From a virus, in the IMG/VR virus record IMGVR_UViG_3300027782_000030, positions 62,001 through 126,000 of that record: DNA of 64,000 nucleotides. One strand, given 5' to 3'. The position numbers were made by a program, and so were the translations under genes. A model generated the notes under the pieces. It saw only the letters and a program-made list of their open reading frames with translations, was not told the origin of the DNA and ran no database searches. Numbering within the stretch: the stretch's first letter is position 1; the number at the start of each line of letters is the position of its first letter. Below, piece by piece: positions 1-64,000 of this stretch.

Positions 1-156
1 AATTATATGAAACGCTTTTATTTCATCTACTGAATTATCTTCATATGGAATTGTACTTACATCAAATCTAGCATCAACTTTTCCATCATGGTATAAGTCT
101 ACATTGGTATACCCATCTAGGTAATCATCTCCGCAGGCTAAATTTAATTTAATCAT
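1..156 (-). CDS. SAM-dependent methyltransferase, N-terminal fragment (partial)
   Basis: The first 52 codons of a minus-strand gene are visible; the rest lies beyond the left edge. The start ATG (154-156) overlaps the TGA of the upstream glycosyltransferase gene (153-155), so translation is probably coupled. The N-terminus contains a LNLACGDDYLDGYTNVD segment. This resembles motif I of small class I methyltransferases that travel with glycosyltransferase genes (hydrophobic-N-h-G-C/S-G followed by an acidic binding residue in NVDL). A likely role is methylation of a sugar or glycan precursor, but the substrate cannot be read. The fragment is too short to exclude a related Rossmann-fold enzyme. 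Confidence 0.6.
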   Translation of the reverse strand, partial: MIKLNLACGDDYLDGYTNVDLYHDGKVDARFDVSTIPYEDNSVDEIKAFHII

Positions 157-1127
157 GATTTATCCACATATAGTTTTCTAAATCCATCTTCTAAACTGCC
201 CGTCCAATTCCATTGATCCATCTTCTGATATACATTGAAATGTTCAATTGCGCCAAATAACTGTTTAGCTTCGGCAATACTTCTACCAGGAACAATGTCA
301 GGATAGCAAGTAAAAATGATAGGATTTTTAATATCAGGTAATACTTTCTTAAACACTATATGATCACCCATACCACAGTCTAATACAACTATAGTACTAT
401 CTCCAAGATTCATTATGTTTTTAAATATCTGCTCATCATGCATGAACATTTCATAGTGACCATCTCTGATACCACCATCTTTGTTTTTTAAATGCCAAGT
501 AACTGCATTTGGTACTATAAGATTTTTATAGCCCCGCTGTTTTAGTGCATAGGTAAATAGTGTTTCTTCTCTATGTGCTATTCTACTTAAGCCCAAATGA
601 TAATCTGCTATTCCTGCTCTATATAAAAATGAACAATGTAAATGGTCTACTTCTTGTTTTTCTTTAATATAATACCACTGTAAATTGCCTTCATTATAAA
701 TGTCTTCAATTTTACCAGTAGCCTGTATTTCTCCACCTAATGGAGGTGTTAATACACTACCACCTACTCCACCAACATCGTCGGCTATATGAGAGTATAA
801 TACTTCTAAAGTATTGGCTTCGGCAACTGTATCGTCATCCATGCGCCAAACCCATTTATATCCCATTCTATTTGCTTTGTCATGATTAAAATGTTGACCT
901 TTCTTTTCAGCAAATAACCATTCCCATTGAATGCCTTTTTGATCTAGCATTTGAAAAATGTATAGATAATGCTGATGTTCTCTTACATCAATAGGTTCTA
1001 CATTATCATCAAATACAATGAGTTTATCGGGCTTCATTGTTTGATTAACTACACTCATCATTGCTAATGGCAATGTAGTATCGTATCTACCTCTAGTAGA
1101 TATAGAACATAATATATTTTTACTCAT
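153..1127 (-). CDS. family 2-like glycosyltransferase with C-terminal extension
   Basis: GT-A fold glycosyltransferase of about 324 residues. The N-terminus (NILCSISTRGR) and the acidic metal/nucleotide-sugar motif RMDDDT near residues 96-101 are typical of family 2 transferases. After about residue 245 there is a second segment with VVLDCGMGDHIVF and FTCYPDIVPGRS. It is weakly reminiscent of the N-terminal half of family 9 (heptosyltransferase-like) enzymes. I chose the ATG at 1125-1127 over an upstream TTG at 1134-1136, because it gives a 4-base ATGA overlap with the preceding gene and has GGAAAAG just upstream. It belongs to the left glycan-modification operon. Whether it acts on virion proteins, phage DNA or host surface glycans is unknown. 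Confidence 0.75.
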   Translation of the reverse strand: MSKNILCSISTRGRYDTTLPLAMMSVVNQTMKPDKLIVFDDNVEPIDVREHQHYLYIFQMLDQKGIQWEWLFAEKKGQHFNHDKANRMGYKWVWRMDDDTVAEANTLEVLYSHIADDVGGVGGSVLTPPLGGEIQATGKIEDIYNEGNLQWYYIKEKQEVDHLHCSFLYRAGIADYHLGLSRIAHREETLFTYALKQRGYKNLIVPNAVTWHLKNKDGGIRDGHYEMFMHDEQIFKNIMNLGDSTIVVLDCGMGDHIVFKKVLPDIKNPIIFTCYPDIVPGRSIAEAKQLFGAIEHFNVYQKMDQWNWTGSLEDGFRKLYVDKS

Positions 1128-3109
1128 CTTTTCCAACGTTGGTTACAATAAGGAAGTTCTTTCCAATTAAATTTATTACCCAAATGATCTACTTCATACC
1201 AATATATTTGATCCGATCTTACATTAGTAAATCCAAATTCTTTTAATTTGTTTTCTATTATTTCTTTACCTTTAAATGTAGGATGTAAATCAGTATGAAT
1301 TTCTAATACTATTTCGTTAATCCTATCCATTTCTTCTTGGGTAGCATTTAATAATACATCGTACTCAGCACCCTCACAATCAAGCTTTAATAATATGTTA
1401 TTACCTTCTATCATTTTTAAAATAGTAGTTAATGATAGGCTACGGACCATTTCACTATTTTCAGCAACATTATACATACTATTAGCACCAGCATTATCAT
1501 TATCGTTGCTAATCTGAAAATACTTTCCATGCTCTGCGGATACTACGTTTTTCAATGCTATAATAGAAGATAATCCTGATCGTTTTACATTAGATTGAAA
1601 AATATTAAAAGTTTTAGTGACAGGTTCTATTCCTATTACTTTTTTAGCTCCAAGTGATGCTGCTAATAATGAAAACGCTCCAATATTTGCACCTACATCA
1701 ATCACTGATCTACCTATCAATTCTTCTTTAGTAAGATTATATTGATTTGACTCAATGACTTCACGATGCATATTGGCATCTTGCTCTTTCAACCAACTTA
1801 AATCTATTTGTTCATCTTTATCCCAAATACATAGCATCAGATTTATATTATCAGGATCACCTCTTACTAAAGGTGCGTCTAATAATGCACCATCAGGCGC
1901 TATATATTTGAATTTAAAACTAGGAAAATACGATTCATCTAACATATGTAGTTTATGATGCGGACCCCATTTGCCCGGTGGCTCAAGCATAGGAACAGTT
2001 ATCATTAACCTGTTACAATGTTTTTTTAGTTTTTCAACAATTTCTAATCCGTTTTCTAAATGTTCAATTACTTCAAAAGCAACTATAGTATCATACTGAT
2101 CTAATTCAAAATTATTAATGTCAGAATGAATAAACTGTGAGTTATATCCCCAATCTTGTTCTTTAGCTGCTTTGATTATATATTTGTCGTAATCTAAGCC
2201 AGTGTATTCAATAGTTTTGGGAAAGAACTGAATTCCATATCCACTAGTACATCCTAATTCAAAAACCTTAGTTCCTAATAGATTATCTGCTGCCCATCGA
2301 TACCTAGTTACTTCACGGTCATAAACAGGGTCGCCCTTGAAAAATACAGCCCGCTCCCAATAATTTGAAAGACGCCATTTATACCAATCAGGGTTATATT
2401 TTCTTGCTAAAGTCAACGAATTTTCTAAAAATACATCATTATAATCATTTACTAGTTTAGAATCATGCATTGTACCTTCACCTTTATGATATATTGGAAA
2501 TTCTCCTATATGTAGATTAGTAACAGTATCCCAAGATTTATTAAGAACTTCACAGACTTCAAATCCTGCATTTTCTGCTTCAATACAAAATTCTGTATCT
2601 TCTCCGCCACCTACACCATAATCCATGCTTAGTAGACCAATACTGTCAAATACTTTTTTATGTATCATTACACAAAAGAATACAGCAAAATCTCTACCTG
2701 CCGGTTCACTATGACCTTTAATAATACAACTAATGCCGCATTTTGGATTACTAATAAAAGGACTTTCTAGTAATTTTAGCCAACCATTTACTTCATGAGG
2801 CAATAATATTGCATCATTGTTTAACAGTATTATTAAGTCCGTCGTTGCTAATTTAATAGCAGGATTACATGCGCCTGAATACCCTAATGGTTCATTTGCC
2901 CATGCAATTTTAAAATGTTTCTTTAACCCCAAGTATGTAAACTTCTCGGACAGCGCACCTAAATACTCTAGAGTATTATCAGTACAACCGTTAGCACTAA
3001 TAATTAACTCAATGTCTTCTATATTAGAATATGCCAGTACAGATTCAATACAAGGTTTTAATAAATCATCACAATGATTATAAGTGGGAATTACTATACT
3101 ATATTTCAT
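1124..3109 (-). CDS. three-domain fusion: glycosyltransferase, class I methyltransferase, FkbM-type methyltransferase
   Basis: A 661-residue protein with three enzyme modules. Residues 1-245 are a family 2 glycosyltransferase (IVIPTYNHCDDLL start, LIILLNNDA acidic motif near 95). Residues about 275-395 are a class I methyltransferase (FELGCTSGYG motif I, then YTGLDYD and TIVAFEVIEHL). Residues about 450-655 resemble FkbM-family methyltransferases (VIDVGANIGAFSLLAAS, VIGIEPV, LLKLDCEGAEYDVL). This suggests sugar transfer followed by methylation of the same glycan. The first domain is a close relative of the neighbouring 251-residue protein, pointing to tandem duplication and fusion. Both ends overlap neighbours by ATGA. 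T4 itself has no such protein; the fusion looks like an accessory acquisition. Confidence 0.8.
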   Translation of the reverse strand: MKYSIVIPTYNHCDDLLKPCIESVLAYSNIEDIELIISANGCTDNTLEYLGALSEKFTYLGLKKHFKIAWANEPLGYSGACNPAIKLATTDLIILLNNDAILLPHEVNGWLKLLESPFISNPKCGISCIIKGHSEPAGRDFAVFFCVMIHKKVFDSIGLLSMDYGVGGGEDTEFCIEAENAGFEVCEVLNKSWDTVTNLHIGEFPIYHKGEGTMHDSKLVNDYNDVFLENSLTLARKYNPDWYKWRLSNYWERAVFFKGDPVYDREVTRYRWAADNLLGTKVFELGCTSGYGIQFFPKTIEYTGLDYDKYIIKAAKEQDWGYNSQFIHSDINNFELDQYDTIVAFEVIEHLENGLEIVEKLKKHCNRLMITVPMLEPPGKWGPHHKLHMLDESYFPSFKFKYIAPDGALLDAPLVRGDPDNINLMLCIWDKDEQIDLSWLKEQDANMHREVIESNQYNLTKEELIGRSVIDVGANIGAFSLLAASLGAKKVIGIEPVTKTFNIFQSNVKRSGLSSIIALKNVVSAEHGKYFQISNDNDNAGANSMYNVAENSEMVRSLSLTTILKMIEGNNILLKLDCEGAEYDVLLNATQEEMDRINEIVLEIHTDLHPTFKGKEIIENKLKEFGFTNVRSDQIYWYEVDHLGNKFNWKELPYCNQRWKR

Positions 3110-3861
3110 ATTGTACCTGTGTGTTTATTTGCTTCATACCACTCTAGATTATATTTTTTGGCTAATCTTAGTTCATTGTTTCTAAATGTTTGATTCCAAT
3201 TTTGTACTAGATTAGTATCATGTACTGTACCCTCACCACGATGATATATGGGGAAAGTACCTACATGCAACATAGCTTCATTAGACCATACCATTTGAAC
3301 AGGTTGAATAATTGAAAATCCTGCTAATTCTGCTTCCATACAAAATTCAATATCTTCTCCACTACCCGTACCATAATCTTCGTTTAGTAATCCAATCTTA
3401 TCAAATACTTTACGATGAATCATAACACAGAAAAATATTCCAAAATTTCTTTTTATTATTTCGCTATATTTTAGTAGCACTGCGGTAATTCCGCAATTAC
3501 TATCATCGAACCCATTATTAAGTAAAGTTAACCAATCCTGTTTATTTTGGGGTAATAATACAGCATCATTGTTTAGTAATACTATTCTGTCAGTTGTTGC
3601 CACTTTAATACCAGCATTTGTTGCTTTAGGGTAGCCTAAAGGATTGTTATCCCAAACTATCTTAAGATGATTTTCTAATCTTAAATAGTTAAATTTTTCT
3701 TTTAGATTACCCAAGTACTCTAGTGTATTATCAGTACATCCATTAGCGCTGATAATAAGTTCTATGTCTGTTATATTTGAGTATTCAAATATAGATTCTA
3801 TACAAGGTTTTAATAAATCATTGCAATGATTGTAGGTAGGGATTACTATACTGTATTTCAT
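3106..3861 (-). CDS. family 2 glycosyltransferase (paralogue of the fusion's first domain)
   Basis: A 251-residue GT-A glycosyltransferase and the first gene of the left minus-strand glycan operon. Its start (IVIPTYNHCNDLLKPCIES) and the LIISANGCTDNTLEYLG stretch are almost the same as the N-terminus of the downstream three-domain protein. The RIVLLNNDAV acidic motif (near residue 95) and a GSGEDIEFCMEAE catalytic-type segment are conserved in both copies. The stop overlaps the next start (ATGA). The ATG at 3859-3861 is preceded on its strand by GAGGAAAGTAA, a good ribosome-binding site. Substrates are unknown; family 2 members use nucleotide-diphospho-sugars. Confidence 0.82.
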   Translation of the reverse strand: MKYSIVIPTYNHCNDLLKPCIESIFEYSNITDIELIISANGCTDNTLEYLGNLKEKFNYLRLENHLKIVWDNNPLGYPKATNAGIKVATTDRIVLLNNDAVLLPQNKQDWLTLLNNGFDDSNCGITAVLLKYSEIIKRNFGIFFCVMIHRKVFDKIGLLNEDYGTGSGEDIEFCMEAELAGFSIIQPVQMVWSNEAMLHVGTFPIYHRGEGTVHDTNLVQNWNQTFRNNELRLAKKYNLEWYEANKHTGTI

Positions 3862-3921
3862 TTACTTTCCTCTGTTCTACTTATGACAGTAGATTTTGGT
3901 CAGTAAATTTATATTAGCCAC

Positions 3922-3943
3922 AAAAAAGCGCACCGAAGTGCGC
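3922..3943 (-). terminator. rho-independent terminator with UUCG-type loop
   Basis: On the minus strand this reads GCGCAC-TTCG-GTGCGC followed by six T residues. It is a stable tetraloop hairpin plus U-tract, downstream of the gene ending at 4037 and upstream of the glycosyltransferase gene starting at 3861. The core GCACCGAAGTGC recurs in the terminator at 5248-5276. Confidence 0.85.
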
Positions 3944-3975
3944 TTCCCTGTAACTTCCCATCCCGTTGAGATATT

Positions 3976-3983
3976 GTATTTAT
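3976..3983 (-). promoter_or_regulatory. late-promoter-like motif ATAAATAC
   Basis: ATAAATAC on the minus strand, matching the T4 late consensus TATAAATA at all shared positions. It lies in a gene-free stretch (3862-4036) and points toward the terminator at 3922-3943, only about 35 bases downstream. It may therefore drive a very short transcript, or read through to the glycosyltransferase operon. The rest of the 3862-4036 gap shows no other feature. Confidence 0.4.
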
Positions 3984-4036
3984 GCTGTATATGAGTTATA
4001 TGCTTTAGCCAACGTTCTTTAATACGCATCTATTAT

Positions 4037-4453
4037 TTAATTTCGGTGGAAAAAATCAAGTAAGGCTTGATCACTATTAAAACTCGTAATAATTACTTCA
4101 CTTGCAGTATCCTCGTTCCAATCAAATCCGTATTCATCTGCTTTTTCTTTGTAGTCAAGGTCAGTCGGGTCTAACATGCCCCATGACTCTATTTCATCTA
4201 AATGTTTTGGTTTAGCATCTGCATCCCAATAATTTCCGTTGTACAGCACAGCAACGTGTCCAATTGGGTCCTGTCCGTATTCTAGAAATGCTCGGTTGAA
4301 TGCCCCTACTATTTTTCCCCTGTTTTGAAATATATTTTTGTTTATAAAAATAGCAGCTTCGGGGCAGTCTCCGCCAAACCCTTGTAGATTAGCTTGCCGA
4401 ATTTTGTTTGCTATAGTATTTAGATTTTCGACAACAATTTCAGTTATTTTCAT
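4037..4453 (-). CDS. small protein with cysteine-protease-like Cys-His-Asp pattern
   Basis: A 138-residue protein not assignable to a named T4 gene. It has a GGDCPEAA segment with Cys30 at the likely start of a helix, then GHVAVLYNGNYWDADA with His66 and Asp77/Asp79. This order and spacing (Cys on a helix; His on a beta strand followed by an acidic residue) recalls papain-like folds such as NlpC/P60 and transglutaminase-type enzymes. Possible roles are peptide cleavage or amidase activity; this is inference from the pattern alone. The gene follows the HNH endonuclease gene and ends before the 3922-3943 terminator. Its start has no Shine-Dalgarno sequence; an ATAAATAC motif ends three bases before the ATG. 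Confidence 0.5.
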   Translation of the reverse strand: MKITEIVVENLNTIANKIRQANLQGFGGDCPEAAIFINKNIFQNRGKIVGAFNRAFLEYGQDPIGHVAVLYNGNYWDADAKPKHLDEIESWGMLDPTDLDYKEKADEYGFDWNEDTASEVIITSFNSDQALLDFFHRN

Positions 4454-4456
4454 TTA

Positions 4457-4464
4457 GTATTTAT
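4457..4464 (-). promoter_or_regulatory. late-promoter-like motif ATAAATAC abutting a start codon
   Basis: ATAAATAC on the minus strand, three bases before the ATG at 4451-4453 and overlapping the stop of the HNH gene. At T4-like spacing, transcription would begin close to the ATG, giving a leaderless message. Confidence 0.5.
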
Positions 4465-5204
4465 GCTGATTTACGTTTTTTACCCCCTAATTGCCATCCT
4501 TGATTTAACCAAGTCTGAAGTTCAGGTTGTTTTACTTTCTTTTCTACACCGTCTTTGTTTATAGATATATTACCTAATACTGCATTTGCTACATTGGTTG
4601 CATGAGACATTGTTTTCTTTATACCTTTGCCACCTAGACTAATAGCAAGTTTATGTTCTGCTGATTGAGGACCTTTAGATTTACCTTTAGCTGCCAAACT
4701 TTTATTAATGCGTGTTTGTAGTGAATCTTTTTTTCCAATCCTAGCGTTTCGCCATTTCTCTTTTGTTTCTTCTGTTTTAGGAGGTCGATTTAATGCTGCT
4801 TTTCTATTTTTCTCTCGGTGTTCTTCCGATTGAGAGATACCTTTATTCCAAGCAGGACGACCTTTCATTCTTTTACTGTGGTTCTCTGCGTGTTCTATTC
4901 TATACTTCTCATATACTCTTGCCGTGATTTTTGTATGATATCGTTGTTGATATCTATTTTCTGCTTTCATTCCGTTGAGTGCATACAACATCTTACTTCT
5001 ATCTTCACCTTCTGTCATTTTAATCAGTAACCAATGACAAATAAAATGTTCTCTCGCTGTTAGGTATACTAGATTTTCTTTATCATTGCTACCGCCCAGT
5101 GATTGAGGAATGATATGATGTAGTTCTGTGTAGCCCTCAGTAATGCGTTGCTTTGCTTTATCTGTTATCTTGGTATAGAGTTTGGAATATTTGTTTGTAA
5201 GCAT
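4461..5204 (-). CDS. HNH homing endonuclease with NUMOD3-like DNA-binding repeats
   Basis: A 247-residue protein. Residues 25-60 form an HNH nuclease core (LHHIIPQSLGGSNDKENLVYL with His29/His30 and Asn44, then His53 and His57). The central and C-terminal parts hold NUMOD3-type, Lys/Arg/Gly-rich DNA-binding segments (GRPAWNKGISQSEEHREK near 105-122, a second near 172-192). This layout is typical of intron-encoded and free-standing homing endonucleases. Here the gene stands alone between the terminator of the capsid gene and the next small gene. It is thus probably a mobile selfish gene that entered next to the conserved gp23 locus. A CTAAATAC motif precedes the ATG by four bases; no clear Shine-Dalgarno sequence is seen. 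Confidence 0.88.
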   Translation of the reverse strand: MLTNKYSKLYTKITDKAKQRITEGYTELHHIIPQSLGGSNDKENLVYLTAREHFICHWLLIKMTEGEDRSKMLYALNGMKAENRYQQRYHTKITARVYEKYRIEHAENHSKRMKGRPAWNKGISQSEEHREKNRKAALNRPPKTEETKEKWRNARIGKKDSLQTRINKSLAAKGKSKGPQSAEHKLAISLGGKGIKKTMSHATNVANAVLGNISINKDGVEKKVKQPELQTWLNQGWQLGGKKRKSA

Positions 5205-5208
5205 AATA

Positions 5209-5217
5209 GTATTTAGT
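5209..5217 (-). promoter_or_regulatory. late-promoter-like motif ACTAAATAC
   Basis: Minus-strand ACTAAATAC ending four bases before the HNH gene ATG (5202-5204). It is a member of the (A/C)TAAATAC set found throughout the window. Confidence 0.45.
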
Positions 5218-5247
5218 CCAACATTTAACTTTCCACTATTTTAGTAT

Positions 5248-5276
5248 AAAAAAAGAGCACCGAAGTGCTCTTTTGA
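5248..5276 (-). terminator. rho-independent terminator after the major capsid gene
   Basis: A perfect eight-pair stem AAGAGCAC-CGAA-GTGCTCTT (5253-5272), flanked by an A-run on the left, which becomes the U-tract of minus-strand transcripts. A shorter T-run on the right could give partial bidirectional activity. It lies directly downstream of the capsid gene and shares its GCACCGAAGTGC core with the 3922-3943 terminator. Confidence 0.88.
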
Positions 5277-5315
5277 GTGTAGATTATCCCGAAAGACAAT
5301 CTGCATTGTCCAATT

Positions 5316-6512
5316 TCACTGAAAAGTGAGATTTGAGACAGCAATTTCCCCAACATAGTCAGCCGCATTACCGAAAGAACTTGCGGTATTGGTTAATTCT
5401 ATGTATCCGTAACGAGTCATAAATGACACGACTGGTTCGAATGTTGACGGATCAAGGACAACACCAGAACTCATCAAAGGAATATATGGGCAATAGAACG
5501 CGGCTGCGTCTGTCTCGCTTGAACCTTTGTAACCAACTAGAACAGGAATGTTGTCAGCAGCATAACTGTCAACGAACACACGCATTGCACCGTTCAATGT
5601 ACCAACGAACTTGGTGTTTGTTGGGGCTTCGAATGTGCCTTCTGTTGTGCGAGCAAAAGCAGAAGTTGTAGCAGACTGAAGAACTGTCAAGCTAGCAGAA
5701 CTAACAACGGCCCAGTTACCGGCACCACGACGGGTACGCTGTGCAATCAAGTTAGCAACACGATTGATAAGAACAGCAAGAGCAGCGTGTTCGTCACCAA
5801 CGTATGTGGCTGTACCAGATACTGTAGCTTGGTTGTATGTATACTCTGTAGAAGCAAGAGTGCGGAGTGACAAGAGGATCTCTTGGTCGATCTCAGCAGT
5901 GATCTCTTGTGCTAGAGCAGCCATGATTTCTGCTTCAACGTCAATACCATGTTGTGATTGAGCGTCTTGTGCAGCTTCGAATGTCCAACGTGCTTGTAAC
6001 TTGCGTGACTTAGCTTCAACAGCCTGTCTTAAGATTTGCACGGAGATTTGCTTACCGCCATTACCTTCTAGAGTTGCTGTATCAGCACCTGTGTAGTAGT
6101 TAGTAGAAGTAGCATCACCTTTAACTCTTGAGTAAGCCTGTGCAATTAAGAATGGGCTTAATGCTTCCTGACCAGCTGTTACGCTTGTCTGAGCAGCAGA
6201 GTTGTCAGTTAATGACTGAGCATAACGGACACGTAGTGTATGAATCTGTCCAACTGGACCAGTCATTGGCTGAACACCAACCAACTCATTAGCGATAACA
6301 GTTGGCATAACACGACGAATAACTGGAAGAATCACACGGTTTAGAGTAGCGATATTACCAGCTGTAGTTGTACCTGCTGTAGATTCAGCAAGTAGTTGCT
6401 TTTTGGTGTTTTCTAAGATAACACCCATTGTTGAGCGGCGAGTGCCTTTTAAGCCTTCTAACAGAGCTTCCTTGGTCTCATCCCAACGGCTTTCTAATAG
6501 AACTTTTGACAT
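5316..6512 (-). CDS. 23: major capsid protein, gp23-like
   Basis: A 398-residue homologue of the T4 major head protein gp23 (521 residues in T4, so this one is short). The N-terminal propeptide is followed by TLNRVILPVIRRVMPTVIANELVGVQPMTGP, the hallmark of the family. A T4-type prohead protease site (L/I-x-E) is visible as L41-A42-E43, with cleavage predicted before Ser44. The protein forms the hexameric shell of the head. Its start is supported by AGGAGA nine bases upstream. It is last in the head block and is followed by a strong terminator, as expected for the most abundant late product. The shorter length suggests that the insertion domain of T4 gp23 is reduced or absent. Confidence 0.95.
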   Translation of the reverse strand: MSKVLLESRWDETKEALLEGLKGTRRSTMGVILENTKKQLLAESTAGTTTAGNIATLNRVILPVIRRVMPTVIANELVGVQPMTGPVGQIHTLRVRYAQSLTDNSAAQTSVTAGQEALSPFLIAQAYSRVKGDATSTNYYTGADTATLEGNGGKQISVQILRQAVEAKSRKLQARWTFEAAQDAQSQHGIDVEAEIMAALAQEITAEIDQEILLSLRTLASTEYTYNQATVSGTATYVGDEHAALAVLINRVANLIAQRTRRGAGNWAVVSSASLTVLQSATTSAFARTTEGTFEAPTNTKFVGTLNGAMRVFVDSYAADNIPVLVGYKGSSETDAAAFYCPYIPLMSSGVVLDPSTFEPVVSFMTRYGYIELTNTASSFGNAADYVGEIAVSNLTFQ

Positions 6513-6541
6513 TTGTATTTTCTCCTAATCTATGTCTTAAA

Positions 6542-7648
6542 TTAAAGCCCTGCCAGACGCTTGATATCAATCACGTTATCACGCTCTTGGGTATCAATAA
6601 TATCTTTCTTGGCAGATTTATCACCTGTCACTTCACTAATCATTCTTGATTCTGTAATTGTCTGCTTGGTAGCTTTCTTTTCAGAACCACTGTTTAGTAC
6701 AGCCGGTAGATATTTTTCAAAAGCATTCTGTAACCTTGGGGTTTGAACACTTTCTAATAAAGATTGCATTACCTTAGCCTTTTCCTCGTTCAATGGTGCA
6801 AGTAATTCGCTCATTGTTTTTTCACGAAGATTAGATTCTTTGATAATACGCACTTCTTTTTCTTTGCTCTCAACTAACTGTTTAGCCTGTGAGATTAAAC
6901 TCATAGACTCAGATAGTTTTTGATCTTTCTCTTTTAACGCAGCCATTAACTTGCGTGTTTCAGCCTTCTCATTTAAATGAGTAACTGAGAATTCGCTAGC
7001 AAAAGATTCAAATATTCTGCGACCGAAATTGTTTTCACGGGCGGCTTGAATATCTTCTTTAAGTTGGCTTAGTTCGCCTTTAAGATGCTTAGTAACAGCA
7101 GCATTCATTCTCTTAGCACTTTCAGCAACAAATCTTGCCTTAAGTTTTTCAAGTTGACTACGACCTTCTGCAACTAACTTAACCTTGGCTTCAACAACTG
7201 CCTGCTTGTCCTGTGAGAATTCTTTGATTTCACGGGCTAAAGCGTGAACAATAAATTGCTCTAGCTTTTGTTGGCTTTCTTTTTGAATCTTACGATCGGA
7301 ACGCAATTCTTTAATTTCTTCGGCTAGTTTAGTAACCATGAAATCATTGAATTTTGATGCGCTTTCACGAAGTTTCATTTGGCCTTTTACACGGTCTTCG
7401 TTCATTGCTTTTCTTTCATTGTGAAATTCTTGAATTTCTTCTGAAAGATTATCTGTTACCATACGATCAAGGGCTTCAACCATAACGCTTCTGTCATGCA
7501 CATACTTTTGTGCAAACTCTTCTCTGAGTTCTGCACGAACTTGTTCACGAGCCTCATTTAATTTAGATTCCCAGGCTTCATTAATCTGTTGCCCTACGTC
7601 TTCATTAATAAGTCCGCTCTCAAGTAATGGTTTGATAGCATCAAACAT
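6542..7648 (-). CDS. 22: prohead core scaffold protein, gp22-like
   Basis: A 368-residue, highly charged, almost wholly helical protein located between the prohead protease and capsid genes, exactly as T4 gene 22. It starts MFDAIKPLLESGLINEDVG and has long Glu/Lys/Gln-rich coiled-coil stretches (about residues 25-300). In T4 gp22 forms the internal core on which the capsid assembles and is later digested by gp21. Several L/I-x-E tripeptides, such as LLAPLNEE and LLESV, could be cut. It is longer than T4 gp22 (269 residues). GGGGAA lies upstream of the ATG. Confidence 0.88.
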   Translation of the reverse strand: MFDAIKPLLESGLINEDVGQQINEAWESKLNEAREQVRAELREEFAQKYVHDRSVMVEALDRMVTDNLSEEIQEFHNERKAMNEDRVKGQMKLRESASKFNDFMVTKLAEEIKELRSDRKIQKESQQKLEQFIVHALAREIKEFSQDKQAVVEAKVKLVAEGRSQLEKLKARFVAESAKRMNAAVTKHLKGELSQLKEDIQAARENNFGRRIFESFASEFSVTHLNEKAETRKLMAALKEKDQKLSESMSLISQAKQLVESKEKEVRIIKESNLREKTMSELLAPLNEEKAKVMQSLLESVQTPRLQNAFEKYLPAVLNSGSEKKATKQTITESRMISEVTGDKSAKKDIIDTQERDNVIDIKRLAGL

Positions 7649-7660
7649 TGCTTATTCCCC

Positions 7661-8293
7661 TTATTTAATTTTGAGATCCTTGATGAGGCGTATGACTTCC
7701 TCTTTCAAGAATTTCTCTACTTTTTTGTCGCCTTTAGCGTCTTTTGCAATACTTAACAATGTATGGCCATGCTTCATGTTCATCATGCCTTCATAAATTG
7801 CTTTTGGATACGCATTAGGTGCGCTTGGTTGAGCAACAATATCTACAGTGACTATTTCAAAGTCACTAACTTTGCCGTCCATGTCGTTTACATTACCTGA
7901 TCCACGACTGGATACGCCTAGTTTCACTCCCGACTCCAACATAGTCTTTACTAACTGACCCATTGGAGTTGGTAATATTTTTAGTTTTCCGAATCCATTA
8001 GCACCATCCATCCACATACTAGTAATCATATGTGATACACGGTCTAAATTAATTTTGAGGTCATCAGGGTGATCTACTTCACCTAACACTGAATGACCAT
8101 CAGAAATTTGTTCGTTAAGAGTTTGAACAGCATTTTCAATTTCAGCTACGGGGTAAATGCGTTCATTAGCATTTTTAACCCCGCCCTGAATGAAAATTCC
8201 CTTCATGTATAGGGACTTTCCGTTAGCATCATCTAACGATTCGACCACCATATTAGCGCGGTCAAATGTTAAATGTTCTTTGAGATAAGCCAT
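7661..8293 (-). CDS. 21: prohead core protein protease, gp21-like
   Basis: A 210-residue serine protease of the T4 gp21 (peptidase S80/U9) family, almost the same length as in T4 (212). The putative catalytic His75 lies in GEVDHPDD, Ser128/Ser129 in KLGVSSRGSG and an acidic partner in TVDIVAQPSAPNA near 149-151. GIFIQGGVKNANERIYP near the N-terminus is the typical substrate-strand region. It digests the scaffold and trims gp23 at L/I-x-E sites during head maturation. It sits between the acidic core gene and the scaffold gene, with GAGAG directly before the ATG. Confidence 0.95.
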   Translation of the reverse strand: MAYLKEHLTFDRANMVVESLDDANGKSLYMKGIFIQGGVKNANERIYPVAEIENAVQTLNEQISDGHSVLGEVDHPDDLKINLDRVSHMITSMWMDGANGFGKLKILPTPMGQLVKTMLESGVKLGVSSRGSGNVNDMDGKVSDFEIVTVDIVAQPSAPNAYPKAIYEGMMNMKHGHTLLSIAKDAKGDKKVEKFLKEEVIRLIKDLKIK

Positions 8294-8308
8294 TTCTCTC
8301 AGATTCTC

Positions 8309-9193
8309 TTAGATTCTTCTTTTAGCAGTTGTTCTGCTTTCCACAACGCTCTTGTCGTTCTGTTTAACAGTACCACCTGCACCAGCTTCTTTACCTTGTG
8401 GGGTCTTGTGACCAAAACCACCTGGGACTTTTTCTTTAAATGAAGTCTTACCTGCATCTTGTCCTGGGGTGTTTTTAAACTGACCAGCACCCTTTACAGT
8501 TGTCTCACCCTTAGAACCGTAGTTGCTAGGAGCTTTAGGACTTGTTGGAACTGTCTCAGAAGCACCAGAGAATTTTACTGGCTTACTGTCCATTCCTGCT
8601 TGTCCACTGTTTTGTAGACCTGGGCTCTTTGTCTGTGCGCCGTTGTCGCCGCCGATTTTAGAACCATAAAGACCTGGAACATTCTTTAACTGAATGGCTT
8701 CCATCATTTCTTCACTACCTTCTTCTTCATCGTCAACTTCTTCTTCGCCTTCTTCGCTACCCATCATTTCTTCTTCGTCGCCGAAATCCTCTTCGTCGCC
8801 CATGCCATCGTCATCACCGCCCATGATCTTTTCAAAATCAGCCATTAACTGGTCTAACTTGTCTTCAATACGGATAACCGCATCTTCAACTTCACCGTCG
8901 GCTGCTTCATCATGCATTTGGTCAGAATCAATATCAATGATTTCTTCTTCGTCATCATCGAATCCAATGTCATCATCTTCTGTCATACCACCAGCTTCTT
9001 CTGCGCTGATTTCGTCCATTAGATCGCCGACTTGACCTCCCATGCCTTCTTCACCCATCATTTCTTCGTCCATGATAGATTCATAAATCTCGCGGGATTT
9101 TTCTACTACGATATCGTGAAATAATTCACGGGCTTGTTCTTCATTCTCATTGATAATCAAATCAATAAGTTGTTCAAATTTTCTGTTATCCAT
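8309..9193 (-). CDS. acidic prohead core protein (gp68 position)
   Basis: A 294-residue protein of strongly biased composition. Residues 40-165 are dominated by Asp, Glu, Gly and Met (EEMMGSEEGEEEVDDEEEG type runs); residues 170-285 are Gly/Lys/Ser/Pro-rich and basic. The start MDNRKFEQLIDLIINENEEQAREL is helical. Its position between the portal-side small gene and the protease matches T4 genes 67/68, whose products are acidic prohead core proteins. It probably belongs to the core and is degraded by gp21. The sequence is too low in complexity for a secure homology call. AGGAG precedes the ATG and a CTAAATAA promoter-like site lies 35 bases upstream. Confidence 0.65.
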   Translation of the reverse strand: MDNRKFEQLIDLIINENEEQARELFHDIVVEKSREIYESIMDEEMMGEEGMGGQVGDLMDEISAEEAGGMTEDDDIGFDDDEEEIIDIDSDQMHDEAADGEVEDAVIRIEDKLDQLMADFEKIMGGDDDGMGDEEDFGDEEEMMGSEEGEEEVDDEEEGSEEMMEAIQLKNVPGLYGSKIGGDNGAQTKSPGLQNSGQAGMDSKPVKFSGASETVPTSPKAPSNYGSKGETTVKGAGQFKNTPGQDAGKTSFKEKVPGGFGHKTPQGKEAGAGGTVKQNDKSVVESRTTAKRRI

Positions 9194-9228
9194 TATTGTT
9201 CTCCTGAAGTGAAATGGCTTTGTAATAA

Positions 9229-9236
9229 TTATTTAG
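9229..9236 (-). promoter_or_regulatory. late-promoter-like motif CTAAATAA
   Basis: Minus-strand CTAAATAA, 35 bases before the acidic core gene ATG, which also has a proper AGGAG site. It could start the transcript for the core-protease-scaffold-capsid block. Confidence 0.45.
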
Positions 9237-9246
9237 TGGGTATACC

Positions 9247-9276
9247 AAAAAACAGCTTATTAACTACTGTTTTTTT
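9247..9276 (-). terminator. weak A/T-rich terminator-like hairpin
   Basis: AAAAAACAG, an eleven-base loop, then CTGTTTTTTT, just downstream of the small gene ending at 9302. The stem is mostly A-T. It may attenuate rather than stop transcription before the core-protein promoter. Confidence 0.45.
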
Positions 9277-9301
9277 GCGTTTTTGTAAAATATATACAAA
9301 A

Positions 9302-9529
9302 TTATAGGGTAGGAGCTGCTGCTTCTGCCTTAGGTCCGTATTGATCGTGGACTTTTTTTAGATGTTGTTTCTTTTCATAGTTTCTTACATCAAGCATTTT
9401 TCTTAATTTTCTTATTTGCTTTAATGTAAGTTTGGTTTTTCTAGATTGTTTCCAAATAGGTTTGCTGTTATCTTGATTAACATCTTGATAACCTTCAACC
9501 GGTGGATCAAACATTTCTAGTAACTTCAT
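9302..9529 (-). CDS. small conserved head-locus protein (gp67 position)
   Basis: A 75-residue protein between the portal and acidic core genes, the place of gene 67 in T4. It begins MKLLEMFDPPVEGYQDVNQDN and continues with a very basic SRKTKLTLKQIRKLRKMLDVRNYEKKQHLKK region (about residues 30-62). T4 gp67 is a small prohead core protein but acidic, so equivalence is by position only. The basic helix could bind the acidic core protein encoded next door. The ATG has no Shine-Dalgarno sequence; GATAAATAC ends five bases before it. Confidence 0.6.
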   Translation of the reverse strand: MKLLEMFDPPVEGYQDVNQDNSKPIWKQSRKTKLTLKQIRKLRKMLDVRNYEKKQHLKKVHDQYGPKAEAAAPTL

Positions 9530-9534
9530 AGTAA

Positions 9535-9543
9535 GTATTTATC
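9535..9543 (-). promoter_or_regulatory. late-promoter-like motif GATAAATAC abutting a start codon
   Basis: Minus-strand GATAAATAC followed by TTACT and then the ATG of the gp67-position gene. No ribosome-binding site is present between motif and start. Confidence 0.5.
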
Positions 9544-11331
9544 TTATGCTGTTAATCCGCCACCTGCTCCACCTGGAGGCATTGCGCCAGGAGTTGATTG
9601 TACGGGACCTGCTACTTCGGGTCCTTCAGGCATTTCGCCCTCAGCCGGTGCTTGTTCAATGTCAACCGCTGTTTGCTCATCGGATTCTATATCACCTATG
9701 CTTACTCCGATGTTTCTCAAATCACCACCTTCAGGAGTATTATCTTCATCTTTATTATTTTCTTCACGCCATAATTTTTCATTCTTAGTAATCTCTTCTT
9801 CAGTAAGACCTAAGAATCTTTCTAATGCAAATCTTTTTGATATGTAGGGGAATGCTTCCATTGCTTGGAATGTAGAGACTCTAGCAGTATCTAACTCGCT
9901 TTGGCGATATGCAGCAAAATTTTGCGGTGGATTAAATTTCAATGTGAACAATCCACTATCAATATTCAAGCCTCTCCAACGCAAGAATAATTTAAATTCT
10001 TCGTCTAATTTCAATGCAATATAGTTTTGTAAACGCTCACAATATTGATTAAATCTAAACTCTTGAATCATTGCTGTACCAACACGACCATCACTTAACG
10101 GAGTAGTATTGTCATCAGGTCCAGTTGGTAAATATGAACTTGGTACACGTAGACCACGAGCCAATCTATTATTAAAATAGCGCAAGTCATCAATCTCACC
10201 TAAGTTTTGTCCACCTGGTAATAATTCTACACTTGATCCTCTTCCATCAGCGGTGACAGGGAAGAAATAATCTTCGTTCATACTTAACGGATTGTATGTT
10301 GCATCAACAATTGCTTGTCCACCATATACTGAGGGGATGCGTCTTTGATGAATTTCATTTTTAATTCGCTCAACGAAAGCCATAGCCATATGACTTGGCA
10401 TATTACCAACATCAATCTTAAACATTCTACGCTCAGGTGCTCGTTGCACACGGTAGATTAGAACCGCATCTTCTAATAATTCTTTTTGTTTATAAACTTT
10501 AAAAACATTTTCTAAAATACTTTGACCAAACGGCCAAAATCTATCTAATCCTTCAGTTAAACTTAGATGTACCACATGTTTAGCATCTACTGAACTTTCG
10601 CTTTGACCTAATGTAAATCTACTACCGCTAGTATTATAAGGCATTGCTGGAACCGTATAAGGCGTATTAGTGCCACCACCTGTACCACCTAACCCTGTTG
10701 CAGGGTTAGCCGCAAAGTCTGTATTGGTTTTTTGTGCTACTGATAAGTTCTGTAAGTTAATGTTTAAGTCTTTAATAACATATTGTTCAGGCTTCTTACC
10801 TTCACTTTCATTCACAATGACCTTAATAATTTTAACCATATCGATCCAATATAGTTTAAAGTTTTCAGGGTCACGCAAAAAGACTTGATCGCCGTACTTA
10901 ATAACATTTCTGAATATTTTAAATACTCTAGTATCAAATTCGTTTAACTTACACCATTGCTGTAATTGAGTTTTTAATAAATCTACCTCATGTGGAGTAG
11001 GCTCTTCTTTAAACTCAAACGCAAATGGAGTTTTATTTTGTTCATTTTTTTGAGTACTGAATTCTGATATAATGTCTAAACATGCATTGATTTCAGCATC
11101 AACGTCCATCATTTCATATTGATTATATCTTTCAATACGGTTTGGGTGACCTGTGTAGACTTCGGGAAGTCTACTCATATAATTTTTGTAACCCCAATCT
11201 AGATTGTTCCAACCACCTGTAGAACTACCATTTTGTCCCGGGCTGCCGTTCCAAGCACCGGTATTACTGTTTACACCGGATATAGGGCTAGAAACTCCGC
11301 TCTTATTTATAAATCGTTTTTTGTAGGTCAT
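9544..11331 (-). CDS. 20: portal vertex protein, gp20-like
   Basis: A 595-residue homologue of T4 gp20 (524 residues), the dodecameric portal through which DNA is packaged. Recognisable stretches include RIERYNQYEMMDVDAEINACLDIISEF (about 62-88), a central VYRVQRAPERRMFKIDVGNMP, DYFFPVTADGRGSSVE and the GTAMIQEFRFNQYCERLQ region. The first 45 residues and the last 80 are low-complexity (Gly/Asn/Ser and Pro/Glu/Gly) and likely disordered. It lies just downstream of the tape-measure gene. Its ATG follows AATAAATAC by only three bases, with no Shine-Dalgarno sequence. Confidence 0.95.
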   Translation of the reverse strand: MTYKKRFINKSGVSSPISGVNSNTGAWNGSPGQNGSSTGGWNNLDWGYKNYMSRLPEVYTGHPNRIERYNQYEMMDVDAEINACLDIISEFSTQKNEQNKTPFAFEFKEEPTPHEVDLLKTQLQQWCKLNEFDTRVFKIFRNVIKYGDQVFLRDPENFKLYWIDMVKIIKVIVNESEGKKPEQYVIKDLNINLQNLSVAQKTNTDFAANPATGLGGTGGGTNTPYTVPAMPYNTSGSRFTLGQSESSVDAKHVVHLSLTEGLDRFWPFGQSILENVFKVYKQKELLEDAVLIYRVQRAPERRMFKIDVGNMPSHMAMAFVERIKNEIHQRRIPSVYGGQAIVDATYNPLSMNEDYFFPVTADGRGSSVELLPGGQNLGEIDDLRYFNNRLARGLRVPSSYLPTGPDDNTTPLSDGRVGTAMIQEFRFNQYCERLQNYIALKLDEEFKLFLRWRGLNIDSGLFTLKFNPPQNFAAYRQSELDTARVSTFQAMEAFPYISKRFALERFLGLTEEEITKNEKLWREENNKDEDNTPEGGDLRNIGVSIGDIESDEQTAVDIEQAPAEGEMPEGPEVAGPVQSTPGAMPPGGAGGGLTA

Positions 11332-11334
11332 AGT

Positions 11335-11343
11335 GTATTTATT
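11335..11343 (-). promoter_or_regulatory. late-promoter-like motif AATAAATAC abutting a start codon
   Basis: Minus-strand AATAAATAC, then ACT and the portal ATG. It overlaps the stop of the tape-measure gene. Confidence 0.5.
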
Positions 11344-14300
11344 AAATTTTGCTGTACTTCAATAAATCACTTTGAGTATTATTGCTCTCGGATAATTCAC
11401 TAATCATATCGTCTAATTTAGCAATCATTACATCAAATTTATCAGTAAGCATTTCAATTATTCTATCATTAATATCAGTTTCAGTAATAGTAGAAGTTGT
11501 AGTTGTTGCATTTTCTACTGTCTGAGTAGCAGGAGTGGTTGCCAATTTTTCTAATATAGAATTAGCGTCCAATGGGGCAGTAATTTCTCTCCCATGATGT
11601 TCTACAGGATAGCCTGTCATAGGTCCATCAAAGATACCGCCCATTGCAGCTTGGGGGATTTCACCTGACTGTAATTTACTTGAATAGGCTTGAGCAAGTT
11701 GCGCTCTTTTTTGAGTTTCGGCTCGTCCTCCGGCATAGCCAACAGACTTACCAACTTGTTCAATATTACCAAGATCAACCCCGCGAGATTGTTTTTCTTT
11801 GAAATATACAGCAGCAAGTTTAGCTGCAATGTCTGGATCATTTGCTAAATCCGGATCTTTTACTAAATCAACACCAATGAGCTTTCCATATTTTTCGTAA
11901 TTATCTTTACCGGTGAGTTGTATTAACCCTCTTCCTCTATATTTGTAGCCTTCATCCGCAGCATTGCCCATTCTGCCGCCATATATAAGATTACCAACTG
12001 CTTCAGGACCCTGTTGTACAACACTCTGTGCTTCTTCCATTGATCTGAAACGAACTTTATTTCCGCTGCCCGGGCCATACAACCTAAATAATGTTTGTGC
12101 GCTATACTTACCAACATCTTCTGATCTTGACCTAAAACCCGATTCAGATTGAACCTGTGACATAAGATTAGCAACAGAACCAGTATCAGTTATGCCTTGG
12201 TTTTTTAACTCTGCTAAAAATTTAGTTTGCTGTTCTCCCGTAGTTGCAGTTGGTTGAGCTCCTGATGACAACCTAGCACCCATATTACTGAATGCCCCTC
12301 CACCAGTAGATCCTCCACCAGTAGATCCTCCACCGGCGCTAGTACTACTACCACTACCAATCTGTCCTGTTGCTACTTTTAATTGTTTAGTAAAATTAGT
12401 TAAATCAAAGAATGCATTTTTAAATCCACCGGTAACTCCGCTTGTACCTTCGACAAAATCTTCAAGCTTTTCAGTTTCTTCTTCTTTAAGTTCTAGTTGA
12501 TCTTCAATTTCCTTGTTCCATTTACTAAATGTTCCTGTTAATTTTTTCAATATTGCATCAGAATCTTTTAAACTCTTACTAAATGCTTCAGCATTTTCTT
12601 TTTCTTCTTTACTATCTGTTAAATCCTCATCATTGGATGTACTTTCAAATATGTCAGGTAGGGCTGTTTTAGATGATAGGGGTATAACTGCTTCATTGCC
12701 GTGTAATTCAACAGGATAGCCCGATTTAGGACCACTGAATACACCGCCTTCGGCAGCTTTTGGCATTGCTTCTAAATTTTTCTTTTCTTCAGCAATTTTC
12801 ATATCAATGGTTTTCAACATCTCTTCATGAGATTCTTTGCTTTGTTGATTCCGTGTCCTAGGACCCTGTTCTTCAAGTTTTTTCCTTTGTCTTTCAAGGT
12901 CTTCTATTTTTTCTTTACCCTTTAACTCCCTTTCATTTTGTTTAAGTGTAGGAGTGGTAGTATCTTTTTTCCCCGTATTACTAGCTAATTGTGTATTATA
13001 CTGGGCCATTATTTCAGAAGGATAAGTATTTCCTGAATTTATGGACATCTTCATTACTGCAAGTTGTTTGTCTGATAGTGGCTTACCAGAAACCACTCGT
13101 TCCCCTGCAATTTTTGTATACTCTTCGGATGTCTTCGTTTGTTTAGCTGATCCAGTTGGTGATTTTGTTTCTTCAGCTGGCTTCTGTTCAAAGGATGATG
13201 CCGGTCTATTTGACATTTTACCCAATTCTCTTTTAGCGTTAACTAACTCATCTATTGCTTTTTTCTGATCAGCCTCTCGTCCAAATCCCATTTTTTGAGC
13301 AAAGGATGCAGTTTCCATAGACTTTGCATACTTGGCTTCAGCTTCTACAATTTTTTCTTTTGCCTTTTGAATCGCCTCTTCTTTTTTAGCTTGAGCCTCT
13401 TTATTTTTTTCCTCTTTCTTTTGAAGTTCCTCTTCTTTATTTTTAATTTTTTCTTTTGCTGCTTTGTCTACTTCCAATTCTTTAAGTTTTTCTGCCCAAT
13501 ATTTTACACCTCTATCCGCTGCGGTTTTTTCTTCAGCAGTAGTAGCTGTTTTTTGAGCAGCAAGAGCCTCATCTTGTTTGGCCTTAGCATCTACTATTTC
13601 TTTTTCTTTTTCTGCAAGATCACTTTTTGCATTATCTAGAGTAGATACTTTTTCACCAAGTTTTTCTCCTACTAATTGTCCACCTTTACCTCCCAACCAT
13701 CCACCTAATGCACCACCGATAGCAGTACCTATACCAGGTAATATCGCAGTTCCAATTGCTGCACCTATTAGTGTTCCGGAGGCAGTTCCTGCACCTTCAC
13801 CTAATGCGCCGCCTTTCTTTTTGTTAGCTTCTTCTTCGGTAATTTTTCCTTCTTTTAATTCTTTAGCAGCATCTTGATATCCACTATAGGCTTGATATCC
13901 TCCCACAACTGCGCCTAATCCCGCTGTACCGGCAGTAGACCCTAATACTTTACCAACCGATCCCAATGTTTTAGTTAATGCTGACATGCTTGATGACAAC
14001 GACGATGCCGCAGCCGTTGCTGCAGGTGCTGCCGCTGCAGGGGCAGCAGCACTAGCAGGAACTAACAGCCCACTTGCCGATTTTACAAAGCCAGGTGCAG
14101 CAGATGCAGCAGCACTTGTTGCTGCTGGCACTGCCCCTGCTGCTGCCCCTATACCTCCGATTCCCGCCATCCTGCCTAAAGCGCCTGCCCCTGCTTTTAA
14201 TATTTGCGCCCCTGCAAAAGCAGCAAGTGCCATTGCGGCACCCACTGCCGCAGTTTCTAGTAATCCTACGGCTACAGTGGTAGCATCAAAGCCTTTAACT

Positions 14301-15835
14301 AGCGGATTTCCCGCAAGAACTAATTCATCTAACTTTTTAGCGGTCTCTATTTCCGCAGTGGTCATCTTAGCCCTATTGTCCTGCGCAGGATCTTTACCAG
14401 GTTTTTCGGCTTCTTTAATTCGTTTGCGTGTAGATTCTAACTCATTTTCTATACTCCTATCACGTTTTTTAGTTGCATTATCAAGAGATTCTTCATTAAT
14501 GTTATATGCTTTTGCTACTTCAGTTGCTCTTGAAGCTGAAAAACCTACTTGTTCAACTGCTCCTATTAGAGCTTTGTTATATTTGTCTTGAAATTGAGCA
14601 GTTAGTTTCTGTGCATCACCACCATCAGCAATACCCGCTTTTAATTTTTTTAACTCTTCTACTAACCCTAAACGACCTAACGCTTGTCCTTCTTCACTTA
14701 CTATTGTACCGGTACTTAAAAATTCACGAACCCCTTTCATGAGTCCTTGATCACCAGAATCTGCTAGCATATTAATTGACTCTCTGCGACCTTCTGCTTC
14801 TTTGCGAATCCTTGCAGCTGCCACACGGTCTGCCTCACGGTCGGATGCCTCTAGCCTTCTAGCTTTACTTTCTAATTGAATTTGAGCAACTTGTGCTTCA
14901 ACGGCACGTGCCGCGTCTTGCTGTTTTTTCTTAATTGTCTCGGCATCTTGACCTGAAAGATTTGACAATACTAAAAGATTTTCAGTATATTCTAAACTGG
15001 CTCTCTGTAAAGCTGCCTTATCTTTCATTTCATTTGTCAAACTTCTACCGGACATTGCCTGAAGTTTTATGTAGTCTGCTTGATTCTGTATTAATTCTCC
15101 TTGACTTACTCCTAAACGTTGGAACCCTTCACGTTGTTGGTTAGTAATTTTAGTCAATGCAGCAAAAGATTTAATACCATCAGAGGCGGTTCCACCTAAG
15201 CTGGTAATAGAGGTGCCCATATTTTGTAAGGGCTTTACTAATAAATCTAAATTCTTGCTGGTAATGCCAGATTGATGTGCTGTTTTTAGCAACTCTTCGG
15301 CAGTCATTGCGCCGGCATTGCCAATTTTAGATAATTGATCAGAGGCTTTTAATACGTTATCCGCTTGTTCTAGATATGCATTGGCTACTTTAGAAATGCC
15401 TAGGGCTAATATCCCTAGAGTTTTTCCAAGATAACCAGCATCTTTAGTAAGATTAACAGTAGCATCTGCTACACTCTTTAATGTACCTTCGTATTTTGAG
15501 TATGAACGTTCACCGCTATAAATTTTAGATGTAAATGACTCTACGGCGGCTTGACCATGATCAAGTCCAGCCTTAAAGTTGTTCATAGCCTGTTGATATT
15601 TTAAAGCGCTATCGTATGCGTCTTTTTGCACACGGGTATATCCTCGTGTAGCATTTCCTAAACCATCAAAAGCTTGAGCTTGACCCTTGATATTATTTTC
15701 AAGGTTCATTTTTGCTAATTGGTCTTTGGGCACCATAGCCATGTTGAAGGCTAATAGTGAACTTAACATTTCTGTATTACGATTTAAGGCCTCAGTGATT
15801 TGGGCCATATTGTCGCTTAAATTATTTTCGTCCAT
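11342..15835 (-). CDS. tail tape measure protein with internal GH19 (chitinase/endolysin-like) domain
   Basis: A 1497-residue protein. Residues 1-500 are helical; about 520-620 are Ala/Gly-rich with hydrophobic, potentially membrane-inserting segments; about 735-845 form a Lys/Glu/Ala coiled coil. A tape-measure motif (GGVFSGPKSGYPVELHGNE...IPL) occurs near 1030 and again near 1400 (GGIFDGPMTGYPVEHHGRE). Residues about 1205-1345 match the GH19 family: NLMSQVQSESGFRSRSEDV with the probable catalytic Glu, NLIYGGRMGN, and YKYRGRGLIQLTGKDNYEKYG. The protein probably sets tail length and opens peptidoglycan during DNA entry. T4 gp29 has 590 residues and no GH19 domain. The start follows a long leader with a late-promoter motif 26 bases upstream. 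Confidence 0.85.
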   Translation of the reverse strand: MDENNLSDNMAQITEALNRNTEMLSSLLAFNMAMVPKDQLAKMNLENNIKGQAQAFDGLGNATRGYTRVQKDAYDSALKYQQAMNNFKAGLDHGQAAVESFTSKIYSGERSYSKYEGTLKSVADATVNLTKDAGYLGKTLGILALGISKVANAYLEQADNVLKASDQLSKIGNAGAMTAEELLKTAHQSGITSKNLDLLVKPLQNMGTSITSLGGTASDGIKSFAALTKITNQQREGFQRLGVSQGELIQNQADYIKLQAMSGRSLTNEMKDKAALQRASLEYTENLLVLSNLSGQDAETIKKKQQDAARAVEAQVAQIQLESKARRLEASDREADRVAAARIRKEAEGRRESINMLADSGDQGLMKGVREFLSTGTIVSEEGQALGRLGLVEELKKLKAGIADGGDAQKLTAQFQDKYNKALIGAVEQVGFSASRATEVAKAYNINEESLDNATKKRDRSIENELESTRKRIKEAEKPGKDPAQDNRAKMTTAEIETAKKLDELVLAGNPLVKGFDATTVAVGLLETAAVGAAMALAAFAGAQILKAGAGALGRMAGIGGIGAAAGAVPAATSAAASAAPGFVKSASGLLVPASAAAPAAAAPAATAAASSLSSSMSALTKTLGSVGKVLGSTAGTAGLGAVVGGYQAYSGYQDAAKELKEGKITEEEANKKKGGALGEGAGTASGTLIGAAIGTAILPGIGTAIGGALGGWLGGKGGQLVGEKLGEKVSTLDNAKSDLAEKEKEIVDAKAKQDEALAAQKTATTAEEKTAADRGVKYWAEKLKELEVDKAAKEKIKNKEEELQKKEEKNKEAQAKKEEAIQKAKEKIVEAEAKYAKSMETASFAQKMGFGREADQKKAIDELVNAKRELGKMSNRPASSFEQKPAEETKSPTGSAKQTKTSEEYTKIAGERVVSGKPLSDKQLAVMKMSINSGNTYPSEIMAQYNTQLASNTGKKDTTTPTLKQNERELKGKEKIEDLERQRKKLEEQGPRTRNQQSKESHEEMLKTIDMKIAEEKKNLEAMPKAAEGGVFSGPKSGYPVELHGNEAVIPLSSKTALPDIFESTSNDEDLTDSKEEKENAEAFSKSLKDSDAILKKLTGTFSKWNKEIEDQLELKEEETEKLEDFVEGTSGVTGGFKNAFFDLTNFTKQLKVATGQIGSGSSTSAGGGSTGGGSTGGGAFSNMGARLSSGAQPTATTGEQQTKFLAELKNQGITDTGSVANLMSQVQSESGFRSRSEDVGKYSAQTLFRLYGPGSGNKVRFRSMEEAQSVVQQGPEAVGNLIYGGRMGNAADEGYKYRGRGLIQLTGKDNYEKYGKLIGVDLVKDPDLANDPDIAAKLAAVYFKEKQSRGVDLGNIEQVGKSVGYAGGRAETQKRAQLAQAYSSKLQSGEIPQAAMGGIFDGPMTGYPVEHHGREITAPLDANSILEKLATTPATQTVENATTTTSTITETDINDRIIEMLTDKFDVMIAKLDDMISELSESNNTQSDLLKYSKI

Positions 15836-15847
15836 GGGTTTTTTACC

Positions 15848-15855
15848 AATAAATA
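15848..15855 (+). promoter_or_regulatory. late-promoter-like motif AATAAATA (rightward)
   Basis: Plus-strand AATAAATA in the divergent gap between the tape-measure and gp26 genes, 53 bases before the gp26 ATG, which has its own AAAGGA ribosome-binding site. Confidence 0.5.
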
Positions 15856-15861
15856 TATAGA

Positions 15862-15870
15862 GTATTTATT
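15862..15870 (-). promoter_or_regulatory. late-promoter-like motif AATAAATAC (leftward)
   Basis: Minus-strand AATAAATAC, 26 bases before the tape-measure ATG. With the rightward site at 15848-15855 it forms a compact divergent late promoter pair. Confidence 0.6.
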
Positions 15871-15908
15871 GTTGGGTAAAGCCCAATTTTTAACACAAAG
15901 GAATATAA

Positions 15909-16739
15909 ATGTCACTTGATAACAACCCACTTAAACAATATTTTCGTCGTCCAGCGGTATATATTAAACTACCCAGTGGTGGCAGTTACTATCCGCCTGG
16001 TGTAGTAAATATACCTGAATCAGGTGAATTACCTGTATATCCAATGACGGCTATTGACGAAATTACTACCAAAACACCTGATGCCTTGTTCAACGGCACT
16101 GCAATGTGTGAGTTAATTAAAAGTTGTATACCTGATATTAAAGACCCGTGGCAAGTTAATAGTGTTGACTTTGATGCGATTCTTATTGGTATTCGTGCAG
16201 CAGGTGGCGGTAATGATATGGAAATTGAATCCAAATGTACTAAATGCGAAGAAATTAGTACTTACGGAATAAATTTAACAGGATTGTTAACATCTCTTTC
16301 CTCGGGAAATTATCAAGACGAACTACAAATCAATGATTTGGCAATTAAATTTAGACCATTAACATATAAGCAAATGAATGATGCCGCTTTAGGGCAGTTT
16401 GAGGTACAGCGGTTATTTATCCAATTAGAAACTGAAACTGATAATGACGAACGTACTAGAAAAAGTAAGGAAGCATTAGAATCTGTTACTAATTTAACAA
16501 TGGAACTTCTTACAGAAGCCATAGAATATATTCAGACGCCAGCCGTACAGGTTACTGAGAAAGAATATATCTTTGATTTCTTAAGAAATTGTGATAAGAA
16601 AATGTATGTCACTATCCGTGATTACAATGCTGAACTAAAAAGCCAAACTGAAATTAAGCCATTAAAGATGAGATGCATCCATTGTCAGCATCAGTACGAG
16701 CAACCCTTTACATTGAATACATCCGATTTTTTCGAATGA
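15909..16739 (+). CDS. 26: baseplate hub protein, gp26-like, with zinc ribbon
   Basis: A 276-residue homologue of T4 gp26 (208 residues), a factor of central baseplate hub assembly. The start has the typical IKLPSGGSYYPPG and a PMTAIDEITTKTPDALFNG block. Two CxxC pairs, C110-C113 (CTKC) and C256-C259 (CIHC), make a probable four-Cys zinc ribbon. The C-terminal half is helical. It stands divergently from the tape-measure gene, with AAAGGA before the ATG. The stop overlaps the next start (ATGA), tying it to the following small protein. Confidence 0.85.
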   Translation: MSLDNNPLKQYFRRPAVYIKLPSGGSYYPPGVVNIPESGELPVYPMTAIDEITTKTPDALFNGTAMCELIKSCIPDIKDPWQVNSVDFDAILIGIRAAGGGNDMEIESKCTKCEEISTYGINLTGLLTSLSSGNYQDELQINDLAIKFRPLTYKQMNDAALGQFEVQRLFIQLETETDNDERTRKSKEALESVTNLTMELLTEAIEYIQTPAVQVTEKEYIFDFLRNCDKKMYVTIRDYNAELKSQTEIKPLKMRCIHCQHQYEQPFTLNTSDFFE

Positions 16740-16963
16740 TGCTTCTGCGCCTTCCCCCTGAAGGCATACAGAAGCTTATAGAAAACTACGAAAAAGCAGT
16801 TGATGAGATTAAAAAATCAGCCATAACAATGGCTTGGTATATGAGGGGCGGTGTGTCCTATGTGGACATACTGAATATGTCTACTGTGGAAAGACAACAA
16901 ATAAATGAATTGATTGAGAGCAACTTAGAGACTACCAAGAAGTCTCAGATGCCTTTTTTCTGA
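16736..16963 (+). CDS. small tail-assembly chaperone-like protein
   Basis: A 75-residue protein starting at the ATG that overlaps the gp26 stop (ATGA); a second ATG follows at once. A longer reading 21 codons upstream would lie inside gp26 and is unlikely. It has a helical first half (PPEGIQKLIENYEKAVDEIKK), then AWYMRGGVSYVDILNMS and a KSQMPFF end. Short proteins of this type follow gp26 in many aquatic T4-like phages and may be the counterpart of T4 gp51 or of siphophage chaperones that handle the tape measure. This is inference from position and size; there is no recognisable catalytic motif. Confidence 0.65.
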   Translation: MMLLRLPPEGIQKLIENYEKAVDEIKKSAITMAWYMRGGVSYVDILNMSTVERQQINELIESNLETTKKSQMPFF

Positions 16964-17469
16964 CCATACCTATTCATTTATCTTTCTTATATTATCCTTT
17001 ATTTGAAGATGAGCTAACGCTCATCTAAGACCTCACTTCGTTCGGTCTTATTCTTACTCTTAAAAATTCTTTTTAATCACTTAAGTAAGGAGATTACATT
17101 GCCGATTAGAGAGCCATGGTAGTGCTGTTCAGCACTACCAATGATTGGGACATTGCCACGACCGTCATCCATTGTCATCTTTTCCCCGTATAATCAGCTA
17201 TTTGGGCTATTATACGCTACCGGTTGCTCTGTAAAGTTTATCGGGACTGTAGTGAGACTAATCATAATATGACTGCCTCCGCAACGCACATTCTATAACG
17301 CAAAGATGAAGTTGTTATAGACTTGTTCAGGGTTCGCACACATAACGAGAGCCCTGTCGGTATTCCACAAGTACACTAGGTACTTGTGCTTACTCCAGAT
17401 CCATCGGCTACGAGCCTTACCTCGGCTGATTCAAGGAGGGTCGAGGAACCTCAACCAAACAAATTGTTA
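16964..17469. ncRNA. hairpin-rich gene-free region, candidate structured RNA
   Basis: About 500 bases between two convergent genes, without a convincing reading frame. It holds at least seven hairpins: 17007-17026 and 17026-17050 (possible terminators), 17118-17139 (nine pairs, GTTC loop), 17187-17216 (eight pairs CGTATAAT plus an inner AGC/GCT), 17292-17321 (eight pairs TCTATAAC), 17328-17356 (CAGGG/CCCTG with inner TCG/CGA) and 17366-17388 (nine perfect pairs CACAAGTAC, five-base loop). The octamer ACATTGCC occurs twice (around 17096 and 17150). The density and perfection of stems, unlike the rest of the window, point to a conserved RNA of about 350-400 bases. No match to a tRNA, tmRNA, RNase P or group I intron core could be made by eye. 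The strand is undecided. Confidence 0.5.
17007..17050 (+). terminator. tandem hairpins after the small chaperone-like gene
   Basis: Two adjacent stem-loops, AGATGAGC-TAAC-GCTCATCT and TAAGACC...GGTCTTA, followed by a T-rich stretch. They may end rightward transcription from gp26, or leftward transcription of an RNA from the region to the right. The T-run is interrupted, so strength is doubtful. Confidence 0.35.
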
Positions 17470-18036
17470 TTATGTATTAAGAGGGAGAAGTGATTTAGTT
17501 TGAAGATTTGTAATTGACGTGGTGTCTGTTGTGCCTGAATATGTTTTTACTAAATCTTTATTGAGTTTAAAAAAATGATCAAATTCTATGATAAGCCAAT
17601 CGCCAAGTTTAGGACTAGTATAGTATAAAAATTGATCTGTGATCCACGTTAATTTGGATTGTACCGCGACAAATTTCCCCTTTCTGTTAAATTTCATAAA
17701 CAGTAAATTAAGATCATCGTCTTCGGCTACATCCATTAATTGAGCCAACCAACTATTTAGTTGCTTGCAATCACCAGTAAGTACTAAGTGAAAAGGGAAA
17801 TCAGCGTATGATTTACATTCTATGTTCATTCTACCGAAGTTTTGTCCAGGTACTACGTCGCCCTTAAAACTGCGAACCTGTCCTTCATGTAAAAAATCTT
17901 TACGCCGTTGATTACTGCCACCGATATATGCCCCTGAACCAGGAGCCCTAATAAAACTCTCGCCATACAAATTAGATAGAAATTTAGCAATTTCTCTTTC
18001 AAATGATGAGCCTTTGTTTTTGCTAGGTGATGACAT
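17470..18036 (-). CDS. PD-(D/E)XK family nuclease (resolvase-like)
   Basis: A 188-residue protein with the layout of an archaeal-type Holliday-junction resolvase or VRR-like nuclease. GSSFEREIAKFL has a conserved Glu (13/15), FIRAPGSGA precedes FKGDVV with Asp60, and IECKSY supplies E73-x-K75, completing the E...D...ExK site. It lies just downstream of gp46/gp47 and probably works in recombination, repair or junction cleavage. T4 uses the unrelated gp49 for junction resolution, so this may be a functional substitute; that is inference. The C-terminus (TYSGTTDTTSITNL) is low-complexity. Confidence 0.75.
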   Translation of the reverse strand: MSSPSKNKGSSFEREIAKFLSNLYGESFIRAPGSGAYIGGSNQRRKDFLHEGQVRSFKGDVVPGQNFGRMNIECKSYADFPFHLVLTGDCKQLNSWLAQLMDVAEDDDLNLLFMKFNRKGKFVAVQSKLTWITDQFLYYTSPKLGDWLIIEFDHFFKLNKDLVKTYSGTTDTTSITNLQTKSLLPLNT

Positions 18037-18070
18037 GTGTTTACTTATGATGATTTTAACGTATCAAAAT

Positions 18071-19825
18071 TTATTCTATCTCAGTGGCTGTACTATAACT
18101 AGTAAAACCTTTTTCCTTAATAACTTTCAATACATTGGGTACCCTACCAGCCAATTCTTCGCGGTGACTGACAAGCCAAATAGATTTTTGTCTACGGCGT
18201 GACATATCTTTAAGAATTGCTATAGCGTTTTCAACACCCATTGTATCCAACCCTGAATCAATTAATTCATCAATGAATAGAGTATTGATGGGTGAATATA
18301 AGTTCTCCCATACATCTCTAAAAGCAAAACTTAATCCTAAGATTAAACGATTGCGTTCTCCACGTGATAAATTATCAAAGTCAAGGTCTCTACCAAGTTC
18401 TGTAATTTCAACCTGAAGATCATTTTGAAATACAACTTGATGAGGTAGTCCTATCTTGTCCAAATAATGAGTAAGCCTGCTGTTAAGATAAGATAGATTT
18501 TGGTCTATAATCTTTTTACGAACAAATGAATCTTTACTACTTAATAGGTCAAGTAAGAATTTTTGATGTTCTAATGTTTTAGTTAATCGGTTAATATTTT
18601 CAAAATCAATTTCTTGTAGAGCCTGACTCTCCATTTCATTAATCTGTTCATCATACGGATCAACTTCTGCGGCTTTGTTTTCTATAGAAACTAAAGTATT
18701 AGCAATCTGACTAGAATGTTTAACTGCTTCCGCTTCGGTTTTATAATGTGTAGTGGGTTTAGTACTTACAAACACTGGATTAACTTCAAGACCTTGTATC
18801 GTGGCATGAAGTTCATCCAAATGCTTTTTACTTTCGGTTAACGCTTCAATCTTTTTATTTAAAACATCAGAATGAGATTCATCATGGAACTCTTGCCCAC
18901 ACGCATAGCACTTATGCTCTTTAAGAGTTTGAACCTCAGTATCTAACTTAGCCCAAGTTTTCTTTTCTTTGGCTAGATCGGCTTTTGCTCTACTAAGATT
19001 GTTTCCGTGTTCAGTTTGTAAACGAACCTGATCGTTATAGATAACCAAATCTTTGTGTGCTTGTAGTTCTTTCTCTATATCAATAGCACTTAACTTGGTA
19101 TACTCGGTAGCAAGTTTTTTCAAGTCTTCGTCATGTTTAGTTTTCCAAAGTTTTTGCCTACGCTTTAACGCTTCAATTTGTTCTTTAACACGCTTGTTGG
19201 CTTCTTCAATGGCTTTGACTTTGAATTCTTCAGATTGGATAGAGTCTTTGCTTTCTTTAATTAGATTTTTAATTACCTCAGATTTTTCTGAGAGAATTGT
19301 AATTCCTAAAAGTTGTTCAATAATGTTTCGTTGTTCGTTAGTTTTAAGAGCAAGGAATGGTTCGCTGTAAGTATTCAACGCAACAATATGCTTGAACATA
19401 TCCGCGGACATACATATAATTTTTTCTATGGCTTGTTGAGTTTCTTTGTTCTCACCTTGGGCATCATCAATGCCTTTTTGTAAGTCATTGTTAACATAGA
19501 ACCGAAGTATATTGGGTTTACGACCACGCTCAATCTTGTAGTCAATGCCATTAACACTAAACTCAAGTGTAACCATCATACCCCTACCATTGGTACGGTT
19601 GACTAAATTATCTTTTCTAATGCTATTAATGGGCACGCCAAACAGAGCATATGACAGCCCTTGAATCAGAGTAGTTTTACCAGTACCATTTCTAGCACCG
19701 TCACCGCCCAAGTCTAAGTTTTCACCTAGAATTAGAGTAAGTTCTTTCTTGTTAAAATCAACTGCTTGCGTTACTTGTCCAATAGACAAGAAATTACGCA
19801 AGGTAATATTACGAAATACAATCAT
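18071..19825 (-). CDS. 46: recombination endonuclease ATPase subunit, gp46 (Rad50/SbcC-like)
   Basis: A 584-residue SMC-like ATPase, near the T4 length (560). Visible are Walker A (RNGTGKTT, residues 45-52), a long coiled coil (about 170-470) broken by a zinc hook CYAC near 303-306, the ABC signature LSRGERNRLILGL near 485-497 and Walker B LFIDELIDSGLD near 512-523. With gp47 it resects DNA ends for recombination-dependent replication and degrades host DNA in T4. The start overlaps the gp47 stop by ATGA. Confidence 0.96.
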   Translation of the reverse strand: MIVFRNITLRNFLSIGQVTQAVDFNKKELTLILGENLDLGGDGARNGTGKTTLIQGLSYALFGVPINSIRKDNLVNRTNGRGMMVTLEFSVNGIDYKIERGRKPNILRFYVNNDLQKGIDDAQGENKETQQAIEKIICMSADMFKHIVALNTYSEPFLALKTNEQRNIIEQLLGITILSEKSEVIKNLIKESKDSIQSEEFKVKAIEEANKRVKEQIEALKRRQKLWKTKHDEDLKKLATEYTKLSAIDIEKELQAHKDLVIYNDQVRLQTEHGNNLSRAKADLAKEKKTWAKLDTEVQTLKEHKCYACGQEFHDESHSDVLNKKIEALTESKKHLDELHATIQGLEVNPVFVSTKPTTHYKTEAEAVKHSSQIANTLVSIENKAAEVDPYDEQINEMESQALQEIDFENINRLTKTLEHQKFLLDLLSSKDSFVRKKIIDQNLSYLNSRLTHYLDKIGLPHQVVFQNDLQVEITELGRDLDFDNLSRGERNRLILGLSFAFRDVWENLYSPINTLFIDELIDSGLDTMGVENAIAILKDMSRRRQKSIWLVSHREELAGRVPNVLKVIKEKGFTSYSTATEIE

Positions 19826-20832
19826 AGATTATTATAAATGTCCAGCAAAAGCCTTTTGTCAAAACTATTGCTTTCTATCGCATTGATTTGGTCAATGATA
19901 ATTTGATCAACGGATTCAAATTTGAGTCCATCTGAATTGTATTGCTCAATGGCTTCTACCTTCATAGGTATAAGCGTCATTTCACGCAACTTATATTCAG
20001 GAATCATAGTTTCACGGATAAAATTGGCTTCTTCATAACTGATATCAATATCAAGATGTACTCTAACATAACTATCAATCAATAACAAACTTTCTGGGGT
20101 TTCTAGTATATCACTTAATTTATAAACACGGAATATAGGTTGTCTAGGCCAACTACGAAATACTGGATCACTTCCCCATTCTAGAATCATCATTCCCCTA
20201 GCATCATCACCCACATCAGCGTAATTGTGAGGGAAGGCATTGCCCATATACCAAATATTCTTTCGGTGTTGTCGTTTATGAAAATGTCCACTAAAAGCTG
20301 TTTCAAAACCTTGAACATGATTCTCATTTAGTTCTCCGTGATCGGGCATTTGAACCATGGCATTCATGTAGAAATGAGGTAGTTCAAGATGTCCAAATAG
20401 ATACTTACCAGACAATTTACCTAATTTTTTATAATCATCCTGAACCAACCAAGGGATAATAGATACATCACCTTGCTTGAAAAAATCATTAATGATAACA
20501 ACATTGGGTAAATGTTTTGCCCATTCAACGCTATGAATATCTCTACGGTCTCGGTAATATAAATCATGATTACCTGGGATAAAATACACAACATCAAATG
20601 CGGCACTTAGTTTTTCAAGTGCCTGTAATCCAAACTGAAGTGTGTGAATATTGATACTTGCTCTATGGTGATTATAGTCACCCAAAAAGAAACAAGTTTC
20701 ACAGTTTTCTTTTTTGGCTTCGGCGATAAACCAATCTACAAAATTAGCACAGTCTTGATTGTGTTGTAGACTGTTCGACTTAAGGCCAAAGTGTAGGTCT
20801 GTAAAAGCAGCCGCTTTCTTAAATAAATTCAT
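19822..20832 (-). CDS. 47: recombination endonuclease nuclease subunit, gp47 (Mre11/SbcD-like)
   Basis: A 336-residue calcineurin-like metallophosphoesterase, matching T4 gp47 (339). Metal-binding motifs are in order: TDLHFG (D12, H14), FLGDYNHH (D52), PGNHD (N88-H89-D90), LFGHLELPH and FSGHFHKRQ. It is the nuclease partner of gp46, encoded immediately downstream with a 4-base overlap. Confidence 0.96.
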   Translation of the reverse strand: MNLFKKAAAFTDLHFGLKSNSLQHNQDCANFVDWFIAEAKKENCETCFFLGDYNHHRASINIHTLQFGLQALEKLSAAFDVVYFIPGNHDLYYRDRRDIHSVEWAKHLPNVVIINDFFKQGDVSIIPWLVQDDYKKLGKLSGKYLFGHLELPHFYMNAMVQMPDHGELNENHVQGFETAFSGHFHKRQHRKNIWYMGNAFPHNYADVGDDARGMMILEWGSDPVFRSWPRQPIFRVYKLSDILETPESLLLIDSYVRVHLDIDISYEEANFIRETMIPEYKLREMTLIPMKVEAIEQYNSDGLKFESVDQIIIDQINAIESNSFDKRLLLDIYNNL

Positions 20833-20847
20833 TTAAAATCCTTACGA

Positions 20848-21747
20848 TTATTCTTCAAATATTGGTGTATTAGAACCTACGCCCTGTCTTGACCAACTTG
20901 GGTTTAGTCCATTCATTTCTAAAATATCGTCACGAATATTTTGATTTCGTTTTTCGGTATTCAATACTCTACAAAAACTATTGGTAATAGCCGCGGTATA
21001 GTATGCGAATGGGTTAGCACTCTTTGCTTCATTGAATCTCAATCCAACATATGTTAACTGAAGAATAGCACTATTACGCATTTCATCATTATAAGTATAC
21101 CCACGCCAATTGTACTTCATAGCATATTTTTCACATAGCATGATATACATTTTGGCTAACTTATTAGTCAGAGTGCCATGATCCTTACTGAAAATTCCCG
21201 TACTCATATCGCCCTTCCAATGACTTTTTCCTACGCAATAAAATTTATTATCTTCATCAATTTTAAAATGTTGGAAAGGTGGAAAGTTTACTTTAACATG
21301 AACCATATCGTCTACTTCACCTTTAGTAGTAGTATCTTCCAAATCAGCAAAAATTGCGTCAGGGTCTGAATCTTCAAATTCAAAAATATCTATAGCAGTT
21401 TTTTTCTTAACAGTTTTTCTAGGTTGTTTGGCAGCAATAGGAACATGATCCCAAGTCATTACTCTAAATACTAGATCGCTAATTGGAATTGTTTCAGGGG
21501 CTATTTTAACGGGGGAATCTACACTTAATTTATTAGCCCTAGTTTCCCTAGCCTGTTGAATATTTTCAGGGGTTAAAGCAAATTCAAAGCATTCTTCTAA
21601 AGGGGAATGAGGCATATCAATGATTAGATCATAACTGCTGTATTCCGATTTAGTAAAGTAGCAGTAAGTTGTTTTGCTTTCATGAATTTCTTTTAAAATA
21701 TCTTTATTATTTAGGTAGTTAACGGGTTTTTTTGAAGGTAGAGACAT
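20848..21747 (-). CDS. 55: late-transcription sigma factor, gp55-like, with large insertion
   Basis: A 299-residue protein versus 185 in T4 gp55. The N-terminal NYLNNKDILKEI (10-21) mirrors T4's NYVNNKELLQAI. The C-terminal part (about 188-275: LAKMYIMLCEKYAMKYNWRGYT, then NPFAYYTAAITNSFCRVLNTEKR) corresponds to the sigma region 2-like core that binds RNA polymerase and the late promoter. Between them lie about 135 extra residues (30-165) with FTKSEYSSYDLI, DLVFRVMTWDHVPI and an acidic DSDPDAIFADLED stretch. It should direct host RNA polymerase to the TAAATAC late promoters found across the window. AAGGAAC precedes the ATG. Confidence 0.85.
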   Translation of the reverse strand: MSLPSKKPVNYLNNKDILKEIHESKTTYCYFTKSEYSSYDLIIDMPHSPLEECFEFALTPENIQQARETRANKLSVDSPVKIAPETIPISDLVFRVMTWDHVPIAAKQPRKTVKKKTAIDIFEFEDSDPDAIFADLEDTTTKGEVDDMVHVKVNFPPFQHFKIDEDNKFYCVGKSHWKGDMSTGIFSKDHGTLTNKLAKMYIMLCEKYAMKYNWRGYTYNDEMRNSAILQLTYVGLRFNEAKSANPFAYYTAAITNSFCRVLNTEKRNQNIRDDILEMNGLNPSWSRQGVGSNTPIFEE

Positions 21748-21845
21748 AGGTTCCTTAAAATTATGCTGCCATTAGTATAGCAGAATGGTTGCTGTATAGC
21801 AATGTGGATTGGGAGAAAAGGGAAAATTAGCTACTTTTATTTATG

Positions 21846-21853
21846 CTAAATAC
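21846..21853 (+). promoter_or_regulatory. late-promoter-like motif CTAAATAC
   Basis: Plus-strand CTAAATAC, 20 bases before the ATG of the gp48-like gene, with AAGGAT in between. It is the probable start of the long rightward baseplate transcript. Confidence 0.6.
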
Positions 21854-21873
21854 AACTAAGGATTACCACAATT

Positions 21874-23544
21874 ATGGCTCAGTATACAAGTTCAGACACA
21901 ACCGAAGGAGGAGTAGTTGTAAATGCAATTCTTGATTCGGCTTCAAACACTATTACATATACAGTAACTACCGCTAAAGGTTTATCCACCTCTGTAACTA
22001 TACCATCAACACAAAACCCTCAACAAGGGGTTGCCACATTAAATGCTATAAGAAACCAATTAGCGGCAGCAAACGGGGGAAGTGCGCTTGGATTGGGGCT
22101 TACGGGAATTGGCCAACGGCTAAACGCAACTTGGGGAGATGTAAATCGTCAAGCAGAAAAAGCTCAAGCGACCGCAACGGCAACAGACACCCCAGTCCCA
22201 CAAGAATCACAACCTATACCAACAAACAATGCTGAAAATCCTCAAGTACCACCGGCAGCGCAGTCAGCACCAATACAGAATACCGTCCCTGAAGCACAGA
22301 CAACTGTACAAACAGCCCAAGTTCAAACTCCTGTAGCCCAAATACAAGTAACCACATTAGCAGAACCTACTCAAACTCCTGTACCTGAAAATGTTACACC
22401 GGCACCTATTCAGCAATATTCAAACAGACCTCCACAGCCGGCAGAAGAAATACCTTATACACAGCGTACAGTAGATGCAGATCCCACATCTACTATTCAA
22501 GCACAGGTAGCAGTAGAACAACAACAAAAACAAATTGCTATAAACACAGCAGGGCTACCGGTAGTAGCAGAAGATAACAGTGTAGCCACCGGTGTACTTA
22601 AAAATCCTGAAACAGGACAAACTTATTTTACTACTCCTCCTAATGAAATATCACAAAATCCTTCAGCAACAGGGTCATCAAGAGGCTTACAGGGAGCAAA
22701 AAGAAGAACACGGGCACAGGCTACATCACAAGATGCTGCTTATTTGGCTAGATTGCCTGATTGGAGAGTTAAATTACAGTTAGCACCAGGTGCAACATAT
22801 TTATATAAATCAACAACGGACGCTGGAATTTTGCAACCTCTACAAGAAACAGAAGGGGTATTATTTCCGTATACCCCTCAAATTCAGATTCAATATGGCG
22901 CACATTATGATCCTACGGATTTGACGCATAGTAATTATAAAATATATCAATACAAAAATAGCAGTGTAGATAATATATCAATAACCGCTGATTTTACTGC
23001 CCAAGATACTTATGAAGCTAGATACTTATTAGCGGTAATACATTTTTTCAGAAGTGTTACTAAAATGTTTTATGGAAGAGATGAGAATCCTAGAAACGGT
23101 ACTCCTCCTCCTTTATGTTACATAACAGGATTGGGGGAATTTAATTTTAATCAGCATCCGTTAGCAATAACTAATTTTACATATACTTTACCTAACGATG
23201 TGGATTATATAAGGGCCAACACTGAAGCAAATTCTCCACCTGGGGTTAATCAAAGTGCAGCCAATGTACCTAATAATACCGGTAACCCTGTAACAGCCAG
23301 AACAACTAGTTCTGGTATACAACCTGGAGGTAAATCATTGGGACCTAAATTTAATATCGATCCTTCAAAATATAAAACAGGAGCCAAAGATCCTACATAT
23401 GTGCCAACTAAAATGCAAATACAATTAACAGCAGTACCAATAGTGTCTAGAAATGTTATCAGTAATGTGTTTAGCTTGAGAGAATATGGATCAGGTAAAC
23501 TATTACAGGGGTCAAAGCACGCCGGCGTTAAGGGAGTTTGGTAA
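21874..23544 (+). CDS. baseplate tail-tube junction protein, gp48-like
   Basis: A 556-residue protein, first of the rightward baseplate operon. The C-terminal half carries the structured part: DWRVKLQLAPGATYLYKS, GVLFPYTPQIQIQYGAHYDP, DNISITADFTAQDTYEARYLLAVIHFFRSVTKMFYG and ITNFTYTLPNDVDYIR. This resembles the tail-tube-fold initiator proteins (gp48/gp54) that start the tube on the hub. Residues about 95-215 form a long Pro/Gln/Ala/Thr linker, absent in T4 gp48 (364 residues). gp48 is preferred over gp54 from its place next to gp53, but the two are hard to separate by eye. Confidence 0.7.
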   Translation: MAQYTSSDTTEGGVVVNAILDSASNTITYTVTTAKGLSTSVTIPSTQNPQQGVATLNAIRNQLAAANGGSALGLGLTGIGQRLNATWGDVNRQAEKAQATATATDTPVPQESQPIPTNNAENPQVPPAAQSAPIQNTVPEAQTTVQTAQVQTPVAQIQVTTLAEPTQTPVPENVTPAPIQQYSNRPPQPAEEIPYTQRTVDADPTSTIQAQVAVEQQQKQIAINTAGLPVVAEDNSVATGVLKNPETGQTYFTTPPNEISQNPSATGSSRGLQGAKRRTRAQATSQDAAYLARLPDWRVKLQLAPGATYLYKSTTDAGILQPLQETEGVLFPYTPQIQIQYGAHYDPTDLTHSNYKIYQYKNSSVDNISITADFTAQDTYEARYLLAVIHFFRSVTKMFYGRDENPRNGTPPPLCYITGLGEFNFNQHPLAITNFTYTLPNDVDYIRANTEANSPPGVNQSAANVPNNTGNPVTARTTSSGIQPGGKSLGPKFNIDPSKYKTGAKDPTYVPTKMQIQLTAVPIVSRNVISNVFSLREYGSGKLLQGSKHAGVKGVW

Positions 23545-23856
23545 ATGGCAACTAATACTATATATGGAGCAACTAGTCCATACCAGTTAACCGACATTGT
23601 TAATCAAAAATTTCTAGACATTATGGTAAACAGACCCATACCTGCATTAGCATCAGATGTATTTTGGTCTATAACAAAAGTATATGAATATAGGCCTGAT
23701 TTATTAGCATATGACTTGTACGCAGATTCTAGGTTATGGTGGGTTTTTGCACAGCGCAATCCTAACAGATTAAAAGATCCTTATTTTGATTTTATAACAG
23801 GTGTTCAAATATATTTACCAACATCCACTACATTAATAACAGCTTTGGGCAATTAA
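23545..23856 (+). CDS. 53: baseplate wedge protein, gp53-like
   Basis: A 103-residue protein beginning right after the previous stop. It contains the family hallmark DLYADSRLWWVFAQRNPNRLKDPYFDF (about 58-84), ending with a VQIYLP strand. gp53 links neighbouring wedges around the hub. It is shorter than T4 gp53 (196 residues), as in other aquatic T4-like phages. No Shine-Dalgarno sequence lies close to the ATG; coupling to the upstream gene is likely. Confidence 0.88.
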   Translation: MATNTIYGATSPYQLTDIVNQKFLDIMVNRPIPALASDVFWSITKVYEYRPDLLAYDLYADSRLWWVFAQRNPNRLKDPYFDFITGVQIYLPTSTTLITALGN

Positions 23857-23857
23857 T

Positions 23858-26128
23858 ATGGATGATTACTTAGTAAATTCTGCAGGGTTAGCTGTTAATG
23901 AGGATGAAACACCGGTTACCGCTGTTCCCCCTACGGTAAATACTACAACTTCTAATACTGGTACTACCCAAGCAGGAGATTCAGGAGTACCAGGAATTCC
24001 CAATCCAACTAGGCGTCCTAAAAATCCATTGGCAGATTTTGCTAGTTATACCTATCAAATATCTTTGTATATGATTACTCCTGATGCGTATGACGCATTT
24101 GTTAATAATGGTAGAAGAAATATAGATTTATTAAATCAGACTGGTACAGGGGCAGGGGCATATTTAATATGTCAAAGCGGTGGTATTAATTCAACTGAAA
24201 AAAGAGCAGCTGGATTTGAATTTGATTACTATATTGATAATTTGCAAATTAAAGGGGCAGTTTCATCAAACGCTACCGGGTCCCCAACAATAGAATACAA
24301 AATGTCATTTCAGATTGTTGAACCATATGGATTTTCTTTTATAACTAATTTAAAACTTGCCTCAGAACAAATTGCACAATACTCTCAAACTAAAAATATA
24401 AAAGATTTGAGAAATTCTAGCCGACAATTTTTTGTTTTAGGACTTAAATTTTTAGGATATGATATAGCTGGAAACTTAATGTCTACTAGTGGGCAAACAT
24501 TTGATCGTTATTTTGATATATTATTTAAAACAGTTAACTTTAAATTAGACGGACGTGCCACTGTCTACAGCATAGAGGCTGCTTCTATACCTTCATCAGT
24601 GGCAATGGGAACTAAAAGAGGTGTGGTTGATAAAGGCGCCCCATTAACGGGAAATAAAGTAGGTGAACTATTAAAATCATTGATGGGTAAATTAAATAAT
24701 GACCAACAGGCATTAGAAAATTCAGGTGCGATTAGTAAAGGATGCCAAACACTATATGAGGTTGAGTTTAGAGGCCCTAGTGTAGACGCAATAGAAAATG
24801 CTACTATAGTTAGTAAAGCCGATTTAGACAAATCAAAATGGCCCATGACTCAGGGTAAAAAAACAACTAATCAAGTTAATGAAAAATCGGCAGTGACCGC
24901 AAAACCTAATAGCAATGATAGGCAAGTAAATATTGAAAAAGCTACTCCTATTATACAAGCGATAGGTCAAATTATTTCTCAAAGTAGCTATCTATCTGAT
25001 GGATTAAAATCAGTTTATACCACTGACATTCAACCCGATCCAAACACAGATTCAGTAGACGCTATAGATAATGCGTCAAATAAAACATTGCGTTGGTATA
25101 ATATATCATCGGTTGTAAGCAATGCTAGATGGGATCCGTTGTTAAAAGATTTTGCGTATAATATTAAGTATATTATTGTGCCATATGAAATACCTATATT
25201 ACTTTCTGCATATGCTAATAGAACTACCCCATATTATGGTCCAGTAAAACGATATGATTATTGGTATACCGGAGAAAATTCTGAAGTAATAAAATATGAA
25301 CAAACGATGAATAATGCTTACTTTACTGTAAGCTTAGGCGCAAGTGATATTACTTCAAAATCTACAGGTGGGGGAGCCGATGTTCCTATTAATACTTCAG
25401 GCAAGCGTCAATCCGCTCCTAGGCAAGGCAAATTGGATGTAGGCTATGAAGCACAAAATAGTGTCACTACTAGTTTGTATGAACCAGGTGCTTGGGCAAC
25501 TGCTAAAATTGAAATATTAGGAGATCCAGATTGGTTGAGTGGGGAAGCTCCAGGAAGCGCTGATTTATATAAACCGTTTCAAGGTACAGATTTTGTAGTT
25601 GATGTTACTAGTGGACAAGTGTTCATTGAGATAGATTTTAAAGAAGCATTAGACTATGTACATAGTACCGGTACAATGAGGATTAATGAAGATTTATTAT
25701 TATGGGACTACCCACCTGAAATTAAAAAGAAAGTTAAAGGTGTTAGTTTTAGAGTTATAGAGGTAACTCATAACTTTAAAAATGGTAAATTTACCCAAGA
25801 ATTAAATTGTGCAATTAACACTTTTGGATTTGATCAAGGTTATGAAAATTCTGCTCGTGAAAAAGATGACAGAGCCAGATCACAAGAAAATCAAACCGAT
25901 GCAGAAACAAGAAGATTAGCATCAAAAACTCCAGTTGGGTTAATGCAAGATTCGCCTCCACCAAATAATGATACAAATGGAAATTTATCAAATCCTACAA
26001 GAAACACTACTGTAAACAATCAAGAAACAGTTAATACTAATAATGGTCCGGTAGCAAATGATGATAGTGGTTTAGATAGAACCACTATAGGTGCTACTAA
26101 CTTAGCAGGAGCTGGCAGGGAGACATAA
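23858..26128 (+). CDS. baseplate hub structural protein (gp27 position)
   Basis: A 756-residue protein between gp53 and the gp5-like spike. After a disordered N-terminus (1-45), FASYTYQISLYMITPDAYDAF starts a folded region. Further conserved-looking blocks are GFEFDYYIDNLQIKGAVSS, GFSFITNLKLAS, YEVEFRGPSVDAIENA, then ILGDPDWLSGEAPGS and VIEVTHNFKNGKFTQELNC near 650-680. The last blocks recall gp27/gpD-like hub proteins, which have tube-like folds and hold the spike. The C-terminal 80 residues are Asn/Thr-rich. No close T4 sequence is recognisable, so the hub role comes from context and these motifs. Confidence 0.65.
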   Translation: MDDYLVNSAGLAVNEDETPVTAVPPTVNTTTSNTGTTQAGDSGVPGIPNPTRRPKNPLADFASYTYQISLYMITPDAYDAFVNNGRRNIDLLNQTGTGAGAYLICQSGGINSTEKRAAGFEFDYYIDNLQIKGAVSSNATGSPTIEYKMSFQIVEPYGFSFITNLKLASEQIAQYSQTKNIKDLRNSSRQFFVLGLKFLGYDIAGNLMSTSGQTFDRYFDILFKTVNFKLDGRATVYSIEAASIPSSVAMGTKRGVVDKGAPLTGNKVGELLKSLMGKLNNDQQALENSGAISKGCQTLYEVEFRGPSVDAIENATIVSKADLDKSKWPMTQGKKTTNQVNEKSAVTAKPNSNDRQVNIEKATPIIQAIGQIISQSSYLSDGLKSVYTTDIQPDPNTDSVDAIDNASNKTLRWYNISSVVSNARWDPLLKDFAYNIKYIIVPYEIPILLSAYANRTTPYYGPVKRYDYWYTGENSEVIKYEQTMNNAYFTVSLGASDITSKSTGGGADVPINTSGKRQSAPRQGKLDVGYEAQNSVTTSLYEPGAWATAKIEILGDPDWLSGEAPGSADLYKPFQGTDFVVDVTSGQVFIEIDFKEALDYVHSTGTMRINEDLLLWDYPPEIKKKVKGVSFRVIEVTHNFKNGKFTQELNCAINTFGFDQGYENSAREKDDRARSQENQTDAETRRLASKTPVGLMQDSPPPNNDTNGNLSNPTRNTTVNNQETVNTNNGPVANDDSGLDRTTIGATNLAGAGRET

Positions 26129-26129
26129 T

Positions 26130-29100
26130 ATGGAAGACGGATTTAAGCCACAAGGACCAACTAAAGCAAGTAAACCAGACTCTGGTGGAGGTGTAACCAG
26201 AGAAGTCCCTGTACTTGGCGTAGTTAAAAATAATATTGATCCTACTAGGTCCGGTAGACTTCAAGTTTATATCAGTGATTTGGGAGATGACAATCCTGAT
26301 GAATCAGAAAGTTGGGTAACTGTATCTTACATGACTCCATTTTATGGGTTTGTAACACCAAAGGCTGCTACTAAAGGGTTTGGAGATTATACTGCTAATC
26401 CAAGTTCTTATGGAATGTGGTACAGTCCTCCTGATTTAGGAACAACTGTAATTTGTATTTTTATTAATGGTGACCCTAACTATGGGTATTGGATAGGATG
26501 TGTTCCCAAGCCTGAAGCATTGCATATGGTGCCTGCAATTGGTGCAAGCACTAATATTATTGCTAATACAGAAGGTGAAGCAGAAGGGTATGGCGGCGCA
26601 ACTAGATTGCCTGTTACTAATATCAATACCAATAATGAATCAATTTCAGATACCGCAGACTTTTTAACTCAGCCTAAACCAGTACATAGTTACAGTGCTA
26701 TGATTTTAAATCAACAAGGATTGATTAGAGATCCAGTGCGCGGAACTATTAGTAGTAGCGCACAACGGGAAAGTCCAAGTAGAGTTGGTTGGGGAATTAG
26801 TACTCCGGGACGACCTATATATGATGGTGGATATGATGATGCTACTATCGTAGATGCAGCGGTTGGCGAAGTTCCGGATGAGGGATTGGCTGTAATAGCA
26901 AGAAGAGGCGGGCATTCTATTGTATTAGACGATGGTGATATTCTAGGGCAAGATCAACTTGTAAGAATTCGTAGTGCGGCTGGTCATCAAATACTAATGA
27001 GCGATGACGGCCAGACACTTTTTATAATTCATAGTAATGGTCAAAGTTATATTGAGTTAGGCAAAGAGGGTACAATTGATATGTACTCTACTAATAGTGT
27101 CAATATTAGAACTCAGGGCGATCTAAATTTACACGCAGATAACAATATCAACATTAATGCTAAGAAAAAACTAAACATTAAAGCAGAAGATATCAATATT
27201 GAATCTGAGAAGACCACCTCTCAAAAAATAGGCACGAATAATAGTGTCTACACTATGGGCACCTTTACCCATAAAGTAGATGGTGCAATGAGTATGGCAG
27301 CAGGTGGTGAAGGATCATATGCCAGTGGTGGTGTAATGTACGTCAACGGTAGTAAGGTGAATTTAAACACAGGCGCTACATCAACCACACCGCAAGTTGT
27401 TCCTGCAATTTCCGTCTTAGCCCATACTGATACACTATACGATTCATCAAAAGGTTATGCTGCCGCACCAGGTAAATTACAAAGTATTACATCTAGAGCA
27501 CCTGCTCATGCTCCGTGGGCAAATGCAGGACAAGGTGTTGATGTTAAAACTAGCAGTAGCGCAAGTTCAGAATTGCCTCCTGCACCTAGTCCAGCAGTAG
27601 CATCAACTAACGAAGCAGCCTCGGCTGCAACGACTGAAGCACCAGCAACACCGGCAACAATTGCTACAGTGCCACCGGTCGCCGCAGCCAGTGGAGCATT
27701 AGATCCAAATACTACTGGAGCAATGGTTAGTGCTGTAGCAACTACCGTTGCTGCTGGTCCAGCTAGTCGTGCAATACAAGCAGGCGCAGGTGTTGTGTCA
27801 TCTTCACAGGGTCCGGTAGCAGTAGTAGGTTCATTAGCGCAAACTCCGGCACAATTAGAGTCTGCGGGAATACTAAAACCAGGATCGGCAACTTTAGTTA
27901 ATAGTTTAGTACAAGGCGGATCTAATGTACAAGCAGCAATGACTGATAACTTGTTTACCGGTGTGCCTGGCGCAGTAAACTTAAAGTCATTAGTTAATAG
28001 TATTCCAGCTCAGGTAAGTGCTCAGGTTTCTACTTTCCAACAATCACAAACTGCATTAACTAATGCGGGTGTAATTACAGGCAAAGAAAGCCCAGTATCT
28101 ACAGCAGGGTTAATAATGGCCGGCGCTACAGCAGGTGTAGGTGCTACTCTCAATTCAATGAGTTCTTTAGTCAGTACTAGCACAGTAAATTCTATAGGGA
28201 AAACTCTAGGGGCAAGTGCTAATTTATCAAAGGCATTAGGAGCAACAGGTGCCGCAAAATCAATACTTAGCACCTCTAGTGCTATTACTAGTACTCTAAA
28301 AGCAGGTAATTTAGCTGCCGGATTGGCACAAACTGTTTCAGGAGGACTGGGATCAATTTCTCAAGCAACTAAAGCATTAAATCAATTGCAAGGATTAAAC
28401 AGTGCAATACTAGGTGCATCTAGAGGTCCTGCTGCACAAGCGTTTGGCGCAATATTGGGGACGTTCAAACCACTAAAAGCAGGCATTCCACAAAACTTGT
28501 TTAGCATAGCAAGAAATGCATTAAGAACTGCTGACGCAGTTTCTAAAGGTGACATAATTAAATCTGCTACAGGTGCATTGTCAACTATTGGTGCAATCGG
28601 TGGTCCAGGCACTAGTAAAATAACGGGCGCATTGTCTGGTACAGTTAATGCTATTGGTAGACTAACATCCGCTACTACCCCAGCAGCAGCATTCCGAGGT
28701 CTAACAGGGCTTATTGGTGGTATAGGTAGTGTAGGAGCCGCAGTTGGGAACAAAAACGTTTCTCAAATTTCAAAACAAGTTAACTCTGCACTCACCGGCG
28801 CTAATAAGATATTGCAAGCAGGAACACAACTATCAAAGGCTACCGATATAGCCGGTTCTCTTAATGCAACTGCAAATGCGGTGCGTGGTGCAAATCAATT
28901 GACAGCAGCACTAGGTGGAGTATCTGCATTGGCAAGTGGTATATCAAATCTACCCGGTGGGCAAAAAGCTATTTCAAATGTAATAAACAAGTCTCCCAAT
29001 TCAATGACTTCTGCATTGCCGGCAGTCTTGGCGGTTGGAGCATTAGTATCTACTACACTATCTGCTGCAAAAAATAATATTTCCCCCCAGCTAAGTTTAC

Positions 29101-29798
29101 AAGGTGCTACCGCCGGAATACAAGGAATAGCTGGTAGTATAACAGGGGCAATGTCATCTAGCCCAATGGGACAACTAGCCTCTGCGGTAAGCGGATCAGG
29201 AATAACTAGTTTAACAGGTGGAGTTAATAGCATTGCAAGTGCTGCAGGATTATCATTAACTAATGTCTTACCAGGTGGATTAACTGGTGGAATACCTGAT
29301 GTTGCTGGTCAAATTGGCGGGGCATTAAATAAACTCAAATCGGGTACTAGTAGTCTTTCATCATTGGCTCTAAATGGATTGCCTCCTGGCGCTTCGGCTG
29401 AAATAAGCGCAGCAATGTCATCATTAACTTCAATGGGATCTTCTCCTGTTAAACTCCCAACTGTAGCGGCTAATACTTTTGACAGAAGTGAAATTACAGC
29501 ACAAATTAGTTCCTTATTAGGCAATCCAAAAATACCTAAACCAAACTTCACAGGAGAAGTTCCAAGTGCAGCAAAAGCGGCTCTACAAGCAGCGCAAGAA
29601 AAAGTTACAAAATCTACTATAGTAAGTTCGGAAGTAGCTACTCTTTCAATAGATTTAAAATACGCACAATCACAACTTGAAGGAGCCGAACAATCATATC
29701 CTCCAGGTGATCCTGAAATAGAAACTGCTAAAGAAAAGGTATTAGAATTAGTTGCTAAACTTGAAGCTAAGAGCCAAGAGCTATCTTCTCTAACATAA
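26130..29798 (+). CDS. 5: baseplate hub spike, gp5-like, lacking the lysozyme domain, with long Ala/Ser-rich tail
   Basis: A 1222-residue protein. Residues about 22-128 form a gp5/VgrG-type OB domain (REVPVLGVVKNNIDPTRSGRLQVYI, YGMWYSPPDLGTTVICIFINGDPNYGYWIG). Residues about 270-420 hold the triple beta-helix region with alternating repeats (SVNIRTQGDLNLHADNNINI). The lysozyme domain that T4 gp5 (575 residues) carries between these parts is missing. From about 450 to 1150 the protein is Ala/Ser/Gly/Thr-rich with short quasi-repeats (ALGATGAAKSILS, GNLAAGLAQTVSGG) before a short coiled-coil end. The Ala-rich tail has no known counterpart in T4. A strong AGGGAGA lies before the ATG. Confidence 0.82.
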   Translation: MEDGFKPQGPTKASKPDSGGGVTREVPVLGVVKNNIDPTRSGRLQVYISDLGDDNPDESESWVTVSYMTPFYGFVTPKAATKGFGDYTANPSSYGMWYSPPDLGTTVICIFINGDPNYGYWIGCVPKPEALHMVPAIGASTNIIANTEGEAEGYGGATRLPVTNINTNNESISDTADFLTQPKPVHSYSAMILNQQGLIRDPVRGTISSSAQRESPSRVGWGISTPGRPIYDGGYDDATIVDAAVGEVPDEGLAVIARRGGHSIVLDDGDILGQDQLVRIRSAAGHQILMSDDGQTLFIIHSNGQSYIELGKEGTIDMYSTNSVNIRTQGDLNLHADNNININAKKKLNIKAEDINIESEKTTSQKIGTNNSVYTMGTFTHKVDGAMSMAAGGEGSYASGGVMYVNGSKVNLNTGATSTTPQVVPAISVLAHTDTLYDSSKGYAAAPGKLQSITSRAPAHAPWANAGQGVDVKTSSSASSELPPAPSPAVASTNEAASAATTEAPATPATIATVPPVAAASGALDPNTTGAMVSAVATTVAAGPASRAIQAGAGVVSSSQGPVAVVGSLAQTPAQLESAGILKPGSATLVNSLVQGGSNVQAAMTDNLFTGVPGAVNLKSLVNSIPAQVSAQVSTFQQSQTALTNAGVITGKESPVSTAGLIMAGATAGVGATLNSMSSLVSTSTVNSIGKTLGASANLSKALGATGAAKSILSTSSAITSTLKAGNLAAGLAQTVSGGLGSISQATKALNQLQGLNSAILGASRGPAAQAFGAILGTFKPLKAGIPQNLFSIARNALRTADAVSKGDIIKSATGALSTIGAIGGPGTSKITGALSGTVNAIGRLTSATTPAAAFRGLTGLIGGIGSVGAAVGNKNVSQISKQVNSALTGANKILQAGTQLSKATDIAGSLNATANAVRGANQLTAALGGVSALASGISNLPGGQKAISNVINKSPNSMTSALPAVLAVGALVSTTLSAAKNNISPQLSLQGATAGIQGIAGSITGAMSSSPMGQLASAVSGSGITSLTGGVNSIASAAGLSLTNVLPGGLTGGIPDVAGQIGGALNKLKSGTSSLSSLALNGLPPGASAEISAAMSSLTSMGSSPVKLPTVAANTFDRSEITAQISSLLGNPKIPKPNFTGEVPSAAKAALQAAQEKVTKSTIVSSEVATLSIDLKYAQSQLEGAEQSYPPGDPEIETAKEKVLELVAKLEAKSQELSSLT

Positions 29799-29802
29799 AT
29801 AC
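29795..29802 (+). promoter_or_regulatory. late-promoter-like motif ATAAATAC abutting a start codon
   Basis: ATAAATAC overlaps the gp5-like stop and is followed by ATT and the gp25 ATG (29806). There is no Shine-Dalgarno sequence between. Confidence 0.5.
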
Positions 29803-29805
29803 ATT

Positions 29806-30255
29806 ATGCCACAATATATAGGATTCAGCACTCTAGGGGCTAACTTGCCTAAAACTACTAATGCACCAACCGGCAACGATGGTGGTACAGGTAACATCGT
29901 GCGTCAAAATAATGTAGGTAAAAAGTTTAGGTTAGTAGATCAGCCATTAGTAATACAAGACTTTGTAAATGCATTGAATATTAGACAAGGACAAAAAGTA
30001 GGTCAACCCGGGTATGGAACTACTCTTTGGTCATTTATTTTTGAACCTAATACCACTGACACTCAATACCAATTACAAACTGAAGTACAACGGGTAGCCA
30101 GTTTAGATCCTAGATTAATAGTTAACAGTGTTGTGGCATTCCCACAAGAACTTGGTATTCTTATTGAAGTAGAAATAGCCGTAGCCCCATTCAATCAGGC
30201 TCAAGTTCTTAGTTTATTCGTAGATACTAATCTTTCACAGATTTTAGTTCAATAA
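29806..30255 (+). CDS. 25: baseplate wedge protein, gp25-like
   Basis: A 149-residue member of the GPW/gp25 family (T4 gp25, 132 residues). It shows the conserved VIQDFVNALNIRQGQKVGQPGYGTTLWSFIFEP core (about 47-80), followed by VQRVASLDPRLIVNSV. It joins sheath and wedge and triggers sheath assembly. The first 35 residues are a flexible Asn/Gly/Thr-rich arm. It sits before gp6, its usual wedge partner. Confidence 0.95.
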   Translation: MPQYIGFSTLGANLPKTTNAPTGNDGGTGNIVRQNNVGKKFRLVDQPLVIQDFVNALNIRQGQKVGQPGYGTTLWSFIFEPNTTDTQYQLQTEVQRVASLDPRLIVNSVVAFPQELGILIEVEIAVAPFNQAQVLSLFVDTNLSQILVQ

Positions 30256-30261
30256 TTCTTA

Positions 30262-30276
30262 AAAACCCAAGGTTTT
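30262..30276 (+). terminator. short hairpin between gp25 and gp6
   Basis: AAAACC-CAA-GGTTTT directly before the GATAAATAC promoter of the gp6 gene. There is no T-run, so it is at best a weak terminator or processing site. Confidence 0.3.
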
Positions 30277-30282
30277 AGGTAT

Positions 30283-30291
30283 GATAAATAC
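30283..30291 (+). promoter_or_regulatory. late promoter GATAAATAC upstream of gp6
   Basis: GATAAATAC, 16 bases before the gp6 ATG, with an AAGAGAA purine tract in the leader. This spacing fits an ordinary short-leader late mRNA. Confidence 0.65.
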
Positions 30292-30307
30292 TTAAAAGAG
30301 AAAACAT

Positions 30308-33300
30308 ATGGCTACTAGCTCAAGACAATCAGCATTATTTGGAGTAAATGATTGGCAAGCAATTTACCAAACATTTAGGGAAGCAGACTTTCGTAGCTAT
30401 GACTATGAAACTTTGCGTAAAAGCTTCATTGATTATTTGCGTCTTTACTATCCTGAAACATTCAATGATTACATTGAAAGTTCAGAATTCATTGCTTTAT
30501 TAGATGTTATTGCTTTTATGGGGCAGGGTCTAGCCTTTCGCAACGACTTAAATACCCGCGAAAACTTTATTGATACAGCAGAACGCAGAGATAGCGTCAT
30601 CAAGTTAGCAAACTTAGTTAGCTATAATCCAAAGCGTAATTTAGCTGGACAGGGTTTTCTAAAAGTTATAAGCATACAAACTACACAGAATATTAATGAC
30701 CTTAATGGAATCAATCTAGGAAATCTTCCTATATTATGGAATGACCCTGCTAACCCAAACTGGTTAGAGCAGTTCAATACAATTATAAATGCAGCACTAG
30801 TTAATACTCAAAAAATAGGTCGTCCTGGAAATGTAGCAGACTTGTTAGGTGTTATTACTAGCGAATATGCACTAAAAATTCCTGCCGACACCCTACCAAT
30901 AGTACCGTTCACCAGTACGATTGACGGCATCACTATGAATTTTGAATTGGTAAGCGTTACTAGTGTTGATGAAGATTATGTTTACGAGATACCTCCCGCC
31001 CCTAGTGGTACATTTAACATGGTATATCGTAATGACAAGTTAGGATACGGCAGCCCTAATACAGGGTATTTCTTTTATTTTAAGCAAGGCACCTTGCAAA
31101 ATTATGATTTTGTATTACAACAACAAATCGCTAATCAAGTGGTTAACATTGGCGATATTCAGGGTGTTAATAATACAGACACTTGGTTATACCAATTAAA
31201 TGAAAATAATGGAACAAGATTAGCTTGGAAAAAGGTAGACAATGTATACGCAGATGCATACCTTCAAACTGAAACAAGCCAGAGAAAAATATTTGCGGTA
31301 GCCTCTAGATTTAATGACCAAGTTAGTTATACATTTGGTGATGGTGTATTCAGTCAAATTCCTGTGGGAACTTACAGAGCATATGTTCGTGCAGGCAATG
31401 CCCTAACATATACTATTGATCCAAATGAAATGCAGGGCATTTCAGTTTCACTTAATTATGTTGATAGATTTGGTAAAACACAGATATTAACTGTAGCATT
31501 ATCTTTACCATTGCCGATATCAAACGCTCAGGTTCGTGAGCCAATCGCTCAAATTAAACAACGGGCGCCTAGCCGTTATTATACACAAAACCGTATGGTA
31601 AACGGAGAAGATTATAACAACTTCCCGTATACCTTATATAGTTCTATTATAAAATCTAAGGCTATCAACAGAAGTTCAATTGGTGTAAGTAAAAACTTAG
31701 ACTTGCTTGATCCTACAGGAAAGTATTCTAGTGTTAATTCATTTGCTACAGATGGTGCAATGTGGCAAGATAATACTAATGGATACTTAGCGTTAACAAT
31801 CAATAATACTGGTAATATTATTACCTTCTTAACAGATGCACTTGGCTCAGTGTTGTCAAGTAATAGAACAGTTCAATACTATACACAGAATTATCCACAA
31901 TATAGTATTAATCAAGCATCAGGAGATGGAACTGTATATTGGCAAACTAGTTCAGTAGATGCTAATTCGTTAACTGGATACTTTTATAATATAGTTTCTA
32001 ATACGGATACCCCAATTCCAATTGGTACTTACTCTACTAACAATGTAAAATATGTTACCCCAGGTGCTCTAATTAAATTTGTTGCGCCTGCTGGATATTA
32101 TTTTGATCAAAATAATCGTTTAGTAGCAGGTATCCCAGGACCCAGTGAACAAACTTTTGTATGGACAACTGTACTAAGTGTTATCGGTGATGGATATAAT
32201 AATGGGCAAGGTTCTTTTAGTAATGGATCAGGGCCAGTGACATTGAATGGTTATATTCCAATTGGTGCACAAATAACTACTGTACTACCTGCATTTGACA
32301 ATTCATTATCTAATGCCATTATTCAAGAATGTATTATCAGAATGGAGTTACAACAAAATTTTAGTTTGGTATTTAATAATGCATTAACAATTGCAGAAGA
32401 TCGTTGGAGCATCAGACAATATGATGATGCTAATTATTTTGTGAATTTTTTAAGTTTAGGTAACAATCGTTATACGATAAGCTATAGGTCATTGAAATAT
32501 TATTTTGGTAGTGTGCAAGATACTAGATTTACTTTTGAGCGTGACAAATTAGTTTACGATCCTTTTAGTGGAAAAATCTTACAAGATTACATAAAAGTTT
32601 TAGCAACTAATACTCAGCCAACTAATAATTATCCATTAGCAACAGATATTCAGGTAAGTATTATTGGTCAAACAGTTGAAAGTGATGGATATATAAACGA
32701 TTTTGAAGTTGAAGTTGCTAGCACAGATATTAATAATCGTGGATTAATAATCAATCCTACATTTTTCCAAACAGTCACTGGTTATACTACCGGTGGAGCA
32801 AATACAGGAATTTATGTATTTTTTGAATTAGTAGAAGATGCAATTAATCTTTCTCGTTATCAACTTGTACCTAGCTCAGATGTAGTTCAATATCAAACTA
32901 AAACTCAGATTGAAGTTGTCAAATACGATTATCCATTAGGACAATTGTTCTATGCATACGGAGACAATTTATTCTATACTTCAGTACAAGATACTACAGT
33001 AACAACGCCATACTATATATTAGTTGAACAACCTCAATACTCTATTAAACCAGGTAGACAGGGATTACAATTCCAATACCGTCATAATAGTAATAATACA
33101 ACTCGCATAGATCCTGCTACTACAAACATAATTGATTTGTATGTAGTGCCGCAATCATATTATACTAATTATCAAAAGTATATACAGGATACAACAAATA
33201 CTGTACCTATGCCACCTAAACCAACTATTGGTGAATTGACACAAGATTATGGTCAGGTAAATGATTATAAGATGTTAAGTGATAGTGTAATATTGAATAG

Positions 33301-33679
33301 TGTTATATTTAAACCATTATTTGGGCCCAAAGCGGCTGCAAATCTTAGAGGTACTATTAAAGTTATAAAAAATAATAATGTAAATGCCAGTAATAGTGAA
33401 ATTCGTACGGCAGTTCTTGCTGCTATGAATGTTTATTTTAATATTAATAATTGGAATTTTGGAGATACCTTTTACTTCTCTGAATTAAGTGCATATTTGC
33501 ATGACCAGGTTGGAGAATTAATTAGTTCTGCTGTTCTAGTTCCTAACGATCCTACAATGTCATTTGGCGACCTATATGAAATAAAATGTGCGCCATATGA
33601 GATTTTCGTCAATGCTGCTACCGCTGATGATGTATTGGTAATTGCAGCGCTTACTCCCGCCGAGTTACAAATTAGATAA
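30308..33679 (+). CDS. 6: baseplate wedge protein, gp6-like
   Basis: A 1123-residue homologue of T4 gp6 (660 residues), part of the inner wedge ring. The N-terminus is strongly typical: FREADFRSYDYETLRKSFIDYLRLYYPETFNDYIESSEFIALLDVIAFMGQGLAFRNDLN region at about 23-82 (only the pattern is quoted), then ENFIDTAERRDSVIKLANLV. A PSRYYTQNRMVNGEDYNNFP block near 418 and the C-terminal GDTFYFSELSAYLHDQVGE complete the wedge fold. Extra length comes from inserted beta-rich segments in the middle. It lies between gp25 and the giant gp7-like gene. Confidence 0.93.
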   Translation: MATSSRQSALFGVNDWQAIYQTFREADFRSYDYETLRKSFIDYLRLYYPETFNDYIESSEFIALLDVIAFMGQGLAFRNDLNTRENFIDTAERRDSVIKLANLVSYNPKRNLAGQGFLKVISIQTTQNINDLNGINLGNLPILWNDPANPNWLEQFNTIINAALVNTQKIGRPGNVADLLGVITSEYALKIPADTLPIVPFTSTIDGITMNFELVSVTSVDEDYVYEIPPAPSGTFNMVYRNDKLGYGSPNTGYFFYFKQGTLQNYDFVLQQQIANQVVNIGDIQGVNNTDTWLYQLNENNGTRLAWKKVDNVYADAYLQTETSQRKIFAVASRFNDQVSYTFGDGVFSQIPVGTYRAYVRAGNALTYTIDPNEMQGISVSLNYVDRFGKTQILTVALSLPLPISNAQVREPIAQIKQRAPSRYYTQNRMVNGEDYNNFPYTLYSSIIKSKAINRSSIGVSKNLDLLDPTGKYSSVNSFATDGAMWQDNTNGYLALTINNTGNIITFLTDALGSVLSSNRTVQYYTQNYPQYSINQASGDGTVYWQTSSVDANSLTGYFYNIVSNTDTPIPIGTYSTNNVKYVTPGALIKFVAPAGYYFDQNNRLVAGIPGPSEQTFVWTTVLSVIGDGYNNGQGSFSNGSGPVTLNGYIPIGAQITTVLPAFDNSLSNAIIQECIIRMELQQNFSLVFNNALTIAEDRWSIRQYDDANYFVNFLSLGNNRYTISYRSLKYYFGSVQDTRFTFERDKLVYDPFSGKILQDYIKVLATNTQPTNNYPLATDIQVSIIGQTVESDGYINDFEVEVASTDINNRGLIINPTFFQTVTGYTTGGANTGIYVFFELVEDAINLSRYQLVPSSDVVQYQTKTQIEVVKYDYPLGQLFYAYGDNLFYTSVQDTTVTTPYYILVEQPQYSIKPGRQGLQFQYRHNSNNTTRIDPATTNIIDLYVVPQSYYTNYQKYIQDTTNTVPMPPKPTIGELTQDYGQVNDYKMLSDSVILNSVIFKPLFGPKAAANLRGTIKVIKNNNVNASNSEIRTAVLAAMNVYFNINNWNFGDTFYFSELSAYLHDQVGELISSAVLVPNDPTMSFGDLYEIKCAPYEIFVNAATADDVLVIAALTPAELQIR

Positions 33680-33687
33680 GTACTAAT

Positions 33688-36600
33688 ATGGCAACTAGAA
33701 TCCGCACCCTAAATTTTCTACCAGAGATATTTCAAACTCCGACTAACGCTCAATTTTTAGCGGCTAGTTTGGATCAACTAGTAGCACAGCCACTGACTAA
33801 AACAATTCAAGGGTATGTGGGTAGTAGGTTTGGTTACGGGGTTAATGCTAAAGATTATTATGTAACTGAACCAACTAAAGTAAGAACAGATTATCAATTA
33901 GATCCCGGAGTAGTATTTACCAAAACTAATCTATCTACTGCACAAGATTTCATTAGTTACCCAGGTATATTAGATGCTCTTAAACTTGAAGGGGCACTAA
34001 CTGCTGATAATAGTAGATTATTTAATAGTCAATTTTATTCATGGGATTCGTTTACAAATCTAGATAAAATTATTAATTTTAATCAATACTATTGGATTCC
34101 TGAAGGTCCTGAGCAGGTTGTAGTATCATCAGACACAGTATTTGCTACTAATGATTATTTGGTAACTGATGTTGTAAATGGTTATAACATTATTCCTGTT
34201 ACTTCAACTGAAGCAGGAACTACTAACCCAACATTAACATTATTAAGGGGAGGTACTTATACTTTTGCAGTAAATCAATCAGGTCAATTTTGGATTCAAG
34301 GTGCACCTGGAGTAACTGGATATAGTCCTACCCAACCTAATTTACAAACCAGAGATGTATATGGGGTAGACAATAATGGTGCAACTATAGGAACGGTTAC
34401 ATTTACAGTTCCTCCAAAAGATGCTCAAAATAATTATAATTTTCCTGGTAATAATTTAGTTGATGTAGTAAGTGATATTCCTTTCAATGAAGTTAACGGT
34501 GCTAGAGTAAGTGATCTAGGTGGTATTGACGGTGTTACAGCATTGAACGGGTTAACCGTTATGTTTTATAACACTGGTATCACTAATGAGATTGGATTTA
34601 CTTCAAACTTCTTTGACTATACTAATTATGATTATAATAATAATTTAGTAGCTACAGAAACAGTTGATGTAACTGCAACAGCATCAACTGGTAATTTAAT
34701 TACATGTGATTCAACAAGCAATTTAGTTGTAGGAAATTCTATAGTATTCTCAGGAGTTGGCTTTGGTGGATTATCTATCTATTCTGAAACTCTTCCTGAT
34801 ACTTTATATTTCGTAGAAAGCATTACAAGTCCTACTGAATTTTCAGTGTCATTGACTGTTGGTGGAGCACAAGTAGTACTTTCAGATGATACCGGTACAT
34901 TGGTAGGCACAACTAATCAGGGATTGTTAGAAGAAGGATTCTACACAACAGTTAATCAAAATTTTTATACTATTGAGTATATCGGAGATGTAGCGAATCC
35001 TATAATCAGATTAATACCTAGTTCATTGATACCTACTAATCAAAAAATAACAGCAAATTTTGGTACTCAGTGGATAAGCAGAGTTTTCTATAAAAATGAA
35101 TTTGGTATAATTAACATTGTTCCTTTTATAAGTGCACCACTAGATACTTTATATTATCAAGACGGAACTTCTGCTAATAAAGTTGGTATAATTCGTATCA
35201 TTGACAGTAATATTACAAATACACTAGATGTAGAAACAGACATATTAGGTCAGCTACAATTCACTGCAACAAATGGGGTAGTGTTTACTAATGGATTAAA
35301 AGTAGTATTTCAGGGTGATGTAATTCCTGCAAGTTATAAAACTGGCGCATATTATGTTGAGGGTGTTGGTAGTGGAATAGAATTAATACCAGTAAGCAAT
35401 TTAATATCACCTGATCCCTTTACAGCAAGTACCTATGTACCTTGGGACACTACAGCATGGGACATTGGCAATTGGGAAGGAACTTCATATATTCCCGTAA
35501 CTCCTGATTACATTACCATTGCAAGAAATAGTATTGACCTAAATGCTTGGTCAAGAAGTAATAGATGGTTTCATATTGATGTAATCAATGCTACTGCTGA
35601 ATATAACAATGATCCTACATTGTTTACTCTATATGCTACACCTGAAAACAAAGCAAAGCGTCCTATAATTGAGTTTTACCCTAACTTACGGTTATTCAAT
35701 ACTGGCACAGAAGGTAAAGATCCTATTGACTTTATTGATTTTAGAACTACCGACGCATTTTCACAAGTTGCAGGTCAAGAAAATTATTATCCTGATGTAA
35801 CCGCATATACTGGTTATGATGCAGTTATTGCTACCGTAGTGGCAGATACCACTACTGACATTGTTATTCCTATTGATAGTGTGCAGGGTACATTTGCAAT
35901 AGGACAATATGTTGCAGATTCTACAAACTTATTACCAACCAATTCATATATTACAGACATTGTAACCACAACTACTACTGTGACTTTAACTATAGAATGG
36001 ACATTTGCTACCTCCTTCACAGGTACTGCTGTAGCGTCGGTTATAAGCACTGATACTACTGTAGATAATTATGCATTGTTTGATGGTTCAAGAGTTGTAT
36101 TTGCAGTTGATACTGATGCTAATGTAAGAAATAAAATTTATGTATCTAGATTTTCATCTATAAATGGTTCTACTCCAGTTATTACTCTAACTGAAGCGAC
36201 TGATGGTGAAGTTCTAGTTAATCAAGGAACAGTTGTACTAAGAGGGTATGTCAATCAAGGTAATGATTTTTACTTTGATGGGATTGAATGGATAGAAGCC
36301 CAAGAAAAAATAACTGTAAATCAGCCCCCATTATTTAACGTATTTGATGAAAACGGTGTTAGTTTTGGTAATGCTGATTTATATGTTGGCACTTCTTTTA
36401 TAGGTAATAAATTATTTGCATACGGCATTGGTGCAGGTATAAATGATATTGTATTAGGATTTCCAATACGGTATAGTTCTGTAGACAATGTGGGTGACAT
36501 ATCATTTGATGTATCATTAAACTTAGATACATTTAACTATGTCCAAGGTAATGAACCTATTACACAACGGGTTAATACTGGATATGTCCATCAAGCAGTT

Positions 36601-39600
36601 AATAGAACAGAATATATAAGACAGATTGGTTGGCAAACTGCGGTATCACCTAGTATTCAATATCAGATATTTGAATTTGATTATGATGTTTTAAATCCTA
36701 CAACAACCTTTACTTGCGATATAGCAATGATGGATGTTGCTGACACGAATTGGCCTAATATTGAAGTTTATATTAATAATGTAATACAAGATAATACTAC
36801 CTATACCGTAACGGTAAATAGTAATTCTACAGTAGTAACTCTAAACGATACTATAATAGATAACACTGTAATACAAATATTATTATTAAGCAATCAAGTA
36901 AGCAAAACCGCTTATTATAGTATCCCGATCAACTTAAATAACAATCCATTCAATGAGGATATAACTGTAGCTAACGTTGGGGATATACGAGGGCAATACC
37001 AAAGTATATTTTTCAACAATCCAAATACTACAGGACCTGTGTTTGGATCAAATAATTTTAGAGATTTGGGTAATTTAGTTCCATGGGGCAATCGCATTAT
37101 TCAGAATAGTGCATCACTAGTATTACCTAGCGTATTTTTACGCAAACAAAATCATAGTTTGTTTAATTCGTTATTGTTTAATAATCGTGAATATATTAAA
37201 TTTAAAACTTTATTAGTAGATACAGTTAATAATACAGATTATGTTCAGCGTTATTCACCCTCAGAAATTTTAGATAATGCATTAGATCAAATAACTTTTA
37301 GCAAGACTGATAATCAACCGTTCTTTTGGAGCGATATGCTACCTAGTAAGGCAGCATATATTACTAATACATATACTTTTGCTAATAGCTTAGATGTAAG
37401 TATATACTCATTGAGTAGAATTTATGATTTTACTACAGCAAATTACTACGGAGTTTTAGTATACTTAACAAGAACCGTAGAAAATATTACTGCAACTAAA
37501 CAATTAATAATTAATCAGGATTATACTGTAAGTTCAGATTCTCCGTCGTTGACAATAACACTTGATTTATTACCCGGCGATATTATTACTATCAAGGAAT
37601 ACAATCAAACATATGGTTCATATGTACCCAATACACCAACTAAGTTAGGATTGTATCCTGCGTTTATTCCTGCCGTAGTACAAGATATTAACTATTCACA
37701 ACCTACATATTTTATATTGGGTCATGATGGTTCTTATAACAAATTATACGGTAATTATTTACCTAATGCAAATTTATTAGTAGATTTTAGAGATCAGGCA
37801 TTATTAGAATATGAGACCCGTGTTTACAACAACTTAAAATTAAGTAATGCAATACCTATTCAAGCGTATGAAGTATTACCTGGTTTCTTTAGAACCACAG
37901 ATTATTCTTTTGACGAATGGTTAGAAATTTATAGTGTGGGCTTTTTAAATTGGGTAGGACAAAATCGTTTAGATTATAAGCGTCAATTATTCCAAACCAA
38001 TAATGAATTTACCTATAATTACTGGCAAAGTGGTAATGCAATTAATAGAGAGGCTATCTATCAAGGATATTGGAGAGGTATATATCAATATTATTACGAT
38101 ACATCTACCCCAAATACTACACCATGGGAGATGTTAGGATTTGTCAATAAACCAAGTTGGTGGGAAACTAGATATGGTCCTGCGCCCTATACTAGCGATA
38201 ACTTAGTATTATGGACTGATTTATCAGAAGGTATTGATTGGAATGATGGGAACCCTGTTGTAATTCCTGCTGCTGTCAGACCTGAATTACTTCAAGTGAT
38301 TCCAGTAGATAGTTCAGGAGATTTATTATCTCCTCTAAGAAATATAGTTGGAAGTTACAATTCAAACATTTTCCAACGTGATTGGAAAGTAGGTGATGAT
38401 GCACCAGTTGAATTTAGTTATCGTAGAAGCAGTTCATATCCTTTTGATTTAATGCGTATATTAGCATTAACTAAGCCTGCTGAATTTTTCAACTTAGGTG
38501 TTGACCTAGACAACTATAAGTATAGCGAAGAGTTTGGTCAATATCTTGTTAATAATAGAAGTCATTTAGTAATAAGCAATGTTGAAATTTATGGTTCAGG
38601 TACTGCTAAAACTAGTTACATTAATTGGATTGTTGATTATGAAAAACAAGTTGGAGTAGATGCTACTGCTAATATTACCACACTATTAGACAACTTAGAT
38701 GTACGATTAGTGTATCGTCTTGCTGGATTTAGTGACAAGACCTTACTAAAATTTTATGTAGAGAAAGGTACTCCAAACAGCAGAAATGCTTCGCTATTAA
38801 TACCTGATGAAAGTTACAGTATATTATTGTATGACAATCAACCCTTTAATCGTGTAATATATAGTGGTGTAGTGGTACAAATAAACCAATACGGATTCTC
38901 AGTATTTGGAAATTCTCAAACACAAACTTATTTTAAAACATTAAAACCATATTATAATGGTAACTATGAACGCATTGCGGTAGACAATTTAACAGTTAAA
39001 GTTTCTCAAGACCACAGCGAAGTTGAAGTTATTGTGCCATATAATACCATATATGGAACTGTACAAGAGGTAGCAACATTTTTATCTAACTATGGCGCTT
39101 GGTTAAGAAACTTAGGACTAACCTTTGAGCAACAAGCAAATGAGTTAGAAATTAATTGGAATCAAATGATTGCTGAGTTTTTATATTGGGCTCAGACTGG
39201 GTGGGAAGAAGGAAGCATTGTTACTTTAAATCCTGCTGCAAGAACTATTGCGTTTAATAAAGATAGTAACATTGTACAACCATTAACTATTCAACAAACA
39301 AATTTTATTCTAAATCAAAATTTATATCCTATTCAGAATAGAGATTTAGCAATTATTCGTGAAGGAACTCTATTCACTGCTACAGCATTAAATGATGGGG
39401 ATGCTATTTCGTATGCTCAATTTAATATTAGTAATTTTGAACATGGTATAGTTTTTGACAATATAACTCTATTCAATGACATATTATATAACTTAGTCAC
39501 CGGGTTAAGACAAAACCGTATTACTTTACGAGGAACTAAGAGTGCAGATTGGAACGGCACAGTTGATGCTCAAGGATTTATCTATAATCAAGATAATATT

Positions 39601-42600
39601 AAAGAATGGAATAATACTGTTACCTATACTAAGGGCGAAATTGTATTATATAAAAACAAATATTGGGTAGCATTAAAAATAGTTCAACCAAAATTGGTAT
39701 TCGAAGAACTAGAATGGAAGCGTACAGATTACGATGAAATTCAAAAAGGATTATTACCTAATAGTAGTACAAGAAGTTATGAGAGTACTCTATACTATGA
39801 TGTAAACAAAGCTAATTTAGAAAATGATGCTGACCTCTTAAGTTTCTCATTGATCGGTTACCGCCCAAGAGACTATCTAGCACTTGCTGATTTAACTGAT
39901 ATTACACAAGTAAACGTTTATAAAAACCTAATTAAATCTAAAGGAACTCGCAACGCAACCAATGCATTTAAGGGAGCGAATCTTCCTCAAGGTGGCATAG
40001 ACTATGACATTTATGAAAATTGGGCTATTAAATCAGGTGAATTTGGTGGACTTTTAAATAATAATTTTGTCCAGTTTAAGATCAATCAAAATTACATGAC
40101 TGGAAATCCAAGTATAGTTGGACTTACAAATGGTGTATATAACGAAGGTGTACAACAAGAAGTTCCGCTATATTCATTGTTTAATTATGGTAGACCTATT
40201 ACTTCAGTAGATATACTACCTACTATATCAGCACAAGAACCATCTACCGTTTATCCTACAGCAGGATATGTTAACTTTAACGACGTTAAAATGTCATCTT
40301 ATTTCTATTCGCAGCTTCCTTTAGCAGTGGATAGTAATAATTTAGTAGTGCCATTATCACGCCTTTATGTTCGTGATTATGTGTGGATGGCAAATTATTT
40401 ACAGCGTTGGGAAGTATTTACACCCAAATCAATGGGCATCATTTTAAATGTAAGTAATAACTTAAACGATACAGCAACAGTTACATTTAAAACTCCTCAT
40501 AATTTAACAAGATTTGAGCCTTTTGCAATTGTTAATTTTTCTGATGCTGTTAATGGTTACTATATTAGCACTGTAGTAGTAGATCAATACAGAGTATTAA
40601 TTACTTTGACTTTGGATCCTTCTGTTACTAATATTACTGGTCAAGGCGTAGGATTTAGATTCCAATCACAACGAGTGGCTCAGCCTAGTAATATAGCAGA
40701 TTTACCTTTATTAGATTCTGAATTCTTTAAGAACACGGCATGGGTAGATGAGAACACAGATGGTGGTTGGGCAGTTTATAGAAAAGGTATAAATTATCAA
40801 TATCAATTAGAATTTACTAAATCTTCTTCTGATACATTTGGTAGTGCAGTAGCAACTGGTAGCCAATTAGGTTATCTAATTGGTGATGCTGATTTAGGAC
40901 AAGCTTACCGCTATACATTCAATGATTTAACACAGACTTATGCGTTAGTACAAACACTAAGTTCAGGTACTTCATTTGGATCTACTATTGCTTATAGCAG
41001 CGACATATATGTAATTTCTGAACCTACTACTTCACCATATATTCACATATATCAACTTCAAAATAGTACTCTATCTGATGATTTGATCGTATATCAAGCA
41101 GCGATTGCCGCACCTGGTGGCGTAACAAATTGGGGTAGTGCAGTAGCAATATCAGGTAATACAAATTGGATTTATGTTTCTGACATTGTTAATAACACCG
41201 TTCATGTATATAGAAAAGCAAACATTACTACTCCCGCTACCAATCTTACTGCGGGACAAACTTATATCATTACTGATGCAGGTACTACTGATTTTACTTT
41301 AGTCGGTGCTACATCAAGCGATGTGGGAACAGCATTTGTTGCTTCAGGAGTAGGTACTGGAACCGGTCTTGCAACAAAAAGCACTTATCAAAAAGTAACA
41401 TCTATAGACGGTGATGCATTGTCATTAACTGTAGCAGGAGATAATTTTGGTTACTCTTTAGCAACAGATTATTATGGTGATACTTTAATAATTGGCACAC
41501 CTAATAAAGATTACAGTGCTACTATTGATAATTGGGGATATGTATATGTGTTTGACCGCGCAGTACAAAATATACAAGTACAAACAAACAGTGTTCCATT
41601 AACACCACAAGTATTTAATTTAGCTTGGACTCCAACAACACTATCAAAAACATTGACTGCTACTAATAGTACTGGTAATTTATTGACATTAAACAGTGTT
41701 GCAGGTATTACCGTTAACGATCCGATAATCTTTACAGGGTCAGGCTTAGCAGGAACAGAAATTATTGCAGATGAAGTATATTATGTGCGTTCAATAGTCG
41801 GTAGTGATATTACTATTAAACTTGGTAGATTTACAACATCTGCCGTAACAGTAGCTACTGTTTCTTCTATTAGTGTTCCTACTACTGTACAAAACACTCC
41901 AATCTATGTTTCGGTAAATGGAACCTTAGTTGAAGACAGTGAATATGCTATTATTTCTAATACATTAATATATACTGGGCTATTAAGTGCAGGTGATATT
42001 ATTAATGTAAGTGGTCAAGATTTTACATTGATTCAAACTCTTACTACAGAAAACACTCCTAAAGTTGGTGTGCATTTTGGTAATAGCGTAGACACAACTA
42101 TATATGCAAGTGAAATTATTGCAGGCGCTCCATATGAATTAGTTACACAAATTAAAGAAGGTGCAGTTTATCGTTATACGAATGGTGGCGGTAAATATGG
42201 AATAATAATTGGTACAAGTGATGTTAATGTTACAACACCTAGAAATGTATTAATCAACGGCTTCTTAGTAACAGTTCCAACTGGCAATGCAACAACAGTA
42301 GCCAATGCAATTAATGCAGTTGCGATACCTAACATTGTTGCATCTGCCATCGATGGTAAACTAGTACTATCTTTAGTAGATAATAATTTAGCGCAAGTAA
42401 ATGAAAAGATATTATTAAGCGCAACTAATAGCGCAACTCTAGGTGAATTAGGTATAAACATCTTTACACAAACACAAACTGTAGAATGTCCTCATACTAA
42501 TAGTCGGACACAGTTTGGTACTGTAGTTAAATTTAATGAGTATGGCAGTTTTGTTGCTAGTGCTCCAGTTGGCACAAGATTTAGCGATACTACTTTTGAT

Positions 42601-45600
42601 TTTATAGATGATGAAAATCAAGACAATGACACCGTGTTTGATAACAACACCACTACTTGGATAGATACCTTCCCAAATGCAGGTGCGGTATACATGTTTG
42701 ATTATTTGGCTAATTATAACGAATCTCTATTAAATTGTGGTAAGTTTGTTTATGCACAAAGTGTCAATGGTCAAAATTTAGAATACGGTCTACAACCAAA
42801 TTACGGCACTGCTTTAGACTTTAATAACTACAGTGTAATTATAGGAACACCAGGATTTAGTCCTACTAATGGTCAAGCAATAGCATATACTAATACATCA
42901 AATCAAAAAGATTGGTCAGTATATAGAAGTTCTGCACCTGTAGTTGATATTAACGGTATCGCTAACATTCAATTGTTTAGCGCCCGAACAAACGAAACTC
43001 TGATTAACATGGATTATATTGATCCATTACAGGGCAAAATATTAGGTGCTGCTAGAGAAAATATTGATTATGTAGCCAACACAGACCCGGCTACTTATAA
43101 TAATGGTGAACTTGTTCCTAGTAATTTAGTATGGGGAGCAATACAGATTGGTCAAATTTGGTTTAACACAACCAATGTTCGTTATGTTAATTATCATCAA
43201 AACAATAATACATACAACAGTAAATATTGGGGTACCCTATTCCCTAACAGTGATGTTGCAGTATACACATGGATAACATCTGATACACTTCCTATCAACT
43301 ACATTGGTTCAGGTACTGTGTATGATCCAACCAAGTATTCTATACAATATGTAATTAATCCTTCAGGTGCTTTATCACCAATCTATTTCTATTGGGTCAG
43401 AGATACAGGCATCATAACACCTAATTTAGGAAAAACTCTAGCTGATAGTATTATTGCTGCTTATATAGCCAATCCTAGAAATTCAGGGATTAGTTATTTT
43501 GCACCATTACTACCTAGTGTATATGCACTGTACAATGTAGGCGATTATATCAATGCTAATGACTCAGTATTAAATATTGGATTTGGTACAGGAACAAGCG
43601 ATGATGTTGTTCATAATCAATACGATTTAATAAGAGTTAATTTTGCCGATGACTTTTTACCTGGATTACCTGATATCTATCTAGGTGAAACAGAACCCTA
43701 TTCATTGTATGCTAGATTATTAGACAGTTTATCAGGGACTGATGTATCAGGTCAAGTTGTTCCTGATCCATTCTTACCACTAGCAGTACAAACTGGTGTT
43801 CTTGTTAGACCTAGACAAAGTTTCTTTTATGATAGATTGGGTGCTGTTAAAAACTTTTTTGAATCATTAAATGAAATCGTAAAAGAATATCCATTTTTTG
43901 AAATTTCTGATGCTACATTTATATACGCTTCAGGTGAATTTTTTGATGCTACTAATTATTGGGAAACAATTAATTGGTGGGCACCTGGGTATAATGACAA
44001 TACCAAATCTACAATACAAGTTCCTATATATTCTGATTTAGCTACCTTATCAGTAACAGAAGGTACTATTGTAACAGTTGCAACCAATGGGTTAGGACTA
44101 TCTGAAACTTACATTTTTGCAAATAATGAATGGCTAAGAATTGGACTAACTAACGGTACAATCAAATTTAAGAGTTCTCTTTGGGATTATGCTGGAGCAA
44201 GAATAGGTTTTGGTGATAACTTTTTTGACACTAGTCCATATGATTATTATCCTAGCGAAGAGACCCGTTGGTTAGCAAGAGCATTAACTGAGCAATTACC
44301 TTCTGAATTATTAATATATAGAAATAAAATATTAATTCTTCTTTTTGAATATATTGTTAGTGAGACAATTGAAACTCAAAATTATCTGCCATGGTTAAAT
44401 AAAACATCATTTATAGATGTAGCACATACTATTAGAGAACTATTGCCTATTGAAGTTTTTCAAAGTGATAATCAAACCTTTTTAGAAGGGTATTTAAATG
44501 AAGTTAAACCCTATCATGTAGTAATTAAAGATTTCTTGTTTAAGTATACAGGTACTAATGTATATCAAGGCAATATTACGGACTTTGATGTACCTGCACA
44601 ATTTAATACTAGTATACAGCGTTGGGTATCCCCTCAATTAGTGTATAGCAATCCTAGTGATGTAAATCAATATTTACCAACTAGCCCTATATGGCAAGAA
44701 CCCGATTATATTAATTGGTTTCAAAATTATGGTGTAAGTTTGACTGGTCAAGACGGTGTACAAATAACAACATTAACTTCTTATTTGGCACTTAATTCTG
44801 CTGAAATGTCAGTTAACAATGCACAAGGGTTCCCAATCAATGGTGTAGTACAAATTGGTACTGAACAGATTGGATACTCTTCTGTAGATAGAAATCTAAG
44901 TGTTCTTACTGGATTGACTAGAGGAGTAAACGGCACACTGATCACTAATCATATTCCTGGAGAGTTAATTTATATTAATCTTCCGGCAGTATTGGTATTA
45001 GATGGTGGTAGAGGCTATACCGAGCCTCCTAAAGTTATAGCATATATTGATCCTTTATTATATCCTTTACCAACTGTACCTGCTGTATTAACCGCAGTAA
45101 TGAGTTTAGACTCAGTGTTGAGGGTCGATGTAGTCAATCCTGGACAAGGATATGCGGTATTACCTAAGATAATAATAGATCCTTCTACTGTAATTTCTTT
45201 CGCTAGCAGTGCAGTAAGTACAACATACAATACAATAATATTGTATGCGCCGTTATTGCAGACAGGGGATTTAGTACAGTATAAAGTTAGTGCTGGCGGG
45301 ACCCAAATTGGTGGTCTAGAAAACAATCAATGGTATTATGTTAATTTATTAGAGACTTCGCCTACAGTAGTTGTAGCATTATATTCTAATTATACTGACG
45401 CAACATATGATGTTAACCGTGTTAAATTGTTTAGTACAGGCACCGGTGACCAGTCATTAAGTTTAGGGGCAAAGGCATCAGCTATTTCTACTGCATTGCC
45501 TGTTAGAGAAAATAACATTACTCTAAGATTTGACAGAACAACTTATACTTCGCAAGTAATAGATTGGCAGGCTGGTCAATATTATGGCGCATATTATGCT

Positions 45601-48600
45601 GGGGAATATAATAATAGTGAATCAGTAGCTAGTTCGTCTATTAAGTTACAAAGTACTCAACCTCCAATAAGTTCTATTTTAGCCAGTGCTCAAGGAGCAG
45701 TTTTTGAAATTGAAAATGTACGCAATGACAGAGTAGTAACATATTCATCTTTTATTCGTCAGGTGGCAAGTACTCAAATATTAGATAATTCAATTACTCT
45801 TACCACATTTAGTAACAACCCATTGGATGTTAACGCATCAGGCTCTACCATTGGTTTCTATGTTGGAATGCCTATCAAATTCGCAGGAGCTGTAATAGGT
45901 GGACTTGTCAATGACACTGTATACTATGTCCATAGCATTATAGATGATACTAACTTTACAATATCAGAAAGTAGCACAGGTAGCCCCGTTAAGACGCTTT
46001 CAAATGGAACTGTCAGCGCAGCAGGATTAGAGTGTTATGTGGGTGAAGTGACTGATACAGCAATACTAACTGTTATTTATCCTGCTATAACCAATGTTAC
46101 CGCTACCCAAGCAGCAACCAATGCTCTTACTATTCCATTAAATGCAACTGGTACAGGCGGGACTATTGGATTTTATATTAATTTACCTGTATTTTTCACA
46201 GGTACAATGTTAGGTGGGGTAATAGAAAACCAAGTATACTACATTACTACTGTAATAAACAACCAGACATTTACAATGTCTGAAACAACTAATCCAATAA
46301 CATTAAACATTACTTCAACTGACGGCACATTTGATTATATCACTACAAGTGACGATACCTCTGTGCTATCAATCAATGAACCAATAATATTCAATACTAT
46401 GGTAGTTGTTGGAGTAGATGTATTAACGTTTGGTGGGCTAGTATCAGGAACTACATATTATGTTTCAGCCATTGTCAATGCTAGCACATTCCAAGTATCA
46501 GCAAGTATTAATGGCCCGTCATTGAATTTATCTACAGTGACCACGGCCACAACTACTAGTGCATTAATGACTAGTCAGAAAAATATTGTTCAACTAACTA
46601 CCGCTACAGGTAGTGATATGGTTATTAATATCAATTTACCAGTCAGCCCAGGTCAGGTAAATGGTCAACAATTTACCTTATATCAAACTTCAGAACAATA
46701 TATTGGACTAACTGGTACTGATGGATCGTTAATAAACAGAACTATAGGTGCTGTAATAGGTACAACCGATATTGTAGCATTAACAAGTCTTAGTGGCGGG
46801 ACTACCAATGTATACATTGGAATGCCATTAGAGATTTCTCAGAATATTGGATCACTAGTAACTGGTACAACATATTATGTAATTGATGTTGGAACTATAG
46901 AAATTGAATGTACTAGCACTTCGTCATCCACTGACGCAATAACTTGTGATACAACTGATTCATTATATGTAGATATGCCAATAATATTCACTGGTACAAG
47001 TTTGGGAGGAATCTCAATCAATGTTGAATACTATGTTCATACAATTGTAGATGGCACTCACTTTAAGATTACTGGTAGCCCGAATGACGCAGTTATTACT
47101 TTACAAAATAGTAACGGTACAATGATTGGTACAGGTGAACCTTATATTCAATTATCTACTACAATAGGTGGATCAGTTGAGCCAACAGGAGATTCACAAC
47201 AAGCCGCATCAATATCGGTTGCTAGCCCCGCAGTAATTACAGTAGCAGCAGCACCAGCAAATGGCACTAAGGTTGAATTCAGAAGCACTGGCGCATTGCC
47301 AACTGGGCTATTTGAAAATATAACCTATTATGTAATAAATTCAGCAGTGACTACATTTAATGTAGCGTATGTTCCTAGTGGAACAGCAATCAATACTACT
47401 GGGAGTGGTTCAGGCACCAACATTGTAATTGTCACTGATGAAGTGTTCATAGATCAAACTCCATTAGCTGTACCTGAATTTGATGTAAGTTATATTTTAG
47501 GTGGCTATAGAGCGGTCATATCTGATCCAGGACTAGGTTATGCTGTCAACAATACTATTACTATATTAGGTACAGATATAGGCGGAACTAGTCCATTAAA
47601 TGATCTAACAATTACAGTGGATGCGGTTAACGGTACAGGGGAAATAACCAATGTAGCCTGTAGTGGTACGGTAGCGGGAGTAACTGATAGTTATTACTTA
47701 CAAGTTATATCACCAAATGAATTAGCTGTATATTCTAATCCATTAATGACTGTACCGGTGAGTGGTATTAATTTCCCTTATATCGGAATCACATCAACTA
47801 CTGCTACTGGTACTAATTTAGGAACTGATATAATAACTGTAGATTCTACTACAGGCTTTTTAGTCAATGATCCTGTGGTATTTACAGGGAATGTAGTTGG
47901 TGGATTAGTACTAGGACAAACTTATTATATTTTAGACAATGTAAATTTCACATCTACTACACTTCAAGTAAGCGAAACTCCAGCTGGTTCAGTATTTAAT
48001 ATAACAGCAACCACTTCAGTACAAAGTTTCACAATGGCTAAGGTAGGAGATTTTGCTTTATTACCTGAACCTTTCAACTTTAATCAAAGCATTGTTAAGT
48101 TTAATAACCGAGTGTATGTTTGTGTTGTTAGCAACAATGACCAAGAATTTATTTTTGGTAAATGGGAACTATTAACTAGCGGAGATCGCAGGTTAAATGC
48201 ATTAGACAGAATCATTGGATACTATCAACCTACGATAAACATGCCCGGGGTAGACCTTACTCAATTGGTAGATGGTATTATATATCCTAATAGTACATAT
48301 TTAGGTAATGCGTTTCAGCCCGATCAACAGTTTGAGATAGATACTTATTTACAAGATCAACCATTTTACCCTACTGAGGTACAATCAAAATCTGTAGTTT
48401 GGAATGGAACTAATTATTTTGTAGTAGCCGATACTTCTTCTTATTCTACTATATTATACAGCCCAACAGGAGATGATTGGGTATTTAATAAAGTATCTGA
48501 TTCTAATCTAGCAACTACTGATTTAAATTATGTAAATGGGAAGTACTTGATTACAACTAACAACCCAGCTACACCTATATTATTAAGTATTGATGGGGTT

Positions 48601-51600
48601 GAATGGACTGCTTCAGAAAGCTATGTTAGTCTTGGTGAAGTTACCGCAACCCCAATCGCAGATGGTCAATTAGTATTAAATTCTATAAACTACTTTAATG
48701 GTGTTTATATAGCAGTTGGACAAAATATCAACACAAGCATTGATGGTGTAACATGGAGAGAAAGATTTAAATTTACAAACGGCTTAACTAACGAATTATA
48801 CTCAGTGTTTGGAACAACTATTGCATTATCTGCTCCATACATTGCTGTTGGTAAAGGTCAGTTTATAGACTATTCAACTGGACTACAAACAGTTAGTAAT
48901 ATCAATCTAGTATATACATCTTATGACAGCATAAATTGGAATCAAGCTACTCCAGTAACTAATAAAGGTTTCTATGGTATTACATATGACACTAATATTT
49001 TTATTGCTGTAGGTGAAGCTGGGGTCATCTACACTTCTCAAAACGGAGCATCTTGGTTTGGTATTAATGAGACAACTGTGACCAGTGTAAATTCATCTAG
49101 TAATATATTGAATGTGGCTGCTACTGCAGGATTTAATGTCAATGATATAGTAAGATTTACTGAATCGTTCAATGTCATTTCTTCGGCTACGACATATTAT
49201 GTGGTTAGTATTCCTAGTCTAACACAAATACAAGTTAGTACAACTTTAGGCGGATTACCGATTACTTTAACTTCAGTTAATCCAACTACTACTGCCTACA
49301 TGTATCTATATCCTAGAACACAGGATCTCAATGATGTATTATATGCTAACGGTGCATTTATAGCAGTAGGAGATGCAGGAACAATACTAACCTCTGCAAC
49401 AGGGTATACTTGGACAACTGTTGCATCAGGTGTTGTTGAAAATCTAAATGGTATTAATTACAATGAAGATGATGGTGTTTGGATAGCTGTAGGAGACAAT
49501 AACACTATCATTACTAGTGATGACAACGGAGCAACTTGGACTAGCAGTTCAGTATTAGTAGTAGATCCTACTGTTTATAATGTACAGGGTGCAGAATTTT
49601 CATATGGATATGGTCCTGAAGAATTAGTGCCTGGTGTGGTTACTGATAATATAATGTTAACCGTAGCCACTCGTCCTGGAACAGATTGGCCTGCCGTAGA
49701 GTATCAACATGTTGGTTACAATGTAGTAAGTCTAGAATTAACACCCGAGTTTGAGAATCAAACATATTATAGTTTTCTTTATGCTGTTACCACTCCAGCA
49801 CAATTAACAGTGTCGGTTATAGATGGTACTACTGGAATAAGCACAACAATTTATCCTGACGCAAGTTACTATATAGATTGGGTAACTAGTCAAGTTATTT
49901 TAAATAATCCATTGACCTTTTCGCCTGTTGCAGATAGATTAAGAATTGATGTATATGAAGTGGGTAATGGAAATCAGCTAGTAAAATCTAGTACTAAATC
50001 CGATCCAATTAGAATTAATACCACTACTGGATGGAACGAAATTAACTTAGATTGTAATTATTCTGCTACTAGGTTTAATGGTAGTGGGGTGATTAGAGCA
50101 GGTACAGAACTTAAAAACACTGTGGCAACAGCAACTACTAGTAGCACAAATATTATCACCTGTGCCAGTGTAGAAGATTTTGTTTTAAATAGTCCTATTA
50201 CTTTCCAAGGTACTACTTTTGGTAATATTTTAGAAGATACTATCTATTATGTAAAGACTATTAGTTATGTAACTAGCAGTATTACTGTTTCTACTACCTA
50301 CAATGTAAGCACCGGTACTGCAGGACCCACTTTACCACTCACTACTGATACAGGTTCAATGGTTGTAATTATTCAAGTTGGTTCGGGTGCGGTTTGGACG
50401 GATCCTATATGTTATCTGAATGGTGCTAAATTAGTTTTAGGTACTACTGAAACAGTTACAAAAACAAATGGAATAACCAATACAGTTACCTGTCATACTA
50501 CTGGTACATTAATAGTAGGTCAAAATATTACCTTTAGTGATACAATGTTTGGTGGAGTTATACAGCCCCAAACAGTATACACTATACTAAGTATCAGTGA
50601 CGCCAACGAATTTGTATTAGAAGATCCTACTAACCCGGGTAATCCATTAGCATTAACTACTGCTACCGGTGGCGCCGAAATCGTTACAAATGATTATGCA
50701 TTTGGAATTGCAGAAGACGGTATAACTGCAAAGATAGTATTTGCAGTTGGAACTTATAATAATCAAAGTGATTATATATCCTATACAGTGTTTGGCGAAA
50801 CTGTTCCTACTCAATATGGCTACACTATACCTGAAACTCAAATTATATACCCAGCGACTGGTGGTAGCACATATGCATTGACTAATTATGTGGGGACAGA
50901 CAATGTTACTAATGCAATAGTTGAAGTTAATGGACTACGAGTATTAGATACAAATTATACTATTGATCCTAACCTAGATGAAATTACTTTTACGACTATT
51001 CCAGCAGTGGGCGATACTATATCAATTACATCATACAATTTAACTGATAGACAGTATCTAAGCACAATGTATGATGTAAATTCTGCAACAAGCACAGTGG
51101 CTAACATTGTAGCTATTAACAATACTATAGCTCCTTATATTGCTACTACTAATGTATCATCATGCACATCCGTTGGCAATTTAATCACCTGTGTAAGTAC
51201 ATCAGGGTTTGTAATAGGTCAAACCATTATCTTTAAGGGCACTGGATTTGGTAATATTCTTACTGATGGAACTGTTTATTATATTAAAACAGTGCCAGGG
51301 TTAACCACATTTACTATTAGCCAAACCAATGGCGGAAGTGCTTTTGATCCAGGTACAGATTCAGGATTAATAGTTGCATATGTGGGAGGTACCCCGGCCG
51401 TAAGAATAACAACAGGTGTTCCGCATGCATTGACAACTAATGAAATTGTTAGAATTGATGGGACATTAGGTTCTATTCAACTTAATAATAATACTTTTTA
51501 TGTACATGTCATAAATTCTACCCAAGTTGATTTATACTCTGAAGCTTATGACCCTGCATTTGCAGCAGTTAATTACCCAATAACTGCTATATCAAGCTAT

Positions 51601-52728
51601 ATAAGTGGGGGATATGTTTGGATTGATACTATATTCACTCTAGTTACTGTAGATGCAACTGCAACTTCGACTGATCCAATTAATGGAAATAGAATTACCG
51701 TGTCAACTACTCTTAATCTAGTAATAGACACCCCTGTCATATTTACTGAGTTTGGTACAGCTTTAGGTGACACATTATTAGGTGGATTGGTTGCAGGAAC
51801 TACTTATTATATTAAAGAAATCTTTAATTTAACTGAATTTTCAGTGTCCAGTGCTAGAGATGGCGATGAATTTGTTTTAACTAATGACGCAGGAACAATG
51901 AATGTTACACAGTGGGAACAGGACAATGTTGATCGTTTATGGGTAACTGTTAATGGTTATCGTGTACCATCAAGTTCATTGAGAATCAACCCTGCTAATA
52001 ATTTAAGCATATTGACTACAATTCAAGTAGGTGATGTAATAATTATTACTAGTATGATGCCTTCTCCGACTCCAAATGAACAAGTGTTTTTAATTAATGT
52101 GAATACGGTGAATCAAGGTGTAGTATATAGAGCAAATACACAAACTAGAACTTGGTTAGTAGAACCACTTTATAATACACATGACACGATATATGTTGAT
52201 GATGTAACTAGAATAACCGATACAGTAGTACAAAATGTTACAACTCCCGCTCCAGTTGATGGTATATACAGTATTGGCTTAAGTGCTGATAAAAATATGA
52301 TTTCTAGCATTGCCGTATTCAATGTTAGTACCAATCTTACTGTCCCTAGTAACACCTATGAAATTGTAGTAGAAAATTTATCTCCTATACTTAAAATTAG
52401 TACGGAATATGTGAACACAGGCGATAATTTAATTATAACCGTCTTAGAAGGCAACATGTTGTTTATTAATGGGGAGCAGATTAAATTCACTAGCGTAGAC
52501 TTTGATTATAATAGTATAACAGGGTTACAGCGTGGAGCAAATGGCACAGGTGAACAGGTATACATCCCGCAATATAGTGAGGTATTTAGTTTATTGTCAT
52601 CTAATAGAATGACTAATATCCTATATAATCAAACTTGGAACTCATATGATTATAATCCAACTCTAGGAGATCCGTTGCAGATAAGTAATACTCAAGCAGC
52701 AGTTTTCTTAAATGGCGATGTTAATTAA
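33688..52728 (+). CDS. 7: giant gp7-like baseplate wedge protein, 6346 residues
   Basis: One uninterrupted frame of 19 kb. The N-terminus (IRTLNFLPEIFQTPTNAQFL, GSRFGYG, FNQYYWIPEGPEQV) and the region near residues 3398-3655 (LPWLNKTSFIDVAHTIRELLP, GYLNEVKPYHVVIKDFLFKYT) resemble the gp7 wedge proteins of aquatic T4-like phages; T4 gp7 has 1032 residues. Interspersed are about 16 beta-rich repeats of 70-85 residues, an FG-GAP-like propeller (about 2378-3060), a BNR-like propeller (about 4898-5291), GG-GY-PP motifs and VNG...YTID...GD modules near the C-terminus. The extension of about 2700 residues after the wedge core probably projects from the baseplate and may bind host or glycans. No Shine-Dalgarno sequence; GATAAGTAC lies just upstream of the start. 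Confidence 0.85.
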   Translation: MATRIRTLNFLPEIFQTPTNAQFLAASLDQLVAQPLTKTIQGYVGSRFGYGVNAKDYYVTEPTKVRTDYQLDPGVVFTKTNLSTAQDFISYPGILDALKLEGALTADNSRLFNSQFYSWDSFTNLDKIINFNQYYWIPEGPEQVVVSSDTVFATNDYLVTDVVNGYNIIPVTSTEAGTTNPTLTLLRGGTYTFAVNQSGQFWIQGAPGVTGYSPTQPNLQTRDVYGVDNNGATIGTVTFTVPPKDAQNNYNFPGNNLVDVVSDIPFNEVNGARVSDLGGIDGVTALNGLTVMFYNTGITNEIGFTSNFFDYTNYDYNNNLVATETVDVTATASTGNLITCDSTSNLVVGNSIVFSGVGFGGLSIYSETLPDTLYFVESITSPTEFSVSLTVGGAQVVLSDDTGTLVGTTNQGLLEEGFYTTVNQNFYTIEYIGDVANPIIRLIPSSLIPTNQKITANFGTQWISRVFYKNEFGIINIVPFISAPLDTLYYQDGTSANKVGIIRIIDSNITNTLDVETDILGQLQFTATNGVVFTNGLKVVFQGDVIPASYKTGAYYVEGVGSGIELIPVSNLISPDPFTASTYVPWDTTAWDIGNWEGTSYIPVTPDYITIARNSIDLNAWSRSNRWFHIDVINATAEYNNDPTLFTLYATPENKAKRPIIEFYPNLRLFNTGTEGKDPIDFIDFRTTDAFSQVAGQENYYPDVTAYTGYDAVIATVVADTTTDIVIPIDSVQGTFAIGQYVADSTNLLPTNSYITDIVTTTTTVTLTIEWTFATSFTGTAVASVISTDTTVDNYALFDGSRVVFAVDTDANVRNKIYVSRFSSINGSTPVITLTEATDGEVLVNQGTVVLRGYVNQGNDFYFDGIEWIEAQEKITVNQPPLFNVFDENGVSFGNADLYVGTSFIGNKLFAYGIGAGINDIVLGFPIRYSSVDNVGDISFDVSLNLDTFNYVQGNEPITQRVNTGYVHQAVNRTEYIRQIGWQTAVSPSIQYQIFEFDYDVLNPTTTFTCDIAMMDVADTNWPNIEVYINNVIQDNTTYTVTVNSNSTVVTLNDTIIDNTVIQILLLSNQVSKTAYYSIPINLNNNPFNEDITVANVGDIRGQYQSIFFNNPNTTGPVFGSNNFRDLGNLVPWGNRIIQNSASLVLPSVFLRKQNHSLFNSLLFNNREYIKFKTLLVDTVNNTDYVQRYSPSEILDNALDQITFSKTDNQPFFWSDMLPSKAAYITNTYTFANSLDVSIYSLSRIYDFTTANYYGVLVYLTRTVENITATKQLIINQDYTVSSDSPSLTITLDLLPGDIITIKEYNQTYGSYVPNTPTKLGLYPAFIPAVVQDINYSQPTYFILGHDGSYNKLYGNYLPNANLLVDFRDQALLEYETRVYNNLKLSNAIPIQAYEVLPGFFRTTDYSFDEWLEIYSVGFLNWVGQNRLDYKRQLFQTNNEFTYNYWQSGNAINREAIYQGYWRGIYQYYYDTSTPNTTPWEMLGFVNKPSWWETRYGPAPYTSDNLVLWTDLSEGIDWNDGNPVVIPAAVRPELLQVIPVDSSGDLLSPLRNIVGSYNSNIFQRDWKVGDDAPVEFSYRRSSSYPFDLMRILALTKPAEFFNLGVDLDNYKYSEEFGQYLVNNRSHLVISNVEIYGSGTAKTSYINWIVDYEKQVGVDATANITTLLDNLDVRLVYRLAGFSDKTLLKFYVEKGTPNSRNASLLIPDESYSILLYDNQPFNRVIYSGVVVQINQYGFSVFGNSQTQTYFKTLKPYYNGNYERIAVDNLTVKVSQDHSEVEVIVPYNTIYGTVQEVATFLSNYGAWLRNLGLTFEQQANELEINWNQMIAEFLYWAQTGWEEGSIVTLNPAARTIAFNKDSNIVQPLTIQQTNFILNQNLYPIQNRDLAIIREGTLFTATALNDGDAISYAQFNISNFEHGIVFDNITLFNDILYNLVTGLRQNRITLRGTKSADWNGTVDAQGFIYNQDNIKEWNNTVTYTKGEIVLYKNKYWVALKIVQPKLVFEELEWKRTDYDEIQKGLLPNSSTRSYESTLYYDVNKANLENDADLLSFSLIGYRPRDYLALADLTDITQVNVYKNLIKSKGTRNATNAFKGANLPQGGIDYDIYENWAIKSGEFGGLLNNNFVQFKINQNYMTGNPSIVGLTNGVYNEGVQQEVPLYSLFNYGRPITSVDILPTISAQEPSTVYPTAGYVNFNDVKMSSYFYSQLPLAVDSNNLVVPLSRLYVRDYVWMANYLQRWEVFTPKSMGIILNVSNNLNDTATVTFKTPHNLTRFEPFAIVNFSDAVNGYYISTVVVDQYRVLITLTLDPSVTNITGQGVGFRFQSQRVAQPSNIADLPLLDSEFFKNTAWVDENTDGGWAVYRKGINYQYQLEFTKSSSDTFGSAVATGSQLGYLIGDADLGQAYRYTFNDLTQTYALVQTLSSGTSFGSTIAYSSDIYVISEPTTSPYIHIYQLQNSTLSDDLIVYQAAIAAPGGVTNWGSAVAISGNTNWIYVSDIVNNTVHVYRKANITTPATNLTAGQTYIITDAGTTDFTLVGATSSDVGTAFVASGVGTGTGLATKSTYQKVTSIDGDALSLTVAGDNFGYSLATDYYGDTLIIGTPNKDYSATIDNWGYVYVFDRAVQNIQVQTNSVPLTPQVFNLAWTPTTLSKTLTATNSTGNLLTLNSVAGITVNDPIIFTGSGLAGTEIIADEVYYVRSIVGSDITIKLGRFTTSAVTVATVSSISVPTTVQNTPIYVSVNGTLVEDSEYAIISNTLIYTGLLSAGDIINVSGQDFTLIQTLTTENTPKVGVHFGNSVDTTIYASEIIAGAPYELVTQIKEGAVYRYTNGGGKYGIIIGTSDVNVTTPRNVLINGFLVTVPTGNATTVANAINAVAIPNIVASAIDGKLVLSLVDNNLAQVNEKILLSATNSATLGELGINIFTQTQTVECPHTNSRTQFGTVVKFNEYGSFVASAPVGTRFSDTTFDFIDDENQDNDTVFDNNTTTWIDTFPNAGAVYMFDYLANYNESLLNCGKFVYAQSVNGQNLEYGLQPNYGTALDFNNYSVIIGTPGFSPTNGQAIAYTNTSNQKDWSVYRSSAPVVDINGIANIQLFSARTNETLINMDYIDPLQGKILGAARENIDYVANTDPATYNNGELVPSNLVWGAIQIGQIWFNTTNVRYVNYHQNNNTYNSKYWGTLFPNSDVAVYTWITSDTLPINYIGSGTVYDPTKYSIQYVINPSGALSPIYFYWVRDTGIITPNLGKTLADSIIAAYIANPRNSGISYFAPLLPSVYALYNVGDYINANDSVLNIGFGTGTSDDVVHNQYDLIRVNFADDFLPGLPDIYLGETEPYSLYARLLDSLSGTDVSGQVVPDPFLPLAVQTGVLVRPRQSFFYDRLGAVKNFFESLNEIVKEYPFFEISDATFIYASGEFFDATNYWETINWWAPGYNDNTKSTIQVPIYSDLATLSVTEGTIVTVATNGLGLSETYIFANNEWLRIGLTNGTIKFKSSLWDYAGARIGFGDNFFDTSPYDYYPSEETRWLARALTEQLPSELLIYRNKILILLFEYIVSETIETQNYLPWLNKTSFIDVAHTIRELLPIEVFQSDNQTFLEGYLNEVKPYHVVIKDFLFKYTGTNVYQGNITDFDVPAQFNTSIQRWVSPQLVYSNPSDVNQYLPTSPIWQEPDYINWFQNYGVSLTGQDGVQITTLTSYLALNSAEMSVNNAQGFPINGVVQIGTEQIGYSSVDRNLSVLTGLTRGVNGTLITNHIPGELIYINLPAVLVLDGGRGYTEPPKVIAYIDPLLYPLPTVPAVLTAVMSLDSVLRVDVVNPGQGYAVLPKIIIDPSTVISFASSAVSTTYNTIILYAPLLQTGDLVQYKVSAGGTQIGGLENNQWYYVNLLETSPTVVVALYSNYTDATYDVNRVKLFSTGTGDQSLSLGAKASAISTALPVRENNITLRFDRTTYTSQVIDWQAGQYYGAYYAGEYNNSESVASSSIKLQSTQPPISSILASAQGAVFEIENVRNDRVVTYSSFIRQVASTQILDNSITLTTFSNNPLDVNASGSTIGFYVGMPIKFAGAVIGGLVNDTVYYVHSIIDDTNFTISESSTGSPVKTLSNGTVSAAGLECYVGEVTDTAILTVIYPAITNVTATQAATNALTIPLNATGTGGTIGFYINLPVFFTGTMLGGVIENQVYYITTVINNQTFTMSETTNPITLNITSTDGTFDYITTSDDTSVLSINEPIIFNTMVVVGVDVLTFGGLVSGTTYYVSAIVNASTFQVSASINGPSLNLSTVTTATTTSALMTSQKNIVQLTTATGSDMVININLPVSPGQVNGQQFTLYQTSEQYIGLTGTDGSLINRTIGAVIGTTDIVALTSLSGGTTNVYIGMPLEISQNIGSLVTGTTYYVIDVGTIEIECTSTSSSTDAITCDTTDSLYVDMPIIFTGTSLGGISINVEYYVHTIVDGTHFKITGSPNDAVITLQNSNGTMIGTGEPYIQLSTTIGGSVEPTGDSQQAASISVASPAVITVAAAPANGTKVEFRSTGALPTGLFENITYYVINSAVTTFNVAYVPSGTAINTTGSGSGTNIVIVTDEVFIDQTPLAVPEFDVSYILGGYRAVISDPGLGYAVNNTITILGTDIGGTSPLNDLTITVDAVNGTGEITNVACSGTVAGVTDSYYLQVISPNELAVYSNPLMTVPVSGINFPYIGITSTTATGTNLGTDIITVDSTTGFLVNDPVVFTGNVVGGLVLGQTYYILDNVNFTSTTLQVSETPAGSVFNITATTSVQSFTMAKVGDFALLPEPFNFNQSIVKFNNRVYVCVVSNNDQEFIFGKWELLTSGDRRLNALDRIIGYYQPTINMPGVDLTQLVDGIIYPNSTYLGNAFQPDQQFEIDTYLQDQPFYPTEVQSKSVVWNGTNYFVVADTSSYSTILYSPTGDDWVFNKVSDSNLATTDLNYVNGKYLITTNNPATPILLSIDGVEWTASESYVSLGEVTATPIADGQLVLNSINYFNGVYIAVGQNINTSIDGVTWRERFKFTNGLTNELYSVFGTTIALSAPYIAVGKGQFIDYSTGLQTVSNINLVYTSYDSINWNQATPVTNKGFYGITYDTNIFIAVGEAGVIYTSQNGASWFGINETTVTSVNSSSNILNVAATAGFNVNDIVRFTESFNVISSATTYYVVSIPSLTQIQVSTTLGGLPITLTSVNPTTTAYMYLYPRTQDLNDVLYANGAFIAVGDAGTILTSATGYTWTTVASGVVENLNGINYNEDDGVWIAVGDNNTIITSDDNGATWTSSSVLVVDPTVYNVQGAEFSYGYGPEELVPGVVTDNIMLTVATRPGTDWPAVEYQHVGYNVVSLELTPEFENQTYYSFLYAVTTPAQLTVSVIDGTTGISTTIYPDASYYIDWVTSQVILNNPLTFSPVADRLRIDVYEVGNGNQLVKSSTKSDPIRINTTTGWNEINLDCNYSATRFNGSGVIRAGTELKNTVATATTSSTNIITCASVEDFVLNSPITFQGTTFGNILEDTIYYVKTISYVTSSITVSTTYNVSTGTAGPTLPLTTDTGSMVVIIQVGSGAVWTDPICYLNGAKLVLGTTETVTKTNGITNTVTCHTTGTLIVGQNITFSDTMFGGVIQPQTVYTILSISDANEFVLEDPTNPGNPLALTTATGGAEIVTNDYAFGIAEDGITAKIVFAVGTYNNQSDYISYTVFGETVPTQYGYTIPETQIIYPATGGSTYALTNYVGTDNVTNAIVEVNGLRVLDTNYTIDPNLDEITFTTIPAVGDTISITSYNLTDRQYLSTMYDVNSATSTVANIVAINNTIAPYIATTNVSSCTSVGNLITCVSTSGFVIGQTIIFKGTGFGNILTDGTVYYIKTVPGLTTFTISQTNGGSAFDPGTDSGLIVAYVGGTPAVRITTGVPHALTTNEIVRIDGTLGSIQLNNNTFYVHVINSTQVDLYSEAYDPAFAAVNYPITAISSYISGGYVWIDTIFTLVTVDATATSTDPINGNRITVSTTLNLVIDTPVIFTEFGTALGDTLLGGLVAGTTYYIKEIFNLTEFSVSSARDGDEFVLTNDAGTMNVTQWEQDNVDRLWVTVNGYRVPSSSLRINPANNLSILTTIQVGDVIIITSMMPSPTPNEQVFLINVNTVNQGVVYRANTQTRTWLVEPLYNTHDTIYVDDVTRITDTVVQNVTTPAPVDGIYSIGLSADKNMISSIAVFNVSTNLTVPSNTYEIVVENLSPILKISTEYVNTGDNLIITVLEGNMLFINGEQIKFTSVDFDYNSITGLQRGANGTGEQVYIPQYSEVFSLLSSNRMTNILYNQTWNSYDYNPTLGDPLQISNTQAAVFLNGDVN
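34660..34920 (+). repeat. first copy of the GG-YY beta repeat in the giant protein
   Basis: An isolated copy near residues 325-411: NLITCDSTSNLVVGNSIVF, GFGGL, TLYFVESIT, FSVSL and DDTGTLVG. It matches the pattern NxITCxSTxxLxVGxPIxF, GG, YYVxxI, FxIS, GTM seen in later copies, and is inserted in the N-terminal wedge region. Confidence 0.7.
40820..42865 (+). other. predicted seven-bladed FG-GAP-like beta-propeller in the giant protein
   Basis: Seven blade signatures occur in order: FGSAVATGSQLGYLIGDA, FGSTIAYSSDIYVISEP, WGSAVAISGNTNWIYVSD, FGYSLATDYYGDTLIIGTP, FGNSVDTTIYASEIIAGAP, FGTVVKFNEYGSFVASAP and YGTALDFNNYSVIIGTP. This resembles integrin-alpha type FG-GAP repeats. Several small domains, including a GG-YY repeat at 41645-41870, are inserted between blades. 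Confidence 0.65.
45765..48045 (+). repeat. cluster of tandem GG-YY beta repeats
   Basis: At least six more-or-less tandem copies of the 70-85-residue unit (for example GMPIKFAGAVIGGL...YYVHSIIDDTNFTISES; DMPIIFTGTSLGGI...YYVHTIVDGTHFKITGS; NDPVVFTGNVVGGL...YYILDNV). Further copies occur near 49075-49315, 50125-50375, 50450-50690, 51150-51390 and 51650-51920. Nucleotide identity between copies is low, so the array is old or rapidly diverging. Confidence 0.7.
48380..49560 (+). other. predicted seven-bladed BNR/Asp-box-like beta-propeller in the giant protein
   Basis: Seven units of the form h-Y-h-A-V-G...I-x-T-S-x-D-G-x-x-W: YFVVAD..SPTGDDW, YLITTN..SIDGVEW, YIAVGQ..SIDGVTW, YIAVGKG..SYDSINW, FIAVGEAGVIYTSQNGASW, FIAVGDAGTILTSATGYTW and WIAVGDNNTIITSDDNGATW. 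One GG-YY repeat (49075-49315) is inserted between blades five and six. Such propellers often bind glycans; no sialidase catalytic set is evident. Confidence 0.7.
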
Positions 52729-52730
52729 AT

Positions 52731-52743
52731 GATAAATAAATAC
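52731..52743 (+). promoter_or_regulatory. overlapping late-promoter-like motifs GATAAATA/ATAAATAC
   Basis: Two overlapping copies of the late motif (GATAAATAAATAC). The last base is only one base from the ATG of the 50-residue gene. It probably re-starts transcription after the 19-kb giant gene. Confidence 0.6.
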
Positions 52744-52744
52744 T

Positions 52745-52897
52745 ATGAAAGATAAATCTTCAGAAAGCCAAGAAAATAAGGTTCCAGTACCTGAAAAAAA
52801 ACCCAATGAAAATGGAGGTTTTTATTTTTCTTCGCATCTGAAAATTACAGACCCAAATACTAAACAAGTGCTAGTGCAAAAAAGAGGCGATAACTAA
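52745..52897 (+). CDS. 50-residue protein related to the N-terminus of the next gene product
   Basis: A short gene with the frame MKDKSSESQENK...QVLVQKRGDN. Its TAA overlaps the next ATG (TAATG). The C-terminal half, GGFYFSSHLKITDPNTKQVLVQKR, has the same pattern as the start of the following 206-residue protein (GFLKIYDPNNGEIFVEKKNA): hydrophobic-K-I-x-D-P-N-x-x-x-(h)-h-V-x-K. The first half is charged and Pro-rich. No function is known; coupling suggests both act in one structure, perhaps as alternative docking subunits at the baseplate or fibre. Confidence 0.7.
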   Translation: MKDKSSESQENKVPVPEKKPNENGGFYFSSHLKITDPNTKQVLVQKRGDN

Positions 52898-53517
52898 TGT
52901 CGGTGATTACATTATCCTATAGAATAGAAGGTTTTTTGAAAATCTACGATCCAAATAATGGAGAAATATTTGTAGAAAAGAAAAACGCTATTAACTACGA
53001 AAACATGTCAGAAGCTATTGCTAATACTTTAAGTAGTCGTGGTTATGGTGAGATTTACGAAATGGCATTTGGAAATGGTGGGGCAAGCGTAGACGAAACA
53101 GGTGTGATTACATATCTACCTCCAAACACAACTGGAATTAATGCATCATTATATAACCAAACTTATGCTAAAATTGTAGATGATACTAGTGTGTTTAATT
53201 TAGATCCTACTAGAAATAAGATGACGGTTACCCATGTAACTGGAAAACTTTATACAGACATTTTGGTACAGTGTTTATTAGACTATGGCGAGCCTGCAGG
53301 ACAAGATGCATTTGATAATAGTACACAAACTGACGGGCAATATGTATTTGATGAATTGGGATTATTGGCTAATTATGGTACAGATAATCTTGGACAAGTA
53401 ATAACACGATTGTTAACTCATGTCATCTTTCATCCTGTACAAAAAAGTTTAAATAGACAAATTCAAATAGATTACACAGTGCGAATACAAAGTCTTACGA
53501 ACTTGGTAACTATTTAA
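52897..53517 (+). CDS. conserved tail/baseplate-associated protein of unknown function
   Basis: A 206-residue protein. The N-terminus (SYRIEGFLKIYDPNNGEIFVEKKNAINYENM) shares its DPN motif with the preceding small protein. The middle has EMAFGNGGASVDETGVITYLPP and the C-terminus a helical LGQVITRLLTHVIFHPVQKSLNRQIQIDYTVRIQ. Proteins of this type follow gp7/gp8 loci in T4-like phages of aquatic bacteria and are usually called structural; I infer a tail role from context. The gene is translationally coupled to the 50-residue gene. Confidence 0.6.
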   Translation: MSVITLSYRIEGFLKIYDPNNGEIFVEKKNAINYENMSEAIANTLSSRGYGEIYEMAFGNGGASVDETGVITYLPPNTTGINASLYNQTYAKIVDDTSVFNLDPTRNKMTVTHVTGKLYTDILVQCLLDYGEPAGQDAFDNSTQTDGQYVFDELGLLANYGTDNLGQVITRLLTHVIFHPVQKSLNRQIQIDYTVRIQSLTNLVTI

Positions 53518-53526
53518 GATAAATAA
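53518..53526 (+). promoter_or_regulatory. late-promoter-like motif GATAAATAA
   Basis: GATAAATAA directly after the preceding stop, 24 bases before the tail-fibre ATG, with TCGGAG as ribosome-binding site in the leader. Confidence 0.5.
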
Positions 53527-53550
53527 AAAAGATATCGGAGTAATTGAAAA

Positions 53551-54777
53551 ATGGCATATACAATTGTTAAAAGTGATGGTACAGTATTAACGACCATTCC
53601 TGATGGTACAATTAATACAACTAGCACTTCTATTGGACTGCCGGGTAGAAACTACGCAGGATATGGGCAAACATTAGATACAAATTTTGTACATCAACTA
53701 GAAAATTTTGCCGATACTACTCCACCTGCTAATCCTCTAAGAGGGCAACTTTGGTATAATACTAATAATAGTACGCTTTATGTTTGTCCAACTGACGGTG
53801 AAGCTAATTCATTAGCATGGTTGGCATTAACATCTACTTCTAGTGGTGGAACAACTACATTCGGTGCGGTGACTGTAACCGGTAATATACAATCAAATAA
53901 TATCTCTGCTGTAAATAACAGCAATGCAAACGCTGCTACATTTAGCTATCTTACTGTCTCTGCAAATGCCAATATTGCAGACGCAAATATTACTTCTTCT
54001 AATATCGGTGGATTAATAACAACTTCTATATCTACTGGATCAGCAACTACAGCTGGTACACTAACAGGAGTTTGGACAGTCTCAGGTGGTGCTGGTGGTG
54101 CAGGAGCAAACGCTGTAATTTTTAATAGCGGTGGAATTTATATTAGTAATTCCGCAGGTGGTAATTTATACGGTATTAAAACTGACAAATATATGTACGC
54201 AAACGGAGATCCTATCTCTTTTGCAGGTACATATAGTAATTCAAACGTTTCATCTTTTTTACCTACTTATAATGGCAATCTTCTTGCTGCAAACGTTCAA
54301 ACACCTATTGTTACAACCGGAGCTAATACCACTCCAGGCACTATAACAGGTAATTGGACTCTAACAACAGGATCTAGATTTAACGCAACATATGCTGACT
54401 TGGCTGAAAGATTCGAAGCCGACGATCTATATGATGCAGGTACTGTAGTTGAATTGGGCGGAGAAAGAGAAATAACCTCAGTGAAGTATGAACTAAGTGA
54501 AGATGTATTTGGCGTCATATCAAATAGCGTAGCATACTTGATGAATTCAGGGGCTGGATCAGATGCTACTCACCCTGCTGTAGCAGTAGGTGGTAGGGTA
54601 CATGTTAAAGTCACGGGTAAAGTTCATAAAGGTCAACGATTGGTAAGTGCTGGTCAAGGTATTGCTAGAGGTGCCCTAGAAGGCGAAGCGACTGCATTTA
54701 ACACAATTGGTCGTGCATTGGCTAACAAAGAATCACTAGATGTTGGTACAGTAGAAGCCATTGTTATCATACGATAA
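53551..54777 (+). CDS. tail fibre-like protein
   Basis: A 408-residue protein. Residues 1-95 form a conserved attachment-type domain (IGLPGRNYAGYGQTLDTNFVHQLENFA and LRGQLWYNTNNSTLYVC). Residues about 95-280 are Ser/Thr/Asn/Gly-rich beta repeats typical of a trimeric fibre shaft (ATFSYLTVSANANIADANIT). Residues about 280-408 are a globular tip or chaperone-like domain (NATYADLAERFEADDLYDAGTVVELGG, AVGGRVHVKVTGKVHKGQRLVS), similar to C-terminal domains in other phage fibres. It probably contacts the host and is a candidate substrate for the downstream modification enzymes. Confidence 0.75.
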   Translation: MAYTIVKSDGTVLTTIPDGTINTTSTSIGLPGRNYAGYGQTLDTNFVHQLENFADTTPPANPLRGQLWYNTNNSTLYVCPTDGEANSLAWLALTSTSSGGTTTFGAVTVTGNIQSNNISAVNNSNANAATFSYLTVSANANIADANITSSNIGGLITTSISTGSATTAGTLTGVWTVSGGAGGAGANAVIFNSGGIYISNSAGGNLYGIKTDKYMYANGDPISFAGTYSNSNVSSFLPTYNGNLLAANVQTPIVTTGANTTPGTITGNWTLTTGSRFNATYADLAERFEADDLYDAGTVVELGGEREITSVKYELSEDVFGVISNSVAYLMNSGAGSDATHPAVAVGGRVHVKVTGKVHKGQRLVSAGQGIARGALEGEATAFNTIGRALANKESLDVGTVEAIVIIR

Positions 54778-54786
54778 GGATAAAAA

Positions 54787-55740
54787 ATGACTTACGCACA
54801 ATATGGAACGGTACAAGCATCAGATTTTAATACGCTAGTAGGCGGTAACCCTACTACAACATCAGGTACACTTAATGCAGTTTGGGCAACAGGTGGTACA
54901 AACGCAGGTTATGGACAAACAGCGGTAGCTAATGTGGCAGCAGGTGGTTCAGTAGCGGCGACAAGTCAATGGGCTAGTTTAGTAAATAATACTGCTAATT
55001 CTGCTTCACACCAAGGTACTTCCATCACTTCAGTTACCGCACCTGCAGCAGGTGGAACAATTACATACCTTTCTGCTATCCCTACAAATTTAACAACGAT
55101 TTATACAAGTAGATTGAACGCTGCTACACAGGGATCAACTACAACAAATACCGCTACATATGGCAGCACTTGGTCAACTGCCATTACATTTACTCACACT
55201 GTTACTTTTAGTTCAGGTGACGCAGCACGTTACTTTTTTAATGCAGGTGGACAGTTGAAAGTTACATGTGCCCATGCTAATAATACTGCAGGGATAAATC
55301 TATTATTAAATAACTTGGCAAGTAACGTAGGTACAGTAGCATTAAGCTCGCCAATAACAGGTTCTGTTACAATTGCAAGTACATCATATAATGGGGTAAC
55401 TAGAGTGGGAGGCGGTGGAAATGCACCTACAATTTCTACTAATTCAGGTTACTATGCTCTTGGAGTAGCTAATACTACTCTGTTTACTCAAACTGCTAGT
55501 ACAGGTCCTGCTGGTTATTTAGCTACATACATAAGCATAATTGCTAAGACAAACGGCACTCAAGGGTCGAACGGAGATGTAGGCAATATCATCACTATAT
55601 ACACAGTTTGGGATGAAGTTCCAGACGGTTTAACTGCTGGCACAGGTTCTGCAACTACTGTTACCATAGTGCCACCAGAAAGTGTTTATTTACCAAGTGC
55701 TAGTTGGGGAACACCTACAGTCACCGGCACCGTAGTATAA
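54787..55740 (+). CDS. tail structural protein, fibre-like
   Basis: A 317-residue, Thr/Ala/Ser/Gly-rich beta protein with few charged residues. It starts MTYAQYGTVQASDFNTLVGG, followed by GYGQTAVANVAAGGSVAATSQWASLVNN. The middle has TITFTHTVTFSSGDAARYFFNAGGQLKVT and the C-terminus DVGNIITIYTVWDEVPDGLT. The composition and place beside the tail-fibre gene suggest a virion surface protein, possibly a short fibre or adhesin. It is not recognisable as a specific T4 protein. A good AAGGA site precedes the ATG. Confidence 0.6.
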   Translation: MTYAQYGTVQASDFNTLVGGNPTTTSGTLNAVWATGGTNAGYGQTAVANVAAGGSVAATSQWASLVNNTANSASHQGTSITSVTAPAAGGTITYLSAIPTNLTTIYTSRLNAATQGSTTTNTATYGSTWSTAITFTHTVTFSSGDAARYFFNAGGQLKVTCAHANNTAGINLLLNNLASNVGTVALSSPITGSVTIASTSYNGVTRVGGGGNAPTISTNSGYYALGVANTTLFTQTASTGPAGYLATYISIIAKTNGTQGSNGDVGNIITIYTVWDEVPDGLTAGTGSATTVTIVPPESVYLPSASWGTPTVTGTVV

Positions 55741-55765
55741 TTTTATACCACTAGTAAATATCCAT

Positions 55766-55773
55766 CTAAATAC
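55766..55773 (+). promoter_or_regulatory. late promoter CTAAATAC upstream of the modification operon
   Basis: CTAAATAC, 15 bases before the ATG at 55789, followed by TAGGAGAG as a strong ribosome-binding site. It is the only clear promoter motif noticed before the 8-kb run of coupled glycosyltransferase and radical SAM genes. Confidence 0.6.
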
Positions 55774-55788
55774 TCGTAGGAGAGTATT

Positions 55789-56094
55789 ATGGATACTAAG
55801 ACACTAATTGCAGATGCTAAAGCTAGATTTAGCCATAATGCAGCCAAAGCTTATTTAAAAGACAAGTACGATAGCAAATTTATTGTTGCTGATCAAGGTG
55901 GACTTTGGCGCGCCAATTTAGAAACTATTAATTTTTTGAATGCAGTGACAGATGAAAGAGTTATTTTAATTGACACCTTTGACAATCCTGTAGAAGTAAA
56001 TAGACAGGAGTTAAAAGATAAGTTATATGCTGCATACAATGTTAGCATGAATAGTTGGCATCAAGAATGGGTTGAACTAGAGAATAAACGATGA
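55789..56094 (+). CDS. small conserved phage protein, first gene of the modification operon
   Basis: A 101-residue protein with LKDKYDSKFIVADQGGLWRANLETINFLN (about 22-50) and VILIDTFDNPVEVNRQEL, ending SWHQEWVELENKR. Similar short proteins occur beside fibre genes in other aquatic T4-like phages, without known function. The mixed alpha/beta pattern gives no catalytic motif. The stop overlaps the next start by ATGA, so it is part of the coupled operon. It might be a fibre-associated chaperone or a substrate of the enzymes that follow (inference). Confidence 0.55.
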   Translation: MDTKTLIADAKARFSHNAAKAYLKDKYDSKFIVADQGGLWRANLETINFLNAVTDERVILIDTFDNPVEVNRQELKDKLYAAYNVSMNSWHQEWVELENKR

Positions 56095-56888
56095 GAGGAG
56101 TTCTCTTATTTGCGTTTAACAGCCCAAAATTTAATTACTATGACATGGCTGTGGCTACGGCAAAACGTGCTAATCATTTTTTAGGGTTACCAGTAACGTT
56201 AATAACGGATGAAGAATCACTGCCTGAAACCTCTACATATAAATTTGATAATATCATAGTAACAGAACCTGATAAAAACAACAGGCGTGATTGGGGCATG
56301 TGGATAAACAAGGGAAGATATAAAGCATATGAGTTCAGTCCATATGATGAAACTATATTGTTAGATGTAGATTATGTTATTAATTCTAATAAATTATTAG
56401 ATACTTTTAATTTACCTACAGATTTTTGTTGTCACGATACTACTAGTTTTTTAATGAATCCCGAAGCTACTCAAGAAGTACTAAGTGGATATAGTTTTAA
56501 AACTCTATGGGCTACAGTCATTACTTTTAAAAAAACTTTAAGGGCTAGGCAAGTATTTGAGTGCCTTCAAATGGTTCAACATAATTTTGACCATTATTCA
56601 AACATTCATGGGTTTATTGCTAATACCTTTCGTAACGATTACGCATTAACACTGGCCCTAAGAATTGTTAATGGACACCTAGATAGAGAAGAAGATGTTA
56701 TACCTTGGAATCTAGTACATATCGGAAAGAACACTACAATCTATCCTGAAACTGATGATGAGTTTAATGTTGAATACACTGTAATGTTTGATAATTGGAA
56801 AAGAGGAAAAATTCGTAAAGAATTCATTACTATTAAAGATACTGACTTTCATGTTATGAATAAAGAAAACATGTTGAGGCTTATATGA
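56091..56888 (+). CDS. GT-A glycosyltransferase-like enzyme (DVD motif)
   Basis: A 265-residue protein with the layout of family 8-like glycosyltransferases. The start is MRGVLLFAFNSPKFNYYDMAV; VTLITDEESL follows, and SPYDETILLDVDYVI carries the DxD metal motif (D92, D94). It shares the SPYDETI block and length with the next gene, so the two are paralogues. ATGA overlaps at both ends show tight coupling. The donor sugar and acceptor are unknown; fibre or baseplate proteins are plausible acceptors. Confidence 0.7.
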   Translation: MRGVLLFAFNSPKFNYYDMAVATAKRANHFLGLPVTLITDEESLPETSTYKFDNIIVTEPDKNNRRDWGMWINKGRYKAYEFSPYDETILLDVDYVINSNKLLDTFNLPTDFCCHDTTSFLMNPEATQEVLSGYSFKTLWATVITFKKTLRARQVFECLQMVQHNFDHYSNIHGFIANTFRNDYALTLALRIVNGHLDREEDVIPWNLVHIGKNTTIYPETDDEFNVEYTVMFDNWKRGKIRKEFITIKDTDFHVMNKENMLRLI

Positions 56889-57682
56889 GTAGAGGATTCG
56901 TTATAATGGCACAAAACACTAGTGAGGTAGATTATGTTAAATGTGCCGAAACATTGGCTATGAGCATTTATAAAGTAATGCCAAAAGCAAAAGTTTCTAT
57001 CATAACCAATGACAGTGTAGATAGTACTAAGTTTGATAAGATTATTCCTTTGCCATATGGTGATTTAGATATTAGTAGTAAATGGAAACTCATCAATGAT
57101 TGGCAAGTGTACGAGGCTAGCCCGTATGATGAAACTATTAAACTAGAATCAGACATTATTATCCCTAGAGATATTATGCATTGGTTCGATGTATGTGGTA
57201 AACAAGACTTAGTGCTATGCACTACTATAAGAAATTTAAAACAAGAAATTTCAACGGTGCGTGGGTATCGTAGATTCATTGATGAGAACAAACTACCTGA
57301 TGTTTATAATGCTATTACCTATTTTAAAAAATCTGACATAGCCAAAACCTTTTTTGAAATCGTAAGAAATGTTTTTGAAAATTGGGAAGACTTTAAACGT
57401 ACATTGAAATGTAATCCACAAGAGCCAGCCAGCACAGATTGGGTGTATAGCATAGCAGCACACATAATAGGTAAAGAAAAAACTACAATGCCCACATTTA
57501 CTGAAATGAGTATGATACATATGAAACAGTTTATTAACGGTAATCCAACTGAAAATTGGACTGATACCTTTATCTATGAATGTTTATCCGATCAAATAAG
57601 AGTGCAAACAGTGCCCCAACTTTATCCTTTTCATTATCATGTTAAGAACTTTTGTGATAAAATTATGCGAGGGTACGCATGA
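56885..57682 (+). CDS. GT-A glycosyltransferase-like paralogue with ESD in place of DxD
   Basis: A 265-residue paralogue of the preceding enzyme (VSIITNDSV, EASPYDETIKLESDIII). The metal-binding DxD is changed to E88-S-D90, which may still bind metal or may mark a different or lost activity. Both overlaps with its neighbours are four bases. The conserved tail SMIHMKQFINGNP and a C-terminal HYHVKNFCDKI segment may supply the late His/Lys ligands found in GT-A enzymes. Likely role: second sugar transfer in the same pathway, or a partner of the first enzyme. Confidence 0.6.
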   Translation: MSRGFVIMAQNTSEVDYVKCAETLAMSIYKVMPKAKVSIITNDSVDSTKFDKIIPLPYGDLDISSKWKLINDWQVYEASPYDETIKLESDIIIPRDIMHWFDVCGKQDLVLCTTIRNLKQEISTVRGYRRFIDENKLPDVYNAITYFKKSDIAKTFFEIVRNVFENWEDFKRTLKCNPQEPASTDWVYSIAAHIIGKEKTTMPTFTEMSMIHMKQFINGNPTENWTDTFIYECLSDQIRVQTVPQLYPFHYHVKNFCDKIMRGYA

Positions 57683-58008
57683 GCGATGATGTAGTTATTA
57701 TTTGGGAAGCGCCTAAGATTATTCCTCCCGAATTTCGTTTATACTACGACGATAAGGGCAATGTTATCTGCTATACTTGTCAAAAACTAGAAGGTCAGTA
57801 TATTGTAATTGACGCATTGACATATGCTATAGCAAGACCTGATATACGAATCATCGATGGAAAAATTTCAACAGTAGCACCCAATGCTGTAGTATATAAA
57901 CTAATGCCCGCCGATGAGGGTAAGGCATGTTCTTCAGAAGATATTAGTATAATCTCAGATGGATCTATAGAAACAACGAATTGGAAATTAAAAATTTATG
58001 AGTTATGA
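57679..58008 (+). CDS. small protein of unknown function in the modification operon
   Basis: A 109-residue, beta-rich protein (VVIIWEAPKIIPPEFRLYYDD, GNVICYTCQKLEGQYIVIDA). It has three cysteines, two of them in CYTC, and no recognised enzyme motif. It overlaps the previous gene by ATGA and the next by 11 bases. Its place among radical SAM and glycosyltransferase genes makes it a candidate modification substrate or carrier; nothing in the sequence proves this. Confidence 0.5.
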   Translation: MSDDVVIIWEAPKIIPPEFRLYYDDKGNVICYTCQKLEGQYIVIDALTYAIARPDIRIIDGKISTVAPNAVVYKLMPADEGKACSSEDISIISDGSIETTNWKLKIYEL

Positions 58009-58948
58009 TATAGTTGATGTAGCAGATTTAGATTGCATCTATCTTAGTTATGATGAGCCACAGAAAGAAGAGTTTTGGCTTAAGATTAAAAATATGGTTC
58101 CTTGGGCTAAAAGAGTAGATGGGGTAAAGGGCAGTGATGCAGCACACAAAGCAGCCGGTGAAGCCAGCGACACCGAAAGATTTATTCTGATTGACGGTGA
58201 TAATATGCCCGATGAAAGTTTTTTCAATCTTCAACTAGACTTTACTGATAAAGATCCTAAGTACAAAAAAGCACAGTTTCGTTGGAAAGCAATCAACAGC
58301 ATCAACGGGCTTCGTTATGGCAACGGTGGTATGAGTTCTTGGACAAAAACATATGTTAGTGAAATGCGAACCCATGAACATCAAAAAGATGGTGATCTAT
58401 CTCGTGTTGCTGATTTTTGTTTAGATAGTGCTGACAATTTGTATTGGGCAATGTATGATTGTTATAGTACTACATATCCTAACTATACTCCCTTTCAAGC
58501 ATGGCGTGCTGGCTTCCGTGAAGGTGTGAAAATGTGCTTGAATCGTGGCGCAGTTCCATCTATAGATGAATTTAAAGAAACGGTAGCAAGTCGCAACTTA
58601 AATAATCTTACTATATGGCACAATGTTGGGGCAGATGTTGATAATGGATTGTGGGCCATATATGGCGCCCGCCTTGGAACATATATGACTATGCTAACTT
58701 CTTGGGAACATGTTAATGTACAGTGGTTTGACAACTACACTGTACTATGGGAAGAACACAAAGATAAAGACTCGGAGCGTGAAGCAACACTGCTAGGTGC
58801 TGCGCTACATGATAAACTTGGATTGCCTATGTGTACTCTAAGTAAAGAGCAGAGTAAATTCTTCAAACGTCATTATAACGCAGACAAGCATAATTTAGGT
58901 CCTTTGATCACCGAAATGGATGTGATCCGTAGAATCGAAGGATGGTAA
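57998..58948 (+). CDS. glycosyltransferase-like protein (DGD motif)
   Basis: A 316-residue protein. The N-terminus IYLSYDEPQKEEFWLKIKNMVPWAKRVDG and RFILIDGDNMPDESFF (D66-G-D68) fit a GT-A nucleotide-sugar binding domain. The second half is rich in Trp and Tyr (DNLYWAMYDCYSTTYPNYTPFQAWRAGFREG). Proteins of this type are present in many aquatic T4-like phages but have no proven reaction. Its stop TAA shares a base with the next ATG. Confidence 0.6.
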   Translation: MSYDIVDVADLDCIYLSYDEPQKEEFWLKIKNMVPWAKRVDGVKGSDAAHKAAGEASDTERFILIDGDNMPDESFFNLQLDFTDKDPKYKKAQFRWKAINSINGLRYGNGGMSSWTKTYVSEMRTHEHQKDGDLSRVADFCLDSADNLYWAMYDCYSTTYPNYTPFQAWRAGFREGVKMCLNRGAVPSIDEFKETVASRNLNNLTIWHNVGADVDNGLWAIYGARLGTYMTMLTSWEHVNVQWFDNYTVLWEEHKDKDSEREATLLGAALHDKLGLPMCTLSKEQSKFFKRHYNADKHNLGPLITEMDVIRRIEGW

Positions 58949-60348
58949 TGAGTACTGAACAAAAACGCATTAAAGACATTAAGATTAAAATAGAAAATGA
59001 AGTAGGTCCTACTTTTTGTCTAGCCAAATGGCATCATGTCACAATGTATCTACAATCCGGTGAAACACATAGTTGCTATCACCCCCAACCGCATAGGATC
59101 CCATTAAGCGAAATAATTGACAACCCTTCTGCACTACATAACACTAGTCAGAAGAAAGAAGAACGAAAGTTAATGTTAGATGGTGGCAAGCCTGAGGGTT
59201 GCCAGTACTGTTGGAACATTGAAGCAATGGGTCCTGACTATATCAGTGATCGGCATATTCGCAATGCTAGCATCTTTACTGAAGAAAGATATGAACAGAC
59301 TACCAAAGGACTTTGGAATCAAAATATAAACCCTGAGTACATTGAGATTAACTTTGGTAACGAATGTAATTTTAAATGTGGTTATTGTCATCCAAAGTAC
59401 AGTACTAGTTTTTATAAAGAGATTGAAAAATATGGTCCTGTCACAACAGTAAAAAATCATCGTTGCGATATAGATTGGATGAAATTATATCAGCGTGAAG
59501 ATGACAATCCATATGTTGATGCATTTTGGAAATGGTGGCCTGAACTTCGCAAGACCCTGACTATTATGCGTATTACTGGAGGGGAACCAACTCTACATAA
59601 GTCTACATGGCAATTGTTAGATTCAATCGAAGCAGATCCGATGCCATGGTTAGAGTTAAATATTAATAGTAACTTAGGAACCAAACCTCTTCTTATAGAA
59701 CGGCTTTCTCAAAAAGTAAAAAATCTTACTGACACTGGTAAAATTAAAAGTTTTAAATTGTTCACTAGCATGGATACATGGGGTAAGCGAGCCGAGTATA
59801 TTCGCACTGGATTAGACTTAGAGTTATGGGAACAAAATTTTCATACTTACCTTAAAAACACTGATAGCCCGATTACTTTTATGATTACATTTAATATCTT
59901 TAGTGTAACTACATTTAAAAGTTTTCTTGAAAAATTAATTGAATGGCGTAAAATTTATGGGTGGTATGATGATCCTACCAATCCACAACACCGTGTAAGA
60001 TTTGACACTCCATATCTTAGAGATCCTGTTCAGTATGATATGAATATTTTACCTAAAGAAGAATTCATGCCATATATGCATGATGCTCTATCTTATATGA
60101 AAGAGAATACTGATGATACTAGAGCAGACGCATTTAGTACAATTGAGTATGAAAAATTTAAGCGTGTAGTAGATTATATGGCTGAAACGGTATACCCTGA
60201 AGAAAAATTGCTACAAGGACGTAGAGACTTTTATAATTGGTTCAACGAATTGGATGAGCGTAGAGAAACTGATATGATATCTATATTTCCTGAATATTTG
60301 GGTTTCTATCGTATGTGCCAAGAAACAAACTCACTTAACCCACTATGA
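58948..60348 (+). CDS. radical SAM enzyme 1 with N-terminal twitch-like region
   Basis: A radical SAM protein of 466 residues from the TAATG-coupled start at 58948; an ATG at 58942 is possible but too close to AAGGA. The iron-sulfur motif NECNFKCGYC (C-x3-C-x2-C, residues 140-147) is followed by ITGGEPTLHKS, the SAM-binding GGEP motif. Upstream, HSCYHPQPHRIPL and EGCQYCW supply extra Cys ligands in an N-terminal twitch/SPASM-like region. KLFTSMDTWGKRAEYIRTG is shared with the three enzymes downstream. It is the most divergent of the four. The reaction is unknown; such enzymes usually modify peptides or small molecules by radical chemistry. Confidence 0.85.
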   Translation: MSTEQKRIKDIKIKIENEVGPTFCLAKWHHVTMYLQSGETHSCYHPQPHRIPLSEIIDNPSALHNTSQKKEERKLMLDGGKPEGCQYCWNIEAMGPDYISDRHIRNASIFTEERYEQTTKGLWNQNINPEYIEINFGNECNFKCGYCHPKYSTSFYKEIEKYGPVTTVKNHRCDIDWMKLYQREDDNPYVDAFWKWWPELRKTLTIMRITGGEPTLHKSTWQLLDSIEADPMPWLELNINSNLGTKPLLIERLSQKVKNLTDTGKIKSFKLFTSMDTWGKRAEYIRTGLDLELWEQNFHTYLKNTDSPITFMITFNIFSVTTFKSFLEKLIEWRKIYGWYDDPTNPQHRVRFDTPYLRDPVQYDMNILPKEEFMPYMHDALSYMKENTDDTRADAFSTIEYEKFKRVVDYMAETVYPEEKLLQGRRDFYNWFNELDERRETDMISIFPEYLGFYRMCQETNSLNPL

Positions 60349-61601
60349 ATAAAGAACATTTACTAAAAGAAAGCAAATCATTTTGCATGTTACCATGGGT
60401 TCATTTCACGACTAGTCCTAGTGGTGATGCACTACCGTGTTGTATAGCAAAAACACCTATTGATGAGTTTGGATTTCATCGTCCGTTGGGTAATACTACT
60501 AGAGAAAGTATGATAGAAATTGTCAATTCTAAAGGAATGAACCAACTTAGACTTGACATGCTATCAGATGTTAAGAATACTATGTGTTCGACCTGTCACG
60601 CACATGATGATTTATTATTGGGAAGTTTTCGTTCTAGTTCAAATAAACAATACAGTAAACATTTTGATAATGTAATTGCTTCTACAAACGAAGATGGTTC
60701 TTTATCTGAATTTAAGATGAGATATTTTGATATTAGGTTTAGTAACATATGTAACTTTAAATGTAGAACATGTGGACCTGACTGGAGTAGTCAATGGGAA
60801 CAAGAAAACATTAAAAATAATATTTACCAACACAATATTATTAAAAATAATAAAAAAGAATTTTTAGAAGAAGTAATCAATCAAATCCCTAATATTGAAG
60901 AAGCATACTTTGCAGGAGGTGAACCTCTTATTACAGAAGAGCACTATATTCTGTTAGAAGAAATGATTAGGCAAGGTAGAACAGACACAGTGTTAAGGTA
61001 TAATACAAATCTAAGTAATTTAAAATTTAAAAACAAAGACTTAATGAGTCTTTGGAAACAGTTTACAAATAATATACAAATTTACGCCAGTGTAGATCAT
61101 TATGGGGAACGTGCTGAATATATACGACATGGGACAGATTGGACTGTAATAGAAGAAAACTTTTTATTAGCTAAAAAATCACCATATATTCAGTTACAAA
61201 TGAATACAGTGTTAAGTTTGTATAATTATAAAACTTTTTTAGAATTTTATCAGTATTTGTTTGATAAAGGGCTATATTCATCAACAGACAATACATATTC
61301 AATATATACTATGAGTTCACCTGAATTTCTTACTTCGAATATTTTACCACAGCACCATAAAGAAGAGGGTAAAATTAAAATATTAAAGTTGATAGATATT
61401 ATGAAGTCTATGGGATTTACAAAAAAACCCAACACTCTACATTTAGTGCAGGGCATCATTGATTGGACTATGGCGCCTAGTCAAAATACATGGGACAAAT
61501 ATAAAGAAGAATTTCAAACTAATACTGAACAACGAGATTCCCTTCGAGGTGAAAGTTTTGTCAAAACTTTTCCTGAACTTGCTGATTTAATGGAGGATTA
61601 A
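60345..61601 (+). CDS. radical SAM enzyme 2 (N-terminal twitch type)
   Basis: 418 residues. The N-terminal auxiliary cluster region has FCMLPWVHF with C14, PSGDALPCC with C32-C33, and CSTC with C81-C84. The core motif is SNICNFKCRTCGPDWSSQW (C136, C140, C143), then FAGGEPLITEEHY and SVDHYGERAEYIRHGTDW. The auxiliary domain precedes the radical SAM barrel, as in the N-twitch family and unlike classical SPASM enzymes. ATGA overlap with the gene before; the next gene begins right after its stop. Confidence 0.88.
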   Translation: MNKEHLLKESKSFCMLPWVHFTTSPSGDALPCCIAKTPIDEFGFHRPLGNTTRESMIEIVNSKGMNQLRLDMLSDVKNTMCSTCHAHDDLLLGSFRSSSNKQYSKHFDNVIASTNEDGSLSEFKMRYFDIRFSNICNFKCRTCGPDWSSQWEQENIKNNIYQHNIIKNNKKEFLEEVINQIPNIEEAYFAGGEPLITEEHYILLEEMIRQGRTDTVLRYNTNLSNLKFKNKDLMSLWKQFTNNIQIYASVDHYGERAEYIRHGTDWTVIEENFLLAKKSPYIQLQMNTVLSLYNYKTFLEFYQYLFDKGLYSSTDNTYSIYTMSSPEFLTSNILPQHHKEEGKIKILKLIDIMKSMGFTKKPNTLHLVQGIIDWTMAPSQNTWDKYKEEFQTNTEQRDSLRGESFVKTFPELADLMED

Positions 61602-62831
61602 ATGGCACATGATACTGATTATTTACTAACGAAAAGTGAAACATTTTGTATGTTTCCGTGGGTTCACTTTATGGCAACACCTTCAGGAGACGTATTTCCT
61701 TGCTGTGTTGGTGTCACAGAAACTCCCATGACTAAAATAAATCCTGATTCTACCTTTGAAACTATTATTAATAGTGATAATTTTAAAAAATTACGCAGAG
61801 ATATGTTATCGGAAACTAAAAATTCAACATGCACACATTGTTACAATACAGAAAAATTTAATAAAAGTTGGCGCTCTTTTGGAAATGTTACATTTAATTC
61901 CGACATAAATGAGGTATTAAGTAATACTAAAGAAGATGGTACTCTAGACAATTTTAAAATGAAATATTATGATATTAGATTTAATAATATTTGTAATTTT
62001 AAATGCCGAATGTGCGGCCCTGATTATAGTTCACTATGGGCACAAGAAGAAAATAATAGACTAAAACCATATCATCAAATACCTGTTTATAACTTGTCAA
62101 AAAATACTAAAATTCTCTCAGAATTTTTATCACATGTTGATGATGTAGAATTTGTGTATTTTGCAGGTGGTGAACCAATGATCACTGAAGAACATTACAC
62201 TATTTTAGAAGAGTTGATTAGGAAAAATAAAACTCATGTTAAAATAAGATATAACACAAATTGCAGTGTCTTGTCATATAAAGATAAAAATATATTTGAT
62301 TTATGGAAATATTTTGATCATATTGATATATCAGCAAGTATGGATCATATAGGTGAACGTGCAGAATATATTAGAACTGGAACAGATTGGGCAGTAATTG
62401 AGAATAATTTACACAGACTTAACAATGTTGAAAATATTACATTGTCTATTAATACTGTGCTTAGTGTATATAATTATACTACATTACCATTATTATATGA
62501 ATATTTTATTGATTTTGGGATTGTTAATAGCACTGTTTCAAATAATAGTTTAATATGTACTACTGACCCTAAATATTTTGCTGCCACTACCTTGCCTAAA
62601 ATTCTGAAAGAACAATGTTTGGCAAACAATTTAAAACTGCTTGATAAGATGAATTCTATAAATTCAGGATACTTAATTGAACCGGCTATTAAGTTTACAA
62701 ATTCAAGTGATGATTGGGATAAACAAAAAGAAAACTTTTTAAAAGAAACTTTATTGAGAGATGGGCTTAGAAACGATTCGTTTGAAAAAACTTTTCCTGA
62801 ATTAAAAATGATGATGGATATTAATTCATGA
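61602..62831 (+). CDS. radical SAM enzyme 3 (N-terminal twitch type)
   Basis: 409 residues, with the same architecture as its neighbours: C16, C34-C35 and C77-C80 in the N-terminal region (FCMFPWVHF, PSGDVFPCC, CTHC), core NNICNFKCRMCGP (C131, C135, C138), FAGGEPMITEEHY and SMDHIGERAEYIRTGTDW. The spacing C-x17-CC-x41-C-x2-C is nearly that of copies 2 and 4, which suggests gene duplication within the phage lineage. It has an ATG directly after the upstream TAA with GGAGG before it, and an ATGA overlap with copy 4. Confidence 0.88.
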   Translation: MAHDTDYLLTKSETFCMFPWVHFMATPSGDVFPCCVGVTETPMTKINPDSTFETIINSDNFKKLRRDMLSETKNSTCTHCYNTEKFNKSWRSFGNVTFNSDINEVLSNTKEDGTLDNFKMKYYDIRFNNICNFKCRMCGPDYSSLWAQEENNRLKPYHQIPVYNLSKNTKILSEFLSHVDDVEFVYFAGGEPMITEEHYTILEELIRKNKTHVKIRYNTNCSVLSYKDKNIFDLWKYFDHIDISASMDHIGERAEYIRTGTDWAVIENNLHRLNNVENITLSINTVLSVYNYTTLPLLYEYFIDFGIVNSTVSNNSLICTTDPKYFAATTLPKILKEQCLANNLKLLDKMNSINSGYLIEPAIKFTNSSDDWDKQKENFLKETLLRDGLRNDSFEKTFPELKMMMDINS

Positions 62832-64000
62832 TTGATAAAAATTATTTACTAAATGAAAGTAAAGTGTTTTGTATGTTTCCATGGATGCACTTAAATGTAA
62901 CTCCTAAGGGAGATATATATCCCTGTTGTAGCAATGACTACACTGTTCCATATGGCAATACTAAAGAAACTAGCCTCAAAGAAGCATTTAATAATCACCA
63001 AATGAAACAATTGAGATTAGATATGTTGGCTAACAAACCAAACAAGATATGTAACTTTTGCTATAAACATGAAGAAGCAGGTCCCCATAGTTTCAGAAAC
63101 TATAGCAAAGAACAGTTTGGTAAACACTTTGATGAGATTATACCCACTACACTTGAAGATGGTACTGTTCCTGAATTCAAAATGCATTACTTTGATATTA
63201 GGTTTAGTAACATATGCAACTTCAAATGCAGAACATGTGGGTCAGAATTTAGTAGTCAATGGGGAGCAGAAATGCGAGCCAATCATGATCCTAAACATCC
63301 TATAGTGATTCATGCCGACGAAAAAGGCAATTTACTTCGTGAAGTATTGGATCAGGTAGAACATATTGATTTGGCATATTTTGCGGGTGGCGAGCCTACT
63401 CTGACAGAAGAACACTATATTATGTTAGAGGAAATGATTCGCAAAAAGCGTACGGATATTACACTTAGGTATAATACTAATGCTAGTAATATTAAGTTCA
63501 AAGACTATGATTTGTTAGACATGTGGAAACACTTTAAAAAAATTGAACTAAGTTGTAGTATAGATCATTATGGCGAACGGGCTGAATGGTTACGACATGG
63601 AACTGATTGGGGTCTAGTTGAAAGTAACCTGTTAAAGTTTAGAGAATTAGATTATATCTCATTCCAATTGAACACTGTTTTTTCATTGTTTAACTACTTG
63701 ACTATTGGAGAATTCTACTCGTATCTAAAAAGTAAAGGATTGGTTCGTACTCATGATTGGTATCATAGTTTATACTTAGCAGTGCATCCTAGTCACTATA
63801 GTGCTAAGAGTTTACCCAAAGAATTAAAGATTGATGCGACAAATAAGGCTATGGCTTGGGCAAATCAGTATCGGGATGATGAAACATCATTATCACGTTT
63901 AGTAACAGATGCGGTTAACTTTGCAAAAGATTCTGATATTTGGGCTGAGAATAAAGAAACATTTATGATGCATACTGGATCAGGGGATAAGATACGAGGC
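62828..64000 (+). CDS. radical SAM enzyme 4 (N-terminal twitch type), partial at window end
   Basis: 391 codons without a stop before the right edge; comparison with copies 2 and 3 suggests that only a short C-terminus is missing. The start ATG overlaps the previous TGA. It shows FCMFPWMHL (C15), PKGDIYPCC (C33-C34), CNFC (C75-C78), core SNICNFKCRTCG (C130, C134, C137), FAGGEPTLTEEHY and SIDHYGERAEWLRHGTDW. All key residues are intact, so four active enzymes are likely. The operon probably continues past the window. Confidence 0.87.
   Translation, partial: MIDKNYLLNESKVFCMFPWMHLNVTPKGDIYPCCSNDYTVPYGNTKETSLKEAFNNHQMKQLRLDMLANKPNKICNFCYKHEEAGPHSFRNYSKEQFGKHFDEIIPTTLEDGTVPEFKMHYFDIRFSNICNFKCRTCGSEFSSQWGAEMRANHDPKHPIVIHADEKGNLLREVLDQVEHIDLAYFAGGEPTLTEEHYIMLEEMIRKKRTDITLRYNTNASNIKFKDYDLLDMWKHFKKIELSCSIDHYGERAEWLRHGTDWGLVESNLLKFRELDYISFQLNTVFSLFNYLTIGEFYSYLKSKGLVRTHDWYHSLYLAVHPSHYSAKSLPKELKIDATNKAMAWANQYRDDETSLSRLVTDAVNFAKDSDIWAENKETFMMHTGSGDKIRG

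Follow-up and report, generated by a model that had tools for sequence, protein, structure and literature searches.

A 6,346-residue protein in the gp7 gene position of a T4-related jumbo phage, a probable baseplate structural subunit

The gene at 33688..52728 (+) of the window, a stretch of 64,000 nucleotides forming part of a possibly incomplete virus record of 200,570 bases, encodes a single chain of 6,346 residues, hereafter the giant protein. We read it, with a probability of roughly 0.6, as a very large structural protein of the baseplate in the tail of a T4-related jumbo phage, with a core in the place of gp7 and probably gp8 and a C-terminal extension forming an arm. This reading is favoured because the core is colinear with virion homologues, two of them recorded as detected by mass spectrometry, because the gene order is gp25–gp6–giant and no separate gp7 or gp8 is detected, and because the chain combines purifying selection over its whole length with a core of nearly constant length and a variable extension, whose propeller and GxGYT modules are shared with cyanophage proteins of the gp7 slot. 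Against it, the core lacks a significant profile or fold match to gp7, and the carbohydrate-binding-module (CBM)-like and propeller matches in Pfam fall below the curated cut-offs.

The reading frame and its conservation

The frame opens with an ATG 8 bases past the end of gp6 and closes at a single terminal stop, with none internal. With this base composition, 6,346 codons would run free of stops by chance with a probability of about 10^-215; along the entire ORF, third-position GC is evenly depressed. The predicted mass of the protein is 693 kDa. Searching viral contigs with residues 3,059–3,660 yielded 75 related loci. In 42 aligned relatives, which come from many separate virus contigs, the frame is complete and spans 5,717–6,752 residues (median 6,425). 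Two broader scans of viral contigs, in each of which the best 80 of more than 550 matches were taken, gave complete frames of 5,740–6,800 residues, counted stop to stop, within the window clade, and of 3,080–5,176 residues outside it, plus one short frame of 1,905. No relatives were found in bacterial genome contigs.

In codon comparisons with close relatives, dN/dS is 0.05–0.24 in every measured segment of the gene, extension included. Judged by these ratios, the entire frame is translated and selected, with purifying selection keeping the protein along its whole length, which makes an assembly error very unlikely. The frame is broken in 2 of the 75 related loci (L033 and L076), through error or a real split, and this is what an assembly or sequencing artefact has in its favour; the 42 complete frames, one of which (L007) aligns over the full length at 89% identity and keeps dN/dS near 0.1 all along, reduce its probability to almost nothing, and we reject it. 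The unbroken 19-kb frame described in the sequence-only reading, which had named assembly error and splitting stop codons as possible failings, therefore stands.

Genomic setting

Neighbouring genes for gp23, gp20, a gp53-like protein, gp5, gp25 and gp6 indicate a T4-related myovirus (Table 1). The order gp53–gp5–gp25–gp6–giant is that of CBB, PA5oct and PBECO4, and in GAP32, too, the family gene follows gp5, gp25 and gp6. PA5oct has a protein detected by mass spectrometry in a place similar to that of the 206-residue protein downstream of the giant gene.

Several other ORFs of the window deserve mention in their own right. On the minus strand, glycosyltransferase and FkbM/SAM methyltransferase ORFs, including one fusion, lie clustered at 153–3861, and a 1,497-residue ORF that adjoins the portal gene (11342–15835) carries a GH19 chitinase-like domain towards its C terminus. 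On the plus strand, a 408-residue ORF (53551–54777) has a weak Peptidase_G2 or intramolecular-chaperone-like C terminus and is, by its sequence, a possible self-cleaving fibre or spike. Three consecutive radical SAM ORFs (58942–62831, plus strand), the first below the Pfam cut-off and two of the three with an N-terminal SPASM-type domain, form an unusual set of auxiliary genes close to the tail block.

Table 1 Features of the giant gene and its neighbours in the window
Feature	Position	Strand	Basis
Baseplate wedge subunit, gp53-like	23545..23856	+	phrog_7145; corresponding place in CBB is Phage_gp53
gp5 hub / tail lysozyme homologue, 1,222 aa	26130..29798	+	phrog_13211
gp25 homologue	29806..30255	+	phrog_43
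gp6 baseplate wedge homologue, 1,123 aa	30308..33679	+	phrog_10646 E=2e-259; phrog_219 E=3e-18
Family-conserved N-terminal block, residues 1–190, motif IRTLxFLPE...FL	33688..34257	+	31% identity to Atu_ph07 and PA5oct
80-residue repeat copy 1, residues 325–408, core insertion	34660..34911	+	repeat HMM E=1e-21
Main conserved core, residues 800–2,235, KGT motif near residue 2,084	36085..40392	+	family alignment; AF2 pLDDT 81 for 1,230–2,240
Small CBM5/12-like (chitin-binding type) fold, about residues 1,973–2,010, placement inferred	39604..39717	+	Pfam E=0.021, below cut-off
Clade-specific insertion, residues 2,236–3,040	40393..42807	+	FG-GAP repeat and repeat copy 2
C-terminal conserved block, residues 3,040–3,660	42805..44667	+	family alignment; AF2 pLDDT 79, no PDB match
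Clade-specific C-terminal extension, residues 3,661–6,346	44668..52725	+	absent in cultured homologues; present in 42 complete clade members
GxGYT-type module, about residues 3,750–3,925	44935..45462	+	hhalign E=6e-9 to S-CAM9 gp7
Span of 12 copies of the 80-residue GGL..YYV repeat, residues 4,024–6,074	45757..51909	+	repeat profile
Conserved linker LNALDRIIGYYQPTINMPGVDL, residues 4,799–4,900	48082..48387	+	length CV 0.028 in 42 complete genes
YCF48/Asp-box beta-propeller-like module, residues 4,890–5,340	48355..49707	+	hhalign E=1.9e-19 to S-CAM9 gp7
206-aa protein downstream of giant gene	52897..53517	+	phrog_11259, family without known function

A family of virion structural proteins

Two thirds of the giant protein, holding the core, match phrog_10938, a family of virion structural proteins (E=1.3e-187 and 2.3e-79), with profile positions reached up to 2,133 of 3,324. 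Its members include CBB_236, GAP32_230, PBECO4 gp538, PA5oct gp355, Atu_ph07 AUZ94962 and SCTP-2 gp140, and the core is colinear with the homologues of Atu_ph07, PA5oct, SCTP-2, PBECO4 and CBB at roughly 22–32% identity. Uncultured Caudovirales proteins in BFVD (A0A6J5L8L4, A0A6J5T0D1), modelled only in pieces and with no assigned function, match the core block 1,230–2,240 with Foldseek E values down to 3e-89 and 32–35% identity.

CBB_236 was detected in CBB virions by mass spectrometry with 21 unique peptides, at a low coverage of 7.7% (PMC5259590). The PA5oct homologue is flagged as detected by ESI-MS/MS in its database record. T4-type phages process some virion proteins, and a polyprotein, in which assembly would involve cleavage of the long chain between core and extension, could have its junction near residue 3,660. 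The low peptide coverage in CBB would fit such cleavage but has other causes, and we consider a polyprotein improbable.

The question of gp7

Profiles of T4 gp7 and cyanophage gp7, which served as the positive control, match each other with E=2.7e-9. With deep profiles of four core blocks of the giant protein, a match to neither of them reached significance (best hhalign E to T4 gp7 about 0.1–0.4). BLAST and profile comparison of nine other segments likewise brought nothing significant for T4 gp7, and the propeller of the extension does not match the T4 gp7 profile (E=0.13). The best match of the core to cyanophage gp7 (E=0.007) places the KGT motif at residue 2,084 against the SKGT helix of gp7; the reversed profile gives 0.32, and the match is with cyanophage gp7 only, not with T4 gp7.

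AlphaFold2 models of two of the four core blocks, residues 1,230–2,240 (pLDDT 81, pTM 0.68) and 3,040–3,700 (pLDDT 79, pTM 0.44), have no significant Foldseek match among solved structures in the PDB, in a search run without a sensitivity control. A direct sequence search of the PDB with two segments returned nothing. In a library of viral models, residues 1,230–2,240 have significant matches, among them the Atu_ph07 homologue and phage proteins that are unnamed or uncharacterised, and none of these matches is named gp7. The sole recurring local resemblance is a piece of about 50 residues, the CBM5/12-like one, which matches chitin-binding domains in Foldseek with a probability near 1 and E of 0.02–0.6, and also hits baseplate and tail structures of phages, at E of 0.02 or worse.

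A separate gp7 (phrog_964) or gp8 (PF09215) was detected in T4 and in none of the window record, its relatives of 333–524 kb, PBECO4 and PA5oct. The last two records are described as complete genomes; the environmental ones may be incomplete, so that for them the absence is no more than suggestive. As no other gp7 or gp8 gene is detected in the lineage, the giant protein, whose gene directly follows gp6 in the gp7 place of T4 and the cyanophages, probably fills the gp7 slot, and perhaps that of gp8.

The same position and the same absence of another gp7, along with the weak KGT match and the giant size of cyanophage gp7, are what would be expected of a true gp7 orthologue, strongly diverged and inflated by insertions. 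Four core blocks that go unmatched where T4 and cyanophage gp7 still find each other, and two models that resemble no solved gp7, argue against it, and we regard it as a serious possibility that falls short of even odds. Homology to T4 gp7 is unsupported: nothing significant emerged by BLAST, by profiles of the four core blocks and nine segments or by Foldseek of the two models. What survives of a gp7-like baseplate protein, as first proposed, is the baseplate gene block, the virion protein family and the gp7 place; the two stretches taken for wedge-like homology, at the start and near residues 3,398–3,655, are conserved across the family, but their resemblance to gp7 is not confirmed. The gp7 assignment is thus one of gene position, and homology to gp7 is not shown.

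Core, insertions and extension

The conserved blocks lie at about residues 1–190, 500–700, 800–2,235 and 3,040–3,660. Within the clade-specific insertion of the core are an FG-GAP repeat at residues 2,582–2,622 (Pfam PF14312, 28.4 bits against a cut-off of 23) and, by the repeat profile, the second copy of the 80-residue repeat at residues 2,653–2,732. About 2,690 residues follow residue 3,660, in agreement with the roughly 2,700 first noted beyond the wedge-like region; for the most part they consist of repeated modules. The kind of protein is already known, since family members and giant size are both found in public records; what is new in the window clade is this repeat extension, which annotated phage records lack except for matches of module size in six of them.

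By an iterated profile, the 80-residue repeat occurs 14 times in the giant protein: two copies sit in core insertions and the other twelve between residues 4,024 and 6,074. Near-complete clade members have 8–17 copies, relatives outside the clade 0–3 and the four cyanophage proteins examined none. One clade member (L219) has only two copies in a frame of 5,746 residues, its length being kept by other means. The propeller-like module also matches Pfam PSII_BNR, below the cut-off (E=0.0047).

Among the 42 complete genes, the lengths of residues 1–190, 3,060–3,660, 3,660–4,030 and 4,800–4,900 are nearly constant, and the propeller segment varies most, from 49 to 507 across the clade, with the module missing in some relatives. 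Mean conservation of the linker (residues 4,801–4,900) is 0.78 in an alignment of 59 sequences. From this comparison of segment lengths, the extension appears to evolve by gaining and losing modules around fixed anchors.

Proposed role in the baseplate

As a baseplate subunit, the giant protein would dock through its core on gp6 in each of the six wedges, replacing gp7 and probably gp8; assuming six copies, it would contribute about 4.2 MDa. The extension, with its repeat modules, propeller and small sugar-binding-like modules, would project from the wedge as an arm, differing between relatives through module gain and loss. Such an arm would extend the rim of the baseplate and may help to contact the host surface or to hold fibres.

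Modules of the extension also occur in fibres, as in the tail fibre of Caulobacter phage KSC, and some relatives bear whiskers or branched fibres (PMC5259590, PMC3622015), both of which would suit a tail-fibre or whisker-type arm that is encoded beside the baseplate genes and is no wedge component. The core, however, is conserved about as widely as gp6 and adjoins it in the examined relatives, unlike host-range fibres, and purifying selection is very strong; we judge a fibre or whisker rather unlikely. For the baseplate subunit that we prefer, a more speculative history, doubtful at present, is that a T4-related jumbo lineage exchanged gp7 and gp8 for one non-homologous giant, which in the window clade expanded through acquired modules into an arm doubling as an adsorption organ, in parallel to the giant gp7 of cyanophages.

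Comparison with known systems

If the giant protein is a wedge subunit, many environmental phages depend for the size of their baseplate and for host contact on a protein far exceeding the T4 model, and one common to dozens of relatives. T4 gp7, the baseplate wedge initiator, shares with it the gene position after gp6 but, at 1,032 residues, is six times shorter, and no sequence or fold relation is detected in the segments compared. The cultured members of phrog_10938 have the colinear core and the place directly after gp6, but at 3,333 (PBECO4), 3,340 (CBB), 3,857 (PA5oct) and 4,449 residues (Atu_ph07) they are without the 2,700-residue extension of the window clade and its repeats; PA5oct and CBB, being cultured, make the wedge-subunit question directly testable.

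The giant protein is large, yet not the largest in its slot. The unique size that the sequence-only reading implied is contradicted by relatives of 6,752–6,800 residues, and a record is rejected in view of the cyanophage gp7-slot proteins of ACG-2014d (6,817 residues) and P-RSM6 (8,573 residues, encoded at 7908–33629 of L354), both of which exceed it. A search of the open literature found no papers on giant phage baseplate proteins, that of P-RSM6 included. Like the giant protein, the cyanophage proteins are encoded directly after gp25–gp6, and those of S-CAM9 (3,884 residues) and DSL-LC03 (4,107 residues) have the propeller and other modules in common with its extension. They differ in that their gp7 signature is detectable, an SKGT motif in ACG-2014d and P-RSM6 that matches residues 731–758 of T4 gp7, and in a core without detectable homology to that of the giant protein. 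Giant proteins thus occupy the gp7 gene slot in two T4-related phage groups, exceeding 8,500 residues in a cyanophage.
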